From an uncultured Acidobacteriia bacterium (lineage in GTDB: Bacteria > Acidobacteriota > Terriglobia > Bryobacterales > Bryobacteraceae), in the NCBI GenBank assembly GCA_903825445.1, contig CAIKAS010000341.1:1-64000 (forward strand): a DNA stretch of 64,000 bases, in the 5' to 3' direction. The position numbers and the translations under genes were made by a program. This document shows positions 1 through 64,000 of the stretch, in pieces; positions within the stretch are counted from its first letter, which is position 1; each line of letters begins with the position of its first letter. Below the pieces are notes generated by a model that saw nothing but the letters and a program-made list of their open reading frames with translations, ran no database searches and was not told the DNA's origin.

Positions 1-398
1 CCGCCGGAAACGCCGGTGCCTACGAAGAGAATACCCTTGGCAGCCAGCGCGGCATCGCGACGGCTGGAATCGGTGAACAGTGAGTTGCCGCCGTCAATGA
101 CGATGTCGCCGGCTTCGAGGAAGGGCAGAATTTCATCGATGGTGTCGTCCACAGCCTTGCCGGCTTTGACCATGAGCATCACGCGGCGGGGGCGTTTGAG
201 AGCGGCGATGAATTCGGGAATGGTGCGGGCGCCAACGACATTGGTGCCTTTGGCTTCGTCATTAATAAAATCGTCAACTTTGGAAACGGTCCGGTTGAAA
301 ACGGCAACCTTGAATCCGTGGTCGTTCATGTTGAGGACCAGGTTCTGGCCCATGACGGCAAGCCCAATCAATCCGATGTCGCAAGTATCCGGCTGCAT
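1..398 (-). CDS. gnd: 6-phosphogluconate dehydrogenase, N-terminal part (runs off window)
   Basis: NADP-dependent oxidative decarboxylation of 6-phosphogluconate to ribulose 5-phosphate in the pentose phosphate pathway, cytoplasmic. Only the first ~132 residues are in the window. The Rossmann start motif GLIGLAVMGQNL is visible at residues 9-20, followed by FNRT (NADP specificity loop) and the conserved DGGNS segment of 6PGDH near residue 112. The start ATG at 398 has a good Shine-Dalgarno AGGAG 6 nt upstream. It lies downstream of, and on the same strand as, the vWA-like gene ending at 454. The carboxy-terminal helical domain is outside the window, so intactness cannot be judged. Confidence 0.93.
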   Translation of the reverse strand, partial: MQPDTCDIGLIGLAVMGQNLVLNMNDHGFKVAVFNRTVSKVDDFINDEAKGTNVVGARTIPEFIAALKRPRRVMLMVKAGKAVDDTIDEILPFLEAGDIVIDGGNSLFTDSSRRDAALAAKGILFVGTGVSG

Positions 399-453
399 AG
401 CTCTCCTGAAATGTTAGTGGAAATCTGCCCGCTTTGAGGGGCGAATAACCATT

Positions 454-1800
454 CTAGCGACCGGGTTGCATTCCGGCGATTTCGGCGAGAATAGCGGCAA
501 GGGCTTTGCGGAATTCGTCCGATCGTGAGACGCGGAAAGTGCGCGCGCCCATGGGTTTAAGGATACGTTCCAGGTCGTCTGTGAAAGGATAGAGCGGGCG
601 CTGCATGGGAGCCGGTGGCGAGGCGTTGGAGGACGAAGGAACAACCGTAGCGATGGGGGAGTAGCAGATGTAGAAAACGCGGCGGGCGGGATCGGGAGCG
701 GTGTCGGGCGGCGGGGGCTTTTGCTGTTGGGTGAAGAAGACTGGTCCGCTCAGGACGATGAGAACGCGTACGGCGGTGGGCGATGACGTGGAGTCGGGAC
801 CGGCAAGCAGGCGCGTGGCCTGGGCGGAGAAGTAGTCGAGCATCAGTCGCTGGCCTGCAAGTGTTTTGGCATCGATGGTGGCGGAACTGAGTTCGGCGAA
901 GGCGGGACGCAGGTTTAGCCAATCGCCGCGGGGCTGGCCGCCACGGAATGGTCCACCGCGGGACGGCACGGGGTTCCAGTTCACTGTGCTGAGATCGGGC
1001 TGTTGATAGGTGAGCATGCGGCGGTTGAGATCGACGATGCTAAGGCCGATGGAACCGGAGGAAGGCTGGATGCCGGTGAGCACTTTCAGGCCGGGCACCA
1101 ACAGCTGCATATCGGCGCGGAACATATTGATTGACGCGAGTTCGGTGGGCGTAGTGTTGACCAGGAGCTCGAAGCGAGTGGGTTGCGGCGTTTTGATGGG
1201 GAGAGTGATGCGCGAACGGACTTGAGGTAAATACCAGGCTTCCGGGTTTCCGGTTTCCGGAAGAAATTCCACTGACGGCAAGCCAGCCCACAGGGCCGGA
1301 AGCGGATCCGCGCGGAGGGTTGGAATGTGGAGATTCCTGCGAAGAAAGCTGTGCTCCTGCGTGTGGGCATCGCAGATGGCAAGGGAGACGACGTAGTCGC
1401 CGGGCAAAATGAACGCCGAGATGGTGTAATCCAGTTGCTGAAACTTGTCGCCCTTGTGAAGCTGCGAGATCGCGGTTTGGTTGCTGGTGTTGAAGCGAAG
1501 CCCGGCGGCGTCTTCGATGCGAACCAGGACGACCATCATCCCGTTGCCCTGGCGTTTCTGAAGTTCCGCTCCGTCAACAGTAGCGTGGACCCGAGTCACC
1601 AGCCGCTGATGCTCCGAGAGAACAGGGGAATCAAAGCGAACATCCCAGCGGATTTGAGGCTTCGCGTTTTCCGTTGCCCATTTATCGAACGGAAAACGGT
1701 TGAACTGAGAACCGGGGCCTCGCTGAGCCTGGAGCAAGACGGCGGAGGTGGCGCAGAGACCGCACAGCAGAAGGATGGCGGAGCTGCGGGCCTGCGTCAT
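454..1800 (-). CDS. Secreted degenerate vWA-like acidobacterial protein (paralogue 1)
   Basis: About 448 aa with an N-terminal export signal (hydrophobic SSAILLLCGLCATSAVLL, likely cut near LQAQ). The layout resembles acidobacterial vWFA-related proteins: a beta-rich N-terminal domain (about 40-190), then a vWA-like fold starting at FELLVNTTPTEL, a late strand VLIVLSGPVFF and a final helix pair DDLERILKPMGA...FRKALAAILAEI. The canonical MIDAS DxSxS is replaced by NxTP, so metal binding is doubtful. A Gly/Arg stretch (RGGPFRGGQPRG) interrupts the fold. The start at 1800 lies 1 nt after the stop of the upstream paralogue; an alternative ATG at 1821 would overlap it. Function unknown; the fold is inferred from segment order only. 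Confidence 0.7.
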   Translation of the reverse strand: MTQARSSAILLLCGLCATSAVLLQAQRGPGSQFNRFPFDKWATENAKPQIRWDVRFDSPVLSEHQRLVTRVHATVDGAELQKRQGNGMMVVLVRIEDAAGLRFNTSNQTAISQLHKGDKFQQLDYTISAFILPGDYVVSLAICDAHTQEHSFLRRNLHIPTLRADPLPALWAGLPSVEFLPETGNPEAWYLPQVRSRITLPIKTPQPTRFELLVNTTPTELASINMFRADMQLLVPGLKVLTGIQPSSGSIGLSIVDLNRRMLTYQQPDLSTVNWNPVPSRGGPFRGGQPRGDWLNLRPAFAELSSATIDAKTLAGQRLMLDYFSAQATRLLAGPDSTSSPTAVRVLIVLSGPVFFTQQQKPPPPDTAPDPARRVFYICYSPIATVVPSSSNASPPAPMQRPLYPFTDDLERILKPMGARTFRVSRSDEFRKALAAILAEIAGMQPGR

Positions 1801-1801
1801 C

Positions 1802-3205
1802 TTAGTTAGCCGACATTTCATCGATCAGTTCAGCGAGAAGCTTGCGGAAGGCATCCGGCGTGGCCACGCTGAAAATACGGGCGCCCATGGGACGGAGGAT
1901 GCGTTCGAGATCGTCGGGATAGCCCGCATCCAGACCGGGCCCACCGCGTCCCCGCCCGCCAGCACGGGGACTCACAGTGCCGAAGCCAGGCATGGGGCCG
2001 TGGACGCGATGGACGGGTCCTATTGCGATATCGGGCGGCGGCTCCGGGAGGCCCCCGCGGGGCGCGGCACCGAAGCCGGAGGAGAAGCGAAGGTAGACAA
2101 TGTGGCGATTTGGATCGGGCGGAAGTTCGGGGAGCGGCGTGTCTTCTTGTTTGCTGAAGGCGAGAGGACCGCTGAGGACGAAGATCCAGTGGGGCGTAGT
2201 AAATGCTCCGGTTGGCGTAACGGCACGTTTCGTTACCTCCCTGGCGAAGTAGTCGCGCATGGTTGCCTGAGCGGCCAGAGACCTGGCGTCGATCAGGCCC
2301 GGGTGGTTTTCCATCAGCGCGCCGCGGAGCGCATTCCAATCGAGCCGGGCGCTGTTGGTCGCCTGGAATGCAATGCGCTGTCGGGCGAGATCGAGAACGG
2401 CGACACCTGGCGGTTGGCGCTCCGCGTTCATCGCACTCAAGACTTTCAGCGCGGGGACGACGGCGGCCATGTTACGACGCGCTGAAACGACGGTGGAGGC
2501 TGAACGTTCCGACGGCGTCATGTTCACAACAAGGTCGACGCGCGGAGGCGGCTTCGCGGTCTTGCCCAAGGGGAGATGGAGCAGGCCTTTCACAGTAGGA
2601 AGGAACCAAGTGTCGGGGTCTTCGACGGCGGGGAGGATTTCGACAGAGGGGAGAGTGTTCCAGGCGTCAGGCAGCGGGTCGGTCTTGTTTGAAGTGACGT
2701 GGAGGGTTTTGCGTATGAAATTGTGCTCCTGAGTCTGGGTGTCGAGCAGGGCAATAAAGACCTTATAATCACCCGGACGAATGAAGGCAGCGATGGTGAA
2801 GGTCAACTCCTGTGACTTCACTCCTTGCTGGACGTTTTTCAGATTGAGGCGCACACCCGTGTTCCAATGACGGCTGTCGGGGTCCTCAAAGCGAACGAGC
2901 ATGACGAGTTCGCCACGTCCACGCCGCTTCTCCAACTCCGCGCCCGGTATCACCGCCTGGACGTTTTCGATGAGGCGCTGATGAACGGAAAGCTGCGGGG
3001 GCAGGAGATGCGTTTCCCATTTGATAGCGGAATGTTCGGGTGCGGCGGCCCATTGTTCGAAGGGGTAGTCAGAGAAAATCGGGACGCGCGGAGATGGGGG
3101 TTGCTGATCGTTTTCCTGTGCGAAGCAAATAAGTGAGAACGCGGCCAGGCAAGCGAGCGCCAACAGTGACGCGAAAGCCTTCGTGCGCGAGGTGGGGGTT
3201 CGCAC
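1802..3205 (-). CDS. Secreted degenerate vWA-like acidobacterial protein (paralogue 2)
   Basis: 467 aa, GTG start, with a clear signal peptide (ASLLALACLAAFSLICFAQ). It is a tandem duplicate of the gene downstream. Both share an FDKWA/FEQWA segment, KWE.../RWD... followed by LSEHQRL or LSVHQRL, the RPGDY/LPGDY strand, TQEHNF/TQEHSF, DPLPDAW/DPLPALW, and the ending DDLERILRPMGARIFSV. The vWA-like strand reads VDLVVNMTPSE, again lacking the MIDAS aspartate. It contains a GGRGRGGPG tract near residue 410. It is the first gene of a two-gene unit (1 nt spacing to the next start). No function can be assigned; a surface or periplasmic binding role is a guess from export and fold. Confidence 0.7.
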   Translation of the reverse strand: MRTPTSRTKAFASLLALACLAAFSLICFAQENDQQPPSPRVPIFSDYPFEQWAAAPEHSAIKWETHLLPPQLSVHQRLIENVQAVIPGAELEKRRGRGELVMLVRFEDPDSRHWNTGVRLNLKNVQQGVKSQELTFTIAAFIRPGDYKVFIALLDTQTQEHNFIRKTLHVTSNKTDPLPDAWNTLPSVEILPAVEDPDTWFLPTVKGLLHLPLGKTAKPPPRVDLVVNMTPSERSASTVVSARRNMAAVVPALKVLSAMNAERQPPGVAVLDLARQRIAFQATNSARLDWNALRGALMENHPGLIDARSLAAQATMRDYFAREVTKRAVTPTGAFTTPHWIFVLSGPLAFSKQEDTPLPELPPDPNRHIVYLRFSSGFGAAPRGGLPEPPPDIAIGPVHRVHGPMPGFGTVSPRAGGRGRGGPGLDAGYPDDLERILRPMGARIFSVATPDAFRKLLAELIDEMSAN

Positions 3206-3267
3206 CGGGATGCAAAAATTATAGCGGCAATGAAAGCGGCGGTCGATCCCGCCAAAACAGCCCTGAA

Positions 3268-3302
3268 CAAAACAGAAAGAGCGCCGGCGAAATGCACGGC
3301 GC
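3268..3302 (-). terminator. Intrinsic terminator after esterase 1
   Basis: Read on the minus strand, GCGCCG and CGGCGC form a 6-bp GC-only stem (plus-strand 3281-3286 with 3297-3302, 10-nt loop), followed by a T-rich run TCTTTCTGTTTTG. It lies 26 nt past the stop of the 3328-4650 gene and before the start of the vWA-like pair, separating the two transcription units. Confidence 0.6.
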
Positions 3303-3327
3303 CCGTTCTGACTGCTGATTTAGCGGG

Positions 3328-4650
3328 CTACTTCTTATCGGCGAACACCTGCTGGGCCATGTCGGTCAGGTTTTGACGCCACAGAGGCCAGACGTGGGCC
3401 ATGCCTGGTACTTCCGATTCGGTGAATTTGATGTTCTTCGCCTTGAGCCAGTCCTTGAACTGGCGGTTGACGCCGAGCAGGCTATCGTCGAGTCCGCAGA
3501 CGATCCAGAACATTTTGAGCTGCGAGTTGGCCTTCGCGTCAAGAGTGCCGAAGTTGCGGTCAATGATCTCCTTCGCGATCATCTGCTGTCCGCCACGTCC
3601 ACCACCGCGTCCGCCGGAAGCACCAGCTGCACCTGGCCCGGGACCTGGTCCTGCCACACCCGCTCCGCGCCCAGCTCCCATGCCACCGGAAGTGCCCGGC
3701 GCACCGGGTCCACCGCGCCCACCACCCGCGTTCGCGCCGGGCCACATCACGTAGGCCCCGCTGAACGAACCGACCCAGGCGAACTTATCCAGATGATTCA
3801 GACCAGCGAAGGTTGCTTCCGCGCCGCCCATCGAGAGACCGGCGATGGCGCGATGCTCGCGATCCTTCGCCACGTTGTATTCCTTTTCGACGCGCGGCAT
3901 TACTTCAGTGAGCAGCGCGTCGGTGAAGTGGACGATCATGTCGGTGGTACCCATCCCGCCGCCGGCCGTGCCGTAGCCGAGCGGATTCACCATGATCATC
4001 GGCCTGGCCTTGCCCTGGGCGATGAGGTTATCAAGGATCACGTTGGCGTTACCCTGCGTGAGCCAGGATTGGGCGTCGTCTCCGAGGCCGTGCAGAACAT
4101 AGAACACGGGGTAGGCTTCTTTCCGCTTCGGGTCATAGCCGGCCGGCGTGTAGACAAAGAATTCGCGATCGTCGCCGACCACATCGGAGTGGTACGCGTG
4201 GCGTGAGACAGTGCCGTGCGCAACTCCGGCAACCGGCGCCCATGCGACCGCGCCGGGGATGGTGACGACGCTGCGTCCGCCGGTGCCCCAAGAGGTCGCG
4301 AGGTGCGGGTTGGAGGGATCGTTGATCGTCATGCCGTCCACTGAGAACTGGTACATGTAGACGTCCGGCTTCTGCGCGTCGGTGGTGGCTGTCCAGACAC
4401 CCTGGTCGTCTTTCTGCATGGCGAGCCGTCCGCCGATGCCTGTCAGGAAAACTTCTTTGGCGTTAGGTGCGCGAAGACGTACGGTGACTTTTCCATCGGC
4501 CGAAACCTCCGGCGATTTGATGGCCGGACCGCCGAAACCGCCGCCACGTCCACCGCCGCGTCCGGATCCGCCACCCATGGGCGGTTGGGCGAATGCGCAG
4601 ACGGCAGTGAAGGCCGCGAGCGCGAGAATCAGCTTTGTTCTATGTGACAT
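3328..4650 (-). CDS. Exported esterase, enterochelin/feruloyl esterase type, with Gly-rich insertion
   Basis: 440 aa alpha/beta hydrolase of the esterase D/XynZ-feruloyl-esterase type, predicted to be periplasmic or secreted (signal peptide ending near CAFAQ, residue 22). Residues ~45-135 form an E-set/CBM48-like beta domain ([21 protein letters not shown]). The hydrolase domain follows, with FYVLHGLGD as oxyanion region, nucleophile Ser273 in GLSMGG, acid Asp388/389 in GLDDS and His419 in GMAHVWPLWR. Residues ~306-354 are an almost pure Gly/Ala/Pro/Arg insertion between the nucleophile and the acid, absent from the next paralogue. A second Gly/Arg tract lies at 26-41. The ATG has an AGGAG site. 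It is last of three tandem esterases. Substrate unknown; plant-wall hydroxycinnamate esters are an inference from context. Confidence 0.85.
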   Translation of the reverse strand: MSHRTKLILALAAFTAVCAFAQPPMGGGSGRGGGRGGGFGGPAIKSPEVSADGKVTVRLRAPNAKEVFLTGIGGRLAMQKDDQGVWTATTDAQKPDVYMYQFSVDGMTINDPSNPHLATSWGTGGRSVVTIPGAVAWAPVAGVAHGTVSRHAYHSDVVGDDREFFVYTPAGYDPKRKEAYPVFYVLHGLGDDAQSWLTQGNANVILDNLIAQGKARPMIMVNPLGYGTAGGGMGTTDMIVHFTDALLTEVMPRVEKEYNVAKDREHRAIAGLSMGGAEATFAGLNHLDKFAWVGSFSGAYVMWPGANAGGGRGGPGAPGTSGGMGAGRGAGVAGPGPGPGAAGASGGRGGGRGGQQMIAKEIIDRNFGTLDAKANSQLKMFWIVCGLDDSLLGVNRQFKDWLKAKNIKFTESEVPGMAHVWPLWRQNLTDMAQQVFADKK

Positions 4651-4679
4651 GTGTTTTAATGCTCCTGAGCAAAAAATCG

Positions 4680-6909
<2,230 letters not shown>

Positions 6910-6943
6910 GGACTCCGTGCGAGGCTGGACGTCTCGACTAATG

Positions 6944-6960
6944 CGAGGCCGGAAGCCTCG
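6944..6960. promoter_or_regulatory. Inverted repeat in the esterase/GntR divergent region
   Basis: CGAGGC - CGGAA - GCCTCG, a perfect 6-bp inverted repeat in the ~180-bp region between the divergent esterase and GntR starts. No T-run follows, so it is not an intrinsic terminator. By position it could be an operator for the GntR regulator, but FCD-type GntR sites usually have a TNGT-NNN-ACNA core that I do not see here. Low confidence. Confidence 0.25.
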
Positions 6961-7088
6961 GCACTTGCATGCCAAACAGACTCATAATTACGAACATTGG
7001 GCCGTGAAGTCAAGGTAAATCGTATTTCTGCATGCAGGAAATTGCTTTTTCAGTGCGGGACTGGATAAGATTGCTACGTCCACACTCC

Positions 7089-7874
7089 ATGAAGAACCCT
7101 GCAGAAAGCCAGTTTGACCCCGTTGCGGTGAGCCAGACGGAGCGAGCGGTACTCGCGATCCGGGAAATGCTGCTGCGCGGGGATTTCCAGCCCGGCGAGC
7201 GAATCTCAGAATTGCCTTTGACAGCGCGACTGTCTGATGGCGGTGTTCATGTTTCGCGGACGCCGCTCAGGCTAGCCCTGGAACAACTAGCCCATGAGGG
7301 CCTGTTGCGGCCGTGGCCCACTGGTGGGTTTGTGGTCTGCGAGTTCACGCTGTCCGATATCTGGGACGCGATCGAGATTCGCGGGGCGCTGGAGGGTATG
7401 GCGGCGCGACTGGCGGCGGAACGGCTTGAATCCGATGGCGACCTGAACGGGTTGCGCGAGACTTTCGCACGGCTCGACGCGCTGCTCCCGGTCAACGCGG
7501 ACAATTTCCCGCAGTATCTCGCCTTGAACGACGCTTTCCACTCGGAGGTGTGGCGTCTGGCGCGAAGCCCTCTGCTGTTGCGCGCGATCGGACAGACTCT
7601 GAAAATGCCGTTCGCCTCCCCTGGCGCGCTGGTCTTTGGCCCGGCCGAATCCGCCTTCTCGATACAGGCTTCGTGGATTGCGCGTGAGCACCATCGGGCA
7701 CTGATTGAAGCCATTGCCAGCCGGGAAGGCGCGCGGGCTGAAGCGCTGGCACGGGAACACGCGCGCCTTGCACGGCAGAACCTGAGCCGGGCACTCGAAG
7801 ACGGTAATCTGTTACGCCGCATCCCTGGCGCGTCGCTAATCACGATGGGCAAGACAAAACGGAGAGCATCATGA
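7089..7874 (+). CDS. GntR-family transcriptional regulator (FCD domain)
   Basis: About 261 aa DNA-binding regulator. The winged helix-turn-helix is at ~12-80 (LRGDFQPGERISEL; VSRTPLRLALEQLAHEGLL; wing GGFVV), followed by an FCD all-helical ligand domain starting DIWDAIEIRGALEG. Likely metal-ligand histidines are in LNDAFH, REHHRALI and EHARLAR, as in the metal-binding FCD subgroup. The start is uncertain: ATG at 7089 is preferred because a TAAGAT -10-like box lies just upstream; 7032 gives 19 more residues. Its stop overlaps the next gene's start by 4 nt (ATGA), which argues that it regulates the downstream acyl-CoA operon, and perhaps the divergent esterases. Confidence 0.88.
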   Translation: MKNPAESQFDPVAVSQTERAVLAIREMLLRGDFQPGERISELPLTARLSDGGVHVSRTPLRLALEQLAHEGLLRPWPTGGFVVCEFTLSDIWDAIEIRGALEGMAARLAAERLESDGDLNGLRETFARLDALLPVNADNFPQYLALNDAFHSEVWRLARSPLLLRAIGQTLKMPFASPGALVFGPAESAFSIQASWIAREHHRALIEAIASREGARAEALAREHARLARQNLSRALEDGNLLRRIPGASLITMGKTKRRAS

Positions 7875-9994
7875 ACCCACTCGTGAGTACAACCAACCAG
7901 AGCGGTGTCGCGGTCATTACGATCGACAATCCGCCCGTGAACGCACTGAGTCCGGGAGTGCCGGAAGGGCTTGCGTCCGCATTCACTGCTGCGAACGCGG
8001 ATGTGGGCGCGAAGGCTATCGTCGTGATCGGCGCGGGACGGACGTTTATTGCAGGCGCAGATATCAAAGAGCTGGAATATGCGGCGTGGGGGCAACCTGC
8101 AAAACTGCCTGCCCTGCACGACCTGTTGGCGACGATTGAGAACTCGGCGAAACCCGTGGTGATGGCGCTGCACGGGACCACTTTCGGCGGTGGACTGGAA
8201 GTGGCGATGGCGGGACACTATCGCGTGGCGGCGCGCGATGGAGTGATGGGTCAGCCAGAGGTGAACCTGGGCATTATTCCGGGCGCGGAAGGGACGCAGC
8301 GACTGCCTCGACTGGTGGGTGTGGAGAAGGCCATTGAGATGTGCGTTACGGGCAAGCCGATTCCAGCTGCCGATGCGCTGGCGGCGGGATTAGTGGACGC
8401 GGTTGTGGATGGCCAGCTGCTGGACAGCGCTGTTGCGTTTGCGCTGGATGTAGTTAGCCGGAATGCGCCGCTAGTGAAGACCAGTGACAGGACGGACAAA
8501 CTCGGCACGCCGGAACGAAATGCGCCGCTTTATGCAGCAGGGTGCGCGCTGGCGGCGAAGGTGCGACGGGGGGCCATCGCGCCATTGAAAGCAGTGGACG
8601 CGATTGAGGCTGCCGTGGCACTTCCATTCGACGAAGGCTGCCGGCGCGAGCGCGAACTCTTTTCCGAATGTGTGGTCACCGACCAGGCGCGAGCGCTGAT
8701 CCACGCTTTCTTTGCAGAGCGCGGAGTGGCGAAGGTGCCTGGGATCACGAAAGAAACCACCGTGCGGCCGGTCGGGAAGGTGGCGATTATCGGCGCAGGC
8801 ACCATGGGCGGCGGCATCGCGATGGCGTGTGCGAATGCGGGGCTGCAGGTGCTGCTCAAGGAGGCCGAACAGGCGGCGCTCGATCGCGGCATGGAGACGA
8901 TCCGCAAGAACTATGACGTTTCCGTCAAACGGGGACGCTTTACTCCTGAAGGCGTGGAAGAACGGATGGCGCGGATTCATCCACAACTGGACTACGCGGG
9001 TTTCGATTCCGCCGACGTCATCATCGAAGCCGTCTTCGAAGATATGGCGATCAAGAAGGCGATCTTCGCGGAAATCGAAGGGATTGCGGGGGCGGACTGC
9101 GTACTTGGTACGAATACATCCACGCTGAATATCGACGAAATTGCGTCGGTGACTAAACGGCCGGGCTCGGTGGTGGGGCTGCATTTCTTCAGTCCGGCGA
9201 ATGTGATGCGACTGCTGGAGATCGTACGTGGCAAGGCGACATCCAGTGAGATTCTGGCGACGGCGCTGGCGCTGGCGAAGAAACTTAACAAGGTGGGAGT
9301 CGTGGCTGGCAACTGCCCAGGGTTCATCGGCAATCGCATGATGTTCCCGTACATGTACGAGGCGCAGTTTCTGGTGGAAGAAGGCGCGACGCCGGAGCAA
9401 GTGGACAAGGCACTGACAGGTTTCGGCATGGCGATGGGGATCTTTGCAGTGGACGACATGGCCGGGATCGACGTGGCCTGGCGGGTGCGCAAAGCATTGA
9501 GGCATTTTGCGGAACCGGGGGTGCGCCGGCCACTTGTGCAGGATCAGTTGTTCGAGATGGGTCGTTATGGACAGAAGACAGGCCGTGGCTGGTATATCTA
9601 CGACGCAAATCGCAAGGCTACGCCGGATCCGGAGGTGGTCGAGTTAATTCGGAGTTCGGCGGCAGGCGCGGGAATCGCACAGCGTACGTTTACACCGGAG
9701 GAGATCATTGAGCGCACGGTTTATGCGCTGATCAACGAAGGCGCGCGGATTCTGGAAGAGGGCTATGCGTTGCGGGCTGCGGATATAGACGTGGTTTATA
9801 TCAACGGATACGGCTTCCCGGCGAGACTGGGCGGGCCGATGATGTGTGCGGATCAGATTGGACTGGCGAAGATCGCGGCGCGCATTGCTGAATTCCATGC
9901 CGAGTTCGGAGAGAGATGGACGCCCGCGCCGTTGCTCGCGCGACTGGCTACGGAAGGCAAAACGTTTCGCGAGTTCGATTTGGAGCGGGCGTAG
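7871..9994 (+). CDS. Fused enoyl-CoA hydratase / 3-hydroxyacyl-CoA dehydrogenase
   Basis: 707 aa bifunctional beta-oxidation enzyme of FadB/FadJ order. Residues 1-~190 are a crotonase domain with both catalytic glutamates (Glu110 in GGGLE, Glu130 in QPEVNLG). Residues ~300-590 are the NAD-dependent 3-hydroxyacyl-CoA dehydrogenase, with dinucleotide motif GAGTMG at 308-313 and catalytic His438 in GLHFFSP; the C-terminal dimerisation repeat follows. It adds water to a trans-2-enoyl-CoA and oxidises the 3-hydroxy product. No thiolase lies next to it. It sits between GntR and a feruloyl-CoA-synthetase-like ligase, so the substrate may be an aromatic enoyl-CoA rather than a fatty acyl-CoA (inference). 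ATGA overlap with the regulator. Confidence 0.93.
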   Translation: MNPLVSTTNQSGVAVITIDNPPVNALSPGVPEGLASAFTAANADVGAKAIVVIGAGRTFIAGADIKELEYAAWGQPAKLPALHDLLATIENSAKPVVMALHGTTFGGGLEVAMAGHYRVAARDGVMGQPEVNLGIIPGAEGTQRLPRLVGVEKAIEMCVTGKPIPAADALAAGLVDAVVDGQLLDSAVAFALDVVSRNAPLVKTSDRTDKLGTPERNAPLYAAGCALAAKVRRGAIAPLKAVDAIEAAVALPFDEGCRRERELFSECVVTDQARALIHAFFAERGVAKVPGITKETTVRPVGKVAIIGAGTMGGGIAMACANAGLQVLLKEAEQAALDRGMETIRKNYDVSVKRGRFTPEGVEERMARIHPQLDYAGFDSADVIIEAVFEDMAIKKAIFAEIEGIAGADCVLGTNTSTLNIDEIASVTKRPGSVVGLHFFSPANVMRLLEIVRGKATSSEILATALALAKKLNKVGVVAGNCPGFIGNRMMFPYMYEAQFLVEEGATPEQVDKALTGFGMAMGIFAVDDMAGIDVAWRVRKALRHFAEPGVRRPLVQDQLFEMGRYGQKTGRGWYIYDANRKATPDPEVVELIRSSAAGAGIAQRTFTPEEIIERTVYALINEGARILEEGYALRAADIDVVYINGYGFPARLGGPMMCADQIGLAKIAARIAEFHAEFGERWTPAPLLARLATEGKTFREFDLERA

Positions 9995-10002
9995 AAACAG
10001 CG

Positions 10003-11811
10003 ATGCCAAGCGCTGCCGCTAAAGTCCGCGCGGTCCGGGTGAGAGGAGCCGAGGCGTTGTTCGACCATCGGCCGGACGGAACCATTTACGTCCGCTCGCC
10101 TCGCGACCTGCCACCCTATCCCGACAAGATCACGGAGCGCCTGGAGTTTTGGGCGGCGATGGCTCCGGACCGCACATTTCTGGCGCGTCGCGGGGCGGAT
10201 GGCGAGTGGATGCGGGTCACATATTCGCAGGCGTGGCATCGTGTCCGGGCAATTGCGCAGTCGCTGATTGAGCGCGGGTTGTCGCAGGGGCGGCCGGTGG
10301 CTATCCTTTCCGGCAACAGCATCGAACATGGTTTGTTGGCACTGGGCGCTATGTACGCGGGGGTGTTGTACGCGCCGATTGCACCGGCATATTCGCTCGC
10401 GGTGGGCAGTTTTGACACGCTGGGGAAGATTTGGGAATCGTTCCGCCCTGCGCTCGTGTTTGCAAGTGAAGGGCAGAAGTTCGAGCGCGCACTGCGCCAG
10501 ATGCCCATGGATGGAGTGGAACTGGTGGTGGCGGAATCCGCACCGGCGGGGCTGCCGTTCACGAGATTCAGCGATCTGGAAGCTACACCGGTCACAGCGG
10601 CGGTGGACGACGCGCACGCCGGCGTGACGCCGGATACCGTGGCTAAGATTCTGTTTACCTCAGGGTCCACTGGTTCCCCCAAAGGCGTGATCAATACGCA
10701 GCGCATGTTGTGCGCCAACCAGGAAATGATGCGTACCTTCATGCAGTTTCTGGCGGACGAACCGCCGGTGCTGTGCGACTGGCTGCCATGGAACCACACG
10801 TTTGGCGGCAATCACAACTTCGGTATCGCGCTTTACAACGGTGGCAGCTATTACATCGACGATGGCCGACCCACGCCGGGCGGGTTCGACGCCACGGCAC
10901 GCAATCTTCGCGAGATCGCGACCAGCGCCTATTTCAATGTGCCGAAGGGTTTCGAGATGCTGGTGGAAAGGCTGCGAGCCGATGCCGAACTGCGGCAAGT
11001 CTTCTTCAGCAAGGTGCAGGTATTGTTCTACGCGGCGGCTGGGCTTGGGCAGGGCATTTGGGATGAATTGCAGGAACTGGCAGTGGAGACGTGCGGCGAG
11101 CAGATCCTGATGATGACTGGAATTGGGGCAACAGAATCGGCTCCGGCAGCGCTGTTCACGGGAATCGAGGGGGCGGCTTCCGGATTGGTGGGATTGCCGC
11201 TGCCAGGACTGGAACTCAAGCTTGCGCCGGTGGGGGCAAAGATGGAAGCGCGGCTTAAGGGACCTTCGATCACACCGGGATTCTGGCGTAATGAAGAACT
11301 GACGCGCGCTTCTTTCGATGACGAAGGCTACTACCGAATGGGCGACGCGCTGGTATTCGCGGATGCTGCCGAACCCTTGCGCGGGTTCCGGTTCGACGGG
11401 CGGCTGAACGAGGACTTTAAGCTATCGACCGGGACGTGGGTCAGCGCAGGTCCACTGCGAATGAAGTTTTTGGCGCACTTCGGGGAGTTGGTACAGGACG
11501 TGGTGCTGGCGGGACCGGATCGGGACTTTCTGACTGCGCTGGTCTTCCCTGCCCCGCGCGCGACGGAGGCGGAGATTCGACGGCGGCTAAACGATTTCGC
11601 CTCACTCGCGACCGGCAGTTCCACGCTGGTGCAGCGGCTGGCCATACTGACCGAGCCACCCTCTATTGAGGCGGGCGAGATCACGGATAAGGGAACGATC
11701 AACCAGCGGGCGGTGCGTGAACGTCGCGCCGCACTTGTCGACACGCTGTACCAGTCGAAACCACCGGCGCACGTGATCTGCGTCGATAAAGAATTGGAAT
11801 CCACATCATGA
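10003..11811 (+). CDS. Feruloyl-CoA-synthetase-like acyl-CoA ligase
   Basis: 602 aa AMP-binding (ANL) adenylate-forming enzyme. The P-loop-like motif LFTSGSTGSPKGV is at ~217-229. The following segment NTQRMLCANQEM, the DWLPWNHTFGGN strand and FNVPKGFE are typical of the feruloyl-CoA synthetase subgroup rather than long-chain fatty-acyl ligases. The adenylation acid appears in GYYRMGDA. It activates a carboxylic acid with ATP and CoA. The start chosen is the ATG 9 nt after the stop of the hydratase/dehydrogenase; an upstream in-frame extension to 9916 lies inside that gene. It ends in a 4-nt overlap with the amidohydrolase. Substrate: hydroxycinnamates by subgroup resemblance; not proven. Confidence 0.85.
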   Translation: MPSAAAKVRAVRVRGAEALFDHRPDGTIYVRSPRDLPPYPDKITERLEFWAAMAPDRTFLARRGADGEWMRVTYSQAWHRVRAIAQSLIERGLSQGRPVAILSGNSIEHGLLALGAMYAGVLYAPIAPAYSLAVGSFDTLGKIWESFRPALVFASEGQKFERALRQMPMDGVELVVAESAPAGLPFTRFSDLEATPVTAAVDDAHAGVTPDTVAKILFTSGSTGSPKGVINTQRMLCANQEMMRTFMQFLADEPPVLCDWLPWNHTFGGNHNFGIALYNGGSYYIDDGRPTPGGFDATARNLREIATSAYFNVPKGFEMLVERLRADAELRQVFFSKVQVLFYAAAGLGQGIWDELQELAVETCGEQILMMTGIGATESAPAALFTGIEGAASGLVGLPLPGLELKLAPVGAKMEARLKGPSITPGFWRNEELTRASFDDEGYYRMGDALVFADAAEPLRGFRFDGRLNEDFKLSTGTWVSAGPLRMKFLAHFGELVQDVVLAGPDRDFLTALVFPAPRATEAEIRRRLNDFASLATGSSTLVQRLAILTEPPSIEAGEITDKGTINQRAVRERRAALVDTLYQSKPPAHVICVDKELESTS

Positions 11812-12665
11812 GCGAAACGAAGACAATGAACACGGCGGGACTGAAGGCGATCGACGTCCACGTCCACATCGAACACACGGGCAATGCGGCGGACGCGGAC
11901 AAGGCGGCGGAAAAGTATTTTGGCTCCAGCGGCGCCCCCCGCGAGCGCAACGCGCTGGCCGAATACTATCGGTCCCGTAATATGGCGTGCGTTGTTTTCA
12001 CGGTAGACGAGAGGTTGACGGGGCGCCCCATGGTCCCTAACGACGAGGTCATTCAGTTCGCAACCGACAACGCGGATGTGGCGATACCGTTTGTGAGCAT
12101 CGATCCTACGCGCGGGCCGGAAGCGGTGCGGGAGGCGAAGCGACTGGTAGCTGCGGGCGCGCGCGGGCTGAAGCTGCATCCGCCGCTGCAGCAGTTCTTC
12201 CCGAACGATCCGATCGCTTACCCGCTCTACGAGGTTTTCGCAGAAGCGAAGCTACCGGTTCTGTTTCACACCGGACATAGCGGGATCGGCACGGGCATGC
12301 CGGGGGGCGGCGGGATTCGCCAGAAGTACGGCAACCCCATGACGATCGACGATGTAGCGGTGGATTTCCCCGATCTGCCGATCATCCTGGCGCATCCTTC
12401 ATTCCCGTGGCAGGATGAAGCGATTTCAGTATGTCTGCACAAGCCGACGGTTTATATCGACCTCTCCGGCTGGTCGCCGAAGTACTTTTCCGCGACGCTA
12501 ATTCAGTACGCAAACAGCCTGCTGAAGAATAAAGTGCTGTTTGGCTCGGATTATCCGCTGTTGACGCCGGACCGATGGATGGCGGATTTCGAGAAGATCG
12601 GAATCAAAGATGAAGTGCGGCCGCTGATTCTCAAAGAAAATGCCGTGCGGCTGTTCGGGTTGTAA
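11808..12665 (+). CDS. Amidohydrolase family 2 protein (TIM-barrel metal hydrolase or decarboxylase)
   Basis: 285 aa. Metal-ligand pattern of the amidohydrolase-2 group: His18/His20 in DVHVH, LKLHP at 121-125, His154 in FHTGH, His196 in AHPS and Asp248 in GSDYP. This group includes hydrolases and aromatic carboxylate decarboxylases (the ACMSD/gamma-resorcylate decarboxylase type), which fits the neighbouring feruloyl-CoA-type ligase. The ATG overlaps the ligase stop by 4 nt and the gene ends the operon, with its stop directly abutting the convergent DUF3237 stop. The reaction cannot be read from the sequence. Confidence 0.85.
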   Translation: MSETKTMNTAGLKAIDVHVHIEHTGNAADADKAAEKYFGSSGAPRERNALAEYYRSRNMACVVFTVDERLTGRPMVPNDEVIQFATDNADVAIPFVSIDPTRGPEAVREAKRLVAAGARGLKLHPPLQQFFPNDPIAYPLYEVFAEAKLPVLFHTGHSGIGTGMPGGGGIRQKYGNPMTIDDVAVDFPDLPIILAHPSFPWQDEAISVCLHKPTVYIDLSGWSPKYFSATLIQYANSLLKNKVLFGSDYPLLTPDRWMADFEKIGIKDEVRPLILKENAVRLFGL

Positions 12666-13139
12666 TCAGACTACGCGCCAGAACCGGATAGCAACTTGAT
12701 CGGCAAACCGCTCCGCGTCGCCGACGAACACGGAACGGGTGAGCCACTGCAGGTCCGGCACTGACGTTTCGAAGATCGGAGTAGTGCGGAAGTAGTACTC
12801 AGACCGATTTACGCGTAAACCTTCGCGAAGCTTGCGCAGGACGTCCGGCGGGCCGGAGCGGATGCCGCGATTCAGCACGTAGATTAAGCCGCCGGCATCG
12901 GTTTCCAGGGTGTAGCGGGCCTCTAACTCGGCCGCGCCGTCGGGTCGGACTATCTGCCAATCGGCTCCTCCGGGCACGACGCGCCCGCGCACGCCTGGAC
13001 CTTCAAATGTGCCGCCGGTGATCGGTATGATCCGGCGTTCACCGCGGGGCGTCAGGCCAATGTCAATGGCGGGCGCGATGGTGACGCGCGCCTCCATGAT
13101 GAATTCGAGCTGCGGGGCTGCAAGTTCTGCTGCAGGCAT
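12666..13139 (-). CDS. DUF3237 family protein
   Basis: 157 aa, no signal peptide. The family pattern is visible: an opening strand MEARVTIAPAIDIGLTPRGERR, then GGTFEGPGVRGRVVPGGADW (a hallmark of DUF3237), LEARYTLETDAGGLIYV, NRG, and YYFRTTPIFET. Members are small beta-barrel proteins of unknown function, often found near aromatic or ester catabolism genes. Convergent with the amidohydrolase (stops abut). The ATG at 13139 is used; an in-frame TTG two codons upstream is possible. Confidence 0.85.
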   Translation of the reverse strand: MPAAELAAPQLEFIMEARVTIAPAIDIGLTPRGERRIIPITGGTFEGPGVRGRVVPGGADWQIVRPDGAAELEARYTLETDAGGLIYVLNRGIRSGPPDVLRKLREGLRVNRSEYYFRTTPIFETSVPDLQWLTRSVFVGDAERFADQVAIRFWRVV

Positions 13140-13185
13140 GGGCAAATTCTATCAGGACCTGCGCTATACTTGCGGCGTTTCCGCT

Positions 13186-15465
13186 ATGAATCCGGCGCCC
13201 AATTCGCAGGCTGAACGCTTTCCGTCCCGATGGCTGAATATCGCTGCGCCTGTCCTGCTTCTCGTCATCGTGATCGCCTTCTTCTGGAAGGTGGTACTCA
13301 CGAACCAGTACAGCTGGCTGGAATCGCCGGATCTCGCATGGCAGATCGTACCGTGGTTCCAGTATCAGGCCGTGCAGTTTCACCAACATGTCTTCCCCAT
13401 CTGGGACCCATACCAGTATGCCGGTCAAACGCTGATTGGGCAGGATAACCCGGGGCTGGCTTATCCGTTGAACTGGATCTTGTTTTCACTTCCCCTGAAA
13501 GACGGCCATATCAACATCCGGTACCTGGACTGGTACTACATGTTGATCCACTATTTCGGAGCTCTCTTCTGCTATTGGCTTTGCCGGGATTTGGACAGAA
13601 GGCGGACCGCATCCATTGCGGCCGGAATCTCCTTTGGACTGGGCGGTTTCATCGGAACCACGGACTGGCCGGAGATCATCAACGGAGCGATCTGGGCACC
13701 GCTGGTATTTCTATTTCTCTTTCGCGCGCTGCGCGGAGTTCGTCCCCGAATCAGCGCGGCGTTGTGCGGCCTGTTTCTGGGTGTTAGCTGGCTGAGCGGA
13801 CATCATGTGATCCCGATGTTTACGTCGCTGGCCGTGCTAGTGGTGTGGCTGTATTCGCTGGTAGCCCGCAGCGAGGCGCCGATGACGCCAAGCCGGAAAA
13901 GGCTCGCTGTGTGTGTATCTGTTTTCCTGCTGTTCACCGCGATGGCCGGCGCACTTCAGATGTGGCCGACTTTCGCCTATGGCCGCACCGCCGTCCGGTG
14001 GGTCGGCTCGCAACACGACCCGATTACGTGGAAGGAGACGGTGCCATACACCGTCCACAAGCGGTATTCGCTTAGTCCGCGGTATCTGCCCGGCATCCTG
14101 ATCCCGCGCTATGACGATGGCGTGAGTCCATACGCGGGCGTGACGGCACTGGCGCTCGCAGGACTTGCCCTGACGTGCTTCTGGCGGATCCGCGAAGTTC
14201 GACTGCTCTTCAGCGTGGGTCTGGGAGGACTGCTCTTCGCCCTGGGTGACAGCGACGTTTTCCATGGCATTTTATACAGCACGATGCCGATGATCGAAAA
14301 GGCACGCGAACCCGCCATGGCGATCTTTCTTTTTCATTTCGCCATCGCGCTCCTGATCGGGTTCGGGATGGATGCGCTTGCCGATCTCGCGCATGGTTTG
14401 ACGCCAGGCGCACTCCGACGGCTGATGAAAGTTTTGGTCGTGTTCGGGTCCGTCACGTTCCTCATCGTCCTCAGTGTTTTCATTGCAAACGGCGAGAAAT
14501 GGATAGGGGACGATGGCGTCGTGGTGACGGTATTTGCGGCGCTGGCATTATCGGGCCTGGTATATCGCCTGAGTCGGGCCCCCGGGCCGAATCGCTACCT
14601 TCCGCTCCTTGTCATCGCACTCTATCTTTTTGAACTGGGCAACAACTCGCTTTACTATCTGCCTAACAAGGACGAGCTCGCGCGTAACATTTATCTGAGC
14701 CGTCTGGCGGACACAAAGCAGGTCGCCGATTTTCTCCGGCGCGAACCGCAACCGGTGCGGGTGTGGACGAATATGGAGGATGTGCCGTTCAATTTCGGCG
14801 ATTGGTTTGGTATCGATACGCTCAGCGGGTATACGCCCAGCATGCCATTCGACTTTTACAGAATCGAAGCCTACACGCGTCCGGGACGCGAGATTTATTC
14901 GGCAGCCTACGCGATTGGCAGGAAGCCGATGTTTCCGGATCAAACGGAAGTATTTCGCGACAGCAACGGACTGGCAGTCTACCGGAATCCGGAAGTCATG
15001 GCGCGCGTGCGGACGGTTCACGATGCCGTACGCGTGACGGATTCCGACGACGCGAGGCATCATCTGCAGAATCCCGCGTTCGATCTTCGGACACGTACAT
15101 TCGGCTACACGGCGACGCCTCTAATGGAACAGTGCAACGGCGATACGGTGGGGAACCTGGTGCGGAGAATCAATGAAACCAGTACGACCGTAACGATGAA
15201 GTGCCGCGGTATGGTCATCATCAGCGAGAACGATGCGCCGGGCTGGACAGCGCAGGTGGATGGGCGGAAAACGCCTGTCTACGATGCGTACACGGTGCTT
15301 CGCGGCGTCGTTGTGGATGCGGGGACGCACAACATCCGCATGCTGTATCGGCCACTAAGCGTAAGCGCCGGCGCGACGGCAACACTGCTGGCTTTTCTTG
15401 CAGCTTTCGGCCTGTGGCTAACGCCGTGGGAGCGTGGAGAAACGGACGAGGCAGAGAGTCAGTGA
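13186..15465 (+). CDS. YfhO-like multi-pass membrane protein
   Basis: 759 aa integral membrane protein. A first helix at ~15-35 (LNIAAPVLLLVIVIAFFWKVVL) precedes a large loop with SPDLAWQIVPWFQY, WDPYQYAGQTLIGQDNPG and YPLNW, the signature region of the YfhO/GT-C-like family. About ten further hydrophobic segments follow, with a soluble C-terminal domain from ~500. YfhO-type proteins are linked to glycosylation of cell-wall polymers or lipids. The start ATG at 13186 follows a TATACT box with only a short leader; upstream in-frame residues overlap the divergent DUF3237 gene. GTGA overlap with the next glycosyltransferase suggests that the two act together on a lipid-linked sugar. Confidence 0.85.
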   Translation: MNPAPNSQAERFPSRWLNIAAPVLLLVIVIAFFWKVVLTNQYSWLESPDLAWQIVPWFQYQAVQFHQHVFPIWDPYQYAGQTLIGQDNPGLAYPLNWILFSLPLKDGHINIRYLDWYYMLIHYFGALFCYWLCRDLDRRRTASIAAGISFGLGGFIGTTDWPEIINGAIWAPLVFLFLFRALRGVRPRISAALCGLFLGVSWLSGHHVIPMFTSLAVLVVWLYSLVARSEAPMTPSRKRLAVCVSVFLLFTAMAGALQMWPTFAYGRTAVRWVGSQHDPITWKETVPYTVHKRYSLSPRYLPGILIPRYDDGVSPYAGVTALALAGLALTCFWRIREVRLLFSVGLGGLLFALGDSDVFHGILYSTMPMIEKAREPAMAIFLFHFAIALLIGFGMDALADLAHGLTPGALRRLMKVLVVFGSVTFLIVLSVFIANGEKWIGDDGVVVTVFAALALSGLVYRLSRAPGPNRYLPLLVIALYLFELGNNSLYYLPNKDELARNIYLSRLADTKQVADFLRREPQPVRVWTNMEDVPFNFGDWFGIDTLSGYTPSMPFDFYRIEAYTRPGREIYSAAYAIGRKPMFPDQTEVFRDSNGLAVYRNPEVMARVRTVHDAVRVTDSDDARHHLQNPAFDLRTRTFGYTATPLMEQCNGDTVGNLVRRINETSTTVTMKCRGMVIISENDAPGWTAQVDGRKTPVYDAYTVLRGVVVDAGTHNIRMLYRPLSVSAGATATLLAFLAAFGLWLTPWERGETDEAESQ

Positions 15466-17078
15466 ACTGGATTGTGCGGAGACCGGGCCTGGTGGCGCTG
15501 ATCCTCGTCATCATCGCATCGGCGCGAATCGTTTCCACCTATCGGGCACTCAGCCACACAACGGACGAGCCGGCGCATTTGGCGGCGGGCATCGAGTGGA
15601 TTGAGAATGGCACGTATACGTACGAAGATCAGCATCCGCCGCTCGCCCGCGTGGCAGGAGCACTCGGGGCTCACTTGATCGGGAGCCGGTGGTCACGCAA
15701 CAAGAGCATGTACGACGAGGGGTACCACATCCTCGGCCAAAATAAACGATATAACCAGGTTCTGTTCTTCAGCCGTCTATGCATGCTGCCGTTCTTTTGG
15801 ATTGGCTGTGCCGCCGTTTGGTTTTGGGGACTGCGCATAGGTGGGACGAACACGGCCCAGCTGTCCGTACTGCTTTTCACCACGACGCCGCCCATCCTGG
15901 CGCATGCAGGCCTGGTTACTACGGATATGGCGCTGACCTCATTCGTCACCGCCACACTGGTCGCGTCATTGTATTGGGTATCGCAGCCTGACTGGCGACG
16001 CTCGCTCGTTTTGGGGACAGTGCTCGGCCTGGCGCTGCTTTCCAAATTCTCCGCACTGGTGTTCCTGCCTGGCGCCTGGCTTCTAATGTGCATCGCGTGG
16101 TTGTGGCGCGTCCGCCGCGGCATTCGAAGTATCGCCGGCGCAATCAAGGCGCGTATTGGCCGGGGGGCTGTCACGGCGATGGTGACGCTGCTCATCATTT
16201 GGGCCGGATACCGCTTCGACATTGGGCGCGTGGATTACCTGAAAGCCAGGATGCCAGCGCCAGCCTTTTTCACCGGCTTACAGAGTGTCTACCTGCATAA
16301 CGGAGAGGGCCATCTGGCGTATCTTCTGGGAACCCTGAACCATAGCGGATTCTGGTACTACTATCCGGTAGTGGTGGCGGTGAAGACACCACTGGCGACG
16401 TTGATCCTGGTGGTTTTCAGCGTCTGGTTCGCCGTACGTCACCGCAAACTCCAGGCAATCGCAACACCGGTGGCTTCGATTGCAACGCCGGTGGCGCTGA
16501 TCCTGACCCTGCTCGGCGTCGGATTCTTCAGCCACATCAATATCGGGGTGCGGCACATTCTGCCGATTTATGCGGCCTTCGCTCTTTGTGGCGGCGTCGC
16601 CCTGAGTTACATGCTGGGGTCGAAGCAACGATGGCTGACAGGAGCGGCAATCGTGCTCCTAAGCTGGCAAGTGCTGACTGGAATACTGGTGCATCCCGAC
16701 TACCTCGCGTACACCAACGAACTGGCTGGCAGCCATCCCGAACGGATTCTGGCCGATTCCGATCTCGACTGGGATCAGGGAATGCGGGGCCTGGCATTGC
16801 GACTGGAGGAGCTGAACGTACAGAACTTCACATTCAAGGCGAACAGCTCGGGCTACCTTATCGCCAACGGCCACTGGCTTCCCGCATACGAGCTGATGCC
16901 GGATGGCGACCAGCCGAGGCCGGGCTGGAACGCGGTTTGTATCACTGGCTGGAAGCTCAGTGGTCAACCAAGGTGGGCGGACAGGATCGAGCCAACGGAG
17001 CGAATCCGCCGTTCCATACTTCTTTACTACATCCCAGCTGAAAAAAAATCAGACGCCAGACCCATCAGTCCTCAATAG
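15462..17078 (+). CDS. GT-C glycosyltransferase (ArnT/PMT type), membrane
   Basis: 538 aa. The first membrane helix is at ~8-26, then the periplasmic loop TTDEPAHLAAGIEW with the DE pair typical of PMT/ArnT-like transferases and the QHPPLA motif. Around ten more hydrophobic segments follow and a small C-terminal soluble tail (SDLDWDQGMRGLALRLEEL). It probably transfers a sugar from a polyprenyl-phosphate donor on the periplasmic side. The GTG start at 15462 overlaps the YfhO-like stop (GTGA), with purine-rich GAGGCAGAGAG upstream. Its end overlaps the convergent DUF2103-like gene by 14 bp. Acceptor unknown. Confidence 0.87.
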   Translation: MNWIVRRPGLVALILVIIASARIVSTYRALSHTTDEPAHLAAGIEWIENGTYTYEDQHPPLARVAGALGAHLIGSRWSRNKSMYDEGYHILGQNKRYNQVLFFSRLCMLPFFWIGCAAVWFWGLRIGGTNTAQLSVLLFTTTPPILAHAGLVTTDMALTSFVTATLVASLYWVSQPDWRRSLVLGTVLGLALLSKFSALVFLPGAWLLMCIAWLWRVRRGIRSIAGAIKARIGRGAVTAMVTLLIIWAGYRFDIGRVDYLKARMPAPAFFTGLQSVYLHNGEGHLAYLLGTLNHSGFWYYYPVVVAVKTPLATLILVVFSVWFAVRHRKLQAIATPVASIATPVALILTLLGVGFFSHINIGVRHILPIYAAFALCGGVALSYMLGSKQRWLTGAAIVLLSWQVLTGILVHPDYLAYTNELAGSHPERILADSDLDWDQGMRGLALRLEELNVQNFTFKANSSGYLIANGHWLPAYELMPDGDQPRPGWNAVCITGWKLSGQPRWADRIEPTERIRRSILLYYIPAEKKSDARPISPQ

Positions 17079-17364
17079 CGGCCTGAATCAGCCCCGCCAA
17101 TTCGTCCTGACTAAGTGCCGTGCTGATAAAGAGTTCCTGTCTCGCGCCGTTGGCGAGGGCGATCGCTTTCCATCCATTCTGCGTGGGCACGGTGATGCGG
17201 ATCTTCACGGCTCCTTTTGCGTCGCGGACGGGGCGAATCACGCCCGGGATGACGGAACGAATGTCGTCACTGACGACTAAACGGTCCAGAACCGGACGCA
17301 GACTGTCCAGAATGCTGTGCTCGATCTTGAGCTTTCCCTGCGCGGTCCTGAGCCGGAAGGACAT
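17065..17364 (-). CDS. DUF2103-like small protein
   Basis: 99 aa, cytoplasmic. The core LKIEHSILDSLRPVLDRL...IRSVIPGVIRPVRDAKGAVKIRITVPTQNGWKAIA resembles the DUF2103 family of predicted metal-binding proteins (conserved EHS and IPGxIRP). A longer frame begins at 17439, but the ATG at 17364 gives the usual length. It is convergent with the glycosyltransferase (14-bp overlap of ends) and divergent from accB. No function is known; the family call is from recalled motifs only. Confidence 0.6.
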   Translation of the reverse strand: MSFRLRTAQGKLKIEHSILDSLRPVLDRLVVSDDIRSVIPGVIRPVRDAKGAVKIRITVPTQNGWKAIALANGARQELFISTALSQDELAGLIQAAIED

Positions 17365-17466
17365 GGCCGTATCGTACCGCGAGGGGCGGCGGGAGGCCTG
17401 AACAGGGCAAAACCGGCCGGGGGGACCGGCGAGACCCATGTCGATACTGTTAATCTAGTCAGTTGC

Positions 17467-17946
17467 ATGACTAACGACGAAATCCGTGAGTTGATTCAGC
17501 TTGCGACGGATACCGGAGTGGCCGAACTGGAAGTACAGCGCGGCGAAAACCGGGTCCGCATCCGCACCTTAGCCGGCGTTGAAGCCAGCGTGGTGGTTCC
17601 ACAGTACGCGGCGCAGCCCGTGGTTGCAGCACCACCCGCCGCGACATTTGCCTCCTCGGCCCCGCCTTCGAAGGCCGAAGTGCCTATCGCCAAGGAAACC
17701 GATTCACTGATCTACGTGAAGTCGCCCATCGTCGGCACCTATTACGAATGCGCCTCGCCCGGCGCGCCGCCGTTTGTGCGGATTGGGGAGCATGTGACGC
17801 CCGGTAAAGTTCTCTGCATCATCGAATCGATGAAGCTTATGAACGAGATTGAAGCCGACGCGGCTGGCGTGATCGAGAGCAAGCTCGTGCAGAACGGGCA
17901 GCCGGTGGAATACGGAGAAGCGCTCTTTGGCATCCGCCCCGTTTAA
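17467..17946 (+). CDS. accB: Biotin carboxyl carrier protein of acetyl-CoA carboxylase
   Basis: 159 aa carrier subunit. An N-terminal helix-strand segment ([25 protein letters not shown]), an Ala/Pro-rich linker at ~50-85, and the C-terminal biotinyl domain with ESMKLMNEI; the Lys of this motif is the biotin attachment site (the family usually has EAMKM). It shuttles the carboxylated biotin between AccC and AccA/AccD, which are not in the window. The ATG at 17467 follows GATACTGTTAATC, a possible promoter. The 3' end overlaps accC by 20 nt. Confidence 0.95.
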
Positions 17947-19276
17947 GAAAATACTGGTCGCCAACCGGGGAGAGATCGCGCTGCGCGTTATCTGCGCATG
18001 CAAAGATCTGGGCATTCCCACGGTTGCGGTCTACTCCGAAGCTGATCGCCACAGCCTGCCCGTGCGTTTCGCCGACCAGGCGATCTGCATTGGCCCGGCC
18101 AAGAGCGCGCGCAGCTATCTGGACATCCCTTCTATCATCAGCGCGGCGGAGATCACGAACGTGGATGCTATCCATCCGGGTTACGGATTTCTGAGCGAGA
18201 ACGCAGGGTTCGCCGAAGTTTGCCGCGTATCGCGAATCAAGTTCATCGGACCGACCCCGGAAGTGATTTCGCAGATGGGGATCAAGGAACGGGCGCGCGC
18301 CATCATGAAGGAACACGGCGTCCCGATTCTGCCCGGTTCGGAAGGCGTGCTTTCGAGCGCCGAAGAGGCCGTGGAAACGGCGAACCGAATTGGCTACCCG
18401 ATTATTCTCAAGGCGTCGGCAGGCGGCGGTGGGCGCGGCATGCGCATCGTCAACAGCGCTGAAGAACTGCCGGGACTGCTGGAACAGGCGCAACAGGAAG
18501 CGGGCGCGTCGTTTTCGAGCGCAGATGTTTATCTGGAGAAGTTTGTGGGTGCTCCGCGCCACATTGAATTTCAGTTGCTGGCGGATGAGCATGGCAACGT
18601 GGAAATACTCGGCGAGCGTGACTGCAGCATCCAGAGGCGGCATCAGAAGCTACTGGAAGAATCCCCGTCACCGGCACTGAGCGATAAGGTCCGGAAGCGA
18701 GTTACCGCAAAGCTGAAGGACGCGATGAAGGCGATCGGCTACAGCAACGCGGGAACGGTCGAGTTCCTGATGGATGAAAAAGGCGATCTTTACTTCATCG
18801 AAGTGAATGCGCGCATTCAGGTGGAACATCCGGTGACCGAAATGGTCACTGGTGTCGACCTTGTAAAGGCGCAGATCCGCATCGCTGGCGGCGAGAAGCT
18901 GGCCGATATTCTGGGTGGCCCTGTCGTTTCTCGCGGCCACGCCATTGAGTGCCGCATCAACGCCGAGAACCCGGAGACCTTCACGCCTTCGCCGGGCAGG
19001 ATTACGGGGCTGAATTTGCCAGGAGGCATCGGCATCCGCGTGGATACGCATGCCTATCAGGACGGCGTGATTCCACCGTATTACGATTCACTGGTGGCGA
19101 AACTGATCGCGCACGGGGCCAACCGTGAAGAAGCGATCGCGCGTATGAAGCGGGCGCTGGATTTGTTTGTGGTGGAGGGAATCCACACGTCAATCCCGCT
19201 GCACAAGCGCATTATGAACGAGCCCGACTTCGTGGCCGGCACGTTCGATACGAATTTCATCAAGCGTTGGATGTAG
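17927..19276 (+). CDS. accC: Biotin carboxylase subunit of acetyl-CoA carboxylase
   Basis: 449 aa ATP-grasp enzyme that carboxylates biotin on AccB using ATP and bicarbonate. The N-terminal domain begins [14 protein letters not shown]. The glycine-rich ATP loop [11 protein letters not shown] (~159-169), [12 protein letters not shown] and the catalytic segment [13 protein letters not shown] (~288-300) are intact. No ATG or GTG exists in frame near the N-terminus, so the start must be TTG at 17927, inside accB, with GGAGAAG about 6 nt upstream. The unusual start plus 20-nt overlap suggests translational coupling to accB, which keeps subunit ratios. Confidence 0.95.
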
Positions 19277-19298
19277 GAGCAAGCAACTGGAGCAAGCC

Positions 19299-20267
19299 AT
19301 GGCCAGAAAGATTAGGTTCGGAGTACTGAGCGTCGCCAAGATTGGGACGGTCAAAGTCATTCCGGCGATGCAAAAGTGCGCGCACTGCGAAGTAACAGCG
19401 ATAGCGTCGCGAGAGCTGAGCCGCGCACAGGCGGCCGCTGCGCCACTGGGCATCGCGAAGGCTTACGGTTCATACGAAGAACTCCTGGCAGACCCGGATA
19501 TCGACGTCATTTACAACCCGTTGCCGAATCACATGCACGTTCCGTGGTCGATCCGCGCCGCGGAAGCCGGCAAACACGTGCTTTGCGAGAAACCGCTGGG
19601 GCTGAATCCAGGCGAAGTGCAACAGATGATCGCGGCTCGCGACCGCACGGGCGTGAAGATGGGCGAGGCGTTCATGATTCGCACGCATCCGCAGTGGCTG
19701 CGCACGAAGGAAATTGTGCAATCGGGCGAGATTGGCGAGCTGCGCACGATGCACTGCATCTTCAGTTTTTTCAACCGCGATGCGGCGAACATCCGCAATA
19801 AACGGGAGTATGGCGGCGGGGCGCTGATGGATATCGGTTGCTATCCGATCCAGGCTTCGCGCTTTATTTTCGGCACAGAACCGCGCAAGGCGACCGCGCG
19901 GATCGAGCGCGATCCCGATTTCGGCATCGATCACACGATTTCCGGCCTGCTGGATTTTCCTAATGGACAGGCGCTGTTTACTACGAGCATGCAGATGAAT
20001 CCGTATCAGCGCGTGGGATTCTTTGGAACTAAAGGAAGCGTGGAAATCGAGATTCCGTTTAACGCGCCACCGGACCGGGAGACGCGCATTTTTGTCCGTA
20101 TGGGAACGACGGAACGCACTGAGACATTTCCGATCTGCGACCAGTACACGCTGCAGGGCGATGCCTTCGCGCGAGCGATTCTGGATAACGGCGAAGTGCC
20201 GGTATCGCTTGAAGATGCGCTGGGCAATGCGAATGTGATGGCAGCACTGCTGAAAACGGAAGACTGA
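19299..20267 (+). CDS. Gfo/Idh/MocA family oxidoreductase
   Basis: 322 aa NAD(P)-dependent dehydrogenase or reductase. The Rossmann domain (KIRFGVLSVAKIG...) has CEKPLGLNPGEVQ at ~98-110, the EKP motif of the family. The C-terminal alpha/beta domain carries GGGALMDIGCYPI, with catalytic Asp and the following Gly-Cys-Tyr. Substrate class: sugars, inositols or dipyrroles; not decidable here. The ATG has GGAG 7 nt upstream. It follows accC by 22 nt and may be in the same transcript, though no metabolic link is obvious. Ends 6 nt before the convergent response regulator gene. Confidence 0.9.
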   Translation: MARKIRFGVLSVAKIGTVKVIPAMQKCAHCEVTAIASRELSRAQAAAAPLGIAKAYGSYEELLADPDIDVIYNPLPNHMHVPWSIRAAEAGKHVLCEKPLGLNPGEVQQMIAARDRTGVKMGEAFMIRTHPQWLRTKEIVQSGEIGELRTMHCIFSFFNRDAANIRNKREYGGGALMDIGCYPIQASRFIFGTEPRKATARIERDPDFGIDHTISGLLDFPNGQALFTTSMQMNPYQRVGFFGTKGSVEIEIPFNAPPDRETRIFVRMGTTERTETFPICDQYTLQGDAFARAILDNGEVPVSLEDALGNANVMAALLKTED

Positions 20268-20273
20268 GAGACC

Positions 20274-20807
20274 CTACGACTTACGGCCGGAAAGAACGGC
20301 GATCACCTTTTCGGTGATTTGATCCACTAAGCCAGGCATAGCCGAATCCAACGCCACTGTGACCGCGGCACGCACCTGTTCGGCGTCGATCACCGCAACC
20401 GCCCGGGGTGCGACTGCCCCGGACCGTACTACCGGCGCCGCCTGTCGCTTGCGGCCGGTGACAAAACGGCCAATGGACTCCAGCAGCACACTCGCCTCGA
20501 ACGGCTTGCGCAGGATGCCATCGGCACGCACTCGATCCACTTCGGCTTCGTCGATCGGCTCCACGGGTCCCGCCGTCAGAATGACCGGTGGCCCACCGTG
20601 GCGCTTCACATAGTCGCATAGCTCCAGACCGGACACTTCCGGCATGGAGATATCGGCAATGATGAGATCGGGCTGAGCGTCTTCGAGGCGCAGCATGGCA
20701 ACCTTGCCGTCGCTGACGGTGATGACTTCGTGGCCTTCGTCGCGGAGAATCCGCTCACCCATACGCTGGGCGTGCGGGCTGTCATCCGCCAGAAGAATAC
20801 GGCTCAT
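20274..20807 (-). CDS. CheY-like response regulator with C-terminal helical tail
   Basis: 177 aa. The receiver domain is at 1-~118 with acidic pair Asp8/Asp9, phosphoacceptor Asp52 (IIADISMPEVSG), Thr78 and Lys101 in RKPFE, all in place for a working receiver. After an Ala/Pro-rich linker the tail (~140-177) is a predicted amphipathic helix (VDQITEKVIAVLSGR) with no DNA-binding domain, so output is probably by protein contact. The ATG overlaps the bamD stop by 4 nt (ATGA); the two are co-translated, which is unusual for a response regulator. No cognate kinase is adjacent. Confidence 0.88.
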   Translation of the reverse strand: MSRILLADDSPHAQRMGERILRDEGHEVITVSDGKVAMLRLEDAQPDLIIADISMPEVSGLELCDYVKRHGGPPVILTAGPVEPIDEAEVDRVRADGILRKPFEASVLLESIGRFVTGRKRQAAPVVRSGAVAPRAVAVIDAEQVRAAVTVALDSAMPGLVDQITEKVIAVLSGRKS

Positions 20808-22243
20808 TGCTGGGTAGCAGCCGGCACGTTGGTTGTTGTCGCGGCACCGGGAGGCGTGGCCGGAGGAGTGGCCACGGCAGGACTGGTTGCCGCAGCGGGG
20901 TTCTTAGCCCCCTTCTTCGCCGCTTCTTCTTCCTGTTTCTTCACCCTTTTTGCAGCGGCGTCCTGCTGTTTCTTAAGGTCGTCCAGCTGTTTCTTCGTAT
21001 AGGGGTGATTCGTGGGCAGAGGTACCTGCGAAGCCGCGGGCGTCGCCGTGGCTTCTGTGGAAGTGGAAAGCCCGTTCGAACCTACACTGGCCTTATGCTC
21101 GCCATCGCTGGCCGCCGCCGTCGACGAAAGCCTTGCATCGGCTTTCGAATCAAGCGCAGAGGTATTCCCAACCACTCCGATCCCAACATCAGAAACTCCC
21201 ACGCCGTTGGTAGTGCCCGGCGCCACCGAACCAGCCGCATCAAGCGGCACACTGACAGGAGCTTCCGGCTTAATGGCAGCCATAATAGGGGCACCCTGTT
21301 TCGCAGCGGCACCAACATCTGGTTTGCCCGTAACGATGCTCAGTGCCTGCGTGAACAGGCCATCATGTTTCACGTGTGCCATGTTGTACTTCATGCGGTT
21401 GTAAGCGTCCGCATCGGCTTCCGGAACGGGGCGTTTTAAATCCGTCAGGCGCGATTTGGCGGCCGCGACGTGCACACTCAGTGGATAGTCACGTACGATC
21501 TTCGTGAGTGACTCCGCTTCCTGATTCTCAAAACGGTCGCCCATCTTGCGGAAGGCGTCGGCATTCATCCATAACGCTTCGTCGCTCGCGCTGAATAGCG
21601 GGTACTGCTTGGTCACGAACGAAAAGCGCCCCTCGGCGGCCGGAAGACTACCCTTCTGGTAGTAATACAAGCCGTTCATAAATTCTTTCAGGGCCAGTAC
21701 TTCCTGAACTTCGCGCAGCTTCTGCTCGGCCAGTGGGCGGAACTTCGAATTTGGAAACTGCACCAGCGACTGGCGGCATTCGTCTTCGGCGCGCTGGGCC
21801 TCAGAGTTGTCGCGATCCGGCTTGGACATCTGCTTATAGTGGATCTCGCAGACCTTGTACTGAGATTCGGAGGCTTCTTCCATCTGTGGATAGAACAGGA
21901 TGAAATCTTTGTATTCGATTTCAGCCTGCGCCAGACCGTGGGCATCGCCCTCCCGGAACCAGCTGTCGGCGATGGCCAGTTTTGCCTTCGCCAGATATTC
22001 GCTGGTGTCGTAGGTATTGATCAGCGTGTTCAGCGTCAGACGGGCAGCCAGATAGTTGCCGTGTTCGATGTTGTTAATCGCGCGGTCGAACAGCACCTTA
22101 TCGGGCTGCATGGTGTCTTTCGAGATCGGCGTTTCGTACTTTTTCTTGTGGAAGATGGAAAAGCCGCACAAGAGATTGACCGAAACGATTGCGGTCGCGA
22201 TCGTAAACAGGGAACGGCGAAACGAAGGGTAACTTAGCTGCAT
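20804..22243 (-). CDS. bamD: BamD-like outer-membrane assembly protein with long C-terminal extension
   Basis: 479 aa, about twice the usual BamD length (~245). After a signal anchor (~11-30), residues ~45-270 hold TPR-like repeats with BamD features: FDRAINNIEHGNYLAARLTLNTLI, KAKLAIADSWFREG, YKDFILFYP, and YYYQKGSLPAAEGRFSFVTKQYP. Residues ~330-479 are an added Ala/Pro/Thr-rich region with a short Lys/Glu coiled coil (KKQLDDLKKQQDAAAKRVKK). The cysteine in LLCGFS does not match a standard lipobox, so lipidation is uncertain. It sits downstream of rsmB-rpe and overlaps the response regulator. Role: accessory lipoprotein of the BAM complex by homology; the role of the extension is unknown. Confidence 0.8.
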   Translation of the reverse strand: MQLSYPSFRRSLFTIATAIVSVNLLCGFSIFHKKKYETPISKDTMQPDKVLFDRAINNIEHGNYLAARLTLNTLINTYDTSEYLAKAKLAIADSWFREGDAHGLAQAEIEYKDFILFYPQMEEASESQYKVCEIHYKQMSKPDRDNSEAQRAEDECRQSLVQFPNSKFRPLAEQKLREVQEVLALKEFMNGLYYYQKGSLPAAEGRFSFVTKQYPLFSASDEALWMNADAFRKMGDRFENQEAESLTKIVRDYPLSVHVAAAKSRLTDLKRPVPEADADAYNRMKYNMAHVKHDGLFTQALSIVTGKPDVGAAAKQGAPIMAAIKPEAPVSVPLDAAGSVAPGTTNGVGVSDVGIGVVGNTSALDSKADARLSSTAAASDGEHKASVGSNGLSTSTEATATPAASQVPLPTNHPYTKKQLDDLKKQQDAAAKRVKKQEEEAAKKGAKNPAAATSPAVATPPATPPGAATTTNVPAATQQ

Positions 22244-22320
22244 CGGTGACTCTCTCTATTAGACCATTTCCATTTGCATTACGGGTACCAAAGCCCGCCA
22301 GCGACGGGTAGTTAATACAA

Positions 22321-22995
22321 TTAGACGCGAATCGACAATGCGCCGTCGGCGGCGTGCTGAAGATCCCTCACAGCTGTCGCGGAATCGGCACTGTGGAATA
22401 CGGAGGATCCAGCCACCAGCCAGTCACACCCGGCCTGCACTATGGACTCGATATTTTGCAGATTTACCCCGCCATCGATCTCGATTCGGAAAGGCAATCC
22501 ACGTTCGCGCCGAACATGATCGAGACGCTTTATCTTCTTGAGGGCATTAGGGATAAACTTCTGTCCACCGAACCCGGGGTTAACGCTCATGATGAGCACG
22601 TAATCAGCGACATCCAGAATGTCTTCAAGCACGCCCACCGGAGTCGCAGGGTTTAGAACCACTCCGGCCTTCGCGCCAAGAGACTGGATATTTCGAATCG
22701 TGCGGTCCAGATGGGTAGCAGCTTCGTAATGCACCGAGACCTGATCGGCACCAGCTTCGACGAACAGAGGCGCATATTTATCGGGGTCCGTGATCATCAG
22801 GTGAACGTCGAGGATGCTCTTCGTCACTTTGCGAATCGACTCCACGACCGGCGGGCCCAGCGTCATGTTGGGGACGAAATGACCGTCCATCACGTCCACG
22901 TGCAGCATGCCCGCGCCGCCGCGTTCCACGGAGGCGATTTCTTCGCCTAATCGCGCAAAATCAGCCGAAAGGATAGATGGCAGGATGTGTGGCAT
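22321..22995 (-). CDS. rpe: Ribulose-phosphate 3-epimerase
   Basis: 224 aa TIM-barrel enzyme interconverting ribulose 5-phosphate and xylulose 5-phosphate. Motifs: LPSILSADFARLG at the N-terminus, HVDVMDGHFVPN with metal ligands, DVHLM, MSVNPGFGGQ (phosphate-binding loop and active-site region) and IDGGV. The ATG at 22995 gives the normal family length; a frame extending to 23097 runs into rsmB. It is 19 nt downstream of rsmB and 77 nt upstream of bamD. It links functionally to gnd at the window's left edge and to pentose supply, though not physically. Confidence 0.95.
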   Translation of the reverse strand: MPHILPSILSADFARLGEEIASVERGGAGMLHVDVMDGHFVPNMTLGPPVVESIRKVTKSILDVHLMITDPDKYAPLFVEAGADQVSVHYEAATHLDRTIRNIQSLGAKAGVVLNPATPVGVLEDILDVADYVLIMSVNPGFGGQKFIPNALKKIKRLDHVRRERGLPFRIEIDGGVNLQNIESIVQAGCDWLVAGSSVFHSADSATAVRDLQHAADGALSIRV

Positions 22996-23014
22996 CGGAC
23001 CTGTTTCGATTATC

Positions 23015-24148
23015 CTACGGCTGGAGGACGGCGGCGAAGAAACCATCCCCGGCATCGCGTCCCGGAATCCGGTGCATGGTCTCGAGGACCTTCGCACCTG
23101 TGGCGGCTACTACGTCTTCGTTTTCTTCCTTTTCCAGTGAACAGGTCGAGTAAACCAAACGGCCACCGGGCGCCAACTGTCTCAAAGCGTTACGCAGAAT
23201 GGAAATCTGGCGCTCCTGGAGATCGGCGAAGTCTTCCGGTTCCAGTTTCCATTTGATCTCCGGATTCCTTGCCAGGGTACCTGTCCCGGAACAGGGAGCG
23301 TCGAGGAGGATCCGGTCGAACCTGCGGCTGAACGGCAGGAAATTACGCGCGTCCAGCACAACCACTGGGATACCCAGTTCCCGTAAGATCTTCGCGCGGC
23401 TCAGGTGCAGGTCGCAGGCGATCGCGCGTACCGGGGTTTCGAGAGCCTGCGCGGTCTTATTACCGGGCGAGGCGCAAAGATCCAGAAACGTCTGGCCTGG
23501 TTCGAGCTTCAACAGCGGAACAACCGCTTGCGCCGAAATATCCTGGAAACGAAACGGGCCGGGATCGCCGGTCGGCAGCAGGTAACAGCCGGCGATTTCG
23601 GTTGGCTCAGCACCGGCGGGCGGCTCGGCATCGCCAACCCGGATGTAGCGTTCGGGGATTTTCAGGCTGGCGCGCGCGATTTCGAGGGCGACATCACGAC
23701 CGAAGCGAGTGGTCCAGCGGTCCAACAGCCAGGCGGGAGTCGAGAGCGTTTCCGGCACTTCCACGGGTTTTCGCAGCGACTGCCGCAGCACCGCGTTTAC
23801 GAACGACGCGGCTGATGCGGTTCCGGCGCGGCGCGCCAACTCCACGGCATCGTTGACGACCGCATGAGACGGAACACGGTCCAGAAAGCGGATCTGATAG
23901 AACGCCATTTCGAGAGCGATCCAGACTTCCGGGTCGAGGCGATCGAGAGGCACCTTGGAATAGCGACGAATTACGTCGTCCAGTTCTCCGCGCCGTCTCA
24001 ACACCCCAAATACGATGTCGGAGGCAAGGCCTGCATCACGGGGATCCAGTTGCAGGGATTTCGCGGCCAAAGCCTCCGCAGACCACGCTCCACGGTCCAC
24101 CGCCAAAAGGGCTGCGAATGCGGCTTTGCGTGCAGGGGCGAGATTCAT
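23015..24148 (-). CDS. rsmB: 16S rRNA (cytosine-C5)-methyltransferase RsmB/Sun type
   Basis: 377 aa. The N-terminal NusB-like RNA-binding domain (~1-130: APARKAAFAALLAVDRGAWSAE, VNAVLR) is followed by a Rossmann methyltransferase: FLDLCASPGNKTAQ (SAM site), LLDAPCSGTGTLARNPEIKW (motif IV, first Cys) and YSTCSLEKEENE (motif VI, catalytic Cys). It methylates C967-equivalent in 16S rRNA. The start MNLAPARK at 24148 is chosen; the longer frame from 24256 would overlap the MBOAT gene and adds atypical residues. It heads the rsmB-rpe-bamD-regulator unit. Confidence 0.93.
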   Translation of the reverse strand: MNLAPARKAAFAALLAVDRGAWSAEALAAKSLQLDPRDAGLASDIVFGVLRRRGELDDVIRRYSKVPLDRLDPEVWIALEMAFYQIRFLDRVPSHAVVNDAVELARRAGTASAASFVNAVLRQSLRKPVEVPETLSTPAWLLDRWTTRFGRDVALEIARASLKIPERYIRVGDAEPPAGAEPTEIAGCYLLPTGDPGPFRFQDISAQAVVPLLKLEPGQTFLDLCASPGNKTAQALETPVRAIACDLHLSRAKILRELGIPVVVLDARNFLPFSRRFDRILLDAPCSGTGTLARNPEIKWKLEPEDFADLQERQISILRNALRQLAPGGRLVYSTCSLEKEENEDVVAATGAKVLETMHRIPGRDAGDGFFAAVLQP

Positions 24149-24200
24149 ACTTTTTCTATTGTCACAGTGGCTTGTAGGTGTCACAGCGGCTTGCGGGCGG

Positions 24201-25586
24201 CTAGAACTGGAAATAGACAAACGGAATCGATAAATCGGTGGCAGTGAACAACTCAATGACCAGCAGCGCCAGGACCGCGGCCGCCGTGCGAACCCAGACG
24301 TTGGCCTGTGCGAGTCTTGTGAGCCACCGCCAATGTTCTTCCGTCAGCGCAATCGCCAGGGTCAGGATAGCCAGACGCAGTTGCCAAGGCCCCAGCAAAG
24401 ACCTTCCTCGCGCCTCGCCCGTGAACAGTTGCCCAATGACGAACAGCGCCGCACTGAGGGTCTTCGCGCGAAAGAAGACCCAGCCGATGTTCACGAGCAG
24501 GAACGTCAGCACCGCCAAAGGAAGGCGCATCCAGCCCCGATGCACGCGTTTCCCCCACACCAACCGCTCCAGAGAGAGCAGCGCTCCGTGGTATCCGCCC
24601 CAGATGACAAAATTCCAACTGGCTCCGTGCCACAGCCCGCCGAGCAGCATGGTCAGCATGAGGTTCAGGCGAGTTCGCCACACACCCTTGCGGTTGCCGC
24701 CGAGCGAGATATAAACGTAATCGCGCAGCCATCCGGAGAGCGTCATGTGCCATCGACGCCAAAACTCGGTGATACTGGCCGCAAGATAGGGCCGCCGGAA
24801 GTTTTCCGGGAAATGAAAGCCCATGAGCAGTGCGACGCCGATCGCGATATCGGTGTAACCGGAGAAGTCAAAAAAGATCTGCAGCCCGAAAGCCACGGTA
24901 CCTGTCCACGCCGGCATAATCCCGGGCAGCGCGGACGGATTCGCAAAGTATCGGTCCGCCACCAGCGAGAACTGATCAGCACAGACCAGCTTCTTGATGT
25001 AGCCGGTCAGGATCATGGCGCAGGCGGACTGCCACTCTTCCGCCGTTGGCGCATTCCAGTGGAAATAATCGGCGAAGAACTCTTCCGCGCGCACGATGGG
25101 ACCGGCGACGAGCTGCGGAAAGAACGACACGAACAGGGCGTAATCCACATAACTGCGAATCGAGGGCTGTTTCTTTCTGTAAACGTCGATCACGTACGAC
25201 ATGCTCTGGAAGGTGTGAAAGCTGATTCCCAGCGGCAGAATAATCGCCAGCGGTTCCACATGCGTTCCCGGATTCACGAGAGCCATCCAGGTATCGCGCG
25301 CGAAATTCGCATACTTGAACCAGCCGAGTAACCCCAGATTCGCGCAAAGACTGATTACCAGCGCCGCATGTCGCCGCGCGCCTTCCCGGCTTTCAATCCA
25401 CAACGCGGCGGCGAAATCGATGGTGATCAGCAGGAGCAGGATGGCGACATAGCGCGGAATCCACGCCATGTAAAAGAACAGGCTGGCAGCCAGCAGCAAA
25501 TACCGCCGCGCCGGTTTAGGGAGCGCATAAAAAAGCGCAAGCACAACCACGAGAAAGGCACAAAAATTCAGCGAGGTGAAGAGCAT
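24201..25586 (-). CDS. MBOAT-family membrane O-acyltransferase (AlgI-like)
   Basis: 461 aa with about ten membrane segments. AlgI/DltB-like landmarks: N-terminal FYALPKPARRYLLLAASLFFYMAW, GISFHTFQSMSYVIDVYR, FFPQLVAGPIVRAEEF, FDFSGYTDIAIGVALLMGF, FWRRWHMTLSGWLRDYVYI with the conserved Trp/His region, and GGLWHGASWNFVIWGGYHG with the invariant histidine. It moves acyl (usually acetyl) groups across the membrane onto an extracellular polymer. The start lies 1 nt after the stop of the SGNH gene, so the two are a coupled pair, as in AlgI-AlgJ/AlgX or DltB-DltD systems. Acceptor polymer unknown. Confidence 0.93.
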   Translation of the reverse strand: MLFTSLNFCAFLVVVLALFYALPKPARRYLLLAASLFFYMAWIPRYVAILLLLITIDFAAALWIESREGARRHAALVISLCANLGLLGWFKYANFARDTWMALVNPGTHVEPLAIILPLGISFHTFQSMSYVIDVYRKKQPSIRSYVDYALFVSFFPQLVAGPIVRAEEFFADYFHWNAPTAEEWQSACAMILTGYIKKLVCADQFSLVADRYFANPSALPGIMPAWTGTVAFGLQIFFDFSGYTDIAIGVALLMGFHFPENFRRPYLAASITEFWRRWHMTLSGWLRDYVYISLGGNRKGVWRTRLNLMLTMLLGGLWHGASWNFVIWGGYHGALLSLERLVWGKRVHRGWMRLPLAVLTFLLVNIGWVFFRAKTLSAALFVIGQLFTGEARGRSLLGPWQLRLAILTLAIALTEEHWRWLTRLAQANVWVRTAAAVLALLVIELFTATDLSIPFVYFQF

Positions 25587-25587
25587 C

Positions 25588-26682
25588 TCAGCGTCCGCCT
25601 CTCGTTGTGATCGCTTCCACCCTGTCGGCGAGCCGCGCGCTGAAGAGTGGCCGCCCGTCCTTGTTCAGATGCAGGCCATCCGCGAATAACTCCGGCCGTT
25701 CCAGGTCCATGAAAGTATCTGGGGGGAGGACTGTAACCCTGGGCAGCCTGGCCGCGGTATCGACGAACCGTGCGGCCCGGCCAGGCGGCGCATTCGGATT
25801 CACCATCGGGGCCCGCGGCAATTGCAAAAAAATCAGCCGCGTTGGCGAGTCTTTATACAGGTCGAGAATTGCCCCGAGCCAGCGACGCCGGTATCGGGAC
25901 AGTACTCCCTTGTCTGGAATGGGCTCGGCCAACAGGAACCTCTCCACGCTCTCGCGATTGCGCTGTTTCACGCCATCAGGAAAGTGAATTACATGATTGT
26001 TCCAGTCAACCTCCATGCCGCGCAGGTTTTCTTCCATGCCCGCATAACCGCTTGTGTAGCCAAGCCCCTTCTCCAGCCAGTCATCGGCGTGGGCGATGCG
26101 CGCCATTGGGTCCGCCAGAAAGGCCTGGACATCGTTACGAAGTATCGTGCCCCGAAACAGGCAACCGAAGAAGACCCGAGTGCGTGTTGAAGTCTTCGTC
26201 ATCGACATCGCGAAATCGAAACAGTCCCCCAGACCAAGCCGCATAACCAGATAGTTCTGGTCCGTGGCTCGGTCTTCATAGTCCGCCCACCAGTCAGCAT
26301 CGGAATAGTCGTCGAGCGCCAGAACGATGGCGGCAAAACGGCGTCGCGTCGGATCGGCGTCCCTAATCGTGTAGTACCAGACACGCTGCGTTGCCCCGCC
26401 GATGCCGAGATTGCGAAAGTGGAGACGTTGATCAGTAGCACTGGCCGCAGTGCGCGAAGAAAAACCTTCGGCAATACGCGAGTCTCCGATCACCAAAACA
26501 TCGGGGACCTTTGGCTGCTTCGTATTCCTAAGCCAATACAAGGCGGATTCCAAACTGCCGGCCGAGGAATCAGGCTCCAGATAGTCGCCATACCATCCTG
26601 TGCGGAACAGAAGGCCGTCGGCGGCAAAGAATCCTGCCAACGTGAGAAGTACCCAAAGGGATCCCCGCGCGACGCCACTCAT
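25588..26682 (-). CDS. Membrane-anchored SGNH hydrolase-like partner of MBOAT
   Basis: 364 aa: an N-terminal signal anchor (~8-25) then an extracytoplasmic SGNH domain. Block I is VIGDSRIAEGFS with Ser68, and block V is DGLHLNKDG with Asp/His at ~335-338. AlgJ/AlgX/DltD-type proteins in this position transfer the acyl group from the MBOAT to the polymer. It precedes the MBOAT start by a single base, so one translation unit is likely. The intervening middle (~150-260) is family-specific and not recognised. No promoter was clear upstream beyond an AT-rich stretch at 26715-26725. Confidence 0.83.
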   Translation of the reverse strand: MSGVARGSLWVLLTLAGFFAADGLLFRTGWYGDYLEPDSSAGSLESALYWLRNTKQPKVPDVLVIGDSRIAEGFSSRTAASATDQRLHFRNLGIGGATQRVWYYTIRDADPTRRRFAAIVLALDDYSDADWWADYEDRATDQNYLVMRLGLGDCFDFAMSMTKTSTRTRVFFGCLFRGTILRNDVQAFLADPMARIAHADDWLEKGLGYTSGYAGMEENLRGMEVDWNNHVIHFPDGVKQRNRESVERFLLAEPIPDKGVLSRYRRRWLGAILDLYKDSPTRLIFLQLPRAPMVNPNAPPGRAARFVDTAARLPRVTVLPPDTFMDLERPELFADGLHLNKDGRPLFSARLADRVEAITTRGGR

Positions 26683-26779
26683 GCCTGTAATGACAGTCTC
26701 CGCATCAATCTTTCGATGATATAGCAGCGCGCCGGACTACGTCCCGCTTTTCGAGGCTATACTGGCGGTGACTGCAAAC

Positions 26780-27673
26780 ATGCCACAAATGTTCAAGCTC
26801 GGGGTTCTTCTGTTCGCGCCGGCTATTGCGTTCGCGCAGAATCCGGGCACCCCGAAGTTCGAAGTAGCTTCAGTGAAACCTGCGGGACCCGAGCATGAGC
26901 CGCCATATGTAGTCCGCGAAGGCCCCGGAACTGCCGATCCCGAACGCATCACTTACGAGCGGACTAACCTGTTGCGTCTCCTGACCATGGCTTACCGCCC
27001 CTTTGGCGGATATGATCCGGTCCATATGCTCGACTGGGACCAAATCATCGGACCAGCGTGGATTTCGACGCAGATCTATTCCATTGATGCCAGACTTCCT
27101 CCGGGCACGACCAAAGAGCAACTTCCACTCGTCTGGCGGGATTTTCTGGCGGAGCGTTTCCACCTTAAAACTCACGTCGAGCAAAGGGAATTCACTGTCT
27201 ACGAATTGACTGTGGTGAAAGGCGGACCGAAGTTCCGGCCGTCCGGCGATCCATCGTGGAAACTGCCGCCGGGTTTTCCCGTTCCGCGTGCGGGGGAGAC
27301 TCGTGCTTTGTCAGTCATGCTTCCGCGCGACACGTGCCAGACGTTTGTAAATAACTCGATGAACGACCTGATCCAGCAACTGGCTTGGCCACTGAGCGAT
27401 TGGTCGTCCAGCTCCTACGTCGGCTATCTGGCGATGGGGAAAGTCATCGACAAGACCGGCTTGACGGGCAAATATGACTTCGCGCTGGAATACGCGGGAC
27501 GGCATGGCCCTGGGGACACTCATTTGGCCCCGCTGCCCGACGGAGAGGCAGACACGGCACCCCCTCTGTTTGAGGCCGTGCGACAGCAACTCGGCCTGCA
27601 ACTTCGGGAAACGAAGATGAAACTGGACGTGTTAGTCGTCGACAGCGTGGACCGGAACCCAACCGATAACTAA
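26780..27673 (+). CDS. TIGR03435 family secreted protein
   Basis: About 297 aa with signal peptide (KLGVLLFAPAIAFAQ). Matches the acidobacterial TIGR03435 pattern throughout: FEVASVKPAG near the mature N-terminus, ITYERTNLLRLLTMAY, RFHLKTHVEQREFTVYELTVVKGGPK, a LAWPLSD segment, VIDKTGLTGKYDFALEY and a C-terminal VRQQLGLQLRETKMKLDVLVVDSVDRNPTDN-type ending. Function unknown; the family is strongly expanded in Solibacter-like genomes, which supports the taxonomic call. Start uncertain between GTG 26768, ATG 26780 and ATG 26789; a TATACT box at 26758-26763 implies a very short leader. Confidence 0.9.
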   Translation: MPQMFKLGVLLFAPAIAFAQNPGTPKFEVASVKPAGPEHEPPYVVREGPGTADPERITYERTNLLRLLTMAYRPFGGYDPVHMLDWDQIIGPAWISTQIYSIDARLPPGTTKEQLPLVWRDFLAERFHLKTHVEQREFTVYELTVVKGGPKFRPSGDPSWKLPPGFPVPRAGETRALSVMLPRDTCQTFVNNSMNDLIQQLAWPLSDWSSSSYVGYLAMGKVIDKTGLTGKYDFALEYAGRHGPGDTHLAPLPDGEADTAPPLFEAVRQQLGLQLRETKMKLDVLVVDSVDRNPTDN

Positions 27674-27714
27674 CTACCCCGGACTGGCCCACGATATAAT
27701 CGTCCTTCTGACCT

Positions 27715-27933
27715 ATGACGAAAGTTCAACGACATTTCCATTTGCAGCGCCCGATCGACGAACCGCTCATGGAGCAAATTGCGCTTGTCAATTCGATTTA
27801 CGGCATTGAGCGCGTGCGACTTGAGCCTTCGGGAAATTTGATGGTTGAGTACGATGCCACGCGTCTGAACACGGCGCAAATCGAGGGCGTTCTCGAACGG
27901 GCGGGCATTCCCGTGGCAGAAGTCGCGGCCTGA
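27715..27933 (+). CDS. Small HMA-like (ferredoxin-fold) protein without CxxC
   Basis: 72 aa. The pattern YGIERVRLEPSGNLMVEYDATRLNTAQIEGVLERAGIPV matches the beta-alpha-beta layout of heavy-metal-associated domains (strand, VEYD strand, helix, GIPV). The metal-binding CxxC is absent; it has no cysteine at all, so copper binding is unlikely. A TATAAT at 27695-27700 lies 14 nt before the ATG, implying an almost leaderless transcript. It stands alone between a TIGR03435 gene and the convergent oligopeptidase gene. Fold by resemblance; function unknown. Confidence 0.65.
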   Translation: MTKVQRHFHLQRPIDEPLMEQIALVNSIYGIERVRLEPSGNLMVEYDATRLNTAQIEGVLERAGIPVAEVAA

Positions 27934-27950
27934 TTTTTCGCTTCCGACAC

Positions 27951-29978
27951 TCAGCGCGTCAGGATGAACGCGTATTCGAAGGCCTTTTCCTTTAGCCTGG
28001 AATAGCGGCCTGACGGGCCTCCATGGCCTGCTCCCATGGTCGTGCGGAGAACGATGGTATTGTCATCGGTCTTCATGTCGCGGAGTTTGGCCACCCATTT
28101 GGCCGGTTCCCAGTAAGAGACGCGCGGATCGTTGAGACCGGCGGTCACCAGAAGGTTTCCATAGCCTGCTGAAAGCACGTTTTCGTAAGGCGCGTAAGAA
28201 CGAATGTAGTCGTAGTATTCGCGTTCGTTCGGGTTGCCCCATTCCTCGTATTCGGCAATCGTCAGAGGGAGAGTCGCATCCAGCATCGTGTTCACCACGT
28301 CGACAAACGGCACGTGGGCGACAACAGTGTGGAAGAGATCCGGGCGGAGGTTCATGACCGCTCCCATCAGCAGGCCGCCAGCACTGCCTCCGGCGATAGA
28401 AAGTTGACCGGGGGTTGTGTAGTTTTTCGCGATGAGGTGCTCGGCGCACGCGATGAAATCGGTGAACGTGTTTCTCTTGTGAAGCAATTTGCCGTCGTCG
28501 TACCACTGGCGGCCGAGGTCGCCGGAACCGCGGATGTGCGCGATGGCGAAGATGAAGCCCCTGTCGAGGAGGCTGATGCGTTCGGAAGAAAACGCTGGCT
28601 CCGTCAGGATTCCGTAGGAACCATAGCCGTAGAGGTAAAGCGGCGCGGGCCGGTTTGTCGTGGTCTTCCTGTGCACCAGTGAGACAGGAACCCGAACGCC
28701 ATCAGGCGCGGTGGCGAAGATTCTTTCGGAAGTATAGTCGGCGGGATCGTAGCCACCGAGCACTTCGTAACGCTTTCTGAGGACGCGAGAGCGGGTGTCC
28801 ATGTCGTAGTCGTACACAGAGCGGGGCGTGACGAGCGAAGTGTAGACAAAACGCACGGTGGAGGTTTCATATTCCTCGTTTCCTTCCACAAAGAACGTAA
28901 AGGCAGGTTCGTCGAATGCGACCAGATGGGATGAAAGTTCCGCACGCGTGGTGAAGATGCGGAGTTGCTTTAAGCCGTTAGCCCGCTCGACCACAGCCAG
29001 GTGCTCGCGAAAACCTTCGAGGCCCTCGATGGAAACATCATCGCGATGGGGCAGGACTTCGGTCCAGTTGGCTGGATTCGTATCCGGGGCGCGAAGGAGA
29101 CGGAAGTTGATCGCATTTTCGTCGGTGCGGACCCAGAAGAAGCCACCCTGGTGCTCAGCGTAATACTCGACGTCCTGGATGCGCGGGCGAAGTGGCTGGA
29201 AAATTCCGTCGGGAGTGGCGGTCGAGAGATAGTGCACGTCGCTTGAGGCGTGGCTATCCATCGTGAGCAGCAAGAATTGGCCGCTGCGCGAGCGCTCAAC
29301 GGAAAGGTTGAAGCGGGCATCGGTTTCCTCATAAACAAGAACATCGGGGCTTCCCGCGCCGAGTTGATGACGCCAAAGCCGATAAGGCCGCTTGGTTTCG
29401 TCGAGCGTAGTGTAGAAGAAGGTGGCGTTGTCGGCCCACGCCCCGGAGTAGTAGACGTTGGGGATCTCGACGGGCAAAGTGAGGCCGGTTTGCAGGTTCC
29501 TGAAGCGCAGCGTATAGACTTCGGAGCCATCGGTATCAATGGCGAAGGCAAGCAGGGTGCCGTCGGGGCTGGGAACGTCGTAAGCGAGTGAGAAGTACCC
29601 ATGACCTTCGGCGAGGGCGTTGCAGTCGAGGATAATTTGTTCCTCAGCGGCGTAAGCATTCGTCAATACGGAGGCGGCCCGACGGCAATGGATGGGGTAC
29701 TGTTTGCCTTTTACCGTACGAGTGTAGTACTCGAATGCCCCTTCGCGCACCGGGACCGAGGAGTCAGTTTCCTGAATGCGCGAAACCATTTCTTCATAAA
29801 TTGTCGTCTCCAGTTCGGCCGCTGGCGCCATTATCTGGGAGGTAAACTCATTCTCAGCTTCGAGATAGGGGATCGTAGCGGGGTTTTCACGATCCCGGAG
29901 GTAGTGCCAGTTATCGATGACGGTTTCGCCATGGACGACCGTAGAGTGCGGGATTTTGGAGGCTCGGGGCGGCTGCAT
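27951..29978 (-). CDS. ptrB: Oligopeptidase B-like S9 serine peptidase
   Basis: 675 aa, no signal peptide. An N-terminal seven-bladed propeller (to ~400; start region DNWHYLRDRENPATIPYLEAEN is typical) and a C-terminal alpha/beta hydrolase. The triad is visible: Ser in GGSAGGLLMG (~529), Asp in AGLNDPRVS (~613) and His in GAGHGGPSGRY (~648). The NPNEREYYDYIRSYAPYENV segment is typical of oligopeptidase B, which cleaves short peptides after Lys or Arg. Convergent with the HMA-like gene; divergent, with ~105 bp between, from the response regulator at 30084. Length is normal for the family. Confidence 0.92.
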   Translation of the reverse strand: MQPPRASKIPHSTVVHGETVIDNWHYLRDRENPATIPYLEAENEFTSQIMAPAAELETTIYEEMVSRIQETDSSVPVREGAFEYYTRTVKGKQYPIHCRRAASVLTNAYAAEEQIILDCNALAEGHGYFSLAYDVPSPDGTLLAFAIDTDGSEVYTLRFRNLQTGLTLPVEIPNVYYSGAWADNATFFYTTLDETKRPYRLWRHQLGAGSPDVLVYEETDARFNLSVERSRSGQFLLLTMDSHASSDVHYLSTATPDGIFQPLRPRIQDVEYYAEHQGGFFWVRTDENAINFRLLRAPDTNPANWTEVLPHRDDVSIEGLEGFREHLAVVERANGLKQLRIFTTRAELSSHLVAFDEPAFTFFVEGNEEYETSTVRFVYTSLVTPRSVYDYDMDTRSRVLRKRYEVLGGYDPADYTSERIFATAPDGVRVPVSLVHRKTTTNRPAPLYLYGYGSYGILTEPAFSSERISLLDRGFIFAIAHIRGSGDLGRQWYDDGKLLHKRNTFTDFIACAEHLIAKNYTTPGQLSIAGGSAGGLLMGAVMNLRPDLFHTVVAHVPFVDVVNTMLDATLPLTIAEYEEWGNPNEREYYDYIRSYAPYENVLSAGYGNLLVTAGLNDPRVSYWEPAKWVAKLRDMKTDDNTIVLRTTMGAGHGGPSGRYSRLKEKAFEYAFILTR

Positions 29979-30029
29979 GAAGAGTCGAGTTTAACAGGAG
30001 ATGCGGCTTAGTCAGCTCTGTATTGTGCC

Positions 30030-30048
30030 TTACATTACAAAGCTTTAC
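30030..30048. promoter_or_regulatory. Possible CpxR-like box upstream of the response regulator
   Basis: TTACATTACAAAGCTTTAC; read on the minus strand it is GTAAA-5 nt-GTAAT-GTAA. The known CpxR box is two GTAAA half-sites spaced by about 4-8 nt. It lies ~36-54 nt before the GTG of the OmpR/CpxR-like regulator, between it and the divergent oligopeptidase gene, fitting autoregulation. One half-site is imperfect. Confidence 0.4.
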
Positions 30049-30083
30049 CCCCACCAGCCACGCGAAAGTGATAGATTTCAAAT

Positions 30084-30770
30084 GTGCGAATCCTGATTGT
30101 GGACGATGATGAGGAACTGGCAGGTCTTCTCTCAGAACTGCTGACCCGCGAAGGTTTTCGCGTCGATATGCAGCACGATGGACCGAAGGGGCTGGCGGCT
30201 GCGCTGGCGGGCGGGATCGACCTGCTGATCCTCGACGTGATGTTGCCTGGCATGGACGGCTTCGAGATTCTGCGACGCGTTAGACGCGAGTCACGACTGC
30301 CGGTCTTGATGCTGACGGCGCGTGGCGAGGATGAAGACCGCATTATCGGCCTGGAACTGGGCGCCGACGATTATCTGCCGAAGCCCTTCAACACCCGCGA
30401 ACTCGTAGCGCGTGTACGCGCGATCATGCGGCGTCTGGAAGAGCGGCGACCCGGCATCAAGTTTGAAGTAAACGGAATTTCGATAGACCCCGGAACCAGA
30501 GATGTGCTGCGGAACGGCGAACCCGTGGAGGTCACAACTTTTGAGTTCGACATCCTGGAGACGCTCATGAAGGCGGCTGGACGGGTCGTCTCGCGCGACG
30601 ATTTGATGGAAGAGCTATATGGCCGGAAGGCGACGCCCTTTGACCGGTCGGTGGATATGCACATCAGCCATCTCCGAAAAAAGCTGGAAAGCGATAAGCC
30701 GCTGATCAAGACGGTGCGCGGAGTGGGATATCAGTTCGTGAAGTCGCCTGACGAAAACGTTCCGGCGTAG
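30084..30770 (+). CDS. OmpR/CpxR-family response regulator
   Basis: 228 aa. Receiver domain 1-~118: acidic Asp7-Asp9, phosphoacceptor Asp51 (LILDVMLPGMDG), Thr79, Lys in YLPKPFNTREL. The C-terminal winged-helix DNA-binding domain (~130-225) has TTFEFDILETLMKAAGRVVSRDDLMEEL, DRSVDMHISHLRKKLE and TVRGVGYQF. GTG start. It is followed 35 nt later by its histidine kinase with a strong Shine-Dalgarno. Receiver and kinase resemble CpxR/CpxA, so an envelope-stress role is a reasonable inference, not shown. Confidence 0.93.
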   Translation: MRILIVDDDEELAGLLSELLTREGFRVDMQHDGPKGLAAALAGGIDLLILDVMLPGMDGFEILRRVRRESRLPVLMLTARGEDEDRIIGLELGADDYLPKPFNTRELVARVRAIMRRLEERRPGIKFEVNGISIDPGTRDVLRNGEPVEVTTFEFDILETLMKAAGRVVSRDDLMEELYGRKATPFDRSVDMHISHLRKKLESDKPLIKTVRGVGYQFVKSPDENVPA

Positions 30771-30805
30771 AGGTTTTGAATGAGTAAAAAGGAGAAAGGA
30801 GCCGC

Positions 30806-32218
30806 ATGAGAAGTCTTTTCGTTAAGATCTTTCTCTGGTTTGTTTTGACCGTTGTTGTGGCGGTCAGCGGAACCTTCTACGTCTCCAACGTGCTCATGCA
30901 GCGGCAACAGCAGCAACCGCCGCAATTCAGCCGCTTCACTTACGAACTGCGGGATGCGCGCGATGCGTGGGAGACGGAAGGCGCCAAAGGCCTGGAGGCT
31001 GTGCTCGCGCGGGTGAAAGATGCCGACGGCCTGGAAGCACACCTGGCGGACAGTTCCGAACGCGATGTACTGGATGGCCGCGACTGGTCGAAGGAGATCG
31101 TTTCCGTCCTGGCGCAGTCCTATCAGGGGCGAGGCAGGGGTGGCCCAGGACGCGGAGATTCTAATCCGTTCTTCCTGTTTACGAGGGTAGATGGCCCGCG
31201 ACCGCAGATGTCGGTGACCCAAACGCGCACTGGCACTAAGTTTTACTTCATCATCAAGTACCCGGTAAATCCGAACGCGCAGGCCGCCAGCCGGATTGAA
31301 CTTCTGCCGCAGACATGGTGGATGCTGGGGATCTTCGCGGTGCTTTGCTATGTGCTTGCGCGGCACGTGACCTCACCGCTGCGCCAGATGCAAAAGATCG
31401 TGGAGCGATTTGGGCAGGGAGATTTTACGGCCCGCGTGGGTTCAAAACGCGGCGACGAGTTGGGGCAACTGGGCCGTACGGTGGATCGCATGGCCGAACG
31501 CATCGACAATCTTCTGAAATCACAACGCCGTTTGTTGCAGGATATTTCGCACGAACTGCGTTCTCCGCTGGCGCGCCTGGGCGTCGCAGTGGAACTGGCC
31601 CGCGGCGGTGCGGATCTGGATGGATCGCTGAACCGGATTGAGCGCGAGGGCACGCGACTGAATACTCTGGTGGGCGAACTGATCCAGGTGACGCGAGGTG
31701 AAGGTGATCCGCTGGGTCTGGCGACCGAGAAGATCCGGCTGGATGAGTTGATCGGCACGATACTCGATGACACGCGGATTGAAGCTGAGAAGCGCCATGT
31801 GATTCTCAATGGAAGCCTTTCGCCGGTCAATATGACTGGCAATCCCGAACTGCTGCGGCGAGCGGTTGAAAATCTGGTGCGCAACGCGATTCGCTACTCC
31901 CCGGAAGACACGACGGTGGATGTGTCGCTGTCGCAGGTGGGTTCGGTGTACAGAGTGTCGGTGAGGGATCACGGTACGGGAGTGCCGGAGGAATCGCTGC
32001 CTTCGATTTTCGACCCGTTCTACCGGGTGGAAAAGGACCGCGGCCGGACAAGCGGCGGCGTGGGACTGGGACTCTCAATCGCTAAACGCGCAGTGGAACT
32101 GCACAGTGGAACCATGCGGGCACAGAACGTAAAGCCCGGACTCAGGGTGGAGATCGATCTGCCAGTGCCGGTACAGACGGAACCTATAGCGCCGGAACTC
32201 GCCGGGGCGCGGGCTTAA
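30806..32218 (+). CDS. CpxA-like membrane sensor histidine kinase
   Basis: 470 aa. TM1 ~8-24, periplasmic sensor 25-168, TM2 ~169-187, HAMP ~188-240, HisKA with phosphoacceptor His249 (QDISHELRSPLARL), HATPase with N box Asn360 (NLVRNAIRYSP), G1 DHGTG (388-392) and G2 GGVGLGLS (418-425). All catalytic motifs are intact. The periplasmic domain contains a GRGRGGPGRGDSN tract at ~108-120, low-complexity and odd for a sensor. ATG with GGAG upstream (AAAGGAGCCGC). It forms a pair with the regulator at 30084; its stop lies in a palindrome shared with the convergent gene. Confidence 0.93.
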   Translation: MRSLFVKIFLWFVLTVVVAVSGTFYVSNVLMQRQQQQPPQFSRFTYELRDARDAWETEGAKGLEAVLARVKDADGLEAHLADSSERDVLDGRDWSKEIVSVLAQSYQGRGRGGPGRGDSNPFFLFTRVDGPRPQMSVTQTRTGTKFYFIIKYPVNPNAQAASRIELLPQTWWMLGIFAVLCYVLARHVTSPLRQMQKIVERFGQGDFTARVGSKRGDELGQLGRTVDRMAERIDNLLKSQRRLLQDISHELRSPLARLGVAVELARGGADLDGSLNRIEREGTRLNTLVGELIQVTRGEGDPLGLATEKIRLDELIGTILDDTRIEAEKRHVILNGSLSPVNMTGNPELLRRAVENLVRNAIRYSPEDTTVDVSLSQVGSVYRVSVRDHGTGVPEESLPSIFDPFYRVEKDRGRTSGGVGLGLSIAKRAVELHSGTMRAQNVKPGLRVEIDLPVPVQTEPIAPELAGARA

Positions 32219-32228
32219 GGCTTAAGCC
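32212..32228. terminator. Hairpin holding both convergent stop codons
   Basis: GGCTTAA-GGC-TTAAGCC, a perfect 7-bp inverted repeat. The TAA of the kinase (32216-32218) lies in the left arm and the TAA of the convergent 32222-33025 gene lies in the right arm. It may be a compact bidirectional terminator, but there is no strong T-run on either side. Confidence 0.3.
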
Positions 32229-33025
32229 TTCAGGATTTTAGTTTTCGGCGGCAGTTCAAACATGCTGTCCGCAAACTGGCCCACTTTTACCGTGTCTGAG
32301 ATCAACTGGTAGGTTTTCTCGCCGTCACTCTCCCGCTGTATCTGGTGCGGCCACATCACGCCGTTGCCAATCTCTCCGTATTTTGTAAAGTGTGTGACCT
32401 CGTCGCGACGGTCCTTGATCAGTGGGTCCCAGCGCTTTACCAGTTGCCGCACGGGCAGCCACGTGGATGAGTGAATCCAGACCGTCACGTTGCGATTGTC
32501 CGCGTCATAGTAGTCGACGACCTCGGTGGGACGGTTTTCCATCGCCTCCGCGCCCCGTGAGAAAAGGGTCATGTTGGGTTCATCCAGACGCGCGCGCAGG
32601 ATGTAGAAGATATCAGTCAGCGTGGTCTCGCGAAACTGATCGATACGGTCCGCGGGGATAGCTTCCGCGCCACGATAGGTGATATCCCAGCAATCCCCGT
32701 TTGTGAGCAGGACATTTTCGTCGTTGTTCTTGCCGAGAATCTGACGCTGAATCTCACGAAGTGTTTTCTCACCCTTAGGCAACTCTGGCAGGTACTTCGT
32801 GTAGATCTTTGCCGGGAACAGACCGGTGATCTTGTCGTTGTAGAAACGATAAGCACGGCCAGTCTGAAGGTTGCCGGGCATTTGGCGGAACGCATCGCCG
32901 CCAAGCGCCTGAATGCACTGATCGATCACGCGGCGACCGTGTTCCTGCATTGTTTCGGCAGCGCAAATAGTCGCAGGAACTGCGGCAAGAGCTACGGCTG
33001 CTGAAGCGAATTCCCGGCGAGTCAT
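32222..33025 (-). CDS. Exported LolA-fold-like protein of unknown function
   Basis: 267 aa with a Tat-type start (MTRREFASAAVALAAVPATICAA). The mature part is beta-rich, with VIDQCIQALGGDAFRQM (resembling the opening helix of outer-membrane lipoprotein-sorting-like proteins), YYDADNRNVTVWIHSSTWLPVRQLVKRWDP and a final GNGVMWPHQIQRESDGEKTYQ strand set. This pattern (modify, sort, read-out sheet) is LolA/LolB-fold-like, but I cannot assign a function. It is translationally adjacent (0-nt gap) to the non-catalytic M16 peptidase-like gene, so it is third in that operon. Confidence 0.7.
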   Translation of the reverse strand: MTRREFASAAVALAAVPATICAAETMQEHGRRVIDQCIQALGGDAFRQMPGNLQTGRAYRFYNDKITGLFPAKIYTKYLPELPKGEKTLREIQRQILGKNNDENVLLTNGDCWDITYRGAEAIPADRIDQFRETTLTDIFYILRARLDEPNMTLFSRGAEAMENRPTEVVDYYDADNRNVTVWIHSSTWLPVRQLVKRWDPLIKDRRDEVTHFTKYGEIGNGVMWPHQIQRESDGEKTYQLISDTVKVGQFADSMFELPPKTKILKA

Positions 33026-34549
33026 TTACTTCGCAGCTGGCGCACCGGCCGGTTCCGGAATTGTCAGATCGATATCGCTGACAGGCTGTTCCAGCGCGCT
33101 GAGCGGCGTGCCAAAGTCTTTCGGATTTCCGGTGACCACGGTAACGAACTTCGCAGGATCGATGTATTGCTTTGCCACACGCAGGACATCGGCCTTCGTA
33201 ACCTGTTCCACGGCTTTTTGGTACTGAAAAATGAAGTCGTCAGGGTAACCGAAGTAGCGATAAGTTACCAGACGATTGAGTGTCTTAGACGGCGTGTCGA
33301 AGTTGAAGATGAAGCCATTGAGCACGGTATCTTTGGCGGATTTCAACTCTTCCTCGGTCACTTCTTCGCTGCGGATTTTCTTCACTTCCACGGCAACCGC
33401 ACGCAGGGTATCGACCGTACTTTCCGATTTCGTGCTGCCTTCAATTTCAAAGATGCCCGGGTGATCGTATGCCGCGCCCCAGCCAGCGCCAACGTCATAG
33501 GCGTAACCGAGTTTGGAGCGGACCTGACGGAAAAGCCTGCTGTGGAAACCGCCGCCTAGAATATCGGCCATGACCTGCAGCGCCGGATAGTCCTTGTCGA
33601 TAACTTTGCCACCTAGGTGGCCAAGCGCGAAGGAACTCTGCGTCACGTCCGTCTTGGTGGCGAGATAGATTCCGGGTTTGGCCTGGTTGTCGACCTTGGG
33701 AAACGGCGGCACCGGGGGTTGCATGTAATTCCATGAAGCGAAGAGCTTTTCGATCTTAGCCTTCATTTCCGGCGCGCTGAAATCGCCCTGTACGGTGAGG
33801 ATGACGTTGGCCGGGAAGTAGTACCGCTTATAAAACGCCACAATGTCGTTCCGGGTGATATTGGAGACCGAGGAGTGCTCCATCGCCCAACCGTAGGAAT
33901 TGTTTCGGCCATAAACCAGGTCCGGGAACTCGCGTGCCGTGATGCCCATGGCCTCATCGTTGCGGCGCTGAATGCCACTGTGTGCCTGGGCTTTCCACAG
34001 ATCGATTTTGTCCTGCCTAAACGCGGGATCGGTGAGGACATCGCGGAAAACCGCCAGGACTTCGTCAGTTCGTTCTTTCAGTGTGGAAAAGCGTACGGAG
34101 CCAAAGCTCTCATCGATAGCGCTTTCTACGCTGGCGGCGATGTTTTCAAGTTGTTCGTCGATCTGGTCGCCAGAGAGTTTTGTGGTGCCGCCGCTGCGGA
34201 GGGTTTCGCCGGTAACTGAGGCAAGGCCGACCTTGTCTGCCGGGTCGAACAGGTTGCCCGTACGGATGATGGCGGAGCCGCGGACGAGCGGGAGTTCGTG
34301 ATTCTCGAGGATATAGACCTTCATGCCGTTCGGCAAGGTCGTTTCTTCGATCTTGGGGAGCTGAATCTCCCTGAGGGGAGGGAACTTGATATCTTTCCAC
34401 GAAGCGGCGGGGACTGGCGCTGCGGGCTTGGGGGCCGCGCCCGGAGTTGCCCCCGTCGCTTTGGAGGCGGGCGGCTGAGCCAACGCTGCCAGCGCCATCG
34501 CCGACAGGCAAAGAAAAAAGCGGATTGGGTGCATCACTTGACGGGGCAT
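33026..34549 (-). CDS. M16 peptidase family, non-catalytic subunit
   Basis: 507 aa, exported (signal peptide to about residue 25, then an Ala/Pro linker). The M16 fold is recognisable (TLPNGMKVYILENHELPLV; DPADKVGLASVTGETLRSGG; C-terminal VRSKLGYAYDVGAGW with the Arg/Tyr pair that contacts substrate in partners). The zinc motif HxxEH, expected where VTGET stands, is lost. Such inactive subunits pair with a catalytic M16 subunit; here that is the gene directly upstream, whose TAA overlaps this ATG (TAATG). Together they probably form a periplasmic heterodimeric zinc peptidase. Confidence 0.9.
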   Translation of the reverse strand: MPRQVMHPIRFFLCLSAMALAALAQPPASKATGATPGAAPKPAAPVPAASWKDIKFPPLREIQLPKIEETTLPNGMKVYILENHELPLVRGSAIIRTGNLFDPADKVGLASVTGETLRSGGTTKLSGDQIDEQLENIAASVESAIDESFGSVRFSTLKERTDEVLAVFRDVLTDPAFRQDKIDLWKAQAHSGIQRRNDEAMGITAREFPDLVYGRNNSYGWAMEHSSVSNITRNDIVAFYKRYYFPANVILTVQGDFSAPEMKAKIEKLFASWNYMQPPVPPFPKVDNQAKPGIYLATKTDVTQSSFALGHLGGKVIDKDYPALQVMADILGGGFHSRLFRQVRSKLGYAYDVGAGWGAAYDHPGIFEIEGSTKSESTVDTLRAVAVEVKKIRSEEVTEEELKSAKDTVLNGFIFNFDTPSKTLNRLVTYRYFGYPDDFIFQYQKAVEQVTKADVLRVAKQYIDPAKFVTVVTGNPKDFGTPLSALEQPVSDIDLTIPEPAGAPAAK

Positions 34550-36069
34550 TATTTGCTGGCTCCTGCGGCAGTCGCAGCCGGGGGATAGGTCAGGGCAATA
34601 GTTCGGTTTTCGGGAACCAGATACTGGCGGGCAACGCGCTGCACGTCATCGGCAGTCACTTTGTCGATGTCGTCGAGCGAGGTGAAAAGCTTGCGCCAGT
34701 CACCGAAATTGGCCTGGAATGTCGCCAACAACTGGGCGAGGCCTGCGTTGCTGTCGAGCTGGCGGATCAGACCGGCGCGCGTCTTTGTCTTCGTGCGGGC
34801 GAGGGTACTGTCGTCCACTTTGGTGTTCTTGAAATCGGCAATGATCCTGTCGAGTTCTTTTTGGTTTTCTTCCGCGCTATGACCGCGGGCGGGGACCAGG
34901 TAGAAGTAGAAGAGATTGGGATACTTGCTGCCGGGCGTGCTGGCGCCGGAGCCTGCATCGAGAGAGATGCGCTTATCGCGCACAAGATCCTTGTAGATAA
35001 TGCTGGTGCGGCCGCCGGAGAGAATGTCGGTAATCACGTCGAAGACGGGATCGTCTGGGTCCTGCTGGTCCGGCCGGTGGTAGGCAAGCAGTTCGACAGG
35101 CTGCGCGGGGGATTCAACTTCCACCCGACGCGGACCTTCCTGCTTTGGCTCAACCGTCGTGACAGGCGGCGGCATGGGGCGTTTTTGAAGACGTCCGAAA
35201 TACTCGGTGGCCAGGGACTTGATCTTCGCGGGCTGCACGTCGCCGACTATCGCGATGGTGATGTTGCCAGGAACATAATATTTGGCGAAGAAGGCTTCGG
35301 CATCGGTGGCGCGCAAACCTTCGATATCGCTGGCCCAACCGATGGTGGGCTCGTGGTACGGATGAGCCACAATGGCGGTGGCAAGTAACTGCTCGAAGAG
35401 CTTGCCGTCCGGGCTGGATTCGGTCCGCATGCGGCGTTCTTCGCGAACTACGGAGCGCTCCTTATAGAATTCGCGCGGCACAGGATGCAGGAAGCGCGCG
35501 GATTCCAGATAGAACCAGAGTTCAACGCGATTGGCCGGGAAGTTGTAGAAGTATTCGGTAGAGTCTTCCTGCGTTTCCGCGTTCATGCCGACGCCACCGT
35601 TTTCTTCGATGATCTGCGGGTAGAGGTTGGGGACGACGTAAGAGTCCGCCTTTTCGATGGCGTCGTCAACCGCCTTTTGGAGCACTTCGAGCTTCCTGGG
35701 ATCGGGACCGCCAACCTTGTAACGTTCGGCGTCGAGTTGATCGTACGCGCGTTCAATTTGAGCCAGCGCGGCTTTCTCGGCGGGGTAGTTGGTGGTACCG
35801 ATGGTATCCGTGCCTTTGAAGGCAATGTGCTCGAACATGTGAGCCAGGCCGGTCTTCCCCTTGGGATCGTCAACTGAACCGGCGTTGACGTAGGTATGGA
35901 AGGACACGACGGGTGCGTCGTGCCGCTCGAGCACGATGAAGTGCAGGCCGTTGGGGAGCGTGAATTCAGTGACCTTCTTCTCGAAGGCTTTTAGATCCTG
36001 GGCGCAGAGGGGAGTCCCAAGGCTGAGGACGAGCACGGCTGTTGGGATGAGGAATTGGGCGAGTTTCAC
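34549..36069 (-). CDS. M16 zinc peptidase, catalytic subunit
   Basis: 506 aa, GTG start, signal peptide ~1-23 (FLIPTAVLVLSLGTPLCAQ). The inverted zinc motif HMFEH is at 77-81 within GKTGLAHMFEHIAFKGT. The C-terminal half (~260-490) is the second M16 domain; it lacks the Arg-x-x-x-GLAY-like substrate motif found in the partner (here RDKRISLDAGSG), the usual division of labour in M16B pairs. It is first gene of a three-gene operon with the inactive subunit and the LolA-like protein. A TATAGG/TATATAC-rich stretch lies just upstream of the start. Substrate unknown. Confidence 0.93.
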   Translation of the reverse strand: MKLAQFLIPTAVLVLSLGTPLCAQDLKAFEKKVTEFTLPNGLHFIVLERHDAPVVSFHTYVNAGSVDDPKGKTGLAHMFEHIAFKGTDTIGTTNYPAEKAALAQIERAYDQLDAERYKVGGPDPRKLEVLQKAVDDAIEKADSYVVPNLYPQIIEENGGVGMNAETQEDSTEYFYNFPANRVELWFYLESARFLHPVPREFYKERSVVREERRMRTESSPDGKLFEQLLATAIVAHPYHEPTIGWASDIEGLRATDAEAFFAKYYVPGNITIAIVGDVQPAKIKSLATEYFGRLQKRPMPPPVTTVEPKQEGPRRVEVESPAQPVELLAYHRPDQQDPDDPVFDVITDILSGGRTSIIYKDLVRDKRISLDAGSGASTPGSKYPNLFYFYLVPARGHSAEENQKELDRIIADFKNTKVDDSTLARTKTKTRAGLIRQLDSNAGLAQLLATFQANFGDWRKLFTSLDDIDKVTADDVQRVARQYLVPENRTIALTYPPAATAAGASK

Positions 36070-36190
36070 TTTGTATATAAGACCCTATAGGACAATGTAG
36101 CCGATTCAGGGTCGCGGCGTGTTCGGGGGGCGTCGGCGCGAGGGCAGGCAAACTGGCGCATCCCCTACTTGGTATCATCCAATTTCACCC

Positions 36191-36598
36191 ATGGATCAGG
36201 CTGGCCGGATCATTGCAGGAATGAAGGGCGCCGCCGCCGTCACGAGTCCGGAACGTATTGCCTGCGGAGCGTGGAAGCGCGCCGTGGGGAAACGTCTTGC
36301 GGCGAAGACGAAGGCGCTGAAACTCGTGCGTGCCAGGCTGGTCGTTGAGGTGGAAGACGAGATCTGGCAAGAAAGCCTTTGGAAACTGCGGTTTCAGATC
36401 CTGCGCAATATTGAGAAGGAGATTGGCTCGGAAATTGTGGCCGATCTGACGTTTGTGGTGGCCCCGCCGCGCCGGGAACCGCAACGAGAGGCTGCCGGGC
36501 CGCCGCCCGCACTGGGTGTTCCGGACGAAGCGGACGGAATTGCCGACCCTGGATTACGGCGCGTCTACCGGAATTCGCGACGGCGCTTATCAGCCTGA
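36191..36598 (+). CDS. DUF721/DciA-like protein
   Basis: 135 aa. The N-terminal ~85 residues fit the DUF721 (DciA-like) pattern: IIAGMK, a central WKRAVGKRLAAKTKALKLVRARLVVEVEDEIWQESLWKLRFQILRNIEKEIG. DciA-type proteins load the replicative helicase in bacteria lacking DnaC; many DUF721 proteins are uncharacterised. The C-terminus (Pro/Arg-rich) is not conserved. The ATG at 36191 is preferred over an in-frame ATG at 36119 because a TATCAT -10-like box lies at 36172. It is 27 nt upstream of gatC. Confidence 0.75.
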   Translation: MDQAGRIIAGMKGAAAVTSPERIACGAWKRAVGKRLAAKTKALKLVRARLVVEVEDEIWQESLWKLRFQILRNIEKEIGSEIVADLTFVVAPPRREPQREAAGPPPALGVPDEADGIADPGLRRVYRNSRRRLSA

Positions 36599-36625
36599 TC
36601 TTCGGGCCGCCGATTTGCCAACTGA

Positions 36626-36925
36626 ATGAAACTCACCGAAAAAGACGTTCGATACGTGGCGGCGCTCGCCAATCTCAACCTCACAGACCTGGAAGTGGGC
36701 CGTATGCTGCACGATCTCGATGGCATTCTTGGGCAGATGGATGCGCTGGCGGGGATCGACACCGAAGGCGCAGCGCCCATGTCTCAGGTGTTGTTTGATG
36801 CGGACGAAAACGCCACACTGCGGGCGGATGTGGAACGGACGCCGCTCGACAACGAGGCCGCGCTGGCGAATGCAGCGATATCGGGTGAAGGGTATTTCAA
36901 GGTGCCACGAGTGATCGAGCGATGA
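36626..36925 (+). CDS. gatC: Aspartyl/glutamyl-tRNA amidotransferase subunit C
   Basis: 99 aa, normal family length. KLTEKDVRYVAALANLNLTDLEVGRMLHDLDGILGQMDAL and the ending segment EGYFKVPRVIE are typical GatC. It stabilises GatA in the GatCAB complex that converts Glu-tRNA(Gln) and Asp-tRNA(Asn) by transamidation. The stop overlaps the gatA start by 4 nt (ATGA). gatB is not in the window, so the complex genes are split. Confidence 0.95.
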   Translation: MKLTEKDVRYVAALANLNLTDLEVGRMLHDLDGILGQMDALAGIDTEGAAPMSQVLFDADENATLRADVERTPLDNEAALANAAISGEGYFKVPRVIER

Positions 36926-38391
36926 GTCAGCCAGCGATGCCACAGCACACCGTTGAGTCGATCACCGAAGGCCTGCGAACGAAACGGTTTTCAGCCGTCG
37001 AAATAGCCCGGGAGGCGCTCGAATATGCCGAGCGTGAGAATCCAAAGACCAACGCCTATCTGATGCTTTGCCCGGAGCGGGCATTGGCGACAGCGGCGGA
37101 AGTGGACCGTAAGCTTGCCGCAGGGGAAGGCGCCGGAGCGCTGGCCGGTGTTCCGATCGCAGTGAAGGACGTCATCCTCACCAAAGGCGTGCGGACAACC
37201 TGCTCTTCGAAGATGCTCGAGAACTATATTCCGCCCTACGATGCGACGGCAATTGAACGGATTGAGGCAGCGGGCGGCGTGATTATCGGCAAGACGAATT
37301 GTGACGAGTTCGCGATGGGGTCTTCCAACGAAAACAGTTACTTCGGGCCAGTGCGGAATCCTGTCGCGCCGGACAGGGTGCCTGGCGGGTCAAGCGGGGG
37401 GTCTGCAGCCGTGGTGGCGCAGGGGACAGCAGTAGTTTCGCTGGGTTCGGACACCGGTGGCTCGATACGGCAGCCGGCATCGTTTTGCGGCGTAGTGGGA
37501 GTCACGCCAACCTATGGACGGGTTTCGCGCTATGGGCTGGTAGCGTTTGCGAGTTCGCTCGATCACATCGGGCCGTTTTCGCGAAATGTGCGGGATTCCG
37601 CGGCGGTGCTGCGGGTTATAGCGGGGCGCGATCCGATGGATTCGACCTCGGCTGCGGCCCCGGTGCCGGATTACACGGCTGGACTCAACGGTGACGTGCG
37701 CGGCATGAAGATCGGGTTGCCCGTCGAATACATGAAACACGCGACCGGCGAGACTGCGGACCTCGTTCACAATGCCGTTGCGAAACTGCGCGAGATGGGT
37801 TGTGAGGTGCGGGATATCAGCCTGCCGAGCACAGATTACGCGATTGCAACGTATTACGTTATTTGCACGGCGGAGGCCAGTTCGAACCTGGCTCGTTACG
37901 ACGGAGTGCGGTATACCTTCCGCTCGACCGACGCTGGTGGCCCGGATGAAAATAAGCTGCTTGCGATGTACCGCAATACACGTGGCGAGGCCTTCGGCGA
38001 TGAAGTAAAGCGCCGGATTATGTTGGGCACTTACGTGCTAAGCCATGGATATTATGATGCTTATTATCTGAAGGCGCAAAAAGTCCGGGCGCTCATCGCG
38101 CGCGATTTCACCAATGCCTTTAAACAGGTGGACGCGATTGTGGCGCCGGTTTCGCCGTTTCCGGCCTTCCGGATCGGCGAGAAAGTGAACGATCCGGTGT
38201 CGATGTATTTGTCCGATATCTATACGATTACCGGCAGTCTGGCGGGAATCCCGTGTATGAGCGTGCCTTGTGGCGTGACGACTGAACGCAGCGCGGGAGA
38301 TGCCGGATTACCTGTGGGATTGCAGATTCTCTGCAATCATTTCGAGGAACAGAAGATGTTCCGGCTGGCGCACGCATTCGAGAATTCCTGA
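36922..38391 (+). CDS. gatA: Aspartyl/glutamyl-tRNA amidotransferase subunit A
   Basis: 489 aa amidase-signature enzyme that frees ammonia from glutamine for tRNA-dependent amidation. The Ser-cisSer-Lys triad is visible: Lys82 ([11 protein letters not shown]), Ser157/158 in [10 protein letters not shown] and Ser181 in [12 protein letters not shown]. Full length, ending in [11 protein letters not shown]. Overlaps gatC by 4 nt. Superoxide dismutase starts 35 nt downstream with its own Shine-Dalgarno. Confidence 0.97.
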
Positions 38392-38425
38392 AAGGGTCCA
38401 AAGTATTTTTCAAGGAGATAAAACT

Positions 38426-39034
38426 ATGGCATTTACGTTACCCGCACTTCCCTACGCTACCGACGCACTGGAACCGTACATCGACAAGCTGACGATGGAA
38501 ATCCACCACGGCAAGCATCATCAGGCCTACGTTACGAATCTGAACAAAGCCCTGGAATCGGCGCCTGAACTAGCGGACAAGTCGCTTGAGGAACTGCTCG
38601 CCCGCAACCTGGTAGTAGTGCCGGAAGGTATCCGGACAGCCGTTCGCAACAACGGCGGCGGACACTGGAACCACTCGATGTTCTGGTCGATTCTGGGACC
38701 TGGCGGTGGCGCTCCCGCTGGCGACCTGGCGGCGGACATCACGGCGACATTCGGAACTTTCGATGCGTTCAAAGAAAAGTTCGCCGCAGCCGGCATGACG
38801 CGGTTCGGCTCGGGCTGGGCATGGCTCACGCGGACAAATGGCAAACTGGAAATTTCGTCGACGCCGAATCAGGACTCGCCGATTATGGAAGGCAAGGCCG
38901 TCATGATGGGCGTGGACGTCTGGGAGCACGCTTACTACCTGAAGTTCCAGAATCGGCGGGCGGATTATCTCGCAGCGTTCTGGAACGTAGTGAACTGGGC
39001 CGAAGTTGCAAAGCGGTACGCTGCAGCGAAGTAG
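38426..39034 (+). CDS. Fe/Mn superoxide dismutase
   Basis: 202 aa. [34 protein letters not shown] at the N-terminus holds His27 (metal ligand) and the active-site His31 region. Further landmarks are [11 protein letters not shown] with the second His ligand, GSGWAWL, and [11 protein letters not shown] with the Asp and His ligands. Fe versus Mn use cannot be settled by eye. It removes superoxide in the cytoplasm. The ATG has a strong AAGGAG site. A clear intrinsic terminator follows at 39091. A longer frame from 38300 overlaps gatA and is not the gene. Confidence 0.96.
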
Positions 39035-39090
39035 GATTTAACATTCAGTAACAACCTCGCACCGAAGTTTGGGTGCGACCTAACTGAGAA

Positions 39091-39120
39091 GGGCCGGCAC
39101 AAGCCGGTCCTTTTTTGTTT
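39091..39120 (+). terminator. Intrinsic terminator after superoxide dismutase
   Basis: GGGCCGGC-ACAA-GCCGGTCC forms an 8-bp stem (one G-T wobble) with a 4-nt loop, followed by TTTTTTGTTT. It ends the gatC-gatA-superoxide dismutase unit. A second short inverted repeat CGGCAA-TAT-TTGCCG follows at 39124-39138. Confidence 0.85.
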
Positions 39121-39214
39121 GAACGGCAATATTTGCCGAGCCTGGGATCCCGACCGTCACTAAAATGCAATGAATTCGAATAAAATTAAGCTGTTCTCCG
39201 GCGGCGTTTTCGGC

Positions 39215-39220
39215 TATACT
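39215..39220 (+). promoter_or_regulatory. TATACT -10 box of the 39228-43997 locus
   Basis: TATACT (preceded by CGGC) in the otherwise non-coding stretch after the terminator. Its predicted transcription start, ~7 nt downstream, falls at 39227-39228, on the A of an ATG that opens a 43-codon cysteine-rich frame. No convincing -35 is seen. Confidence 0.4.
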
Positions 39221-39227
39221 GCACGAA

Positions 39228-39359
39228 ATGGACGCGACGGCGCCGCAGCCGGGTCTTGCTCCTCTTGCCGAATGCATGAATTGCAGCCGGACAATCGAAC
39301 AATGTGAGGTATTTGAGCCATGCCGAAAACTCAAGAGGCCAGATTCAAAAGACGCCTGA
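39228..39359 (+). CDS. Possible small cysteine-rich leader protein
   Basis: 43 codons, ATG to TGA, overlapping the first 40 nt of the 1128-aa gene in another frame. It contains ECMNCSRTIEQCEVFEPCRK: CxxC followed by two more cysteines, a pattern seen in tiny zinc-binding proteins. The ATG coincides with the start point predicted from the TATACT box, so it could be a leaderless small protein coupled to the large gene. It may equally be a chance frame. No family recognised. Confidence 0.3.
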   Translation: MDATAPQPGLAPLAECMNCSRTIEQCEVFEPCRKLKRPDSKDA

Positions 39360-42300
39360 CAATAGTTGCGGTAGCGATCGGGTTGCTGGCGACTCCCCTG
39401 ACCAGCCAGCAATTCAGACTTAGACTCGGCAGGGCGGTTGCGTATCAGCCGGATTGCTCCGGTACCGGGACGCCGTGCGAGGCCTGGTCTCATTTCCGTA
39501 CAGCCCATCCGTTCCCCTACCAATCGATCCAGTGGACTGAGCTACCCGACAACCGGCTCGCTGTTATGCTCCTCGAGCCGCCGCCGGTCATGCCAAAGGC
39601 CGAGCTTGAAAGGCTGATTCGGTCGGCGTTCGGAACGGATTTGCGCTCCTTTAATCGTCTCCGCTGGCGAATGGGGGCCGACGGATGGCTCGAAGATGTG
39701 GTATTCACGGTCACGAAACCGGCTGCGATGAAGGGGCCGGCGAGTGATCCGCTGCGCGATCCGCTCCTGCGGGATCGGGTGGCCTTTTTGTATTTCGCGT
39801 TGTTCGGCACCTCGTACGGTGGAACCTTCGACCGAATTGACGCGGTGACCAGCAGTTCCGCCTCGGGTGCGCCCAATCTCAGGATCAATCCCGCCGAAAT
39901 TCGCCGATGGATGGACGAACCCACGCTGCGATGGACCCCTGTGGATGGTGGGTCCGATACGGGCACCGCCTGGCAGACTTTGGCGACACAGAAAAAAACA
40001 GGGGCTTACCTCGCTGCTGATCGGAGCCTCTATCTGCTGACCTTCCCCGTTGATTTGATCCGCAAGTCACAACGCGGCGTCGACGAACTGGATTCCCTGC
40101 GGGCGCCATTCCGTCGTTTCGCGGTGGCAACGGATTCGATCGCGGGAACCTTCCAGGCGCCGAGTGGCCAAGTGGCAATACTGGGTCGGCCTCGCACACA
40201 GGCGATGGCCGATGTTCCTCCGCTTCGTTTTGAAACGTTCCGGCTGCTGGCTTCGCAGACGGGAGACGAACTCTCTCAGAGCTACGAGCGCAGTTCCCTG
40301 TTCGCGGGTAAACTGGACCGCGGCGAATTTCGGGATTGGGACTGGGCACCAGTTTATCTTAGTGACGCATTGATCGACACCGAGTTCGGTGAATTACTGA
40401 ACACGACGGACCAGTTGCTGAAGTCATGGTCGGAAGCTGGCAACGTCGAGTATCTGTACTTTACCTACGGGAAACCGACCGAATTCCCCTTCCAGAAGCC
40501 CCTCCGAATCGCGAATGGGAGCCCAGCGGCAGGCCGCAGCGGGCCGATGCCGCTCAGCGATAAGGTCAGACAGGCGACTGGCAGCAATGAGGTGCTCTAC
40601 AACTGGAACACTGCCGGGAGCGCCGTGCTGGTCAATGCCTCGTTTGGGAAAGCTTTGACCGCGCGGCAGACTGGCGCTCTACCTGTGACGTACGGGGCCG
40701 ACGCGAGGGGCACCAAGAATCTGGTGACCGGGGGCGGATTGCTCGGAGACGAGGAGACCGCATACAAGTACTTTGCCGGTCGACGCGACGCGAATCTGGA
40801 ACGCGTAGTTCAGTACACGCTTTTGTATCAGTTCTTCCGGGCGTTGGATGATGGCGCGGGCATCAAAGGGTCCGGTAGCCCGCGAGAACAAGAACAGGCA
40901 ATTAAGGCCAGGCATGCCGCTGCGGCCATTCGTGTAGAAGCCACCATCCGGTTGCTGCGCGATTTGCGGGCAGGGCGCCTCGAGATCAGTCCAAAAGACA
41001 AGGCGGAACTGAATTCGAAATTGCAGCGCTTTCGCGCACAGAATCCGGGACTGGCCGACGACGTCTCCTTGGCAAACCTGGTAGCAGACCGGTTCTCCGA
41101 CGTGGCCGTTAAATTCGACGCGGCCAGGAAAGCTCGCCTCGAAGCCATGGAAGCCGATATTGACAAGGAGATTAGGAGTTACAACCTGGCGGTAGACCAG
41201 CACAATAGTGGGACCAGTCCGGACCCGGTCGCAGTGTTTCTGCAATCCCGCACTTTTCAAACGCTGCCTGCGAGGAAAGCAGAAATCGACAAGAAACAAG
41301 CCGATTTCGACAGAGCCTTGAAGGATAATCCCCTTGACGACATCCGCATTATCCTGGCCGACATTGCGTCCGACGGCGCGGACATGGAGGATATCCGTCA
41401 GGGATTCATCACCAGCTTCAATTACGAGCCGTCCGGTTCAATCAAAACACCTTCGATTGTCGTTTCTTGGAACGCCGCCGACCTTGAAGAGGTCGGCGGT
41501 CATAATCTGGATGCGCGAACCCTGAAACTGGAGCCGAGCGCGAAAGCCACCAGGATTTCACTGGAGCAGACCGAGAATGGGCCGGTTCTGCGTTACCCAT
41601 TGTCGGAGGCCAGTCTGGTAGAGTCGCACGCGACAGACCTCGCGCGGGCCGTTGAGCACGGACACGTAGAAAGCAGCGTCGAACTCCAGAAGATCGTGAC
41701 CGTGCCAGTTCCGGTGCGGCTACGCACTGCGGCTCTGGAGTTACCTCGGCCTGCTGCTGGCGGCGGTATACAGTCTATTTCCGAACCCGTGTTCGGCAGG
41801 ATCGGCAGTCGGCCATTCACGTCGAAGTCGGAGTTCGTCGATACTCTCGGCGCCATCGCAGAGAAAAACGACTGCTGCATATTCATCGCCCATGACGCTG
41901 ACGAGGTGGCATACGCCACCGAGAGGAATCTGAAACCGCCACCGGCATCATTGCGAACCGAAATCCGTGATACGCCCTCACTTACGGCGTATCTTGAAGC
42001 TGCGGCGCGGAACAAGCGCTCGGTTGTCTTTCTGGATACTCCGGAGGAACACGTCGAAGCACTCAGCATCGCCGCCACTTCCGGCCAGAGGAACACGGCG
42101 AGTCTGAACGACATGGCAACCGCCCTCGGGAAACGGCGGGCCGGTAACGCTGGAGCGCGTGTCAGCGGTGTGGCTGAGCCGGACCTGAATGGCAACATGT
42201 CGTTTCTGAAGACGCCGGGGGACCAGCCAGGGGGAGCGCCCAAAGATTTGTTCAGCCGCCTGGTACAGGGAGAGAGCCCGACCGCCTGGATCCAGGCAGA

Positions 42301-42706
42301 AGTCAAACGTCTGGACCCGGGAGAAGCGGAGAATCTGGTAAGCGCAATCGGATGGAACCGCGCCTCGGATGGTTCGCCGACCGCGATCGTTGTAAAGTTC
42401 GGCGGCGGCAATGCCAACGTACCACCGATCGACGTATCTGTGGTGGCGGGCTTCGCCGACGGGGACCTTCAGGCCGGGCAGAGGGCCCTGTTTGCAGCGC
42501 ACGACAAAAACTTCGCAGCCGCCCAGGCGAAGCGAGCCAGCCTGGCCCAGTATGCCGTCACCCTTCGCAACGAGTTGCGGCAGATGGGACAGATCCGGCT
42601 GAAGCGATTAATGGTGGTGGTAACCCAGGGCAAGACCAAAACGCTGCTCAGCCTGCGCGAAGACGGGGGATTTACGGTCCGGCATGACACCCAACACGCC
42701 GGCTGA
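39320..42706 (+). CDS. Large exported or membrane-anchored protein of unknown function (1128 aa)
   Basis: 1128 aa. An N-terminal basic-hydrophobic segment (FKRRLTIVAVAIGLLATPL) acts as signal peptide or anchor. Residues ~50-540 are globular and not recognised; ~560-680 is rich in charged helices (RHAAAAIRVEATIRLLRDLRAG; FDAARKARLEAMEADIDKEI), probably coiled coil. Near 870-960 an alpha/beta stretch (CCIFIAHDADEVAYATERN; KRSVVFLDTPEEHVEAL) precedes a C-terminal helical region (~1060-1110). The end overlaps the next gene by 23 nt, so the two are co-translated. Context links it to a CHAT-like protein and a two-helix membrane protein. No function assigned. Confidence 0.8.
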   Translation: MPKTQEARFKRRLTIVAVAIGLLATPLTSQQFRLRLGRAVAYQPDCSGTGTPCEAWSHFRTAHPFPYQSIQWTELPDNRLAVMLLEPPPVMPKAELERLIRSAFGTDLRSFNRLRWRMGADGWLEDVVFTVTKPAAMKGPASDPLRDPLLRDRVAFLYFALFGTSYGGTFDRIDAVTSSSASGAPNLRINPAEIRRWMDEPTLRWTPVDGGSDTGTAWQTLATQKKTGAYLAADRSLYLLTFPVDLIRKSQRGVDELDSLRAPFRRFAVATDSIAGTFQAPSGQVAILGRPRTQAMADVPPLRFETFRLLASQTGDELSQSYERSSLFAGKLDRGEFRDWDWAPVYLSDALIDTEFGELLNTTDQLLKSWSEAGNVEYLYFTYGKPTEFPFQKPLRIANGSPAAGRSGPMPLSDKVRQATGSNEVLYNWNTAGSAVLVNASFGKALTARQTGALPVTYGADARGTKNLVTGGGLLGDEETAYKYFAGRRDANLERVVQYTLLYQFFRALDDGAGIKGSGSPREQEQAIKARHAAAAIRVEATIRLLRDLRAGRLEISPKDKAELNSKLQRFRAQNPGLADDVSLANLVADRFSDVAVKFDAARKARLEAMEADIDKEIRSYNLAVDQHNSGTSPDPVAVFLQSRTFQTLPARKAEIDKKQADFDRALKDNPLDDIRIILADIASDGADMEDIRQGFITSFNYEPSGSIKTPSIVVSWNAADLEEVGGHNLDARTLKLEPSAKATRISLEQTENGPVLRYPLSEASLVESHATDLARAVEHGHVESSVELQKIVTVPVPVRLRTAALELPRPAAGGGIQSISEPVFGRIGSRPFTSKSEFVDTLGAIAEKNDCCIFIAHDADEVAYATERNLKPPPASLRTEIRDTPSLTAYLEAAARNKRSVVFLDTPEEHVEALSIAATSGQRNTASLNDMATALGKRRAGNAGARVSGVAEPDLNGNMSFLKTPGDQPGGAPKDLFSRLVQGESPTAWIQAEVKRLDPGEAENLVSAIGWNRASDGSPTAIVVKFGGGNANVPPIDVSVVAGFADGDLQAGQRALFAAHDKNFAAAQAKRASLAQYAVTLRNELRQMGQIRLKRLMVVVTQGKTKTLLSLREDGGFTVRHDTQHAG

Positions 42707-43523
42707 CGTATCGATCGCCAGCACTGTTCCCCTTTCGCGCGAGGAGTTCGGAGAGCGACTTGGGGATTCCGACTGGCTCAGCCGCTACCGGAGCTTTGAC
42801 CCGGGGCAAATCGATGGGTTCTGGCGGGATGACTATCTGCCGATGGTTGTCGAACCATTTCAGGAACTCTCCGAAGAGGCCGCTAGGCTTGGAGTGAACG
42901 TGACCAAATGCGCCACGTTATCAACCCTCGGCGAACTCACAGAGCGGAGCCGGATCGTGGTCTTATTCACGCACTGGAAGGGTTCGGCTATTGTCTTTGA
43001 CGACCTGATTTCGCCCGACCCGCTACGCGAACTGATGGAAAGGGCGGCGACGGACAACGGGGATCTCGCAAAATACATTTTGACTCGTCTCCGGACCCGA
43101 CGCGGAATCAAATCACAGTCGCCCTGGCGCCGGATGGGCTCCTGGCTTTCCACCGCACTCGGTGGTGAAAGAGAGGAGTCGCCATCGGCCACTGTTCTGG
43201 AAGTGCTCAACGACGCACTGCTTGCGCCGCTCCCGATTGAAACTGTGGGCGCAGATGGGTTACAGATACTCGAAAGCGAGGTCTCCCGGGAAGCCCGCCG
43301 TCGTGATGAAATGGACGAACTCTTCGCGGGTCTCTTGCGGCCAGGGAATCGTCTGGAGTTATTCGACGGGATGCAGCCAAAGCGGCGCGTTGAAGAGACC
43401 ATCGCTCCGGCATTCGACGGTGTCCTGGACCTTGGCAAATTGCACCTCCACCGTGCTTGCGGACTATCTGGCGCGTCGGAGAAAGAACCTTATTCGGACG
43501 GTCCAGTTTCCGACGCATATTGA
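42684..43523 (+). CDS. CHAT-like (caspase-fold) protein, upstream frame of a frameshifted gene
   Basis: The first ~252 codons read as one protein: a helical N-terminus, then IVVLFTHWKGSAIVFDD with a candidate catalytic His97, a charged middle (~110-225), and LELFDGMQPKRRVEETIAPAFDGVLDLGK. In CHAT-like proteins the strand pattern ...LDLxxC holds the catalytic Cys. In this frame the next residues (LHLHRACGLSG...) look non-coding and stop at 43523. The coding pattern resumes in the +1 frame with CTSTVLADYLARRR, giving LDLGK-CTST. The shift lies at GGCAAATTGC (43434-43443), a short homopolymer. Either a real frameshift, programmed slippage, or a sequencing error. Overlaps the 1128-aa gene by 23 nt. 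Confidence 0.7.
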   Translation: MTPNTPADVSIASTVPLSREEFGERLGDSDWLSRYRSFDPGQIDGFWRDDYLPMVVEPFQELSEEAARLGVNVTKCATLSTLGELTERSRIVVLFTHWKGSAIVFDDLISPDPLRELMERAATDNGDLAKYILTRLRTRRGIKSQSPWRRMGSWLSTALGGEREESPSATVLEVLNDALLAPLPIETVGADGLQILESEVSREARRRDEMDELFAGLLRPGNRLELFDGMQPKRRVEETIAPAFDGVLDLGKLHLHRACGLSGASEKEPYSDGPVSDAY

Positions 43524-43647
43524 CTTCGGCTGGGCGGCTCAGGCACTCAAGGGAACTTTGCAGTTGCTGGAGCAGGGGCAGTTTTCTTATCAGGAAGCAC
43601 GAATCCGCGTGGCGAAAGAGATCGACGACAACGTATGCAGAACTTAA
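43453..43647 (+). pseudogene. C-terminal part of the CHAT-like gene in the +1 frame
   Basis: Frame carrying VLADYLARRRKNLIRTVQFPTHIDFGWAAQALKGTLQLLEQGQFSYQEARIRVAKEIDDNV, a credible end for a caspase-fold domain (helix after the Cys, then a strand and helices). True coding in this frame seems to begin at ~43441 with the Cys codon TGC, just after the shift; GTG at 43453 would be the only nearby independent start. Its stop overlaps the start of the next gene by 13 nt, matching the overlap style of this operon, whereas the stop in the other frame (43523) leaves a 111-nt gap. This supports one gene, 42684-43647, broken or slipped once. Confidence 0.6.
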
Positions 43648-43997
43648 AAGACGTTTTGGAAGAACTGAAGCAGACATGGCTTCTGGCGGGCGTCTCCGCC
43701 ACCACCAGGAAGGCCCTCCGTACACACCGCCAGCGAAGATTCCGGGCTTTGATTGTGGCGGTTCTTGGGCTAGCCGTTCTCCTGGGCACCGCAACCTGGT
43801 TGCTGTTGACTCAGGGATCGCAGACCGCGAAGATCTTCGTCGGCCTCGCGGGAATCGGCGGCGGGGGCGGTGTCTCCGCTTACATCCTCAGGATATGGAA
43901 GGACTGGAGCCAGACCGACCTTCTTCTCATACTGATCGAAGACGCACCTGAGGCTCAGGTGACCGCACTGATTGAAAAGCTGATTCGCAAGACTTAG
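43635..43997 (+). CDS. Small membrane protein with two helices
   Basis: 120 aa. An N-terminal helical, charged segment (LKDVLEELKQTWLLAGVSATTRKALRTHRQRRFR) then TM1 ~39-59 (ALIVAVLGLAVLLGTATWLLL) and TM2 ~67-88 (IFVGLAGIGGGGGVSAYIL), then a short cytoplasmic tail with acidic and helical residues (LILIEDAPEAQVTALIEKLIRK). Not recognised as a named family. It overlaps the downstream frame of the CHAT-like gene by 13 nt, so it is the last member of the three-gene unit. It could be a membrane anchor or an effector of the caspase-like protein (inference). Confidence 0.75.
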   Translation: MQNLKDVLEELKQTWLLAGVSATTRKALRTHRQRRFRALIVAVLGLAVLLGTATWLLLTQGSQTAKIFVGLAGIGGGGGVSAYILRIWKDWSQTDLLLILIEDAPEAQVTALIEKLIRKT

Positions 43998-44094
43998 CCG
44001 GGATCAACAACCAGGGGACTGTTGGATACCGGGATTGTTTGTGTCCTTGCGTTCTTTGGTCAGGATGCGGCAGCGCCGGCTTGTGGGGGTGACA

Positions 44095-44415
44095 TCAGAG
44101 CGCGAAATCAATGAGAGTTTCGAGCTTGCAGGTGTTCTCCCAGCAGTCCCTTTTGAACCCCTGATGGAATGCGTCGATGGCTGCCACTGATTGCGTCGCA
44201 ACTGCCTTGGCCTTTTCAAAATCATGAGAGTGCATGACGTAAACGATATACACTCCATCCGCCTGAGTGTCAAGGAACGCCGCTTCGAGACTGACGCCTT
44301 CAGAGCGCAGTACTTCGCGCACTTCTTCGGCGCGTCGATTCAGTTCAGCGGCCCATTGGGTAACGCGGTCGGCGGAACCCTTTCGCAACTTGATCTTCGT
44401 GCAAAGTGTCGGCAC
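44095..44415 (-). CDS. DUF6176 family protein
   Basis: 106 aa, cytoplasmic. Pattern IKLRKGSADRVTQWAAELNRRAEEVREVLRSEGVSLEAAFLDTQADGVYIVYVMHSHDFEKA...IDAFHQGFKRDCWENTCKLETLIDF matches the DUF6176 group, which looks like a single-domain alpha/beta-barrel (monooxygenase-like) fold. Function unknown. GTG start at 44415 with GGAG 7 nt upstream. It lies between the convergent CHAT-type unit and the DUF1501 gene, 13 nt downstream of the latter, so it may be in the same transcript. Confidence 0.75.
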   Translation of the reverse strand: MPTLCTKIKLRKGSADRVTQWAAELNRRAEEVREVLRSEGVSLEAAFLDTQADGVYIVYVMHSHDFEKAKAVATQSVAAIDAFHQGFKRDCWENTCKLETLIDFAL

Positions 44416-44428
44416 AGTTTAGCTCCAG

Positions 44429-45328
44429 TTAAGTGAAAAGAGCGCGGACCGGTTCGACGCTTAGGGGCGTTCCCAGCGCAAAACCAATAGTCGCGAGAAC
44501 TTGTTCGGTACTCACTGGCTTATCCTTCGGCTCGGCGCCGATTGCATCGGAACTGCCGTAGACCTGACCTCCCTGGACGCCACCGCCCGCCATGATGACG
44601 GTCTGGCATCTCGTCCAGTGGTCGCGGCCACCGGCGGGGTTGATGCGCGGCGAACGCCCGAATTCACCCATCGCGACGACGAGCGTCGACTCCAAGAGAC
44701 CGCGCTGATGCAGATCTTCGAGAAACGCGGTGAATGCGAAATCGAACGCCGGAGCCACAACGTCCCTGTAATCATCCACTGTGCTGAAAGGCGGCGTACC
44801 GTGGCTATCCCAGCTGGGCTGATGAAAGACGCTGTTGAACATGTTGACCCGGACGAACCGCGCGCCGGATTGAATCAGCAATCGGGCGCCGACACAGTTC
44901 TCGACGAAGGAACGGGGGTTCGGGTTGGATGCCCGCAACGCGGCCGCGCCCCCCAAAAAGCCCAAAGGACCGGGAAGCACTGCCCGGCCAGCGGTCAGGA
45001 TGTCCACGCCGCGCAGTGCGTCCTCGTGAACAGGCGCAGTGTCGCCGTAGACCGAGCGGATCAGCGCGTACTTGTCCGCATGCTTCGCCATGCGGGGGAA
45101 AAGTTCCGAGATTTCGATACCTGGGACGTTCGTGCGAATCGGGCGAAAAGGGCTGCGGAACTCGCGGGGCGCGTCGGGTTTTGGGTCCCACGTGTCCAGA
45201 TGAGACGGACCGCCCGTAAGCCAAATGAGGATACAACTCCTGGCCGCTGGTTCGGCGGGTAATGTGGCACCAAGAAGCGGTGCGGCTGCGACAGCACGGA
45301 GGAAATCGCGCCGCGCGAATCCAGTCAC
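44429..45328 (-). CDS. DUF1501 family Tat-exported protein
   Basis: 299 aa, shorter than most DUF1501 proteins (~400-480). Tat leader MTGFARRDFLRAVAAAPLLG. Family hallmarks: ILIWLTGGPSHLDTWDPKPDAP, FPRMAKHADKYALIRSV, an SWDSHG-type segment, LLESTLVVAMGEFGRSPRIN, GRDHWTRCQTVIMAGGGVQGGQVYGSSD and a C-terminal PVSTEQVLATIGFALG. The fold is alkaline-phosphatase/sulfatase-like; function is unknown. The middle is compact rather than broken, so it is probably a short but intact variant. The start overlaps the iscX stop by 4 nt. Confidence 0.9.
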   Translation of the reverse strand: MTGFARRDFLRAVAAAPLLGATLPAEPAARSCILIWLTGGPSHLDTWDPKPDAPREFRSPFRPIRTNVPGIEISELFPRMAKHADKYALIRSVYGDTAPVHEDALRGVDILTAGRAVLPGPLGFLGGAAALRASNPNPRSFVENCVGARLLIQSGARFVRVNMFNSVFHQPSWDSHGTPPFSTVDDYRDVVAPAFDFAFTAFLEDLHQRGLLESTLVVAMGEFGRSPRINPAGGRDHWTRCQTVIMAGGGVQGGQVYGSSDAIGAEPKDKPVSTEQVLATIGFALGTPLSVEPVRALFT

Positions 45329-45537
45329 TGGTTGTCCTTGTACTCTTCAAGCCAGGCCATTTGGATGGCTTCCAGCTTGCCTTCGCTGGATTTGGCCGGA
45401 TCATCGGAAAAAGCAGGGAGTTCGGTGATCCACTTGTGGAGATCCGTAAAGCGGATAGTAAGCGGATCAATTTCCGGATGCGCTTCGTATAACTCGAGTG
45501 CGATATTGTCGATTTGTTCCCAGCTTAGTCCGGCCAT
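45325..45537 (-). CDS. iscX: IscX (YfhJ) iron-sulfur assembly accessory protein
   Basis: 70 aa. SWEQIDNIALELYEAHPEIDPLTIRFTDLHKWITELPAFSDDPAKSSEGKLEAIQMAWLEEY is a near-complete IscX pattern (acidic, winged-helix-like protein that binds IscS and iron). The start ATG at 45537 gives the usual family length; a long frame above it is not coding. No other isc genes are nearby. Its stop overlaps the Tat-exported DUF1501 gene by 4 nt (ATGA), an unexpected partner. Confidence 0.92.
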   Translation of the reverse strand: MAGLSWEQIDNIALELYEAHPEIDPLTIRFTDLHKWITELPAFSDDPAKSSEGKLEAIQMAWLEEYKDNQ

Positions 45538-45591
45538 ATAGTTTTCAGTATCGCAAGCGGGAGGGAAGTTTCGACAAACGCCCAGTGAGGC

Positions 45592-45597
45592 GATAAT
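45592..45597 (+). promoter_or_regulatory. GATAAT -10 box directly before the ABC ATPase
   Basis: GATAAT ends 6 nt before the ATG at 45604, so transcription would start on or next to the start codon (leaderless). No Shine-Dalgarno is visible between. It is also in the divergent space with iscX (start 45537). Confidence 0.35.
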
Positions 45598-45603
45598 GGC
45601 GCT

Positions 45604-46548
45604 ATGTCCGTTACGATGCCCGATGCCGCCTTGCTGGTTCGCGGTTTGCGGAAAACTTACAAAGACGTCGTAGCCGTGGACGGGCTCGACCTCGAAGTGC
45701 GGCGCGGCGAATGCTTTGGGCTGCTGGGGCCGAATGGCGCCGGGAAGACTACGACGATCGAGATTTGCGAAGGCCTGACCGAGCCGGATTCGGGCGAAGT
45801 GGAAGTGCTCGGGATGCACTGGGCCAGCCAGGGGATGGCACTCCGGCAGAGGCTCGGGATTCAGTTGCAGGAGACGCAGCTCTCCGACAAGCTTTCCGTA
45901 TTTGAAACAGTCCGGCTTTTCCGGAGTTTCTATCACCAGGGACCTGATGCGGCCGAACTGATCGGGATGATGCAGCTCGGTGAAAAGAGCAAATCACGCG
46001 TGGGCGGCCTCTCAGGCGGTCAAAAGCAGCGGTTGGCGCTGGCATGCGCGCTGGCAGGGAATCCGGATCTGTTGTTTCTCGACGAGCCGACGACAGGCCT
46101 CGATCCTCAGGCGCGGCGGCAGTTGTGGGATGTAATCGAAGCATTCCGCGAACAGGGCCGTACCATTCTTCTCACCACCCATTACATGGACGAAGCGGAA
46201 AAGCTGTGCGATAGGGTGGCGATCATGGATCACGGGCGGCAGATTGCGCTGGGGACGCCCAGAGAACTGGTGGCGTCCATCGGAGGAGAGCATCTGGTGG
46301 AGTTTTCGACGGGAGATGCCGCGAGAGTGCCCGATGTGGAGGCGCTGAGGCGAATTGAGGGCGTGAATGACGTCCGGCTGGATGGCGGGAATGTTCGGAT
46401 GCAGGTGAATGAACTGCATCGGGCTGTGCCTGGGCTGCTCGACGTAATTAATTGCCAGGGAATTCCCCTAACGGAACTTCGGACGCATTCGGCGACACTT
46501 GAGGATGTGTTTGTGGCACTGACCGGGAGGCACTTGCGCGATGAGTAA
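45604..46548 (+). CDS. ABC transporter ATP-binding protein
   Basis: 314 aa. Walker A GPNGAGKTTT (~43-52), Q-loop GIQLQETQLSD, signature LSGGQKQR, Walker B LLFLDEPTTGLD and switch His in TTHYMDEAEKL, all intact. The C-terminal ~90 residues match the DUF4162-like extension of drug- and lipid-type ABC-2 exporters. Energises the permease encoded next. Overlaps it by 8 nt. Confidence 0.95.
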   Translation: MSVTMPDAALLVRGLRKTYKDVVAVDGLDLEVRRGECFGLLGPNGAGKTTTIEICEGLTEPDSGEVEVLGMHWASQGMALRQRLGIQLQETQLSDKLSVFETVRLFRSFYHQGPDAAELIGMMQLGEKSKSRVGGLSGGQKQRLALACALAGNPDLLFLDEPTTGLDPQARRQLWDVIEAFREQGRTILLTTHYMDEAEKLCDRVAIMDHGRQIALGTPRELVASIGGEHLVEFSTGDAARVPDVEALRRIEGVNDVRLDGGNVRMQVNELHRAVPGLLDVINCQGIPLTELRTHSATLEDVFVALTGRHLRDE

Positions 46549-47593
46549 CGCGGGCATGAGTAGAGCTGGCGATCGGCCATTGGTCCAATTAACTCTGGTA
46601 CGGTTCCGCGAATTCATACGCGAACCGGAAGCATTATTTTGGGTGTTTGTTTTTCCGCTCTTGTTAGCCGCAGGACTTGGACTGGCGTTTCGGAATCGAC
46701 CTGCGGAAGTGTTGAAAGTGGGTGCGGTAACGCCTGAGATCGCGCAGGCAATCCGCCAGGAAAAGCTCCTGGACGTGCAGGAACTGGATCTCCGGACTGC
46801 ACAGGAGGCCCTGCGAGCCGGAAAGATTGCCATGGTGGCAGAGCCCGGTGCCGGTGGGTACGAGGTCCAATACGAGTACGACGATACGAACCCCGAAGGC
46901 AGGACGGCGCGCATGTTAGCGAATCGCGCGGTGCAGAAGGCGGCGGGGCAAGTGGATCCGAGGGCAACGGGGGATGTTTTGATGCGAGAGCCTGGGTCGC
47001 GCTACATCGATTTCCTGTTGCCAGGGCTGCTGGGAATGAACCTGATGGGCAGTTCGATCTGGGGGCTGGCATTTGGCGTGGTGGATGCCCGGCGGAAGAA
47101 GTTATTGAAACGGCTGATTGCGACTCCCATGGTCCGGCACGAATATCTGCTGTCGTTTCTATTGTCGCGGCTGGTGATGCTGGTGATAGAGGTGACGACA
47201 CTGTTGGGATTCGGGATGCTCGTGTTCCACGTCCCGATGCGGGGTGCGGCGGGTAGTTTTGCCGTGCTGTGCGTGACAGCGTCCCTGGCATTTAGCTCAC
47301 TCGGCCTGCTGATTGCTTCAAGAGCGCGAACAATTGAGGCCGTCTCGGGGCTGACCAACGCCGTAATGATGCCGATGTGGATTGTCTCCGGCGTGTTTTT
47401 CTCGGCGCAAAGGTTTCCGGACGTGCTTCAGCCGGTGATTCGGATACTGCCTCTAACGGCGATTATCAACGCGCTGCGCGCATGTATGCTGCAAGGAGCC
47501 GGATTGGGCCAGTTATGGCCGGAACTGGCTGTGCTGGGCGGATGGATGGTGGTGAGTTTCGCGCTGGCGCTGAGGATGTTCCGGTGGAAATAG
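46541..47593 (+). CDS. ABC-2 type transporter permease
   Basis: 350 aa. First membrane helix ~29-48 (PEALFWVFVFPLLLAAGLG), a large extracytoplasmic loop to ~165, then about five helices (LLPGLLGMNLMGSSIWGLAFG; VMLVIEVTTLLGFGMLVF; SFAVLCVTASLAFSSLGLLI; WIVSGVFFSAQRFPDVLQPVI; LAVLGGWMVVSFALAL). It contains the family segment RRKKLLKRLIATPM before TM3. Forms a homodimeric exporter with the ATPase at 45604 (8-nt overlap). Substrate unknown. Confidence 0.92.
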   Translation: MSNAGMSRAGDRPLVQLTLVRFREFIREPEALFWVFVFPLLLAAGLGLAFRNRPAEVLKVGAVTPEIAQAIRQEKLLDVQELDLRTAQEALRAGKIAMVAEPGAGGYEVQYEYDDTNPEGRTARMLANRAVQKAAGQVDPRATGDVLMREPGSRYIDFLLPGLLGMNLMGSSIWGLAFGVVDARRKKLLKRLIATPMVRHEYLLSFLLSRLVMLVIEVTTLLGFGMLVFHVPMRGAAGSFAVLCVTASLAFSSLGLLIASRARTIEAVSGLTNAVMMPMWIVSGVFFSAQRFPDVLQPVIRILPLTAIINALRACMLQGAGLGQLWPELAVLGGWMVVSFALALRMFRWK

Positions 47594-47607
47594 CGCTATC
47601 TCTGTCC

Positions 47608-48546
47608 CTATTGCCCGTCGCGTGAGAGAACCGGGTCCATAAGTCCGTTTTTAAGAAAGCCAGGCTGAAAATGGACTGACCGTGGGTTTGGATTAACACC
47701 TGGTAAAAGAATATAGACTGTAGTTCCCTGCCCTCTCTCGCTTGAGATTTTAATGGTGCCGCCGTGATGTTTCACAATGGTACGAACACTCGATAAGCCC
47801 AATCCATGGCTCGGGTCCCAGTTCCTGGTCGTAAAGAACGGCTCAAACACGCGCGACTGCGTTTCGGGCGTCATCCCGGCGCCATTGTCGGTCACGGCAA
47901 GGCAGACGTAATAACCGTCCGCGTCACATTCTCTGAGCCTTACGTTCGCTGTCTGAATCAAAACCCTCCCGCCCTCGGGCATCGCATCGTGGGCATTGAG
48001 CGTTAGATTGACCAGTATCTGCCGGATCTGAACCGGGTCCGCGACAGTTCGAAACAACGACGGACGCAGCGCGGAATCCACCTGAATGCGGTCGCCGAGG
48101 ACGGTTGACAGTAAATTACCGCATCCCGAAATTACATGATTTAAATCTATCTCGCTCATTTCGCAGGATTGTTTCCGCCTGCACCGTAGCAATTGTTGCG
48201 TCAACGCCACTGCATCGGTACCCGCTTTACTGATCTCTGTGAGGTAGTTATGGTGCTGCGCACCAGGTTCCACGGAGCTGAGCGCGCGATCGGTAAAGCC
48301 TTTTATGATGGTGAGCAGGTTGATGAGATCATGCGCGGTTTCGCCCGCAAGGAGGGCAACTTCCTTCAGGCACTGCTCACAATCCGAGCCAGCGGTTAAT
48401 GGATTGGACGGAGCAGGTTGGCGATCGGGCGGTAGCGCGGGCTTTGCGGCCCTCGATCTGGAACTTCGGGCGGGGACCGATTTGCGGCCCTTCGTCGCAC
48501 CGGAGTGTGAGATTCGGCTGCGACTCTGGACGGACCGGTTTGCCAT
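47608..48546 (-). CDS. Soluble sensor histidine kinase
   Basis: 312 aa with no membrane helix. A basic, low-complexity N-terminus (~1-50) leads to CEQC (Cys56, Cys59), HisKA with His72 (GETAHDLINLLTIIKGF), then an HATPase domain: N box Asn184 (NLTLNAHDAMPEGG), DNGAGM 220-225, FEPFFTT, GLGL 248-251. The type is NtrB-like without a PAS domain, so its input is unclear; the CxxC could sense redox (inference). The ATG follows GGAGG by 7 nt. Orphan kinase: no response regulator is adjacent; the CheY-like protein at 20274 is a possible remote partner only. Confidence 0.9.
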   Translation of the reverse strand: MANRSVQSRSRISHSGATKGRKSVPARSSRSRAAKPALPPDRQPAPSNPLTAGSDCEQCLKEVALLAGETAHDLINLLTIIKGFTDRALSSVEPGAQHHNYLTEISKAGTDAVALTQQLLRCRRKQSCEMSEIDLNHVISGCGNLLSTVLGDRIQVDSALRPSLFRTVADPVQIRQILVNLTLNAHDAMPEGGRVLIQTANVRLRECDADGYYVCLAVTDNGAGMTPETQSRVFEPFFTTRNWDPSHGLGLSSVRTIVKHHGGTIKISSERGQGTTVYILLPGVNPNPRSVHFQPGFLKNGLMDPVLSRDGQ

Positions 48547-48740
48547 TATCTTTCCTCCCTGAATACTAATAGTACTGTCAAGCAGCGAATTATCTCTGTT
48601 CTCTTTGGTTAATTAACAAAGATATTCATTCATTTTTACAGTCTGGCGTACCCGGCTATTCTCCCCTGAATGCCTGGGTATTGATATCTTAGAAGTGGTT
48701 GGCCTACGGCAGATTCGGGGCATGAATATTACCGGATTCT

Positions 48741-49640
48741 TCAGACCACATCCAGAGATATTACATTCTGATGCAGGTGTCCCCTGGCTATTTCCCGCAA
48801 CGCCTGGTCAGCGTCGCTAAACTGGCCCAGAAACCGAATTCCGTTATGGTCGTCTGATTGAGTCGCATCGTATGCCAACCATGTCTTGCCCACCCGGTAT
48901 GCATGACCGAGATGCCTCTCGCTTGTAGCTATGGCACACTTTGTGTCGGACGAATATGAAAAGGATTTAGCACTGTTGTAACGTACAGGCAGGCATTCTA
49001 CCCGAGACTCGCCTCTCTTCCGGGATTCTTGTCCAGTGGTCTCTGTGGGAGCGGAACCGGACGGACGGGCCGATACCGAGGATGCGAGAAGACGCATCTT
49101 TGCTCGGTTCTTGGCGAGACGAAATTGTGTTTCCGTTATTCCCAGATCAACCTGGATCTGGCGGGGCGTATCGCCCTCCAGATAGAAACGTCTGAGAATT
49201 TCGCGCCCCAGCGGGGAGAGGCGGCTCATCAGCGTCGAAATAATCTGACGTTGCTCGGAGAGCAATAAATCCGCCTCCTGGTCGGGTGCAGAATTAGGCA
49301 GCAAACTAACCTCGACATCGGCGTGCATTTCCCGCTCGGCGATCCGGAACTGAATGGCCTTGCGAAGAATATTCCGCGCGATTCCCCAAACGTAGGCGGT
49401 CATTTTCGACGGTTCCCGCAAGGAACCCTTATGTATTCCACTGAGAGCCGTAACCAGGCATTCGCTCGTGCAATCGGCTAAAGCGGCATGGTCCACTAGA
49501 CGTTGCGAGAAATACGCGCGAAGCGAACTGCTAAACAACCGATAAAACGTCTCGATTGCCGATTCGTCGTTGCGACGAATTCCGGCGACCAGACCGTCCC
49601 AATCGGTAAGTTCAGACGAATTGGTTGCGCAGTCTCTCAT
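48741..49640 (-). CDS. ECF-type RNA polymerase sigma factor with C-terminal extension
   Basis: 299 aa, ~100 longer than a usual ECF factor. Sigma-2 ~20-100 (ESAIETFYRLFSSSLRAYF; DCTSECLVTALSG; TAYVWGIARNILRKAI) and sigma-4 ~125-185 (ISTLMSRLSPLGREILRRFYLEGDTPRQIQVDLGITETQFRLAKNRAKMRL). After a Ser-rich linker comes a small added domain ~236-290 (IATSERHLGHAYRVGKTWLAYDATQSDDHNGIRFLGQF) of unknown fold. It is divergent from a zinc-finger anti-sigma-like gene at 49829, its likely regulator. Confidence 0.88.
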   Translation of the reverse strand: MRDCATNSSELTDWDGLVAGIRRNDESAIETFYRLFSSSLRAYFSQRLVDHAALADCTSECLVTALSGIHKGSLREPSKMTAYVWGIARNILRKAIQFRIAEREMHADVEVSLLPNSAPDQEADLLLSEQRQIISTLMSRLSPLGREILRRFYLEGDTPRQIQVDLGITETQFRLAKNRAKMRLLASSVSARPSGSAPTETTGQESRKRGESRVECLPVRYNSAKSFSYSSDTKCAIATSERHLGHAYRVGKTWLAYDATQSDDHNGIRFLGQFSDADQALREIARGHLHQNVISLDVV

Positions 49641-49655
49641 CGGCAGACAGTACTC

Positions 49656-49685
49656 ATAGTACCGGATTTATCCTAGGCAAGGCAA
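49656..49685 (-). promoter_or_regulatory. Sigma-70-like promoter before the ECF sigma gene
   Basis: On the minus strand: TTGCCT (plus 49680-49685), 18-nt spacer, TACTAT (plus 49656-49661). The start point would lie ~9 nt before the ATG at 49640. Housekeeping-like sequence rather than the GGAAC/GTC type of ECF autoregulation. Confidence 0.35.
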
Positions 49686-49754
49686 GGAAAATCTTATTTA
49701 AAATTCCTGGTGCCGAGGCGGGCCAGACGGGAATCTTATAGATCACGGCTTTGT

Positions 49755-49795
49755 CGCCGATATGACACGCAGAGGTGTCACGGAGTTTATCGGCG
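49755..49795 (+). promoter_or_regulatory. Long leader hairpin before the anti-sigma-like gene
   Basis: CGCCGATATGACAC (49755-49768) pairs with GTGTCA (49775-49780) and, past a 7-nt bulge CGGAGTT, with TATCGGCG (49788-49795). That is 14 bp in all, 6-nt loop, no mismatches. It ends 33 nt before the ATG of the zinc-finger gene. The inner TGACAC-6-GTGTCA is also a perfect operator-like palindrome. No T-run follows. Confidence 0.55.
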
Positions 49796-49828
49796 AGGCA
49801 TCTCAGGATCGGGATGCGGAGAAGTCTT

Positions 49829-50224
49829 ATGAAACACCTGTCCGATGACATCATTGAAGCCTACGCTCTATCGGCACCGTCTGAGGCAAACGGGAGGGAC
49901 GTGGAAGAACACTTCCGGGTCTGTGAAACCTGCCGCGCAAAGTTGACCCGAGCGGAGGAGGAAATTGAGTTGATCCGACTCGCGTGGACGGAACCGCAGG
50001 TCCACTATGCGGACGGAGCGGCTTCAATCCGTATCAGTGTCGAGGTACAGGGAGACCGCGCATCGGGAAAAATAGATGGCCCGGGACCCTGCCATCTATT
50101 CGAAGCAAAGACACCCGGAGCCGCTATGGCGGCTGCCGTCCGGGCATTTCGGCGAATGTACCCCAGCCACGTTTGCGATGAAAGATGTTCCAGGCGCGAG
50201 CCTGGCACGCCAGGCGGCAACTGA
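49829..50224 (+). CDS. Zinc-finger anti-sigma-factor-like protein (soluble)
   Basis: 131 aa. The N-terminal part carries HFRVCETC (His28, Cys32, Cys35), the HxxxCxxC zinc motif of ZAS-type anti-sigma domains. There is no membrane helix; the C-terminus (~60-120) is alpha/beta-like with FEAKTPGAAMAAAVRAF. It is divergent from the ECF sigma gene, 188 bp away, and probably binds that sigma factor. The ATG at 49829 is preferred (GGAG 7 nt upstream) over longer in-frame starts. A 14-bp hairpin lies in its leader. Confidence 0.75.
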   Translation: MKHLSDDIIEAYALSAPSEANGRDVEEHFRVCETCRAKLTRAEEEIELIRLAWTEPQVHYADGAASIRISVEVQGDRASGKIDGPGPCHLFEAKTPGAAMAAAVRAFRRMYPSHVCDERCSRREPGTPGGN

Positions 50225-50230
50225 GACTTG

Positions 50231-51580
50231 CTACTGCTTGATGATCTGGCCATCACTGCGGCGGAGTTCTCCCCAACCGCCGTTGAGTCCATTGGCCGGG
50301 TTGGTAAAGGGATATTTCGCAGCGGCCTTCTCATCGATCTCAATGCCCCAGCCGGGCTTGGTACTGGGCCAGAGGTAGCCATCTTCCATCACAGGGCAGC
50401 CGCTAAATACCTCCTGGGTGCGCGCATTGAACGGCGTGTATTCCTGGATGCCAAAGTTGTAGCTCACTACATCGAGCGTCACGTTGGCCATGTGCCCAAT
50501 GGGGGAAACGTCACCAGGGCCATGCCAGGCCGTCTTGACGCCGAATTGTTCCGCCAAAATCGCGATCTTGCGTGCGGGAGTGAAGCCGCCAACCTGAGAG
50601 ACGTGGCAGCGGATGTAGTCGATGAGGCGCTCGGAAATCAGCGGAGTCCACTCGTGCGGGCTATTGAAGAGTTCGCCCATCGAGATAGGCGTGGCGCATT
50701 GCTGGCGAATCTGGCGGAAGTAGGCGATATCTTCCGGTGACAGCGGATCTTCCATAAAAAAGAGGTGGTACTTCTCAAGATCCCTGGCAAAACGGACCGC
50801 CTCATTGGGCGTAACCCGTTCGTGCACGTCGTGGAGGAGACCGACCTCGTCGCCAAGCTGCTCGCGGGCGGCATCGAACATTTTGAGCACGCGCCGAATG
50901 TAGGGGAGTGGTTCGAAGACGGGTCCGGGCGCCAGACCCTTGACCGGGGGAACCACGCCTCCGCCACCTCCGGCGTAGCCCTGATAACCGGGGACACTCA
51001 CCTGCATACGGACGTTGCGGAAGCCCTGCGACATGTACCGCTTCGCGTTGTCGATGACCTGCTGGATCTCATTGCCATCGGCGTGGGTATAGACATCGGC
51101 CGCTTCGCGGCATTTGCCGCCGACCAAATCATAAACGGGCATGTTGGCCATTCGTCCCTTGATGTCCCAGAGTGCCTGGTCGACCCCGCTGATGGCGTTG
51201 TTAAGCACGGGGCCGTTTTTCCAATACGAACTGTCATAGCAGGTTTGCCAGATGTCTTCGATCTTGTCGACGGTGTGATCCTTGAGCAGTGGCTTCAGGT
51301 AGCGATCGACGGCGGGCTTGATGAGGTCGGCACGCTGGGTGAAGGTGGCGCAACCGTAGCCGTACAGGCCATCCTGATCGGTGGTGATTTTGACGACGTC
51401 CAGGCGGACGCCGGCGGGCGCGGTTTCGATGACGGTGATGTCTTTGATTTTGGGGCGAGGGAGGCCGCGGACGGCTCTGGCGACCTTTTCATCGGCCTGC
51501 TGAGCACGTTGTTCCCTGGGCGTGAAGAGACCGGTGAGGCCGGCGGCGGTTACGGTTTTCAGGAGGTTGCGGCGGTTCAT
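50231..51580 (-). CDS. Enolase-superfamily sugar acid dehydratase (ManD/RspA-like) with Tat-like leader
   Basis: 449 aa. Leader MNRRNLLKTVTAAGLTGLFTP resembles a Tat signal. The N-terminal capping domain and TIM-barrel are of the mannonate-dehydratase-like branch: PKIKDITVIETAPAGVRLDVVKI, AISGVDQALWDIKGRMANMPVYDLVGG, LLHDVHERVTPNEAVRFARDLEKY, FFMEDPLSPED (metal ligand Glu), GELFNSPHEWTPLI (metal ligand Glu) and HGPGDVSPIGH. Such enzymes dehydrate D-mannonate or D-gluconate. Export is unusual for this family. The start at 51580 is chosen because a longer upstream frame to 51766 runs beyond the leader. Convergent with the anti-sigma-like gene (6 nt). Confidence 0.88.
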   Translation of the reverse strand: MNRRNLLKTVTAAGLTGLFTPREQRAQQADEKVARAVRGLPRPKIKDITVIETAPAGVRLDVVKITTDQDGLYGYGCATFTQRADLIKPAVDRYLKPLLKDHTVDKIEDIWQTCYDSSYWKNGPVLNNAISGVDQALWDIKGRMANMPVYDLVGGKCREAADVYTHADGNEIQQVIDNAKRYMSQGFRNVRMQVSVPGYQGYAGGGGGVVPPVKGLAPGPVFEPLPYIRRVLKMFDAAREQLGDEVGLLHDVHERVTPNEAVRFARDLEKYHLFFMEDPLSPEDIAYFRQIRQQCATPISMGELFNSPHEWTPLISERLIDYIRCHVSQVGGFTPARKIAILAEQFGVKTAWHGPGDVSPIGHMANVTLDVVSYNFGIQEYTPFNARTQEVFSGCPVMEDGYLWPSTKPGWGIEIDEKAAAKYPFTNPANGLNGGWGELRRSDGQIIKQ

Positions 51581-51741
51581 GGTTGAGGTTGTCCCGTCGC
51601 TTATTCTATACCCGGTTAACTTGATGGTAAAAAGTGCCGAGATGACGGAGTGCGCTGGAGGTGTTGCTCGTGCCCGAGATGCGAGAGTTAGCGTCGGTTC
51701 ACGCCAGCGTAGGGTGGGACGGACCGTCAGTATTTCACGCA

Positions 51742-52572
51742 TCAGGCACGGAAGCCGACAGCGCACCAGTACGGGTCGTTGGGAGAGAATTCTATACGGG
51801 TCAGCCCCGCGTCCACCATCATCCGCTGAATTTGTGCCGCAGTGAAACGTTGTTCCAGTGGCGTACCAAACCTGTCAAGCGCGTCTGTTCTCATGGTGTA
51901 GAAACTCAGACACCGATATGCAGACAGAGGCATCCACCCGACTGTGCAGCCGCAGATCTCGGCCAGTCGAACCGCACGGGCAAGAGGAAAGTAGATGCAA
52001 CACGCTATCAAGGTGGTGGCAGGGTTAAGAATCCAGGCGGGTGATGAGGATAGCATGCGCCGACCTAAATCAGAAACTTTCCATAGAAACCGGAACCACC
52101 AAGGCCGATTGTCCAGCGCATAGTACAAATACAACAGTAACGGCGCACCGCGTTTCAGCTTTGCTACGCAGGAGGCGATACCCGCGCGAGTGTCCGGAAC
52201 ATGGTGAAGTACACCGAGCGAGTAGCCGAAATCCATTGATTCGTCACCCAGTGGAATGTCATCTACGGATGCATGATGAATGACGCAGTTCCCACAATTG
52301 GCTAGATTTCGCCGGGCGACGTTCAATGCATCATCGCTGGCGTCGATACAGTGCAGCCTGCCCACCCGGGGCGCTACGAGAAGAGCCCAACGACCACTAC
52401 CACACCCCAAATCAAAGCCTTCCGCGTCCGGTGGAATACTTGCCCACGGAAAGACACTAAAATATGCGTTCCATATGCGTTGGCGTTCGGCATCTGACAA
52501 GTCGGACTGGTCGAATCGCGACCACTCCCGACCGAAGCCTTCTATTGTCTTCCTGTCGGCATTTGAATTCAT
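51742..52572 (-). CDS. SAM-dependent methyltransferase (class I)
   Basis: 276 aa. FDLGCGSGRWALLVAP (motif I, SAM) at ~53-68, CIDASDDALNVARRNL (motif II), DDIPLGDESMDFGYSLGVLHHVPDT (post II/III), and a long hydrophobic stretch ~145-190 (PLLLYLYYALDNRPWWFRFLW; TTLIACCIYFPLARAV) suggesting membrane contact. It lies divergent from the polysaccharide cluster and probably belongs to it (sugar or lipid-carrier methylation, inference). Lower GC and weaker codon bias than flanking housekeeping genes by eye. Confidence 0.85.
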   Translation of the reverse strand: MNSNADRKTIEGFGREWSRFDQSDLSDAERQRIWNAYFSVFPWASIPPDAEGFDLGCGSGRWALLVAPRVGRLHCIDASDDALNVARRNLANCGNCVIHHASVDDIPLGDESMDFGYSLGVLHHVPDTRAGIASCVAKLKRGAPLLLYLYYALDNRPWWFRFLWKVSDLGRRMLSSSPAWILNPATTLIACCIYFPLARAVRLAEICGCTVGWMPLSAYRCLSFYTMRTDALDRFGTPLEQRFTAAQIQRMMVDAGLTRIEFSPNDPYWCAVGFRA

Positions 52573-52719
52573 CTAGTGATTGCCATCGTAACAGGCAGCT
52601 TACATCGAGGACTCAATGGCGCTATGACGTTTTCATCGTAGTTTCCATTCGCTCATCCTGCGGGCCATGGATACTAAGTGCGACTGGAATTTGCATGTTA
52701 GCATAAAATCAAGGAGAGT

Positions 52720-52747
52720 TTGGTCTACGACTGACAGCTGTTATAGA
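52720..52747 (+). promoter_or_regulatory. Promoter of the polysaccharide cluster
   Basis: TTGGTC (52720-52725), 16-nt spacer, TATAGA (52742-52747). The predicted start ~52754 leaves a ~100-nt leader before the NusG-like gene. Placed between the divergent methyltransferase gene and the cluster. The leader holds no GGCGGTAGCGT (ops) element. Confidence 0.4.
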
Positions 52748-52856
52748 GCAGTGCTTACAGTTGTAGGAAAGCTTTGCCCGAGGCTATGACGGAGGGCGAT
52801 GTGTTCGCGTCGCAGTTGAGTATTTGCCTACACAATTCAAGGTAGAGAATCCCTCG

Positions 52857-53471
52857 ATGTCGTTGGATATGGCGGCAGCCTGCCCAAATAGTGGGGCTAT
52901 CATAATGCCTCAAGACGTATCCGCGAATAAAACGAGCCTGTTCTGGTTTGCGCTACAGGTGCGTGGGCGTCACGAAAAAGCGGTTTCAGAACTCCTCCGG
53001 CGTAAGGGTTTCGACGAGTTCCTGCCGTTCTACCTGGCGCGACGCCAATGGTCCAGACGCGTCGCCAACATTGAACTACCGCTCTTCCCCGGGTACGTCT
53101 TTTGCCGCTTCGACCCAAAGGAACGGCGTGTTCCGATTATGACCACGCCAGGAGTCATGGGAATCGTCGGTTTCGGTGGAAAGCCAACACCCGTCGATAG
53201 TAATGAGATCGAAGACATACACAGAGTTCTGGCAACTGGGATAGCTACCGAGCCGTGGCAATGGATTCCCTCCGGTCAGAGCGTCCGGGTTGAACACGGA
53301 CCCCTGACGGGAATAGAGGGTATCTTCATCAAGGCAAAAAAAAATCACCGGCTCCTGCTGTCTGTGACGCTCTTGCAACGTTCGGTCGCAATTCAAATCG
53401 ACTCATCGTGTGTAGTTCCCCTCGGCGAGTCTCGCGGGGTTAGCGCCAGACTGCCCGCTTTCACAGTCTAA
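52857..53471 (+). CDS. NusG/UpxY/RfaH-type transcription antiterminator
   Basis: About 204 aa. The NGN domain starts at LFWFALQVRGRHEKAVSELLRRKGFDEFLPFYLARRQWSRR and continues LPLFPGYVFCRFDPKERR, TPGVMGIVGFGGKPTPV, ending in a KOW domain (GQSVRVEHGPLTGIEGIFIKAKKNHRLLLSVTLLQRSVAIQID). It is the usual first gene of capsule/EPS operons, where it binds RNA polymerase and lets it read through a long operon. Start uncertain: ATG 52857 has GGTAGAG upstream; ATG 52905 would start 12 residues before the NGN domain; TTG 52824 is also possible. Confidence 0.9.
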   Translation: MSLDMAAACPNSGAIIMPQDVSANKTSLFWFALQVRGRHEKAVSELLRRKGFDEFLPFYLARRQWSRRVANIELPLFPGYVFCRFDPKERRVPIMTTPGVMGIVGFGGKPTPVDSNEIEDIHRVLATGIATEPWQWIPSGQSVRVEHGPLTGIEGIFIKAKKNHRLLLSVTLLQRSVAIQIDSSCVVPLGESRGVSARLPAFTV

Positions 53472-53612
53472 TGAGCCAGACCATACCAAACATTGACGCG
53501 GAACGACCATCGGTTTACCGTCGGGGATGCTCATCAAAAGAGCGAGATTTAGTGTATTATCCGGGCGTTTCCGGGAGAGGTCGCTTGACGTAATGTCGAT
53601 TGAACAAGCTAA

Positions 53613-54389
53613 ATGAAAGTCGTCATCCTCTGTGGAGGCCAGGGCACGCGCCTTCGGGAAGAAACCGAGTATCGTCCGAAACCACTCGTGGAGGTCGGCG
53701 GAAAACCCATACTGTGGCACATCATGAAGACCTATGCCCACTACGGATTTCGTGAGTTCGTGCTCTGCCTCGGCTATCGCGGCAACATGATCAAGGATTA
53801 CTTTCTGAACTACGAGGCCATGAATAACGACTTCACCATCAGCCTCGGTAAGGAATCCAGGATCTCTTTCAACGGCCTTCACCAGGAGCAGGACTTCCAG
53901 GTAACGCTGGCTGACACCGGACAGGAAACAATGACCGGCGGGCGGATCGGACGGATCGAGCAGTACGTGGACGGTGACACCTTTATGGTTACATACGGCG
54001 ATGGTCTTGCCGACATCAATGTCGCTGACCTGCTGGCCTTCCATAAGAACCACGGCAAACTGGCTACCGTAACTACCGTACGGCCAATCTCGCGCTTTGG
54101 CATCTTGGACACGACAGACAATGGGAAGGTACTGGCGTTCAACGAGAAACCCCAACTGGATGGTTGGGCAAGTGCCGGATATCTTGTCTTCGACCACAAG
54201 CTGTTCTCCTACCTTGATGGCGACGACTGTATTCTGGAACGCGCACCGTTGGAACGCCTCGCCGCAGAAGGTCAGCTGATGGCCTATCGTCACGAGGGCT
54301 TTTTCTTTGCAATGGATACGTACCGGGAGTACGTCTTTCTGAATGAACTCTGGCAGTCTGGCAACGCTCCCTGGAAGGCATGGGCGTAG
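53613..54389 (+). CDS. rfbF: Glucose-1-phosphate cytidylyltransferase
   Basis: 258 aa nucleotidyltransferase. [37 protein letters not shown] is the CTP-binding signature; YGDGLADIN has the metal-binding Asp; [16 protein letters not shown] and [17 protein letters not shown] are typical of RfbF/DdhA. Makes CDP-glucose from glucose 1-phosphate, step 1 of the CDP-3,6-dideoxyhexose path. Overlaps rfbG by 10 nt. TATTAT at 53555 may be an internal promoter. Confidence 0.95.
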
Positions 54390-55363
54390 TGGAAAGATTC
54401 TGGCAGGACAGACCCGTTCTCGTCACCGGCGCCACCGGGTTGGTGGGTGGCTGGCTCATCAAATGCCTTCTGACAGCAGGCGCGGACGTGGTGTGCCTGG
54501 TTCGGGACTGGGTACCGGAGTCTGAACTAGTCCGATCCCGGGATATTGAGCGCGTCAAAACGGTGCGCGGAGATGTGCGGGACCGCGACTGCCTGGAGAG
54601 AGCGATCGGCGAATATGAAATCGACACAGTCTTCCATCTGGCGGCGCAGACGATTGTCGGGATCGCAAATCGCAATCCCATCTCGACTTTTGAAAGCAAT
54701 ATCGCGGGAACGTGGAACATTATGGAGGCTTGCCGCCGCTCGCCTTCAGTGAAGTCGATCATCGTCGCCTCTTCAGACAAGGCTTATGGAGATCAATTAG
54801 CGCTGCCTTACTCGGAGGAAACGCCACTGCAGGGACAGCACCCTTACGATGTCAGCAAGTCCTGCGCCGATCTGATCGCACACACATACGCAGTCAGTTA
54901 CAATTTACCGGTCGCCATAACGCGATGCGGCAATTTCTATGGCGGAGGCGACCTGAACTGGAACCGAATAGTTCCTGGAACTATTCGGTCGGCAGTTCGC
55001 GGCGAACGCCCAGTAATCCGTTCGGATGGCCAGTTTGTACGGGACTATTTTTATGTAGAAGACGGCGCGGCAGCATACATGATGCTCGCGGAAGCGCTCG
55101 CAAAGCGGCCCGAACTACGAGGCGAAGCGTTCAATTTCTCCTATGAGCTGCAAATCACGGTTCTCGATCTGGTGCGTCAGATCCTGGCTCAACTGGGTAG
55201 CGACCTGAATGCGGACATTCGCAATCACGCTGGTAACGAGATTCGGCATCAGTACCTGAATGCGGCGAAGGCTCGCCAGGTCCTCGCCTGGGAGCCTCTC
55301 TTTAGCCTCAGCGACGGTCTCAGCAGAACTGTGGCATGGTACCGGGAGTTTCTGAAAGCATGA
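54380..55363 (+). CDS. rfbG: CDP-glucose 4,6-dehydratase
   Basis: 327 aa extended SDR. NAD motif [10 protein letters not shown] at ~17-26, [17 protein letters not shown] and YDVSKSCAD (Tyr-xxx-Lys), [21 protein letters not shown]. The AAQTIVG and SSDKAYG segments are characteristic of RfbG/DdhB. It forms CDP-4-keto-6-deoxyglucose. Tightly overlapped by rfbF (10 nt) and rfbH (4 nt). Confidence 0.93.
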
Positions 55364-56688
55364 GCGAAAAATCCGAAGAGTTGAGGGCACAGATCCGCGA
55401 ACTGGTGGCCGAATTCCATGCCGAAGCGTTCGCCGCACAGCCGTTCGTGCCTGGCGAGAGTTCTGTTCCGGTAAGCGGGCGGGTCTTTGACGCTACGGAA
55501 ATCCAGTATCTCGTCGATTCGTCGTTGGATTTTTGGCTCACTACCGGACGTTTTGCAGCACAGTTCGAACGTGAATTCGCGCGCTTCATGGGAATTCGCT
55601 GCGCCATTCTTGTGAACTCCGGATCGTCGGCGAATCTTCTGGCCGTGTCGTGTCTGACTTCACGCACATTGGGCGACCGCAGACTGACGCCTGGCGATGA
55701 GGTCATCACGGTTGCCGCAGGATTTCCCACTACGGTGAATCCGATTATTCAGAATGGGCTGGTGCCGGTTTTTATCGACATTACGGCTCCCACCTATAAC
55801 GCGGACGTGACACAACTAGATGCCGCGTTATCGCCCAAGACCCGCGCGATAATTCTGGCGCATACGCTGGGAAACCCGTTCGATCTACACGCAGTAGTCG
55901 CTTTTGCGAGGAAACATAACCTCTGGCTGATTGAAGACTGCTGCGACGCTGTTGGATCTGAATACAAAGGCCGGAAGGCCGGAACCTTCGGCGATCTGGC
56001 GACCGCCAGTTTTTACCCTGCGCACCACATTACGATGGGCGAGGGGGGCTGCGTGATGACGAACTCGCCGCAGCTTAAAACAGTGGTGGAATCGTTCCGG
56101 GACTGGGGGCGCGATTGCTGGTGCGAACCAGGCAAAGACAACACATGTGGCAAGCGATTCAAGTGGCAATTAGGCCAGTTGCCATGTGGATACGATCACA
56201 AATATACCTATTCGCACATCGGCTACAACCTGAAGGTGACCGACATGCAGGCGGCCGTGGGCGTGGCCCAGTTGCAGAAGCTACCGCGCTACATCGAAGC
56301 CAGACGCGAAAACTTCCGACGCCTTCGCGAAGAGCTGCGAAGCGTGGAGGAGTTTTTTCTCCTGCCCGAAGCAACATCCGGCGCGGACCCCAGCTGGTTT
56401 GGTTTTCCCATCGCCGTTCGCGAGAACGCGCCGTTTAGTCGCGCGGAGGTCATCGCTCACCTTGAGGAGCGAAAGATCGCCACGCGCTTGCTTTTTGCAG
56501 GTAATCTGATCCGACAACCGGCGTATGCGGAAATTCCCTACCGCGCGGTTGGGAGTCTTCCGAACACGGATTTTGTGATGAATCAACTGTTTTGGATTGG
56601 GATTTATCCAGGCATTTCTCCGGCGATGATCAGGCACATGAAGGAAAGCTTCGAGGGAATCTGCAAAAACTCATGTCAAGTCTCCTAA
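55360..56688 (+). CDS. rfbH: CDP-4-keto-6-deoxyglucose 3-dehydrase (E1)
   Basis: 442 aa PLP/PMP enzyme of the aminotransferase fold that, with an iron-sulfur reductase, removes the C3 hydroxyl. The hallmark is present: the usual PLP lysine is replaced by histidine (His222 in [14 protein letters not shown]), so it stays PMP-bound. The [2Fe-2S] ligands fit the E1 spacing C-x57-C-x1-C-x7-C: Cys195, Cys253, Cys255, Cys263, each offset by exactly 2 from the recalled Yersinia E1 positions. Overlaps rfbG by 4 nt (ATGA) and the next gene by 16 nt. No E3 reductase gene is seen in the window. Confidence 0.95.
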
Positions 56689-57728
56689 AGGAGGATCTCG
56701 GTCACATCCTTGACCACACTCGTGACTTCTGGGAGGAACTGCGTGGCCAAAGGATCTTCATCACGGGCGGCACTGGATTTTTCGGTTGCTGGCTGTTGGA
56801 GAGTTTTGATTGGATCAACCGGGAACTGAAATTGGGTGCTTCGGCGGTGGTGCTGGCACGAAACCCGACAGCGCTAAGAAGTAAGGCGCCGCATCTCGCG
56901 GAATCACCCGCGATCGAGATCCTGGAAGGTGATCTGCAGACGTTCGAAGTACCACAGAGTGATTTCACACACGTTTTGCATGCGGCTTCTGCCGGAAGCG
57001 CAGATCCTTCTCAAAACCCTCTTGAGATCTTTCGGACCACGGTTTGGGGTACTTCGCACATTCTGGACGCAACCTCAAAATGGCACACAAAGAAGATGCT
57101 CTTCACTAGTTCGGGCGCGGTTTACGGGCGGCAGCCGCGAGACTTGGCAGGATTCCCTGAGGGATATCCCGGAGCGCCAGACTCCTCCCTCGTATCGTCG
57201 GCCTATGCCGAGTCCAAGAGGGCGGCCGAAACACTTTGTGCAATTGCTGATGGTGTAGGGGGCCTGGAGGTGAAGATCGCCCGGTGTTTCGCCTTCGTCG
57301 GTCCCTATTTACCGCTTAGCGGCCGCTTTGCTATCGGGAATTTCATTCGCGATGAAATGGGGGGATCTCCGATCGGAGTGCATGGCGACGGAACGGACGT
57401 TCGCTCATATCTCTACGCGTCCGACCTGGCAATCTGGCTGTGGACTATTTTGTTTAGAGGCAGGGCCTGCGAGGCGTACAACGTGGGTTCAGAACGGGCC
57501 ATATCGATTGCAGAAACGGCCGCAACGGTCGCCGCGGCAGGATGGCACGGAGCGACTGTCGCCATTAAGAGCCCTCAGGCCGCCGGAGCTGACGGCAGCA
57601 GATATATCCCCTGCACCCGGAAGGCCCGTACCGAACTCGGACTGAGAGAGTATGTTGACTTAAAAAATGCGATCCGCAAGACGCTGGTTTGGCACACGCG
57701 CGCCGCTACTGAACGAGGGCGAAATTGA
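56673..57728 (+). CDS. NAD-dependent epimerase/reductase (extended SDR) of the dideoxysugar path
   Basis: 351 aa. [10 protein letters not shown] dinucleotide motif ~31-40, [29 protein letters not shown] (Tyr-xxx-Lys), [12 protein letters not shown]. By position it would be the 4-keto reductase or epimerase acting after rfbFGH (as RfbJ/RfbS/AscF-type enzymes do) or on a branched product. ATG within the rfbH end (16-nt overlap). Its stop is overlapped by the TTG start of the first transketolase subunit (TTGA). Exact product stereochemistry cannot be told. Confidence 0.87.
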
Positions 57729-58543
57729 CAACGAACTACTCGGCCGCGGAACTCGCCGTGCGAATTCGTCGTCATGCCCTGCGAATGACCCACAAGTCGA
57801 AGGCGTCGCATATTGGTAGCTGCCTGTCGATAGCTGACATTCTTGCTGCCCTGTACGGCGGAGTCCTCAAGGTGGCTCCAGACAATCCTGGCTGGCCGGA
57901 TCGTGACAAGTTGATCGTCAGTAAAGGCCATGCAGCAGTAGCCCTATACGGGGCGCTAGCAGAATCAGGCTTTTTTTCAATTGAATGGCTCGGTGAGTAC
58001 TGCCAGAATGGTTCTCCTCTGATCGGGCACGTGAGTCACCACGTACCAGGAGTGGAGGTTTCAACAGGATCATTGGGACACGGCCTACCCATCGGATGTG
58101 GCATGGCACTGGCGGCAAAGAGAAGCCGACTGCCCTCCCGAACGTTCGTAATTCTCAGCGATGGCGAACTCGATGAAGGCTCAAACTGGGAAGCCATTCT
58201 GTTCGCGGCCCATCATTGCCTGGATCGGCTCTGCGCAATTGTCGACTACAACAAGATCCAGAGTTTCGGGACAGTGCACGCTGTGATGAATCTTGAACCT
58301 TTGGCCGATAAGTGGCGCGCCTTCGGCTGGGGAGTGATGGAAATTGATGGTCACGACCTGCCAGCCATAGAAGAAGCGTTTCGCCACGTGCCACTCGAAA
58401 CCGACAAGCCGACCGTGGTTATCGCCAACACCTTGAAAGGTAAGGGCGTCAGCTTTATGGAAGACCGGCTTGAGTGGCATTATAAATCCCCAAACGACGA
58501 TCAACTGGCACAGGCATTGAGAGAACTGGAGACTGCCGGTTGA
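57725..58543 (+). CDS. Transketolase, N-terminal (TPP-binding) subunit
   Basis: 272 aa, matching the N-terminal third of transketolase. MTHKSKASHIGSCLSIADILAALYGGVLKV, SKGHAAVALYGALAESGFF, STGSLGHGLPIGCGMALAAK, and the TPP motif LSDGELDEGSNWEAILFA (variant of GDGE...N), VDYNKIQSFG. Start TTG at 57725 overlaps the preceding stop (TTGA), with GAGGG upstream. It forms a split enzyme with the next gene. In this operon it is expected to add a two-carbon unit to a sugar rather than serve the pentose pathway (inference). Confidence 0.9.
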   Translation: MTTNYSAAELAVRIRRHALRMTHKSKASHIGSCLSIADILAALYGGVLKVAPDNPGWPDRDKLIVSKGHAAVALYGALAESGFFSIEWLGEYCQNGSPLIGHVSHHVPGVEVSTGSLGHGLPIGCGMALAAKRSRLPSRTFVILSDGELDEGSNWEAILFAAHHCLDRLCAIVDYNKIQSFGTVHAVMNLEPLADKWRAFGWGVMEIDGHDLPAIEEAFRHVPLETDKPTVVIANTLKGKGVSFMEDRLEWHYKSPNDDQLAQALRELETAG

Positions 58544-59451
58544 GAGGCGCATTTATCCGTGCGCTGGCTGAAGCAGCAGCAGGGCACCCGGAATTGTGGC
58601 TCTTGTGCGGTGACCTCGGCTTTTCCGTCCTGGAAGGGTTTGCAGGGCAATACCCAGACCGGTACGTGAATATGGGGGTTGCCGAGCAGAATATGACGGG
58701 TGTGGCAGCCGGACTCGCGCTGAGCGGGAAGACGGTATTCACATACTCCATTGCGAATTTTCCGACGATTCGATGTCTGGAACAGATACGAAACGACGTC
58801 TGCTATCACAATCTGAGTGTGAAAATTGTTGCGGTTGGAGGCGGCTTTTCCTATGGAAGTGCAGGCTATACTCACCACGGACTGGAGGATATGGCAGTCA
58901 TGCGGGTGATGCCGAACATGACAATCTTCGCCCCAGGCGATCCCGTCGAGGCTGCGTGGGCCACTGAAGCGTGCGCCGCGTTGCCCGGGCCGTGCTACTT
59001 ACGCCTGGGTAAGGGTGGCGAAGCCATAGTTCACACAGACAAACCAGCCTTGGAGATCGGGAGGGCATTTTTGATGAGAGAAGGTTCCAACGTGACGATT
59101 GCAACGTCGGCTGGAACTTTGGCCATGGCAATGGGTGCGGCGGAGTCGCTCGCCAACGAGGGGATTTCTGCGGAGGTGCTGAGCTTTCCAACACTGCAAC
59201 CTTTTGATTTCGGATCGCTAGCCTCGTCGTTGGCCAAAACCGGCCGGCTTATAACGCTTGAAGAGCACGGCAAGGGCGGGTTTGCCACGATTGTCGCGGA
59301 GTATCTGGCGGTCTCCGGGACGCGAACGGAGTTTCGACCGTTGTTTCTAGGGCGCAAGCCGGAGACCACGGCGGGTGGAAGGGATGTGCTATGCGCGAAG
59401 GCTGGACTAGCCGTGGAGAATGTCGTAGAGGTTGCACGTGAGTTGTTGTGA
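58540..59451 (+). CDS. Transketolase, C-terminal subunit
   Basis: 303 aa: pyrimidine-binding domain with catalytic Glu in NMGVAEQNMTGVAAGLA (~44-60), then GGGFSYGSAGYTHHGLEDMAVMRVMPNM and PCYLRLGKGGE, and the C-terminal transketolase domain (NVTIATSAGTLAMAMGAAE; LEEHGKGGFATIVAEYL). It completes the split transketolase begun at 57725. Again a TTG start overlapping the previous stop (TTGA). Ends 69 nt before the beta-helix gene. Confidence 0.92.
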   Translation: MRGAFIRALAEAAAGHPELWLLCGDLGFSVLEGFAGQYPDRYVNMGVAEQNMTGVAAGLALSGKTVFTYSIANFPTIRCLEQIRNDVCYHNLSVKIVAVGGGFSYGSAGYTHHGLEDMAVMRVMPNMTIFAPGDPVEAAWATEACAALPGPCYLRLGKGGEAIVHTDKPALEIGRAFLMREGSNVTIATSAGTLAMAMGAAESLANEGISAEVLSFPTLQPFDFGSLASSLAKTGRLITLEEHGKGGFATIVAEYLAVSGTRTEFRPLFLGRKPETTAGGRDVLCAKAGLAVENVVEVARELL

Positions 59452-59519
59452 AATGTCGTAGTGCCGCCGGCATTCGAAGCGGATTTCGCACGTGGAATTC
59501 TTCTGAGGTGACGAAGCTT

Positions 59520-61412
59520 ATGAGTCGACTGAATGTTTTAATCAGCACCAGCGTTGCGGCTGTCGTCGCGGCGTGCCTTGCTCCAACAGCAATAATGGCT
59601 CAGACCGTAACGATCGAACCTCCGATCTTCATGGGAACCGGTCTGAACGATGCCGCGAGCGGAGGACGGTTTGCATCCCCGGACGGCAACGCCCAATACT
59701 CCGTGGTGATTTCGGCAACTGGCGCACCGGACAGCTTCAGGTGGTCGAAAAACCGTGGAGCCCTTAGCTCACCGGTGGCGATGACTGGATCGGCACAGCT
59801 ATTGGCTGATGGCGTTACTGTCACTTTTGGCGCAACAAGAGGACACACGCTTAACGATTCGTGGACCATTACCGCAACAGCGAATGGATCTGTGAGCTCT
59901 TATTCCTTTGTCCAAAAAGGAACCGGGGCTCTGGTTGCAAGGAATGCGCAGGATAAACTTCGGGAATTAGTAAGTGTAGAAGATTTTGGCGGAAAGGGCG
60001 ATTACAACTTCACTTCTAAGACAGGAACCGATAACTGTCCTGCTTACCGGAAGTTGGGTTCAATTGGCGGCGTAATTTATTTCCCCACTGGCGCGTACTA
60101 TTCTTCCTGCACATTTGTAACGGCGATCCCAACCCAGTTCATTGGCACTGGAGGGGGCGTGAACACATGTGCTGCGGCACGAACGTGTCTTGTGTTCGCG
60201 GCCGGGGTGCCAGGCATCACAACGTCCTTAGGCTCGCGGGATTCATCTGTCAGAGATATGTGGATTGACTCCCTCGACACTGAAGCGAACTCCGACCATG
60301 GGGTAGAGATCGGCGACTCCAGGTTTTCCGCGTACCAGATTACGATCAGCGGCTTCGGAGGGGACGGGCTGTATTGTTCCGCGTTGGATCCATGCGACAA
60401 GCAATACATCGTTAACTCTTATTTCCTGAAAAACCGCGGAGCCGGATGGCACTGTGGAAGCACGCCGGATTGTAATGCTGGAACGCTGATCAACGACAGC
60501 GCGCAGAAGAACAAAATCGGTTTTTATGAGGAATCGGGCGGTCCGAATACATTCATCAGTAACGATACATCCGACAACACGGAATCGGACTTCGACATCA
60601 ATGGCACGAGCGAGATTTTTCTCAATCCGTACTGTGAGGGCAGTGGCTCGTTTATATTGCGTGCGGCATTCTCGTACATAGACTCGCCCCTTGCCGGCGG
60701 ATGTAAAATCACCAATCCCGGCGGCCCATCAAACACAATTAAACTGAACCATCAATACTTCGATCCGATTGGAATTGGCCCGATCACTGGCGCAAGTGAA
60801 ATGCCGGCTCTCCCGACGTATTACTCGCTCCATTCCGGAAGTATTGGGCGAGGTCAGCTCGACCTTCATGACGACACGAATAATCGACCCATCTACCATT
60901 ACAATCCTGCTTCGACGCCGCCCATGTTCACTTTCGACCAGGCTGTAACCTTCAGTAAACCTGTAACTTTCGATATTTTCCAAGGCTCGCCGCCTGATCA
61001 AGTATTGTTTCGCACGACGGCGGGGAGCGGCCTTATACTTTTCAGAAACGACAATCACGGGTCGGGCACTGTCAATATTCTTACTCGCATGGACGGAACC
61101 GACTCGACATCGAGCGAAGCCTCCTACGCGGCGATTTACTCGGCCATTCAGGATAACTCCCATGGGGCACAAAAGGGCTCGCTTCACTTACAGACTGCGC
61201 AGGCGGGCAAACTTATCGACTCCCTGGTAATGAATGCTGACGGCACAGTATCAGTGCCCGGCGCCACTATGACTGTCGGAGGATCCCCGGTGGTTACTGG
61301 AAGTGGCTTCACAGGCATGAAAATCAGAACTGAATGTACGACGCTAACTGGCGGGGTTCCCAGCGGTTGTTCAAACATTACGGAACACTATGTGAACGGT
61401 CTGCTTCAGTGA
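59520..61412 (+). CDS. Exported parallel beta-helix (pectate-lyase-3/tailspike-like) protein
   Basis: 630 aa with signal peptide (VLISTSVAAVVAACLAPTAIMAQ). An N-terminal Ig-like or jelly-roll region (~30-135: PDSFRWSKNRGALSSPVAM, LADGVTVTFGATRGH) is followed at ~150 by VEDFGGKGDYNF...CPAYRKLGSIGGVIYFPTGAYY, the classic entry of pectate-lyase-3/tailspike beta-helices. Cys pairs are frequent (~170-340). The C-terminus is Gly/Ser/Thr-rich with trimer-like repeats (AVTFSKPVTFD; TMTVGGSPVVTGSG). ATG at 59520 with AGGTG. Within the EPS cluster it may modify or cut the polymer (inference). Confidence 0.8.
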   Translation: MSRLNVLISTSVAAVVAACLAPTAIMAQTVTIEPPIFMGTGLNDAASGGRFASPDGNAQYSVVISATGAPDSFRWSKNRGALSSPVAMTGSAQLLADGVTVTFGATRGHTLNDSWTITATANGSVSSYSFVQKGTGALVARNAQDKLRELVSVEDFGGKGDYNFTSKTGTDNCPAYRKLGSIGGVIYFPTGAYYSSCTFVTAIPTQFIGTGGGVNTCAAARTCLVFAAGVPGITTSLGSRDSSVRDMWIDSLDTEANSDHGVEIGDSRFSAYQITISGFGGDGLYCSALDPCDKQYIVNSYFLKNRGAGWHCGSTPDCNAGTLINDSAQKNKIGFYEESGGPNTFISNDTSDNTESDFDINGTSEIFLNPYCEGSGSFILRAAFSYIDSPLAGGCKITNPGGPSNTIKLNHQYFDPIGIGPITGASEMPALPTYYSLHSGSIGRGQLDLHDDTNNRPIYHYNPASTPPMFTFDQAVTFSKPVTFDIFQGSPPDQVLFRTTAGSGLILFRNDNHGSGTVNILTRMDGTDSTSSEASYAAIYSAIQDNSHGAQKGSLHLQTAQAGKLIDSLVMNADGTVSVPGATMTVGGSPVVTGSGFTGMKIRTECTTLTGGVPSGCSNITEHYVNGLLQ

Positions 61413-61515
61413 TACAACGTCGAAAGGCATTCTTCACATTGCTGAAGATCGCAGGAACACGCGTGTCGCGTTCTTTTAGAGTCTCGCAACTCGAACGGGC
61501 GTCAACGTTCTCGTA

Positions 61516-62919
61516 ATGAACATGGCCTCTCGAATAAAGCGTTTCGCGACATGGGTGGGAGCAGATGATGCTGTCATCAGTGCGCTCGCATGGCGCGCGG
61601 CAGTGGCGGTTTGCGGTCTTGTTACGCTGAGGGCCATCGCCAAAGGTTTGACGCCGGTCGAACAGGGCTTCTATTTCACGTTCAGCAGTCTGCTAGGGAT
61701 GCGAGTCTTCCTCGACCTCAGTTTTTCATACGTAATTTCAATTATGGCTAGTCACGAGGCAGGGGGGATCACGTGGCAGGGGCGCGATTTCATCGTCAGG
61801 AGCCAAGCCAGCATTGAACGACTTGGCACGCTCCTGCGAATCGTAAGCAGGTGGTACTTGATTGGCGCAGCCATTCTGTTTACGCTTGCTGTTGGAATCG
61901 GGCTAAAATTCTTCGCGCATTCCGGTGCCATCTCACTTTGGCGAGGGCCCTGGCTTCTGGCTTGCTTCGCAGCTGCAGCGCTATTCACAAGTACGCCGTA
62001 CTATTCGGTTCTCGAGGGTTGCGGCCAGGTCGCATTGGTAGCGCGCTTCCGTGCGGGAGAAGTCGTAATCAGCAATATCCTTTTCTGGATCGCGCTGCGT
62101 TTGGGCCTCGGACTGTACGCTGCGGCCGTTCCCTCTCTTGTTCAGGCCCTTTACGAATGGCTTTTATTCTCAACCAAATGGCGGCGATTCCTCATTTCGG
62201 TCTATCGCGCAGGTCACAACGAATCCGCCCGGGGGATGCTTCGTGAAGTGTGGCCGTTTCAATGGAAGATCGCTGTCAGCGCCATGAGTGGATACTTCAT
62301 GAGCACGATGCTTGTTCCGCTGGTTTTCGCCCGACTGGGCGCGATACAGGCAGGGGAAGTAGGAATGTCGCTGGCTTTTTTAGGCGCGGCCACGACTATG
62401 TCCTTCACATGGATCAATACGAAGGCGCCGCGATTCGGAACGTTGATCTCGCGCCGCCGTTTTGCCGAATTGGACGAAGTCTTTCGCGGAAGCCTCCGGC
62501 AGGCACTTGCAATCATGAGTCTTGGCGTTATGATCTTGGTAATTGGAGTAACGGTCATTTACGGCAGAGGAAGCGCCTTGGCGGTGCGCGTCGTGGACCC
62601 ATTATCTTTTACGTTGTTGGGCGGATGGGCGATCATGAATCTGCTGGTATCATGTCAAGCGATCTATCTTCGTGCCCACAAGCGAGAGCCATTCCTGATC
62701 CTCTCAGTACTAAGCGGATTATCGCTAAGCGGGGCCAGCGCTGCCGTCGTTGGACGTCTTGGAGTGCGGGGGGTTGCCCTTGCATATTTCTTTGTTGAAA
62801 TCGGTCTCGCGGGCTATGCGACCGTGGAGTTTCTGAGAAGGCGGCGCGAGTGGCATCATGATCCGCTACCGGGAAGTAACGACTGCGAGCCAGAACCAGC
62901 TCTCGAGATCTGCGAATGA
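61516..62919 (+). CDS. Wzx-like oligosaccharide flippase
   Basis: 467 aa with about 12-14 membrane helices (AVAVCGLVTLRAIAKGL; VFLDLSFSYVISIMASH; LIGAAILFTLAVGIG; and others) and basic loops, ending in a charged cytoplasmic tail. The MOP-like pattern ...GLTPVEQGFYFTFSSLLGMRVFLDLS is usual for polysaccharide flippases. It moves lipid-linked repeat units across the inner membrane. Overlaps the GT2 gene by 4 nt (ATGA). 103 nt separate it from the beta-helix gene. Confidence 0.83.
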   Translation: MNMASRIKRFATWVGADDAVISALAWRAAVAVCGLVTLRAIAKGLTPVEQGFYFTFSSLLGMRVFLDLSFSYVISIMASHEAGGITWQGRDFIVRSQASIERLGTLLRIVSRWYLIGAAILFTLAVGIGLKFFAHSGAISLWRGPWLLACFAAAALFTSTPYYSVLEGCGQVALVARFRAGEVVISNILFWIALRLGLGLYAAAVPSLVQALYEWLLFSTKWRRFLISVYRAGHNESARGMLREVWPFQWKIAVSAMSGYFMSTMLVPLVFARLGAIQAGEVGMSLAFLGAATTMSFTWINTKAPRFGTLISRRRFAELDEVFRGSLRQALAIMSLGVMILVIGVTVIYGRGSALAVRVVDPLSFTLLGGWAIMNLLVSCQAIYLRAHKREPFLILSVLSGLSLSGASAAVVGRLGVRGVALAYFFVEIGLAGYATVEFLRRRREWHHDPLPGSNDCEPEPALEICE

Positions 62920-63899
62920 ATCCCAAGTATTCCATTTGTATCCCGAACTATAATTCGGGACGTTTCATTGCGGCGACTATCGAAAGCGCAATAGCCCAAT
63001 CCGTACCTGAAGGTTCATGTGAAATTGTTGTCTCCGATAATGCATCCTCGGATAATTCGTTGAACGTTATTGGCATGTATGGCAAACGCGTTCGACTGGT
63101 AAGGCGAGATGTCACTATTCCGGTCATCGAGCACTGGAATGCCTGCGTTAGGGAGGCCAGCGGCGATTACGTTATTCTCCTGCATTCGGACGACCTGATC
63201 GACCGGGATTTCCTCCGGATCTGTGGTGAAGCACTGGATTCTCATCCAAACATTCAGATGGTGTCTTGTCTCAACCGCTTAATCGACGCGTCCGGATCCG
63301 TGCTGAAAAGACAACGGCGGCGCGCGACTGCGGGGGAATTGCCGATCGATGTGATGCTTGTGAGGAATCAGGTGTCCCCTCCCTCCCTGCTCGTGCGTAG
63401 GACTTTCTACGCAGCCGATGGATACTACAACCCCGAAATAATGTATTGTGCGGACTATGACCTTGCTGTTCGCGGTGCGGCGCAGGGTGGGCTGTTATTC
63501 ATCGAGCAGTGCCTGTGCAGCTATCGAAGACACTCAGCTAATCTGGGGCGACAAGATGCGGCCAGCCTGTTCGATATACGACACACTGCCATCGCCGCGC
63601 GACTGTGGACCAAACGGTTAGGCCTGAATTACAGGCAGTCGCGTAAACTGCAAGGACGAATGGCGTGGGGAGCTCTTCTTGCAACCATTTGTGTCCTCGA
63701 ATCAGGCGGGAGGCAGAAAGCACGGCAACGTCTCGGGGCAATTCGGGACGAATTCCGGATTGGGGGGCTGGCAACCGCGGCGTTTGTCAGCCTTTGGCTG
63801 TTGAGTTGCGTGCCAGGAGCGTGGCGGTTGCTTTGGGCCACGACTACGGTCTACAGACATCTGACTTACAAGCAATCCATGCGTCCGGCAGTTGGTTGA
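62916..63899 (+). CDS. Glycosyltransferase family 2
   Basis: 327 aa GT-A enzyme. YSICIPNYNSGRFIAATIESAIAQS at the N-terminus, EIVVSDNASSDNS (UDP-sugar binding), LHSDDLIDRDF with the DxD-like acid cluster (SDD), and a final base region CADYDLAVRGAA. The C-terminal ~60 residues have a hydrophobic segment (LATAAFVSLWLLSCVPGAWRLLWA), perhaps membrane contact. It extends a lipid-linked oligosaccharide in the cluster; donor and linkage unknown. ATGA overlap with the flippase. Confidence 0.92.
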   Translation: MNPKYSICIPNYNSGRFIAATIESAIAQSVPEGSCEIVVSDNASSDNSLNVIGMYGKRVRLVRRDVTIPVIEHWNACVREASGDYVILLHSDDLIDRDFLRICGEALDSHPNIQMVSCLNRLIDASGSVLKRQRRRATAGELPIDVMLVRNQVSPPSLLVRRTFYAADGYYNPEIMYCADYDLAVRGAAQGGLLFIEQCLCSYRRHSANLGRQDAASLFDIRHTAIAARLWTKRLGLNYRQSRKLQGRMAWGALLATICVLESGGRQKARQRLGAIRDEFRIGGLATAAFVSLWLLSCVPGAWRLLWATTTVYRHLTYKQSMRPAVG

Positions 63900-63916
63900 A
63901 TCGAAGAGAATATGCT

Positions 63917-64000
63917 ATGAGTATGAGGCTAACTGCGGCACCTTCGCTAACCCTGAGGCTGACCCGTCCCAACGGCTGTTGTTTCCGTGAATCTGAGAGG
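63917..64000 (+). CDS. Possible start of a next gene (runs off window)
   Basis: An ATG at 63917 opens a frame to the window end (28 codons so far). The composition is not typical of a known family start and the Shine-Dalgarno is weak (AGAGAA). It lies 17 nt after the GT2 stop, where another cluster gene would be expected. Confidence 0.25.
   Translation, partial: MSMRLTAAPSLTLRLTRPNGCCFRESER

Follow-up and report, generated by a model that had tools for sequence, protein, structure and literature searches.

A split transketolase in a CDP-dideoxyhexose operon is a candidate for ketone branching of surface sugars in an uncultured acidobacterium

What could a split transketolase be doing among the genes for a CDP-activated dideoxyhexose? 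This arrangement is found in the window, a stretch of 64,000 nucleotides from an uncultured Acidobacteriia bacterium of the Bryobacteraceae family (GCA_903825445.1, contig CAIKAS010000341.1, positions 1-64,000, forward strand). Six open reading frames, each overlapping the next, occupy positions 53613-59451. The first-pass annotation had read them as rfbF-rfbG-rfbH, a short-chain dehydrogenase/reductase (SDR) gene and both transketolase subunits, and the open frames, their coordinates and the family matches bear this out. The operon and its neighbors are as follows.

52824..53471, + strand: NusG-like antiterminator (UpxY/RfaH type), upstream of the operon (NF033644, 106.5 bits against a cut-off of 100)
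53613..54389, + strand: rfbF, glucose-1-phosphate cytidylyltransferase, giving CDP-glucose (TIGR02623, 327.8 bits against a cut-off of 300)
54380..55363, + strand: rfbG, CDP-glucose 4,6-dehydratase, giving CDP-4-keto-6-deoxyglucose (best NCBIfam model TIGR02622, 220 bits, below the cut-off of 278)
55360..56688, + strand: rfbH, C3 dehydrase of E1 type (NF011936, 741 bits against a cut-off of 423)
56673..57728, + strand: extended SDR, proposed branch-ketone reductase with an inferred YerF-like role (Pfam Epimerase)
57725..58543, + strand: transketolase N half (TK-N), ThDP-binding, TTG start (PF00456; 6yak, 284 bits)
58540..59451, + strand: transketolase C half (TK-C), pyrimidine-binding and C-terminal domains, TTG start (PF02779 and PF02780; 6yaj, 184 bits)
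61516..62919, + strand: O-unit flippase-like membrane protein, downstream (NF041503, 55 bits, below the cut-off of 300)
62916..63899, + strand: family 2 glycosyltransferase, downstream (PF00535)

RfbF, RfbG and RfbH are thus all present in the window, with rfbG under its curated cut-off; its best solved relatives are the CDP-glucose 4,6-dehydratases 1rkx and 1wvg. RfbH matches the solved E1 dehydrase 3bcx with 604 bits and carries a ten-residue motif at the position of the lysine found in aminotransferases of related loci, where the replaced residue is presumably the PLP lysine. The SDR matches generic epimerase/dehydratase models only. Among solved structures, the two halves of the transketolase are best matched by the chains of the split enzyme from Carboxydothermus (6yak/6yaj), and TK-N scores 150.9 bits with PF00456 against 27.3 bits with E1_dh, which does not qualify it as an E1_dh alpha subunit. 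A single-chain ThDP enzyme of the decarboxylase class is missing from the locus, which has the split transketolase instead. No YerE-like enzyme was found near the window, the four TPP_enzyme_N matches of its own genome (G000) being located on other contigs.

These genes suggest a route to a branched sugar. By established family chemistry, RfbF and RfbG would produce CDP-4-keto-6-deoxyglucose, from which RfbH would remove the 3-hydroxyl to give CDP-4-keto-3,6-dideoxyglucose. The split transketolase could then take a two-carbon ketol (hydroxyacetyl) unit from a ketose phosphate or hydroxypyruvate, hold it on ThDP and join it to the C4 ketone, creating a tertiary alcohol. Reduction of the branch ketone by the SDR would yield a 4-C-(1,2-dihydroxyethyl)-3,6-dideoxyhexose, that is, a CDP-activated C4-branched dideoxy-octose destined for a surface polysaccharide. 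Judging from sequence comparison, we give a probability of about 0.6 to the reading in which the transketolase pair, in place of YerE, attaches a ketol at C4 of CDP-4-keto-3,6-dideoxyglucose, with the SDR reducing the branch. It is backed by the gene identities, the operon, the kept catalytic residues, the altered pocket and the replacement by YerE-class or E1-like enzymes at comparable loci. We infer the pathway substrate, branch position, donor, step order and stereochemistry.

To compare the locus with others of its kind, ThDP enzymes were sought within 10 kb of RfbH in 34 loci from the same phylum as the window. A YerE-class enzyme (TPP_enzyme_N) was present in 17 of them. Transket_pyr was detected in three, corresponding to two split transketolases and one dehydrogenase-E1-like alpha/beta pair, so that split transketolases are rare on the RfbH side (2/34). 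Two kinds of ThDP enzyme within 10 kb occurred in none of the 34 loci. One locus (L161) reads rfbF-rfbG-rfbH-SDR-YerE, the gene order of the window, and in another (L162) the E1 alpha/beta pair occupies the slot directly beside the SDR. The SDR subfamily of the window (at least 38% identity, with the motif SSGAVYG...Y...K) adjoins the YerE-class gene in 14 of the 17 loci and, at RfbH loci, is found beside YerE-class and E1-like enzymes and some transketolases. It is present in 15 of 20 ThDP-positive RfbH loci against 1 of 10 ThDP-negative ones of at least 9.8 kb (Fisher p 0.0014, an optimistic value since the loci are related). Because one SDR subfamily accompanies three classes of ThDP enzyme and no sampled locus carries two kinds, this comparison favors branching. 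The branched-sugar reading of the first-pass annotation holds for the genes, the operon and the analogy with YerE, while two-carbon transfer to C4, its donor and reduction by the SDR keep the status of predictions.

The SDR could act elsewhere than on the branch. It might reduce or epimerize C4 first, leaving the transketolase to act on another carbonyl of the sugar nucleotide or on the free sugar, which would place any branch away from C4. The generic family of the window SDR is compatible with this order of events, as are the other SDR types, among them proteins with the motif SSSEVYG, that adjoin the transketolase in some loci. Both RfbH-side split transketolase loci have a different SDR type in the slot, which counts against the main reading. 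Against a branch away from C4, CDP-4-keto-6-deoxyhexose is the expected common product of loci carrying RfbH, a C-methyltransferase (L177, L074) or neither (L040), and the 4-ketone is therefore the likeliest constant acceptor. We consider a branch elsewhere than at C4 improbable.

The first-pass annotation had proposed a search for the same gene string in other genomes, and the string does recur widely. The transketolase pair of the window belongs to a large family, which the first-pass annotation had not recognized. In 80 loci related to it, neighbors within 9 kb were counted by tblastn, since open reading frame calling by length alone chose antisense frames and homology-weighted calling was still imperfect in GC-rich loci. 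rfbF or RfbH was found beside the pair in 30 of the 80 loci. CDP-sugar genes were absent within 9 kb in the other 50, many of whose contigs are incomplete; 28 of these carry an aminotransferase instead and 22 neither. Carriers of such a pair include Methylovirgula (sp. HY1), Rugamonas (sp. A1-17), Janthinobacterium (sp. CG3), Geobacter and Mucilaginibacter, in records not marked as metagenome assemblies, and a Paenibacillus plasmid encodes an SDR fused to the transketolase N half. A search of plasmids for RfbH gave 33 records; among eight neighborhoods examined, two have annotated transketolase pairs (Methylovirgula and Desulfobaculum) and six do not, and the window SDR gave no match at E 1e-40 in the same plasmids. 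The Desulfobaculum pair (L184) was not counted as support because its N half is short and it falls outside the clade. Recurrence of the string argues that the grouping is not due to chance, and hence against a housekeeping split transketolase of the pentose-phosphate pathway that merely happens to lie beside sugar genes. Such a role would fit the homology to the Carboxydothermus enzyme, but it is disfavored by a transketolase-like frame of 722 codons elsewhere in the genome (C172), which matches the N half and the pyrimidine-binding domain. Two genomes of the same genus moreover have no TK-C match at E 1e-25, and we regard the housekeeping role as very unlikely.

Could the pair nevertheless work on ordinary sugar phosphates? 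The ThDP/Mg motif and the catalytic His and Glu are present, with Ser in place of the first Gly of the GDG motif, and the catalytic residues tested are retained in the window and in nearly all rows of a 93-row clade alignment (His29, His69, His119, Asp146, Asn176 and His252 of TK-N). The pocket differs. Positions R318, S345, H416, D424 and R474 (human numbering), which we take to form the phosphate and C2-OH pocket of canonical transketolase, read R, S, G, A and K in the window, where TK-C Gly100, Ala108 and Lys158 replace the canonical His, Asp and Arg; the canonical pentose-phosphate pocket is thus not conserved. Across the clade, the H416 position is Gly in 93/93 rows, Asp is absent from the D424 position in 93/93 (Glu in two), the R474 position is Lys in 65/93 and R318 is kept in 93/93. 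As a proof of a ketone acceptor, this motif is weakened by a sister group of eight rows, in which the pocket Asp is also gone and the pocket His is Ser or Ala, and which includes an apparently catabolic Listeria operon. The difference at human Q428 was set aside as a distinguishing mark because canonical split enzymes share His there.

These data bear on a further possibility, that the pair converts unactivated sugar phosphates into an unusual ketose or aldose phosphate, a precursor of its own that would feed a different residue of the same polymer, while rfbFGH and the SDR produce an ordinary 3,6-dideoxyhexose. Phosphorylated sugars are the normal substrates of transketolases, the phosphate-site Arg2 and Ser29 are retained in the window pair, the related Listeria pair is encoded with an isomerase and a kinase, and CDP-sugar genes are lacking nearby in the 50 loci mentioned above. 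The six-gene operon, however, contains no kinase, isomerase or further nucleotidyltransferase, and the pocket His and Asp are gone throughout the clade. The SDR subfamily also tracks ThDP enzymes, being missing from nine of the ten ThDP-free RfbH loci, and YerE-class and E1-like enzymes are found in the same setting. A separate precursor is accordingly unlikely in our estimation, though it is the strongest of the competing explanations.

An E3 reductase partner of RfbH, a point that the first-pass annotation had passed over, was also sought. In Sphingomonas hengshuiensis, an E3-type candidate, an FAD-binding oxidoreductase, lies next to rfbFGH. At the window locus, none was found among the ten proteins scanned between 52824 and 63899, nor by an E3-like profile search of window positions 44000-64000, and the same profile detected E3-like genes in 6 of 114 loci. 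Two E3 queries of the window's own genome returned weak FNR-type matches only, and a ferredoxin-type query (329 aa) gave nothing at E 1e-8 among the open reading frames of two locus sets.

Taken more broadly, the ketol-branching reading suggests, with about an even chance, an undescribed and large family of split transketolases acting on nucleotide-activated 4-keto sugars. In polysaccharide loci across many phyla, it would be interchangeable with two other ThDP modules, the YerE-class and the E1-like enzymes, and the sugars with a two-carbon ketol branch would afterwards undergo reduction at SDR loci or perhaps amination at DegT loci. Enzymes forming C-C bonds at ketones are sought after, and a 2025 review (PMC12247030) presents ketone-branching transketolases as untested streptomycete candidates only. 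If the proposal is true, many natural ketone-branching transketolases exist, including in organisms beyond metagenome assemblies; they would be the first transketolases with demonstrated ketone acceptors in surface glycans, and a class of branched surface sugars is predicted that can be searched for at once.

Among known systems, the closest is the yersiniose A pathway (ddhA-D, YerE and YerF) of Yersinia and Pseudomonas O-antigens, as outlined in PMC12247030, PMC4509608 and PMC4753412. There, a ThDP enzyme attaches a two-carbon unit to C4 of CDP-4-keto-3,6-dideoxyglucose, as proposed for the window. YerE is a single-chain, decarboxylase-class flavoprotein with pyruvate as donor, whereas the window encodes a split transketolase; the expected branch would be hydroxyacetyl rather than the acetyl group added by YerE. 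Yersiniose-type pathways also have an E3 partner, in contrast to the window locus, where none was found. Two-gene ThDP enzymes that branch keto sugars are described in PMC12247030 and PMC4753412 as pairs of the alpha-keto-acid dehydrogenase type (AviB1/B2, Pau11/12, aldgamycin and kibdelomycin); these use pyruvate donors and are of E1_dh type, while the N half in the window is Transketolase_N. In azinomycin biosynthesis (AziC5/C6), a transketolase lengthens a non-phosphorylated acceptor by two carbons before an aminotransferase acts (PMC9570651). A comparable set, with an aminotransferase, a split transketolase and LysW/ArgB/ArgC homologs, was found at one locus (L188), which with its nearest relative (L187) falls outside the 93-row clade and keeps the pocket His. 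Both AziC5/C6 and the L188 enzyme involve an aldehyde acceptor on an amino acid, unlike the ketone proposed for the window.

The earlier statement that no pathway is described with this gene set agrees with a search of the open-access literature, but keto-sugar branching by transketolases had already been proposed. In PMC12247030, split-gene transketolases of miharamycin and amipurimycin are suggested to move hydroxyacetyl onto a keto sugar, and Krug et al. are credited with 13 further streptomycete candidates, none tested in vitro. By description, these belong to secondary metabolism of Streptomycetes, whereas the window pair lies in a polysaccharide-type locus with CDP-sugar genes. The split transketolase of Carboxydothermus hydrogenoformans (6yaj/6yak), finally, has the canonical H, D, R pocket and a GDG ThDP motif, against G, A, K and SDG in the window.

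The first-pass annotation had described rfbF, rfbG and rfbH as overlapping end to end with an SDR gene and the genes of both transketolase subunits, and family models and solved relatives concur with this description:

53613–59451, + strand: six-gene string rfbF, rfbG, rfbH, extended SDR, transketolase N half (TK-N), transketolase C half (TK-C); neighbouring ORFs overlap end to end.

The chains of the Carboxydothermus split transketolase are the nearest solved structures for both TK-N and TK-C. RfbG scored 220 bits in the family-model search, below the curated cut-off of 278 for CDP-glucose dehydratase, and the SDR matched generic family models only. The same type of search identified a UpxY/RfaH-type, NusG-like antiterminator 5' of the operon. 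A flippase-like protein (score under its cut-off) and a glycosyltransferase are encoded 3' of it, and a long hydrophobic ORF opens the final 4.9 kb of the contig, which ends at 68884. We read the region as a polysaccharide locus. G+C content is 0.53-0.56 across the final 12 kb of the window versus mostly 0.56-0.61 elsewhere in it, and TK-C had no match at E 1e-25 in two genomes of the same genus; both observations would fit a variable, laterally acquired locus. Scans for promoter-like and terminator-like sites yielded no more than shuffled sequence.

In the proposed pathway, hydroxypyruvate or a ketose phosphate would supply a ketol unit, which the transketolase pair would add at C4 of CDP-4-keto-3,6-dideoxyglucose, and the SDR would then reduce the branch ketone. 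In the yersiniose pathway, the single-chain ThDP enzyme YerE acts on this substrate. RfbH, the C3 dehydrase, was found above cut-off in 33 of 396 genomes of the window's phylum, including the window's own genome. These 33 genomes were searched for two ThDP domain families, and 34 RfbH loci (all those over the cut-off except the window's own, with up to about 8 kb per side) were compared. Within 10 kb of RfbH, TPP_enzyme_N (YerE class) was present in 17/34 loci, Transket_pyr in 3/34, both in 0/34 and neither in 14/34; these loci are non-independent, 13 of the 34 coming from one family, and several of the 14 lie on short contigs. Five of the 17 YerE-class loci were verified as encoding full TPP_enzyme_N/M/C proteins. 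The 33 genomes together had 79 TPP_enzyme_N matches, a density at which, by our estimate, chance would place less than one match in 34 intervals of 20 kb, versus the 17 loci seen. Taken alone, the excess of Transket_pyr near RfbH is modest, and for this family the weight rests on adjacency and on the census from the transketolase side. Two Transket_pyr-positive loci, L144 and L156, carry split transketolases of the window's clade, while the third (L162:3190-6298) encodes a dehydrogenase-type E1 alpha/beta pair adjoining an SDR of the window's subfamily, together with rfbF, rfbG and rfbH. Three kinds of ThDP enzyme thus occur beside RfbH, with no co-occurrence within the sample. The E1-like class is known from antibiotic branched sugars and here apparently belongs to a polysaccharide locus. 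A small FNR-like gene, a candidate electron donor for RfbH, was present in 6 of 114 loci (L004, L057, L080, L162, L163 and L165); none was found in the window, and the window's genome gave weak matches only.

The gene string is real and recurs in other genomes. Among the best 80 transketolase loci of the matches listed, a non-random sample picked by likeness to the window and with many contigs cut, rfbF or RfbH was found within 9 kb in 30 (RfbH in 18 of these), a DegT aminotransferase only in 28 and neither in 22. On Methylovirgula plasmid pHY1 the order is rfbF-rfbG-SDR-rfbH-TK-N-TK-C. Locus L040 reads rfbF-rfbG-SDR-TK-TK without RfbH, and in L177 and L074 a C-methyltransferase gene sits between rfbG and the pair, RfbH being absent nearby; from these loci we infer that the constant product ahead of the pair would be CDP-4-keto-6-deoxyhexose, irrespective of the fate of C3. 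In L177:7097-9001, on a Paenibacillus cellulosilyticus plasmid, SDR and TK-N are fused (Epimerase + Transketolase_N), adjoining rfbF, rfbG and the C-methyltransferase gene. The 28 DegT-side loci (including L011, L013, L017, L021, L022, L050 and L055) have an aminotransferase gene and no CDP-sugar genes nearby, with lysine at the aminotransferase motif wherever the motif was read. Sugar transferases, methyltransferases and Polysacc_synt_2 dehydratases recur there (protein clusters, one member each scanned), and a pocket Ser is replaced by Gly in 22 of 31 DegT-side rows; these loci are perhaps dedicated to amino-branched sugars. In L010, L030 and L032 an FkbM-type methyltransferase gene lies immediately 5' of the transketolase (one cluster, of which the L030 member was scanned with Pfam); the branch or the sugar may be methylated there.

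Residues were tabulated from alignments of 107 transketolase pairs plus references, in which the window pair belongs to a clade of 93 rows. All catalytic residues tested are present in the window pair. In the N half (window numbering), His29, His69, Asp146 and Asn176 are kept in 93/93 clade rows, His119 in 91/93 and His252 in 92/93; the catalytic Glu of the C half is kept in 92/93, with one gap. The substrate pocket is altered: H416 of human transketolase (numbers read off the printed alignment) is Gly and D424 is replaced in 93/93 rows (Glu in two), R474 is Lys in 65/93, and R318 is retained in 93/93. The ThDP motif is SDG rather than GDG in the window's TK-N (57725-58543) and in 79/93 clade rows, versus 0/15 outside-clade rows of the same alignment. 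A Listeria split transketolase (L178:6142-7915), whose neighbours are genes for an isomerase, a glycerol kinase and a PTS component, has part of the altered pocket motif, which is therefore not confined to sugar-nucleotide loci.

In a FastTree phylogeny the 93 rows group together (SH support 100; internal order weak). Carboxydothermus, two further groups of canonical-like type and an eight-row sister group with Listeria and Paenibacillus among its members fall outside them. The 35 CDP-sugar-adjacent rows required 12 label changes on the tree, versus a mean of 29.7 with shuffled labels. They span 13 phylum names (14 counting the Paenibacillus plasmid), and one row comes from an archaeal metagenome bin. 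Many of the rows are from metagenome assemblies, whose individual names may be wrong. A Desulfobaculum plasmid (L184:8322-10120) carries rfbH followed by a pair with a short N half, outside the clade. Another contig of the window's genome (L189:7000-12601) encodes a second, distant non-canonical split pair, with an ORF that looks by eye like an SDR (11678-12601) a few genes 3' of it.

Homologs of the window SDR (38 to 54% identity) were found in 14 of the 17 YerE-class loci and in the E1-like locus, as well as in L165, whose contig is cut just past the SDR, and in the transketolase loci L004, L006, L008, L040, L058 and L059. Most have the signature SSGAVYG...Y...K. In L161 the order rfbF-rfbG-rfbH-SDR-YerE is that of the window, with YerE where the pair would be. 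An SDR at 38% identity or more was present in 15/20 ThDP-positive loci of any length versus 1/10 ThDP-negative loci with a minimum length of 9.8 kb (Fisher p 0.0014; table filled by hand, short negative loci L139, L169, L170 and L171 excluded). The SDR thus accompanies ThDP enzymes and is mostly absent from rfbFGH loci that have no such enzyme, a distribution that speaks for a step linked to branching. Against this link, a different SDR occupies the slot in L144 and L156, and the nearest SDR in L032, L034, L051 and L066 has an SSSEVYG-type motif, which we take to be that of UDP-glucuronate decarboxylases.

The review PMC12247030 sorts the ThDP enzymes of branched-sugar formation into three classes: YerE-like enzymes, those of the alpha-keto-acid dehydrogenase type, and transketolases. 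For the transketolase class it gives proposals only, covering miharamycin, amipurimycin and 13 split genes of streptomycetes; according to the review, none of these had been assayed in vitro. Yersiniose ketoreduction was still uncharacterised in 2016 according to PMC4753412, and PMC4509608 names yerE and yerF alongside ddhA-D in a Pseudomonas. Open-access titles and abstracts, which largely leave out subscription journals, yielded no report of rfbFGH and a transketolase as one pathway; terms for both occur in two Salmonella papers and one viral-metagenome paper. In azinomycin biosynthesis, an amino acid semialdehyde is extended by a transketolase (PMC9570651). A Streptomyces sp. CL7 plasmid (L188:5714-8867) resembles this azinomycin/vazabitide route, with an aminotransferase, a split transketolase, LysW/ArgB/ArgC homologs and NRPS genes. 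ThDP-dependent branching of CDP-4-keto sugars is a known kind of reaction; in the operon of the window, its key step would fall to a different enzyme class.
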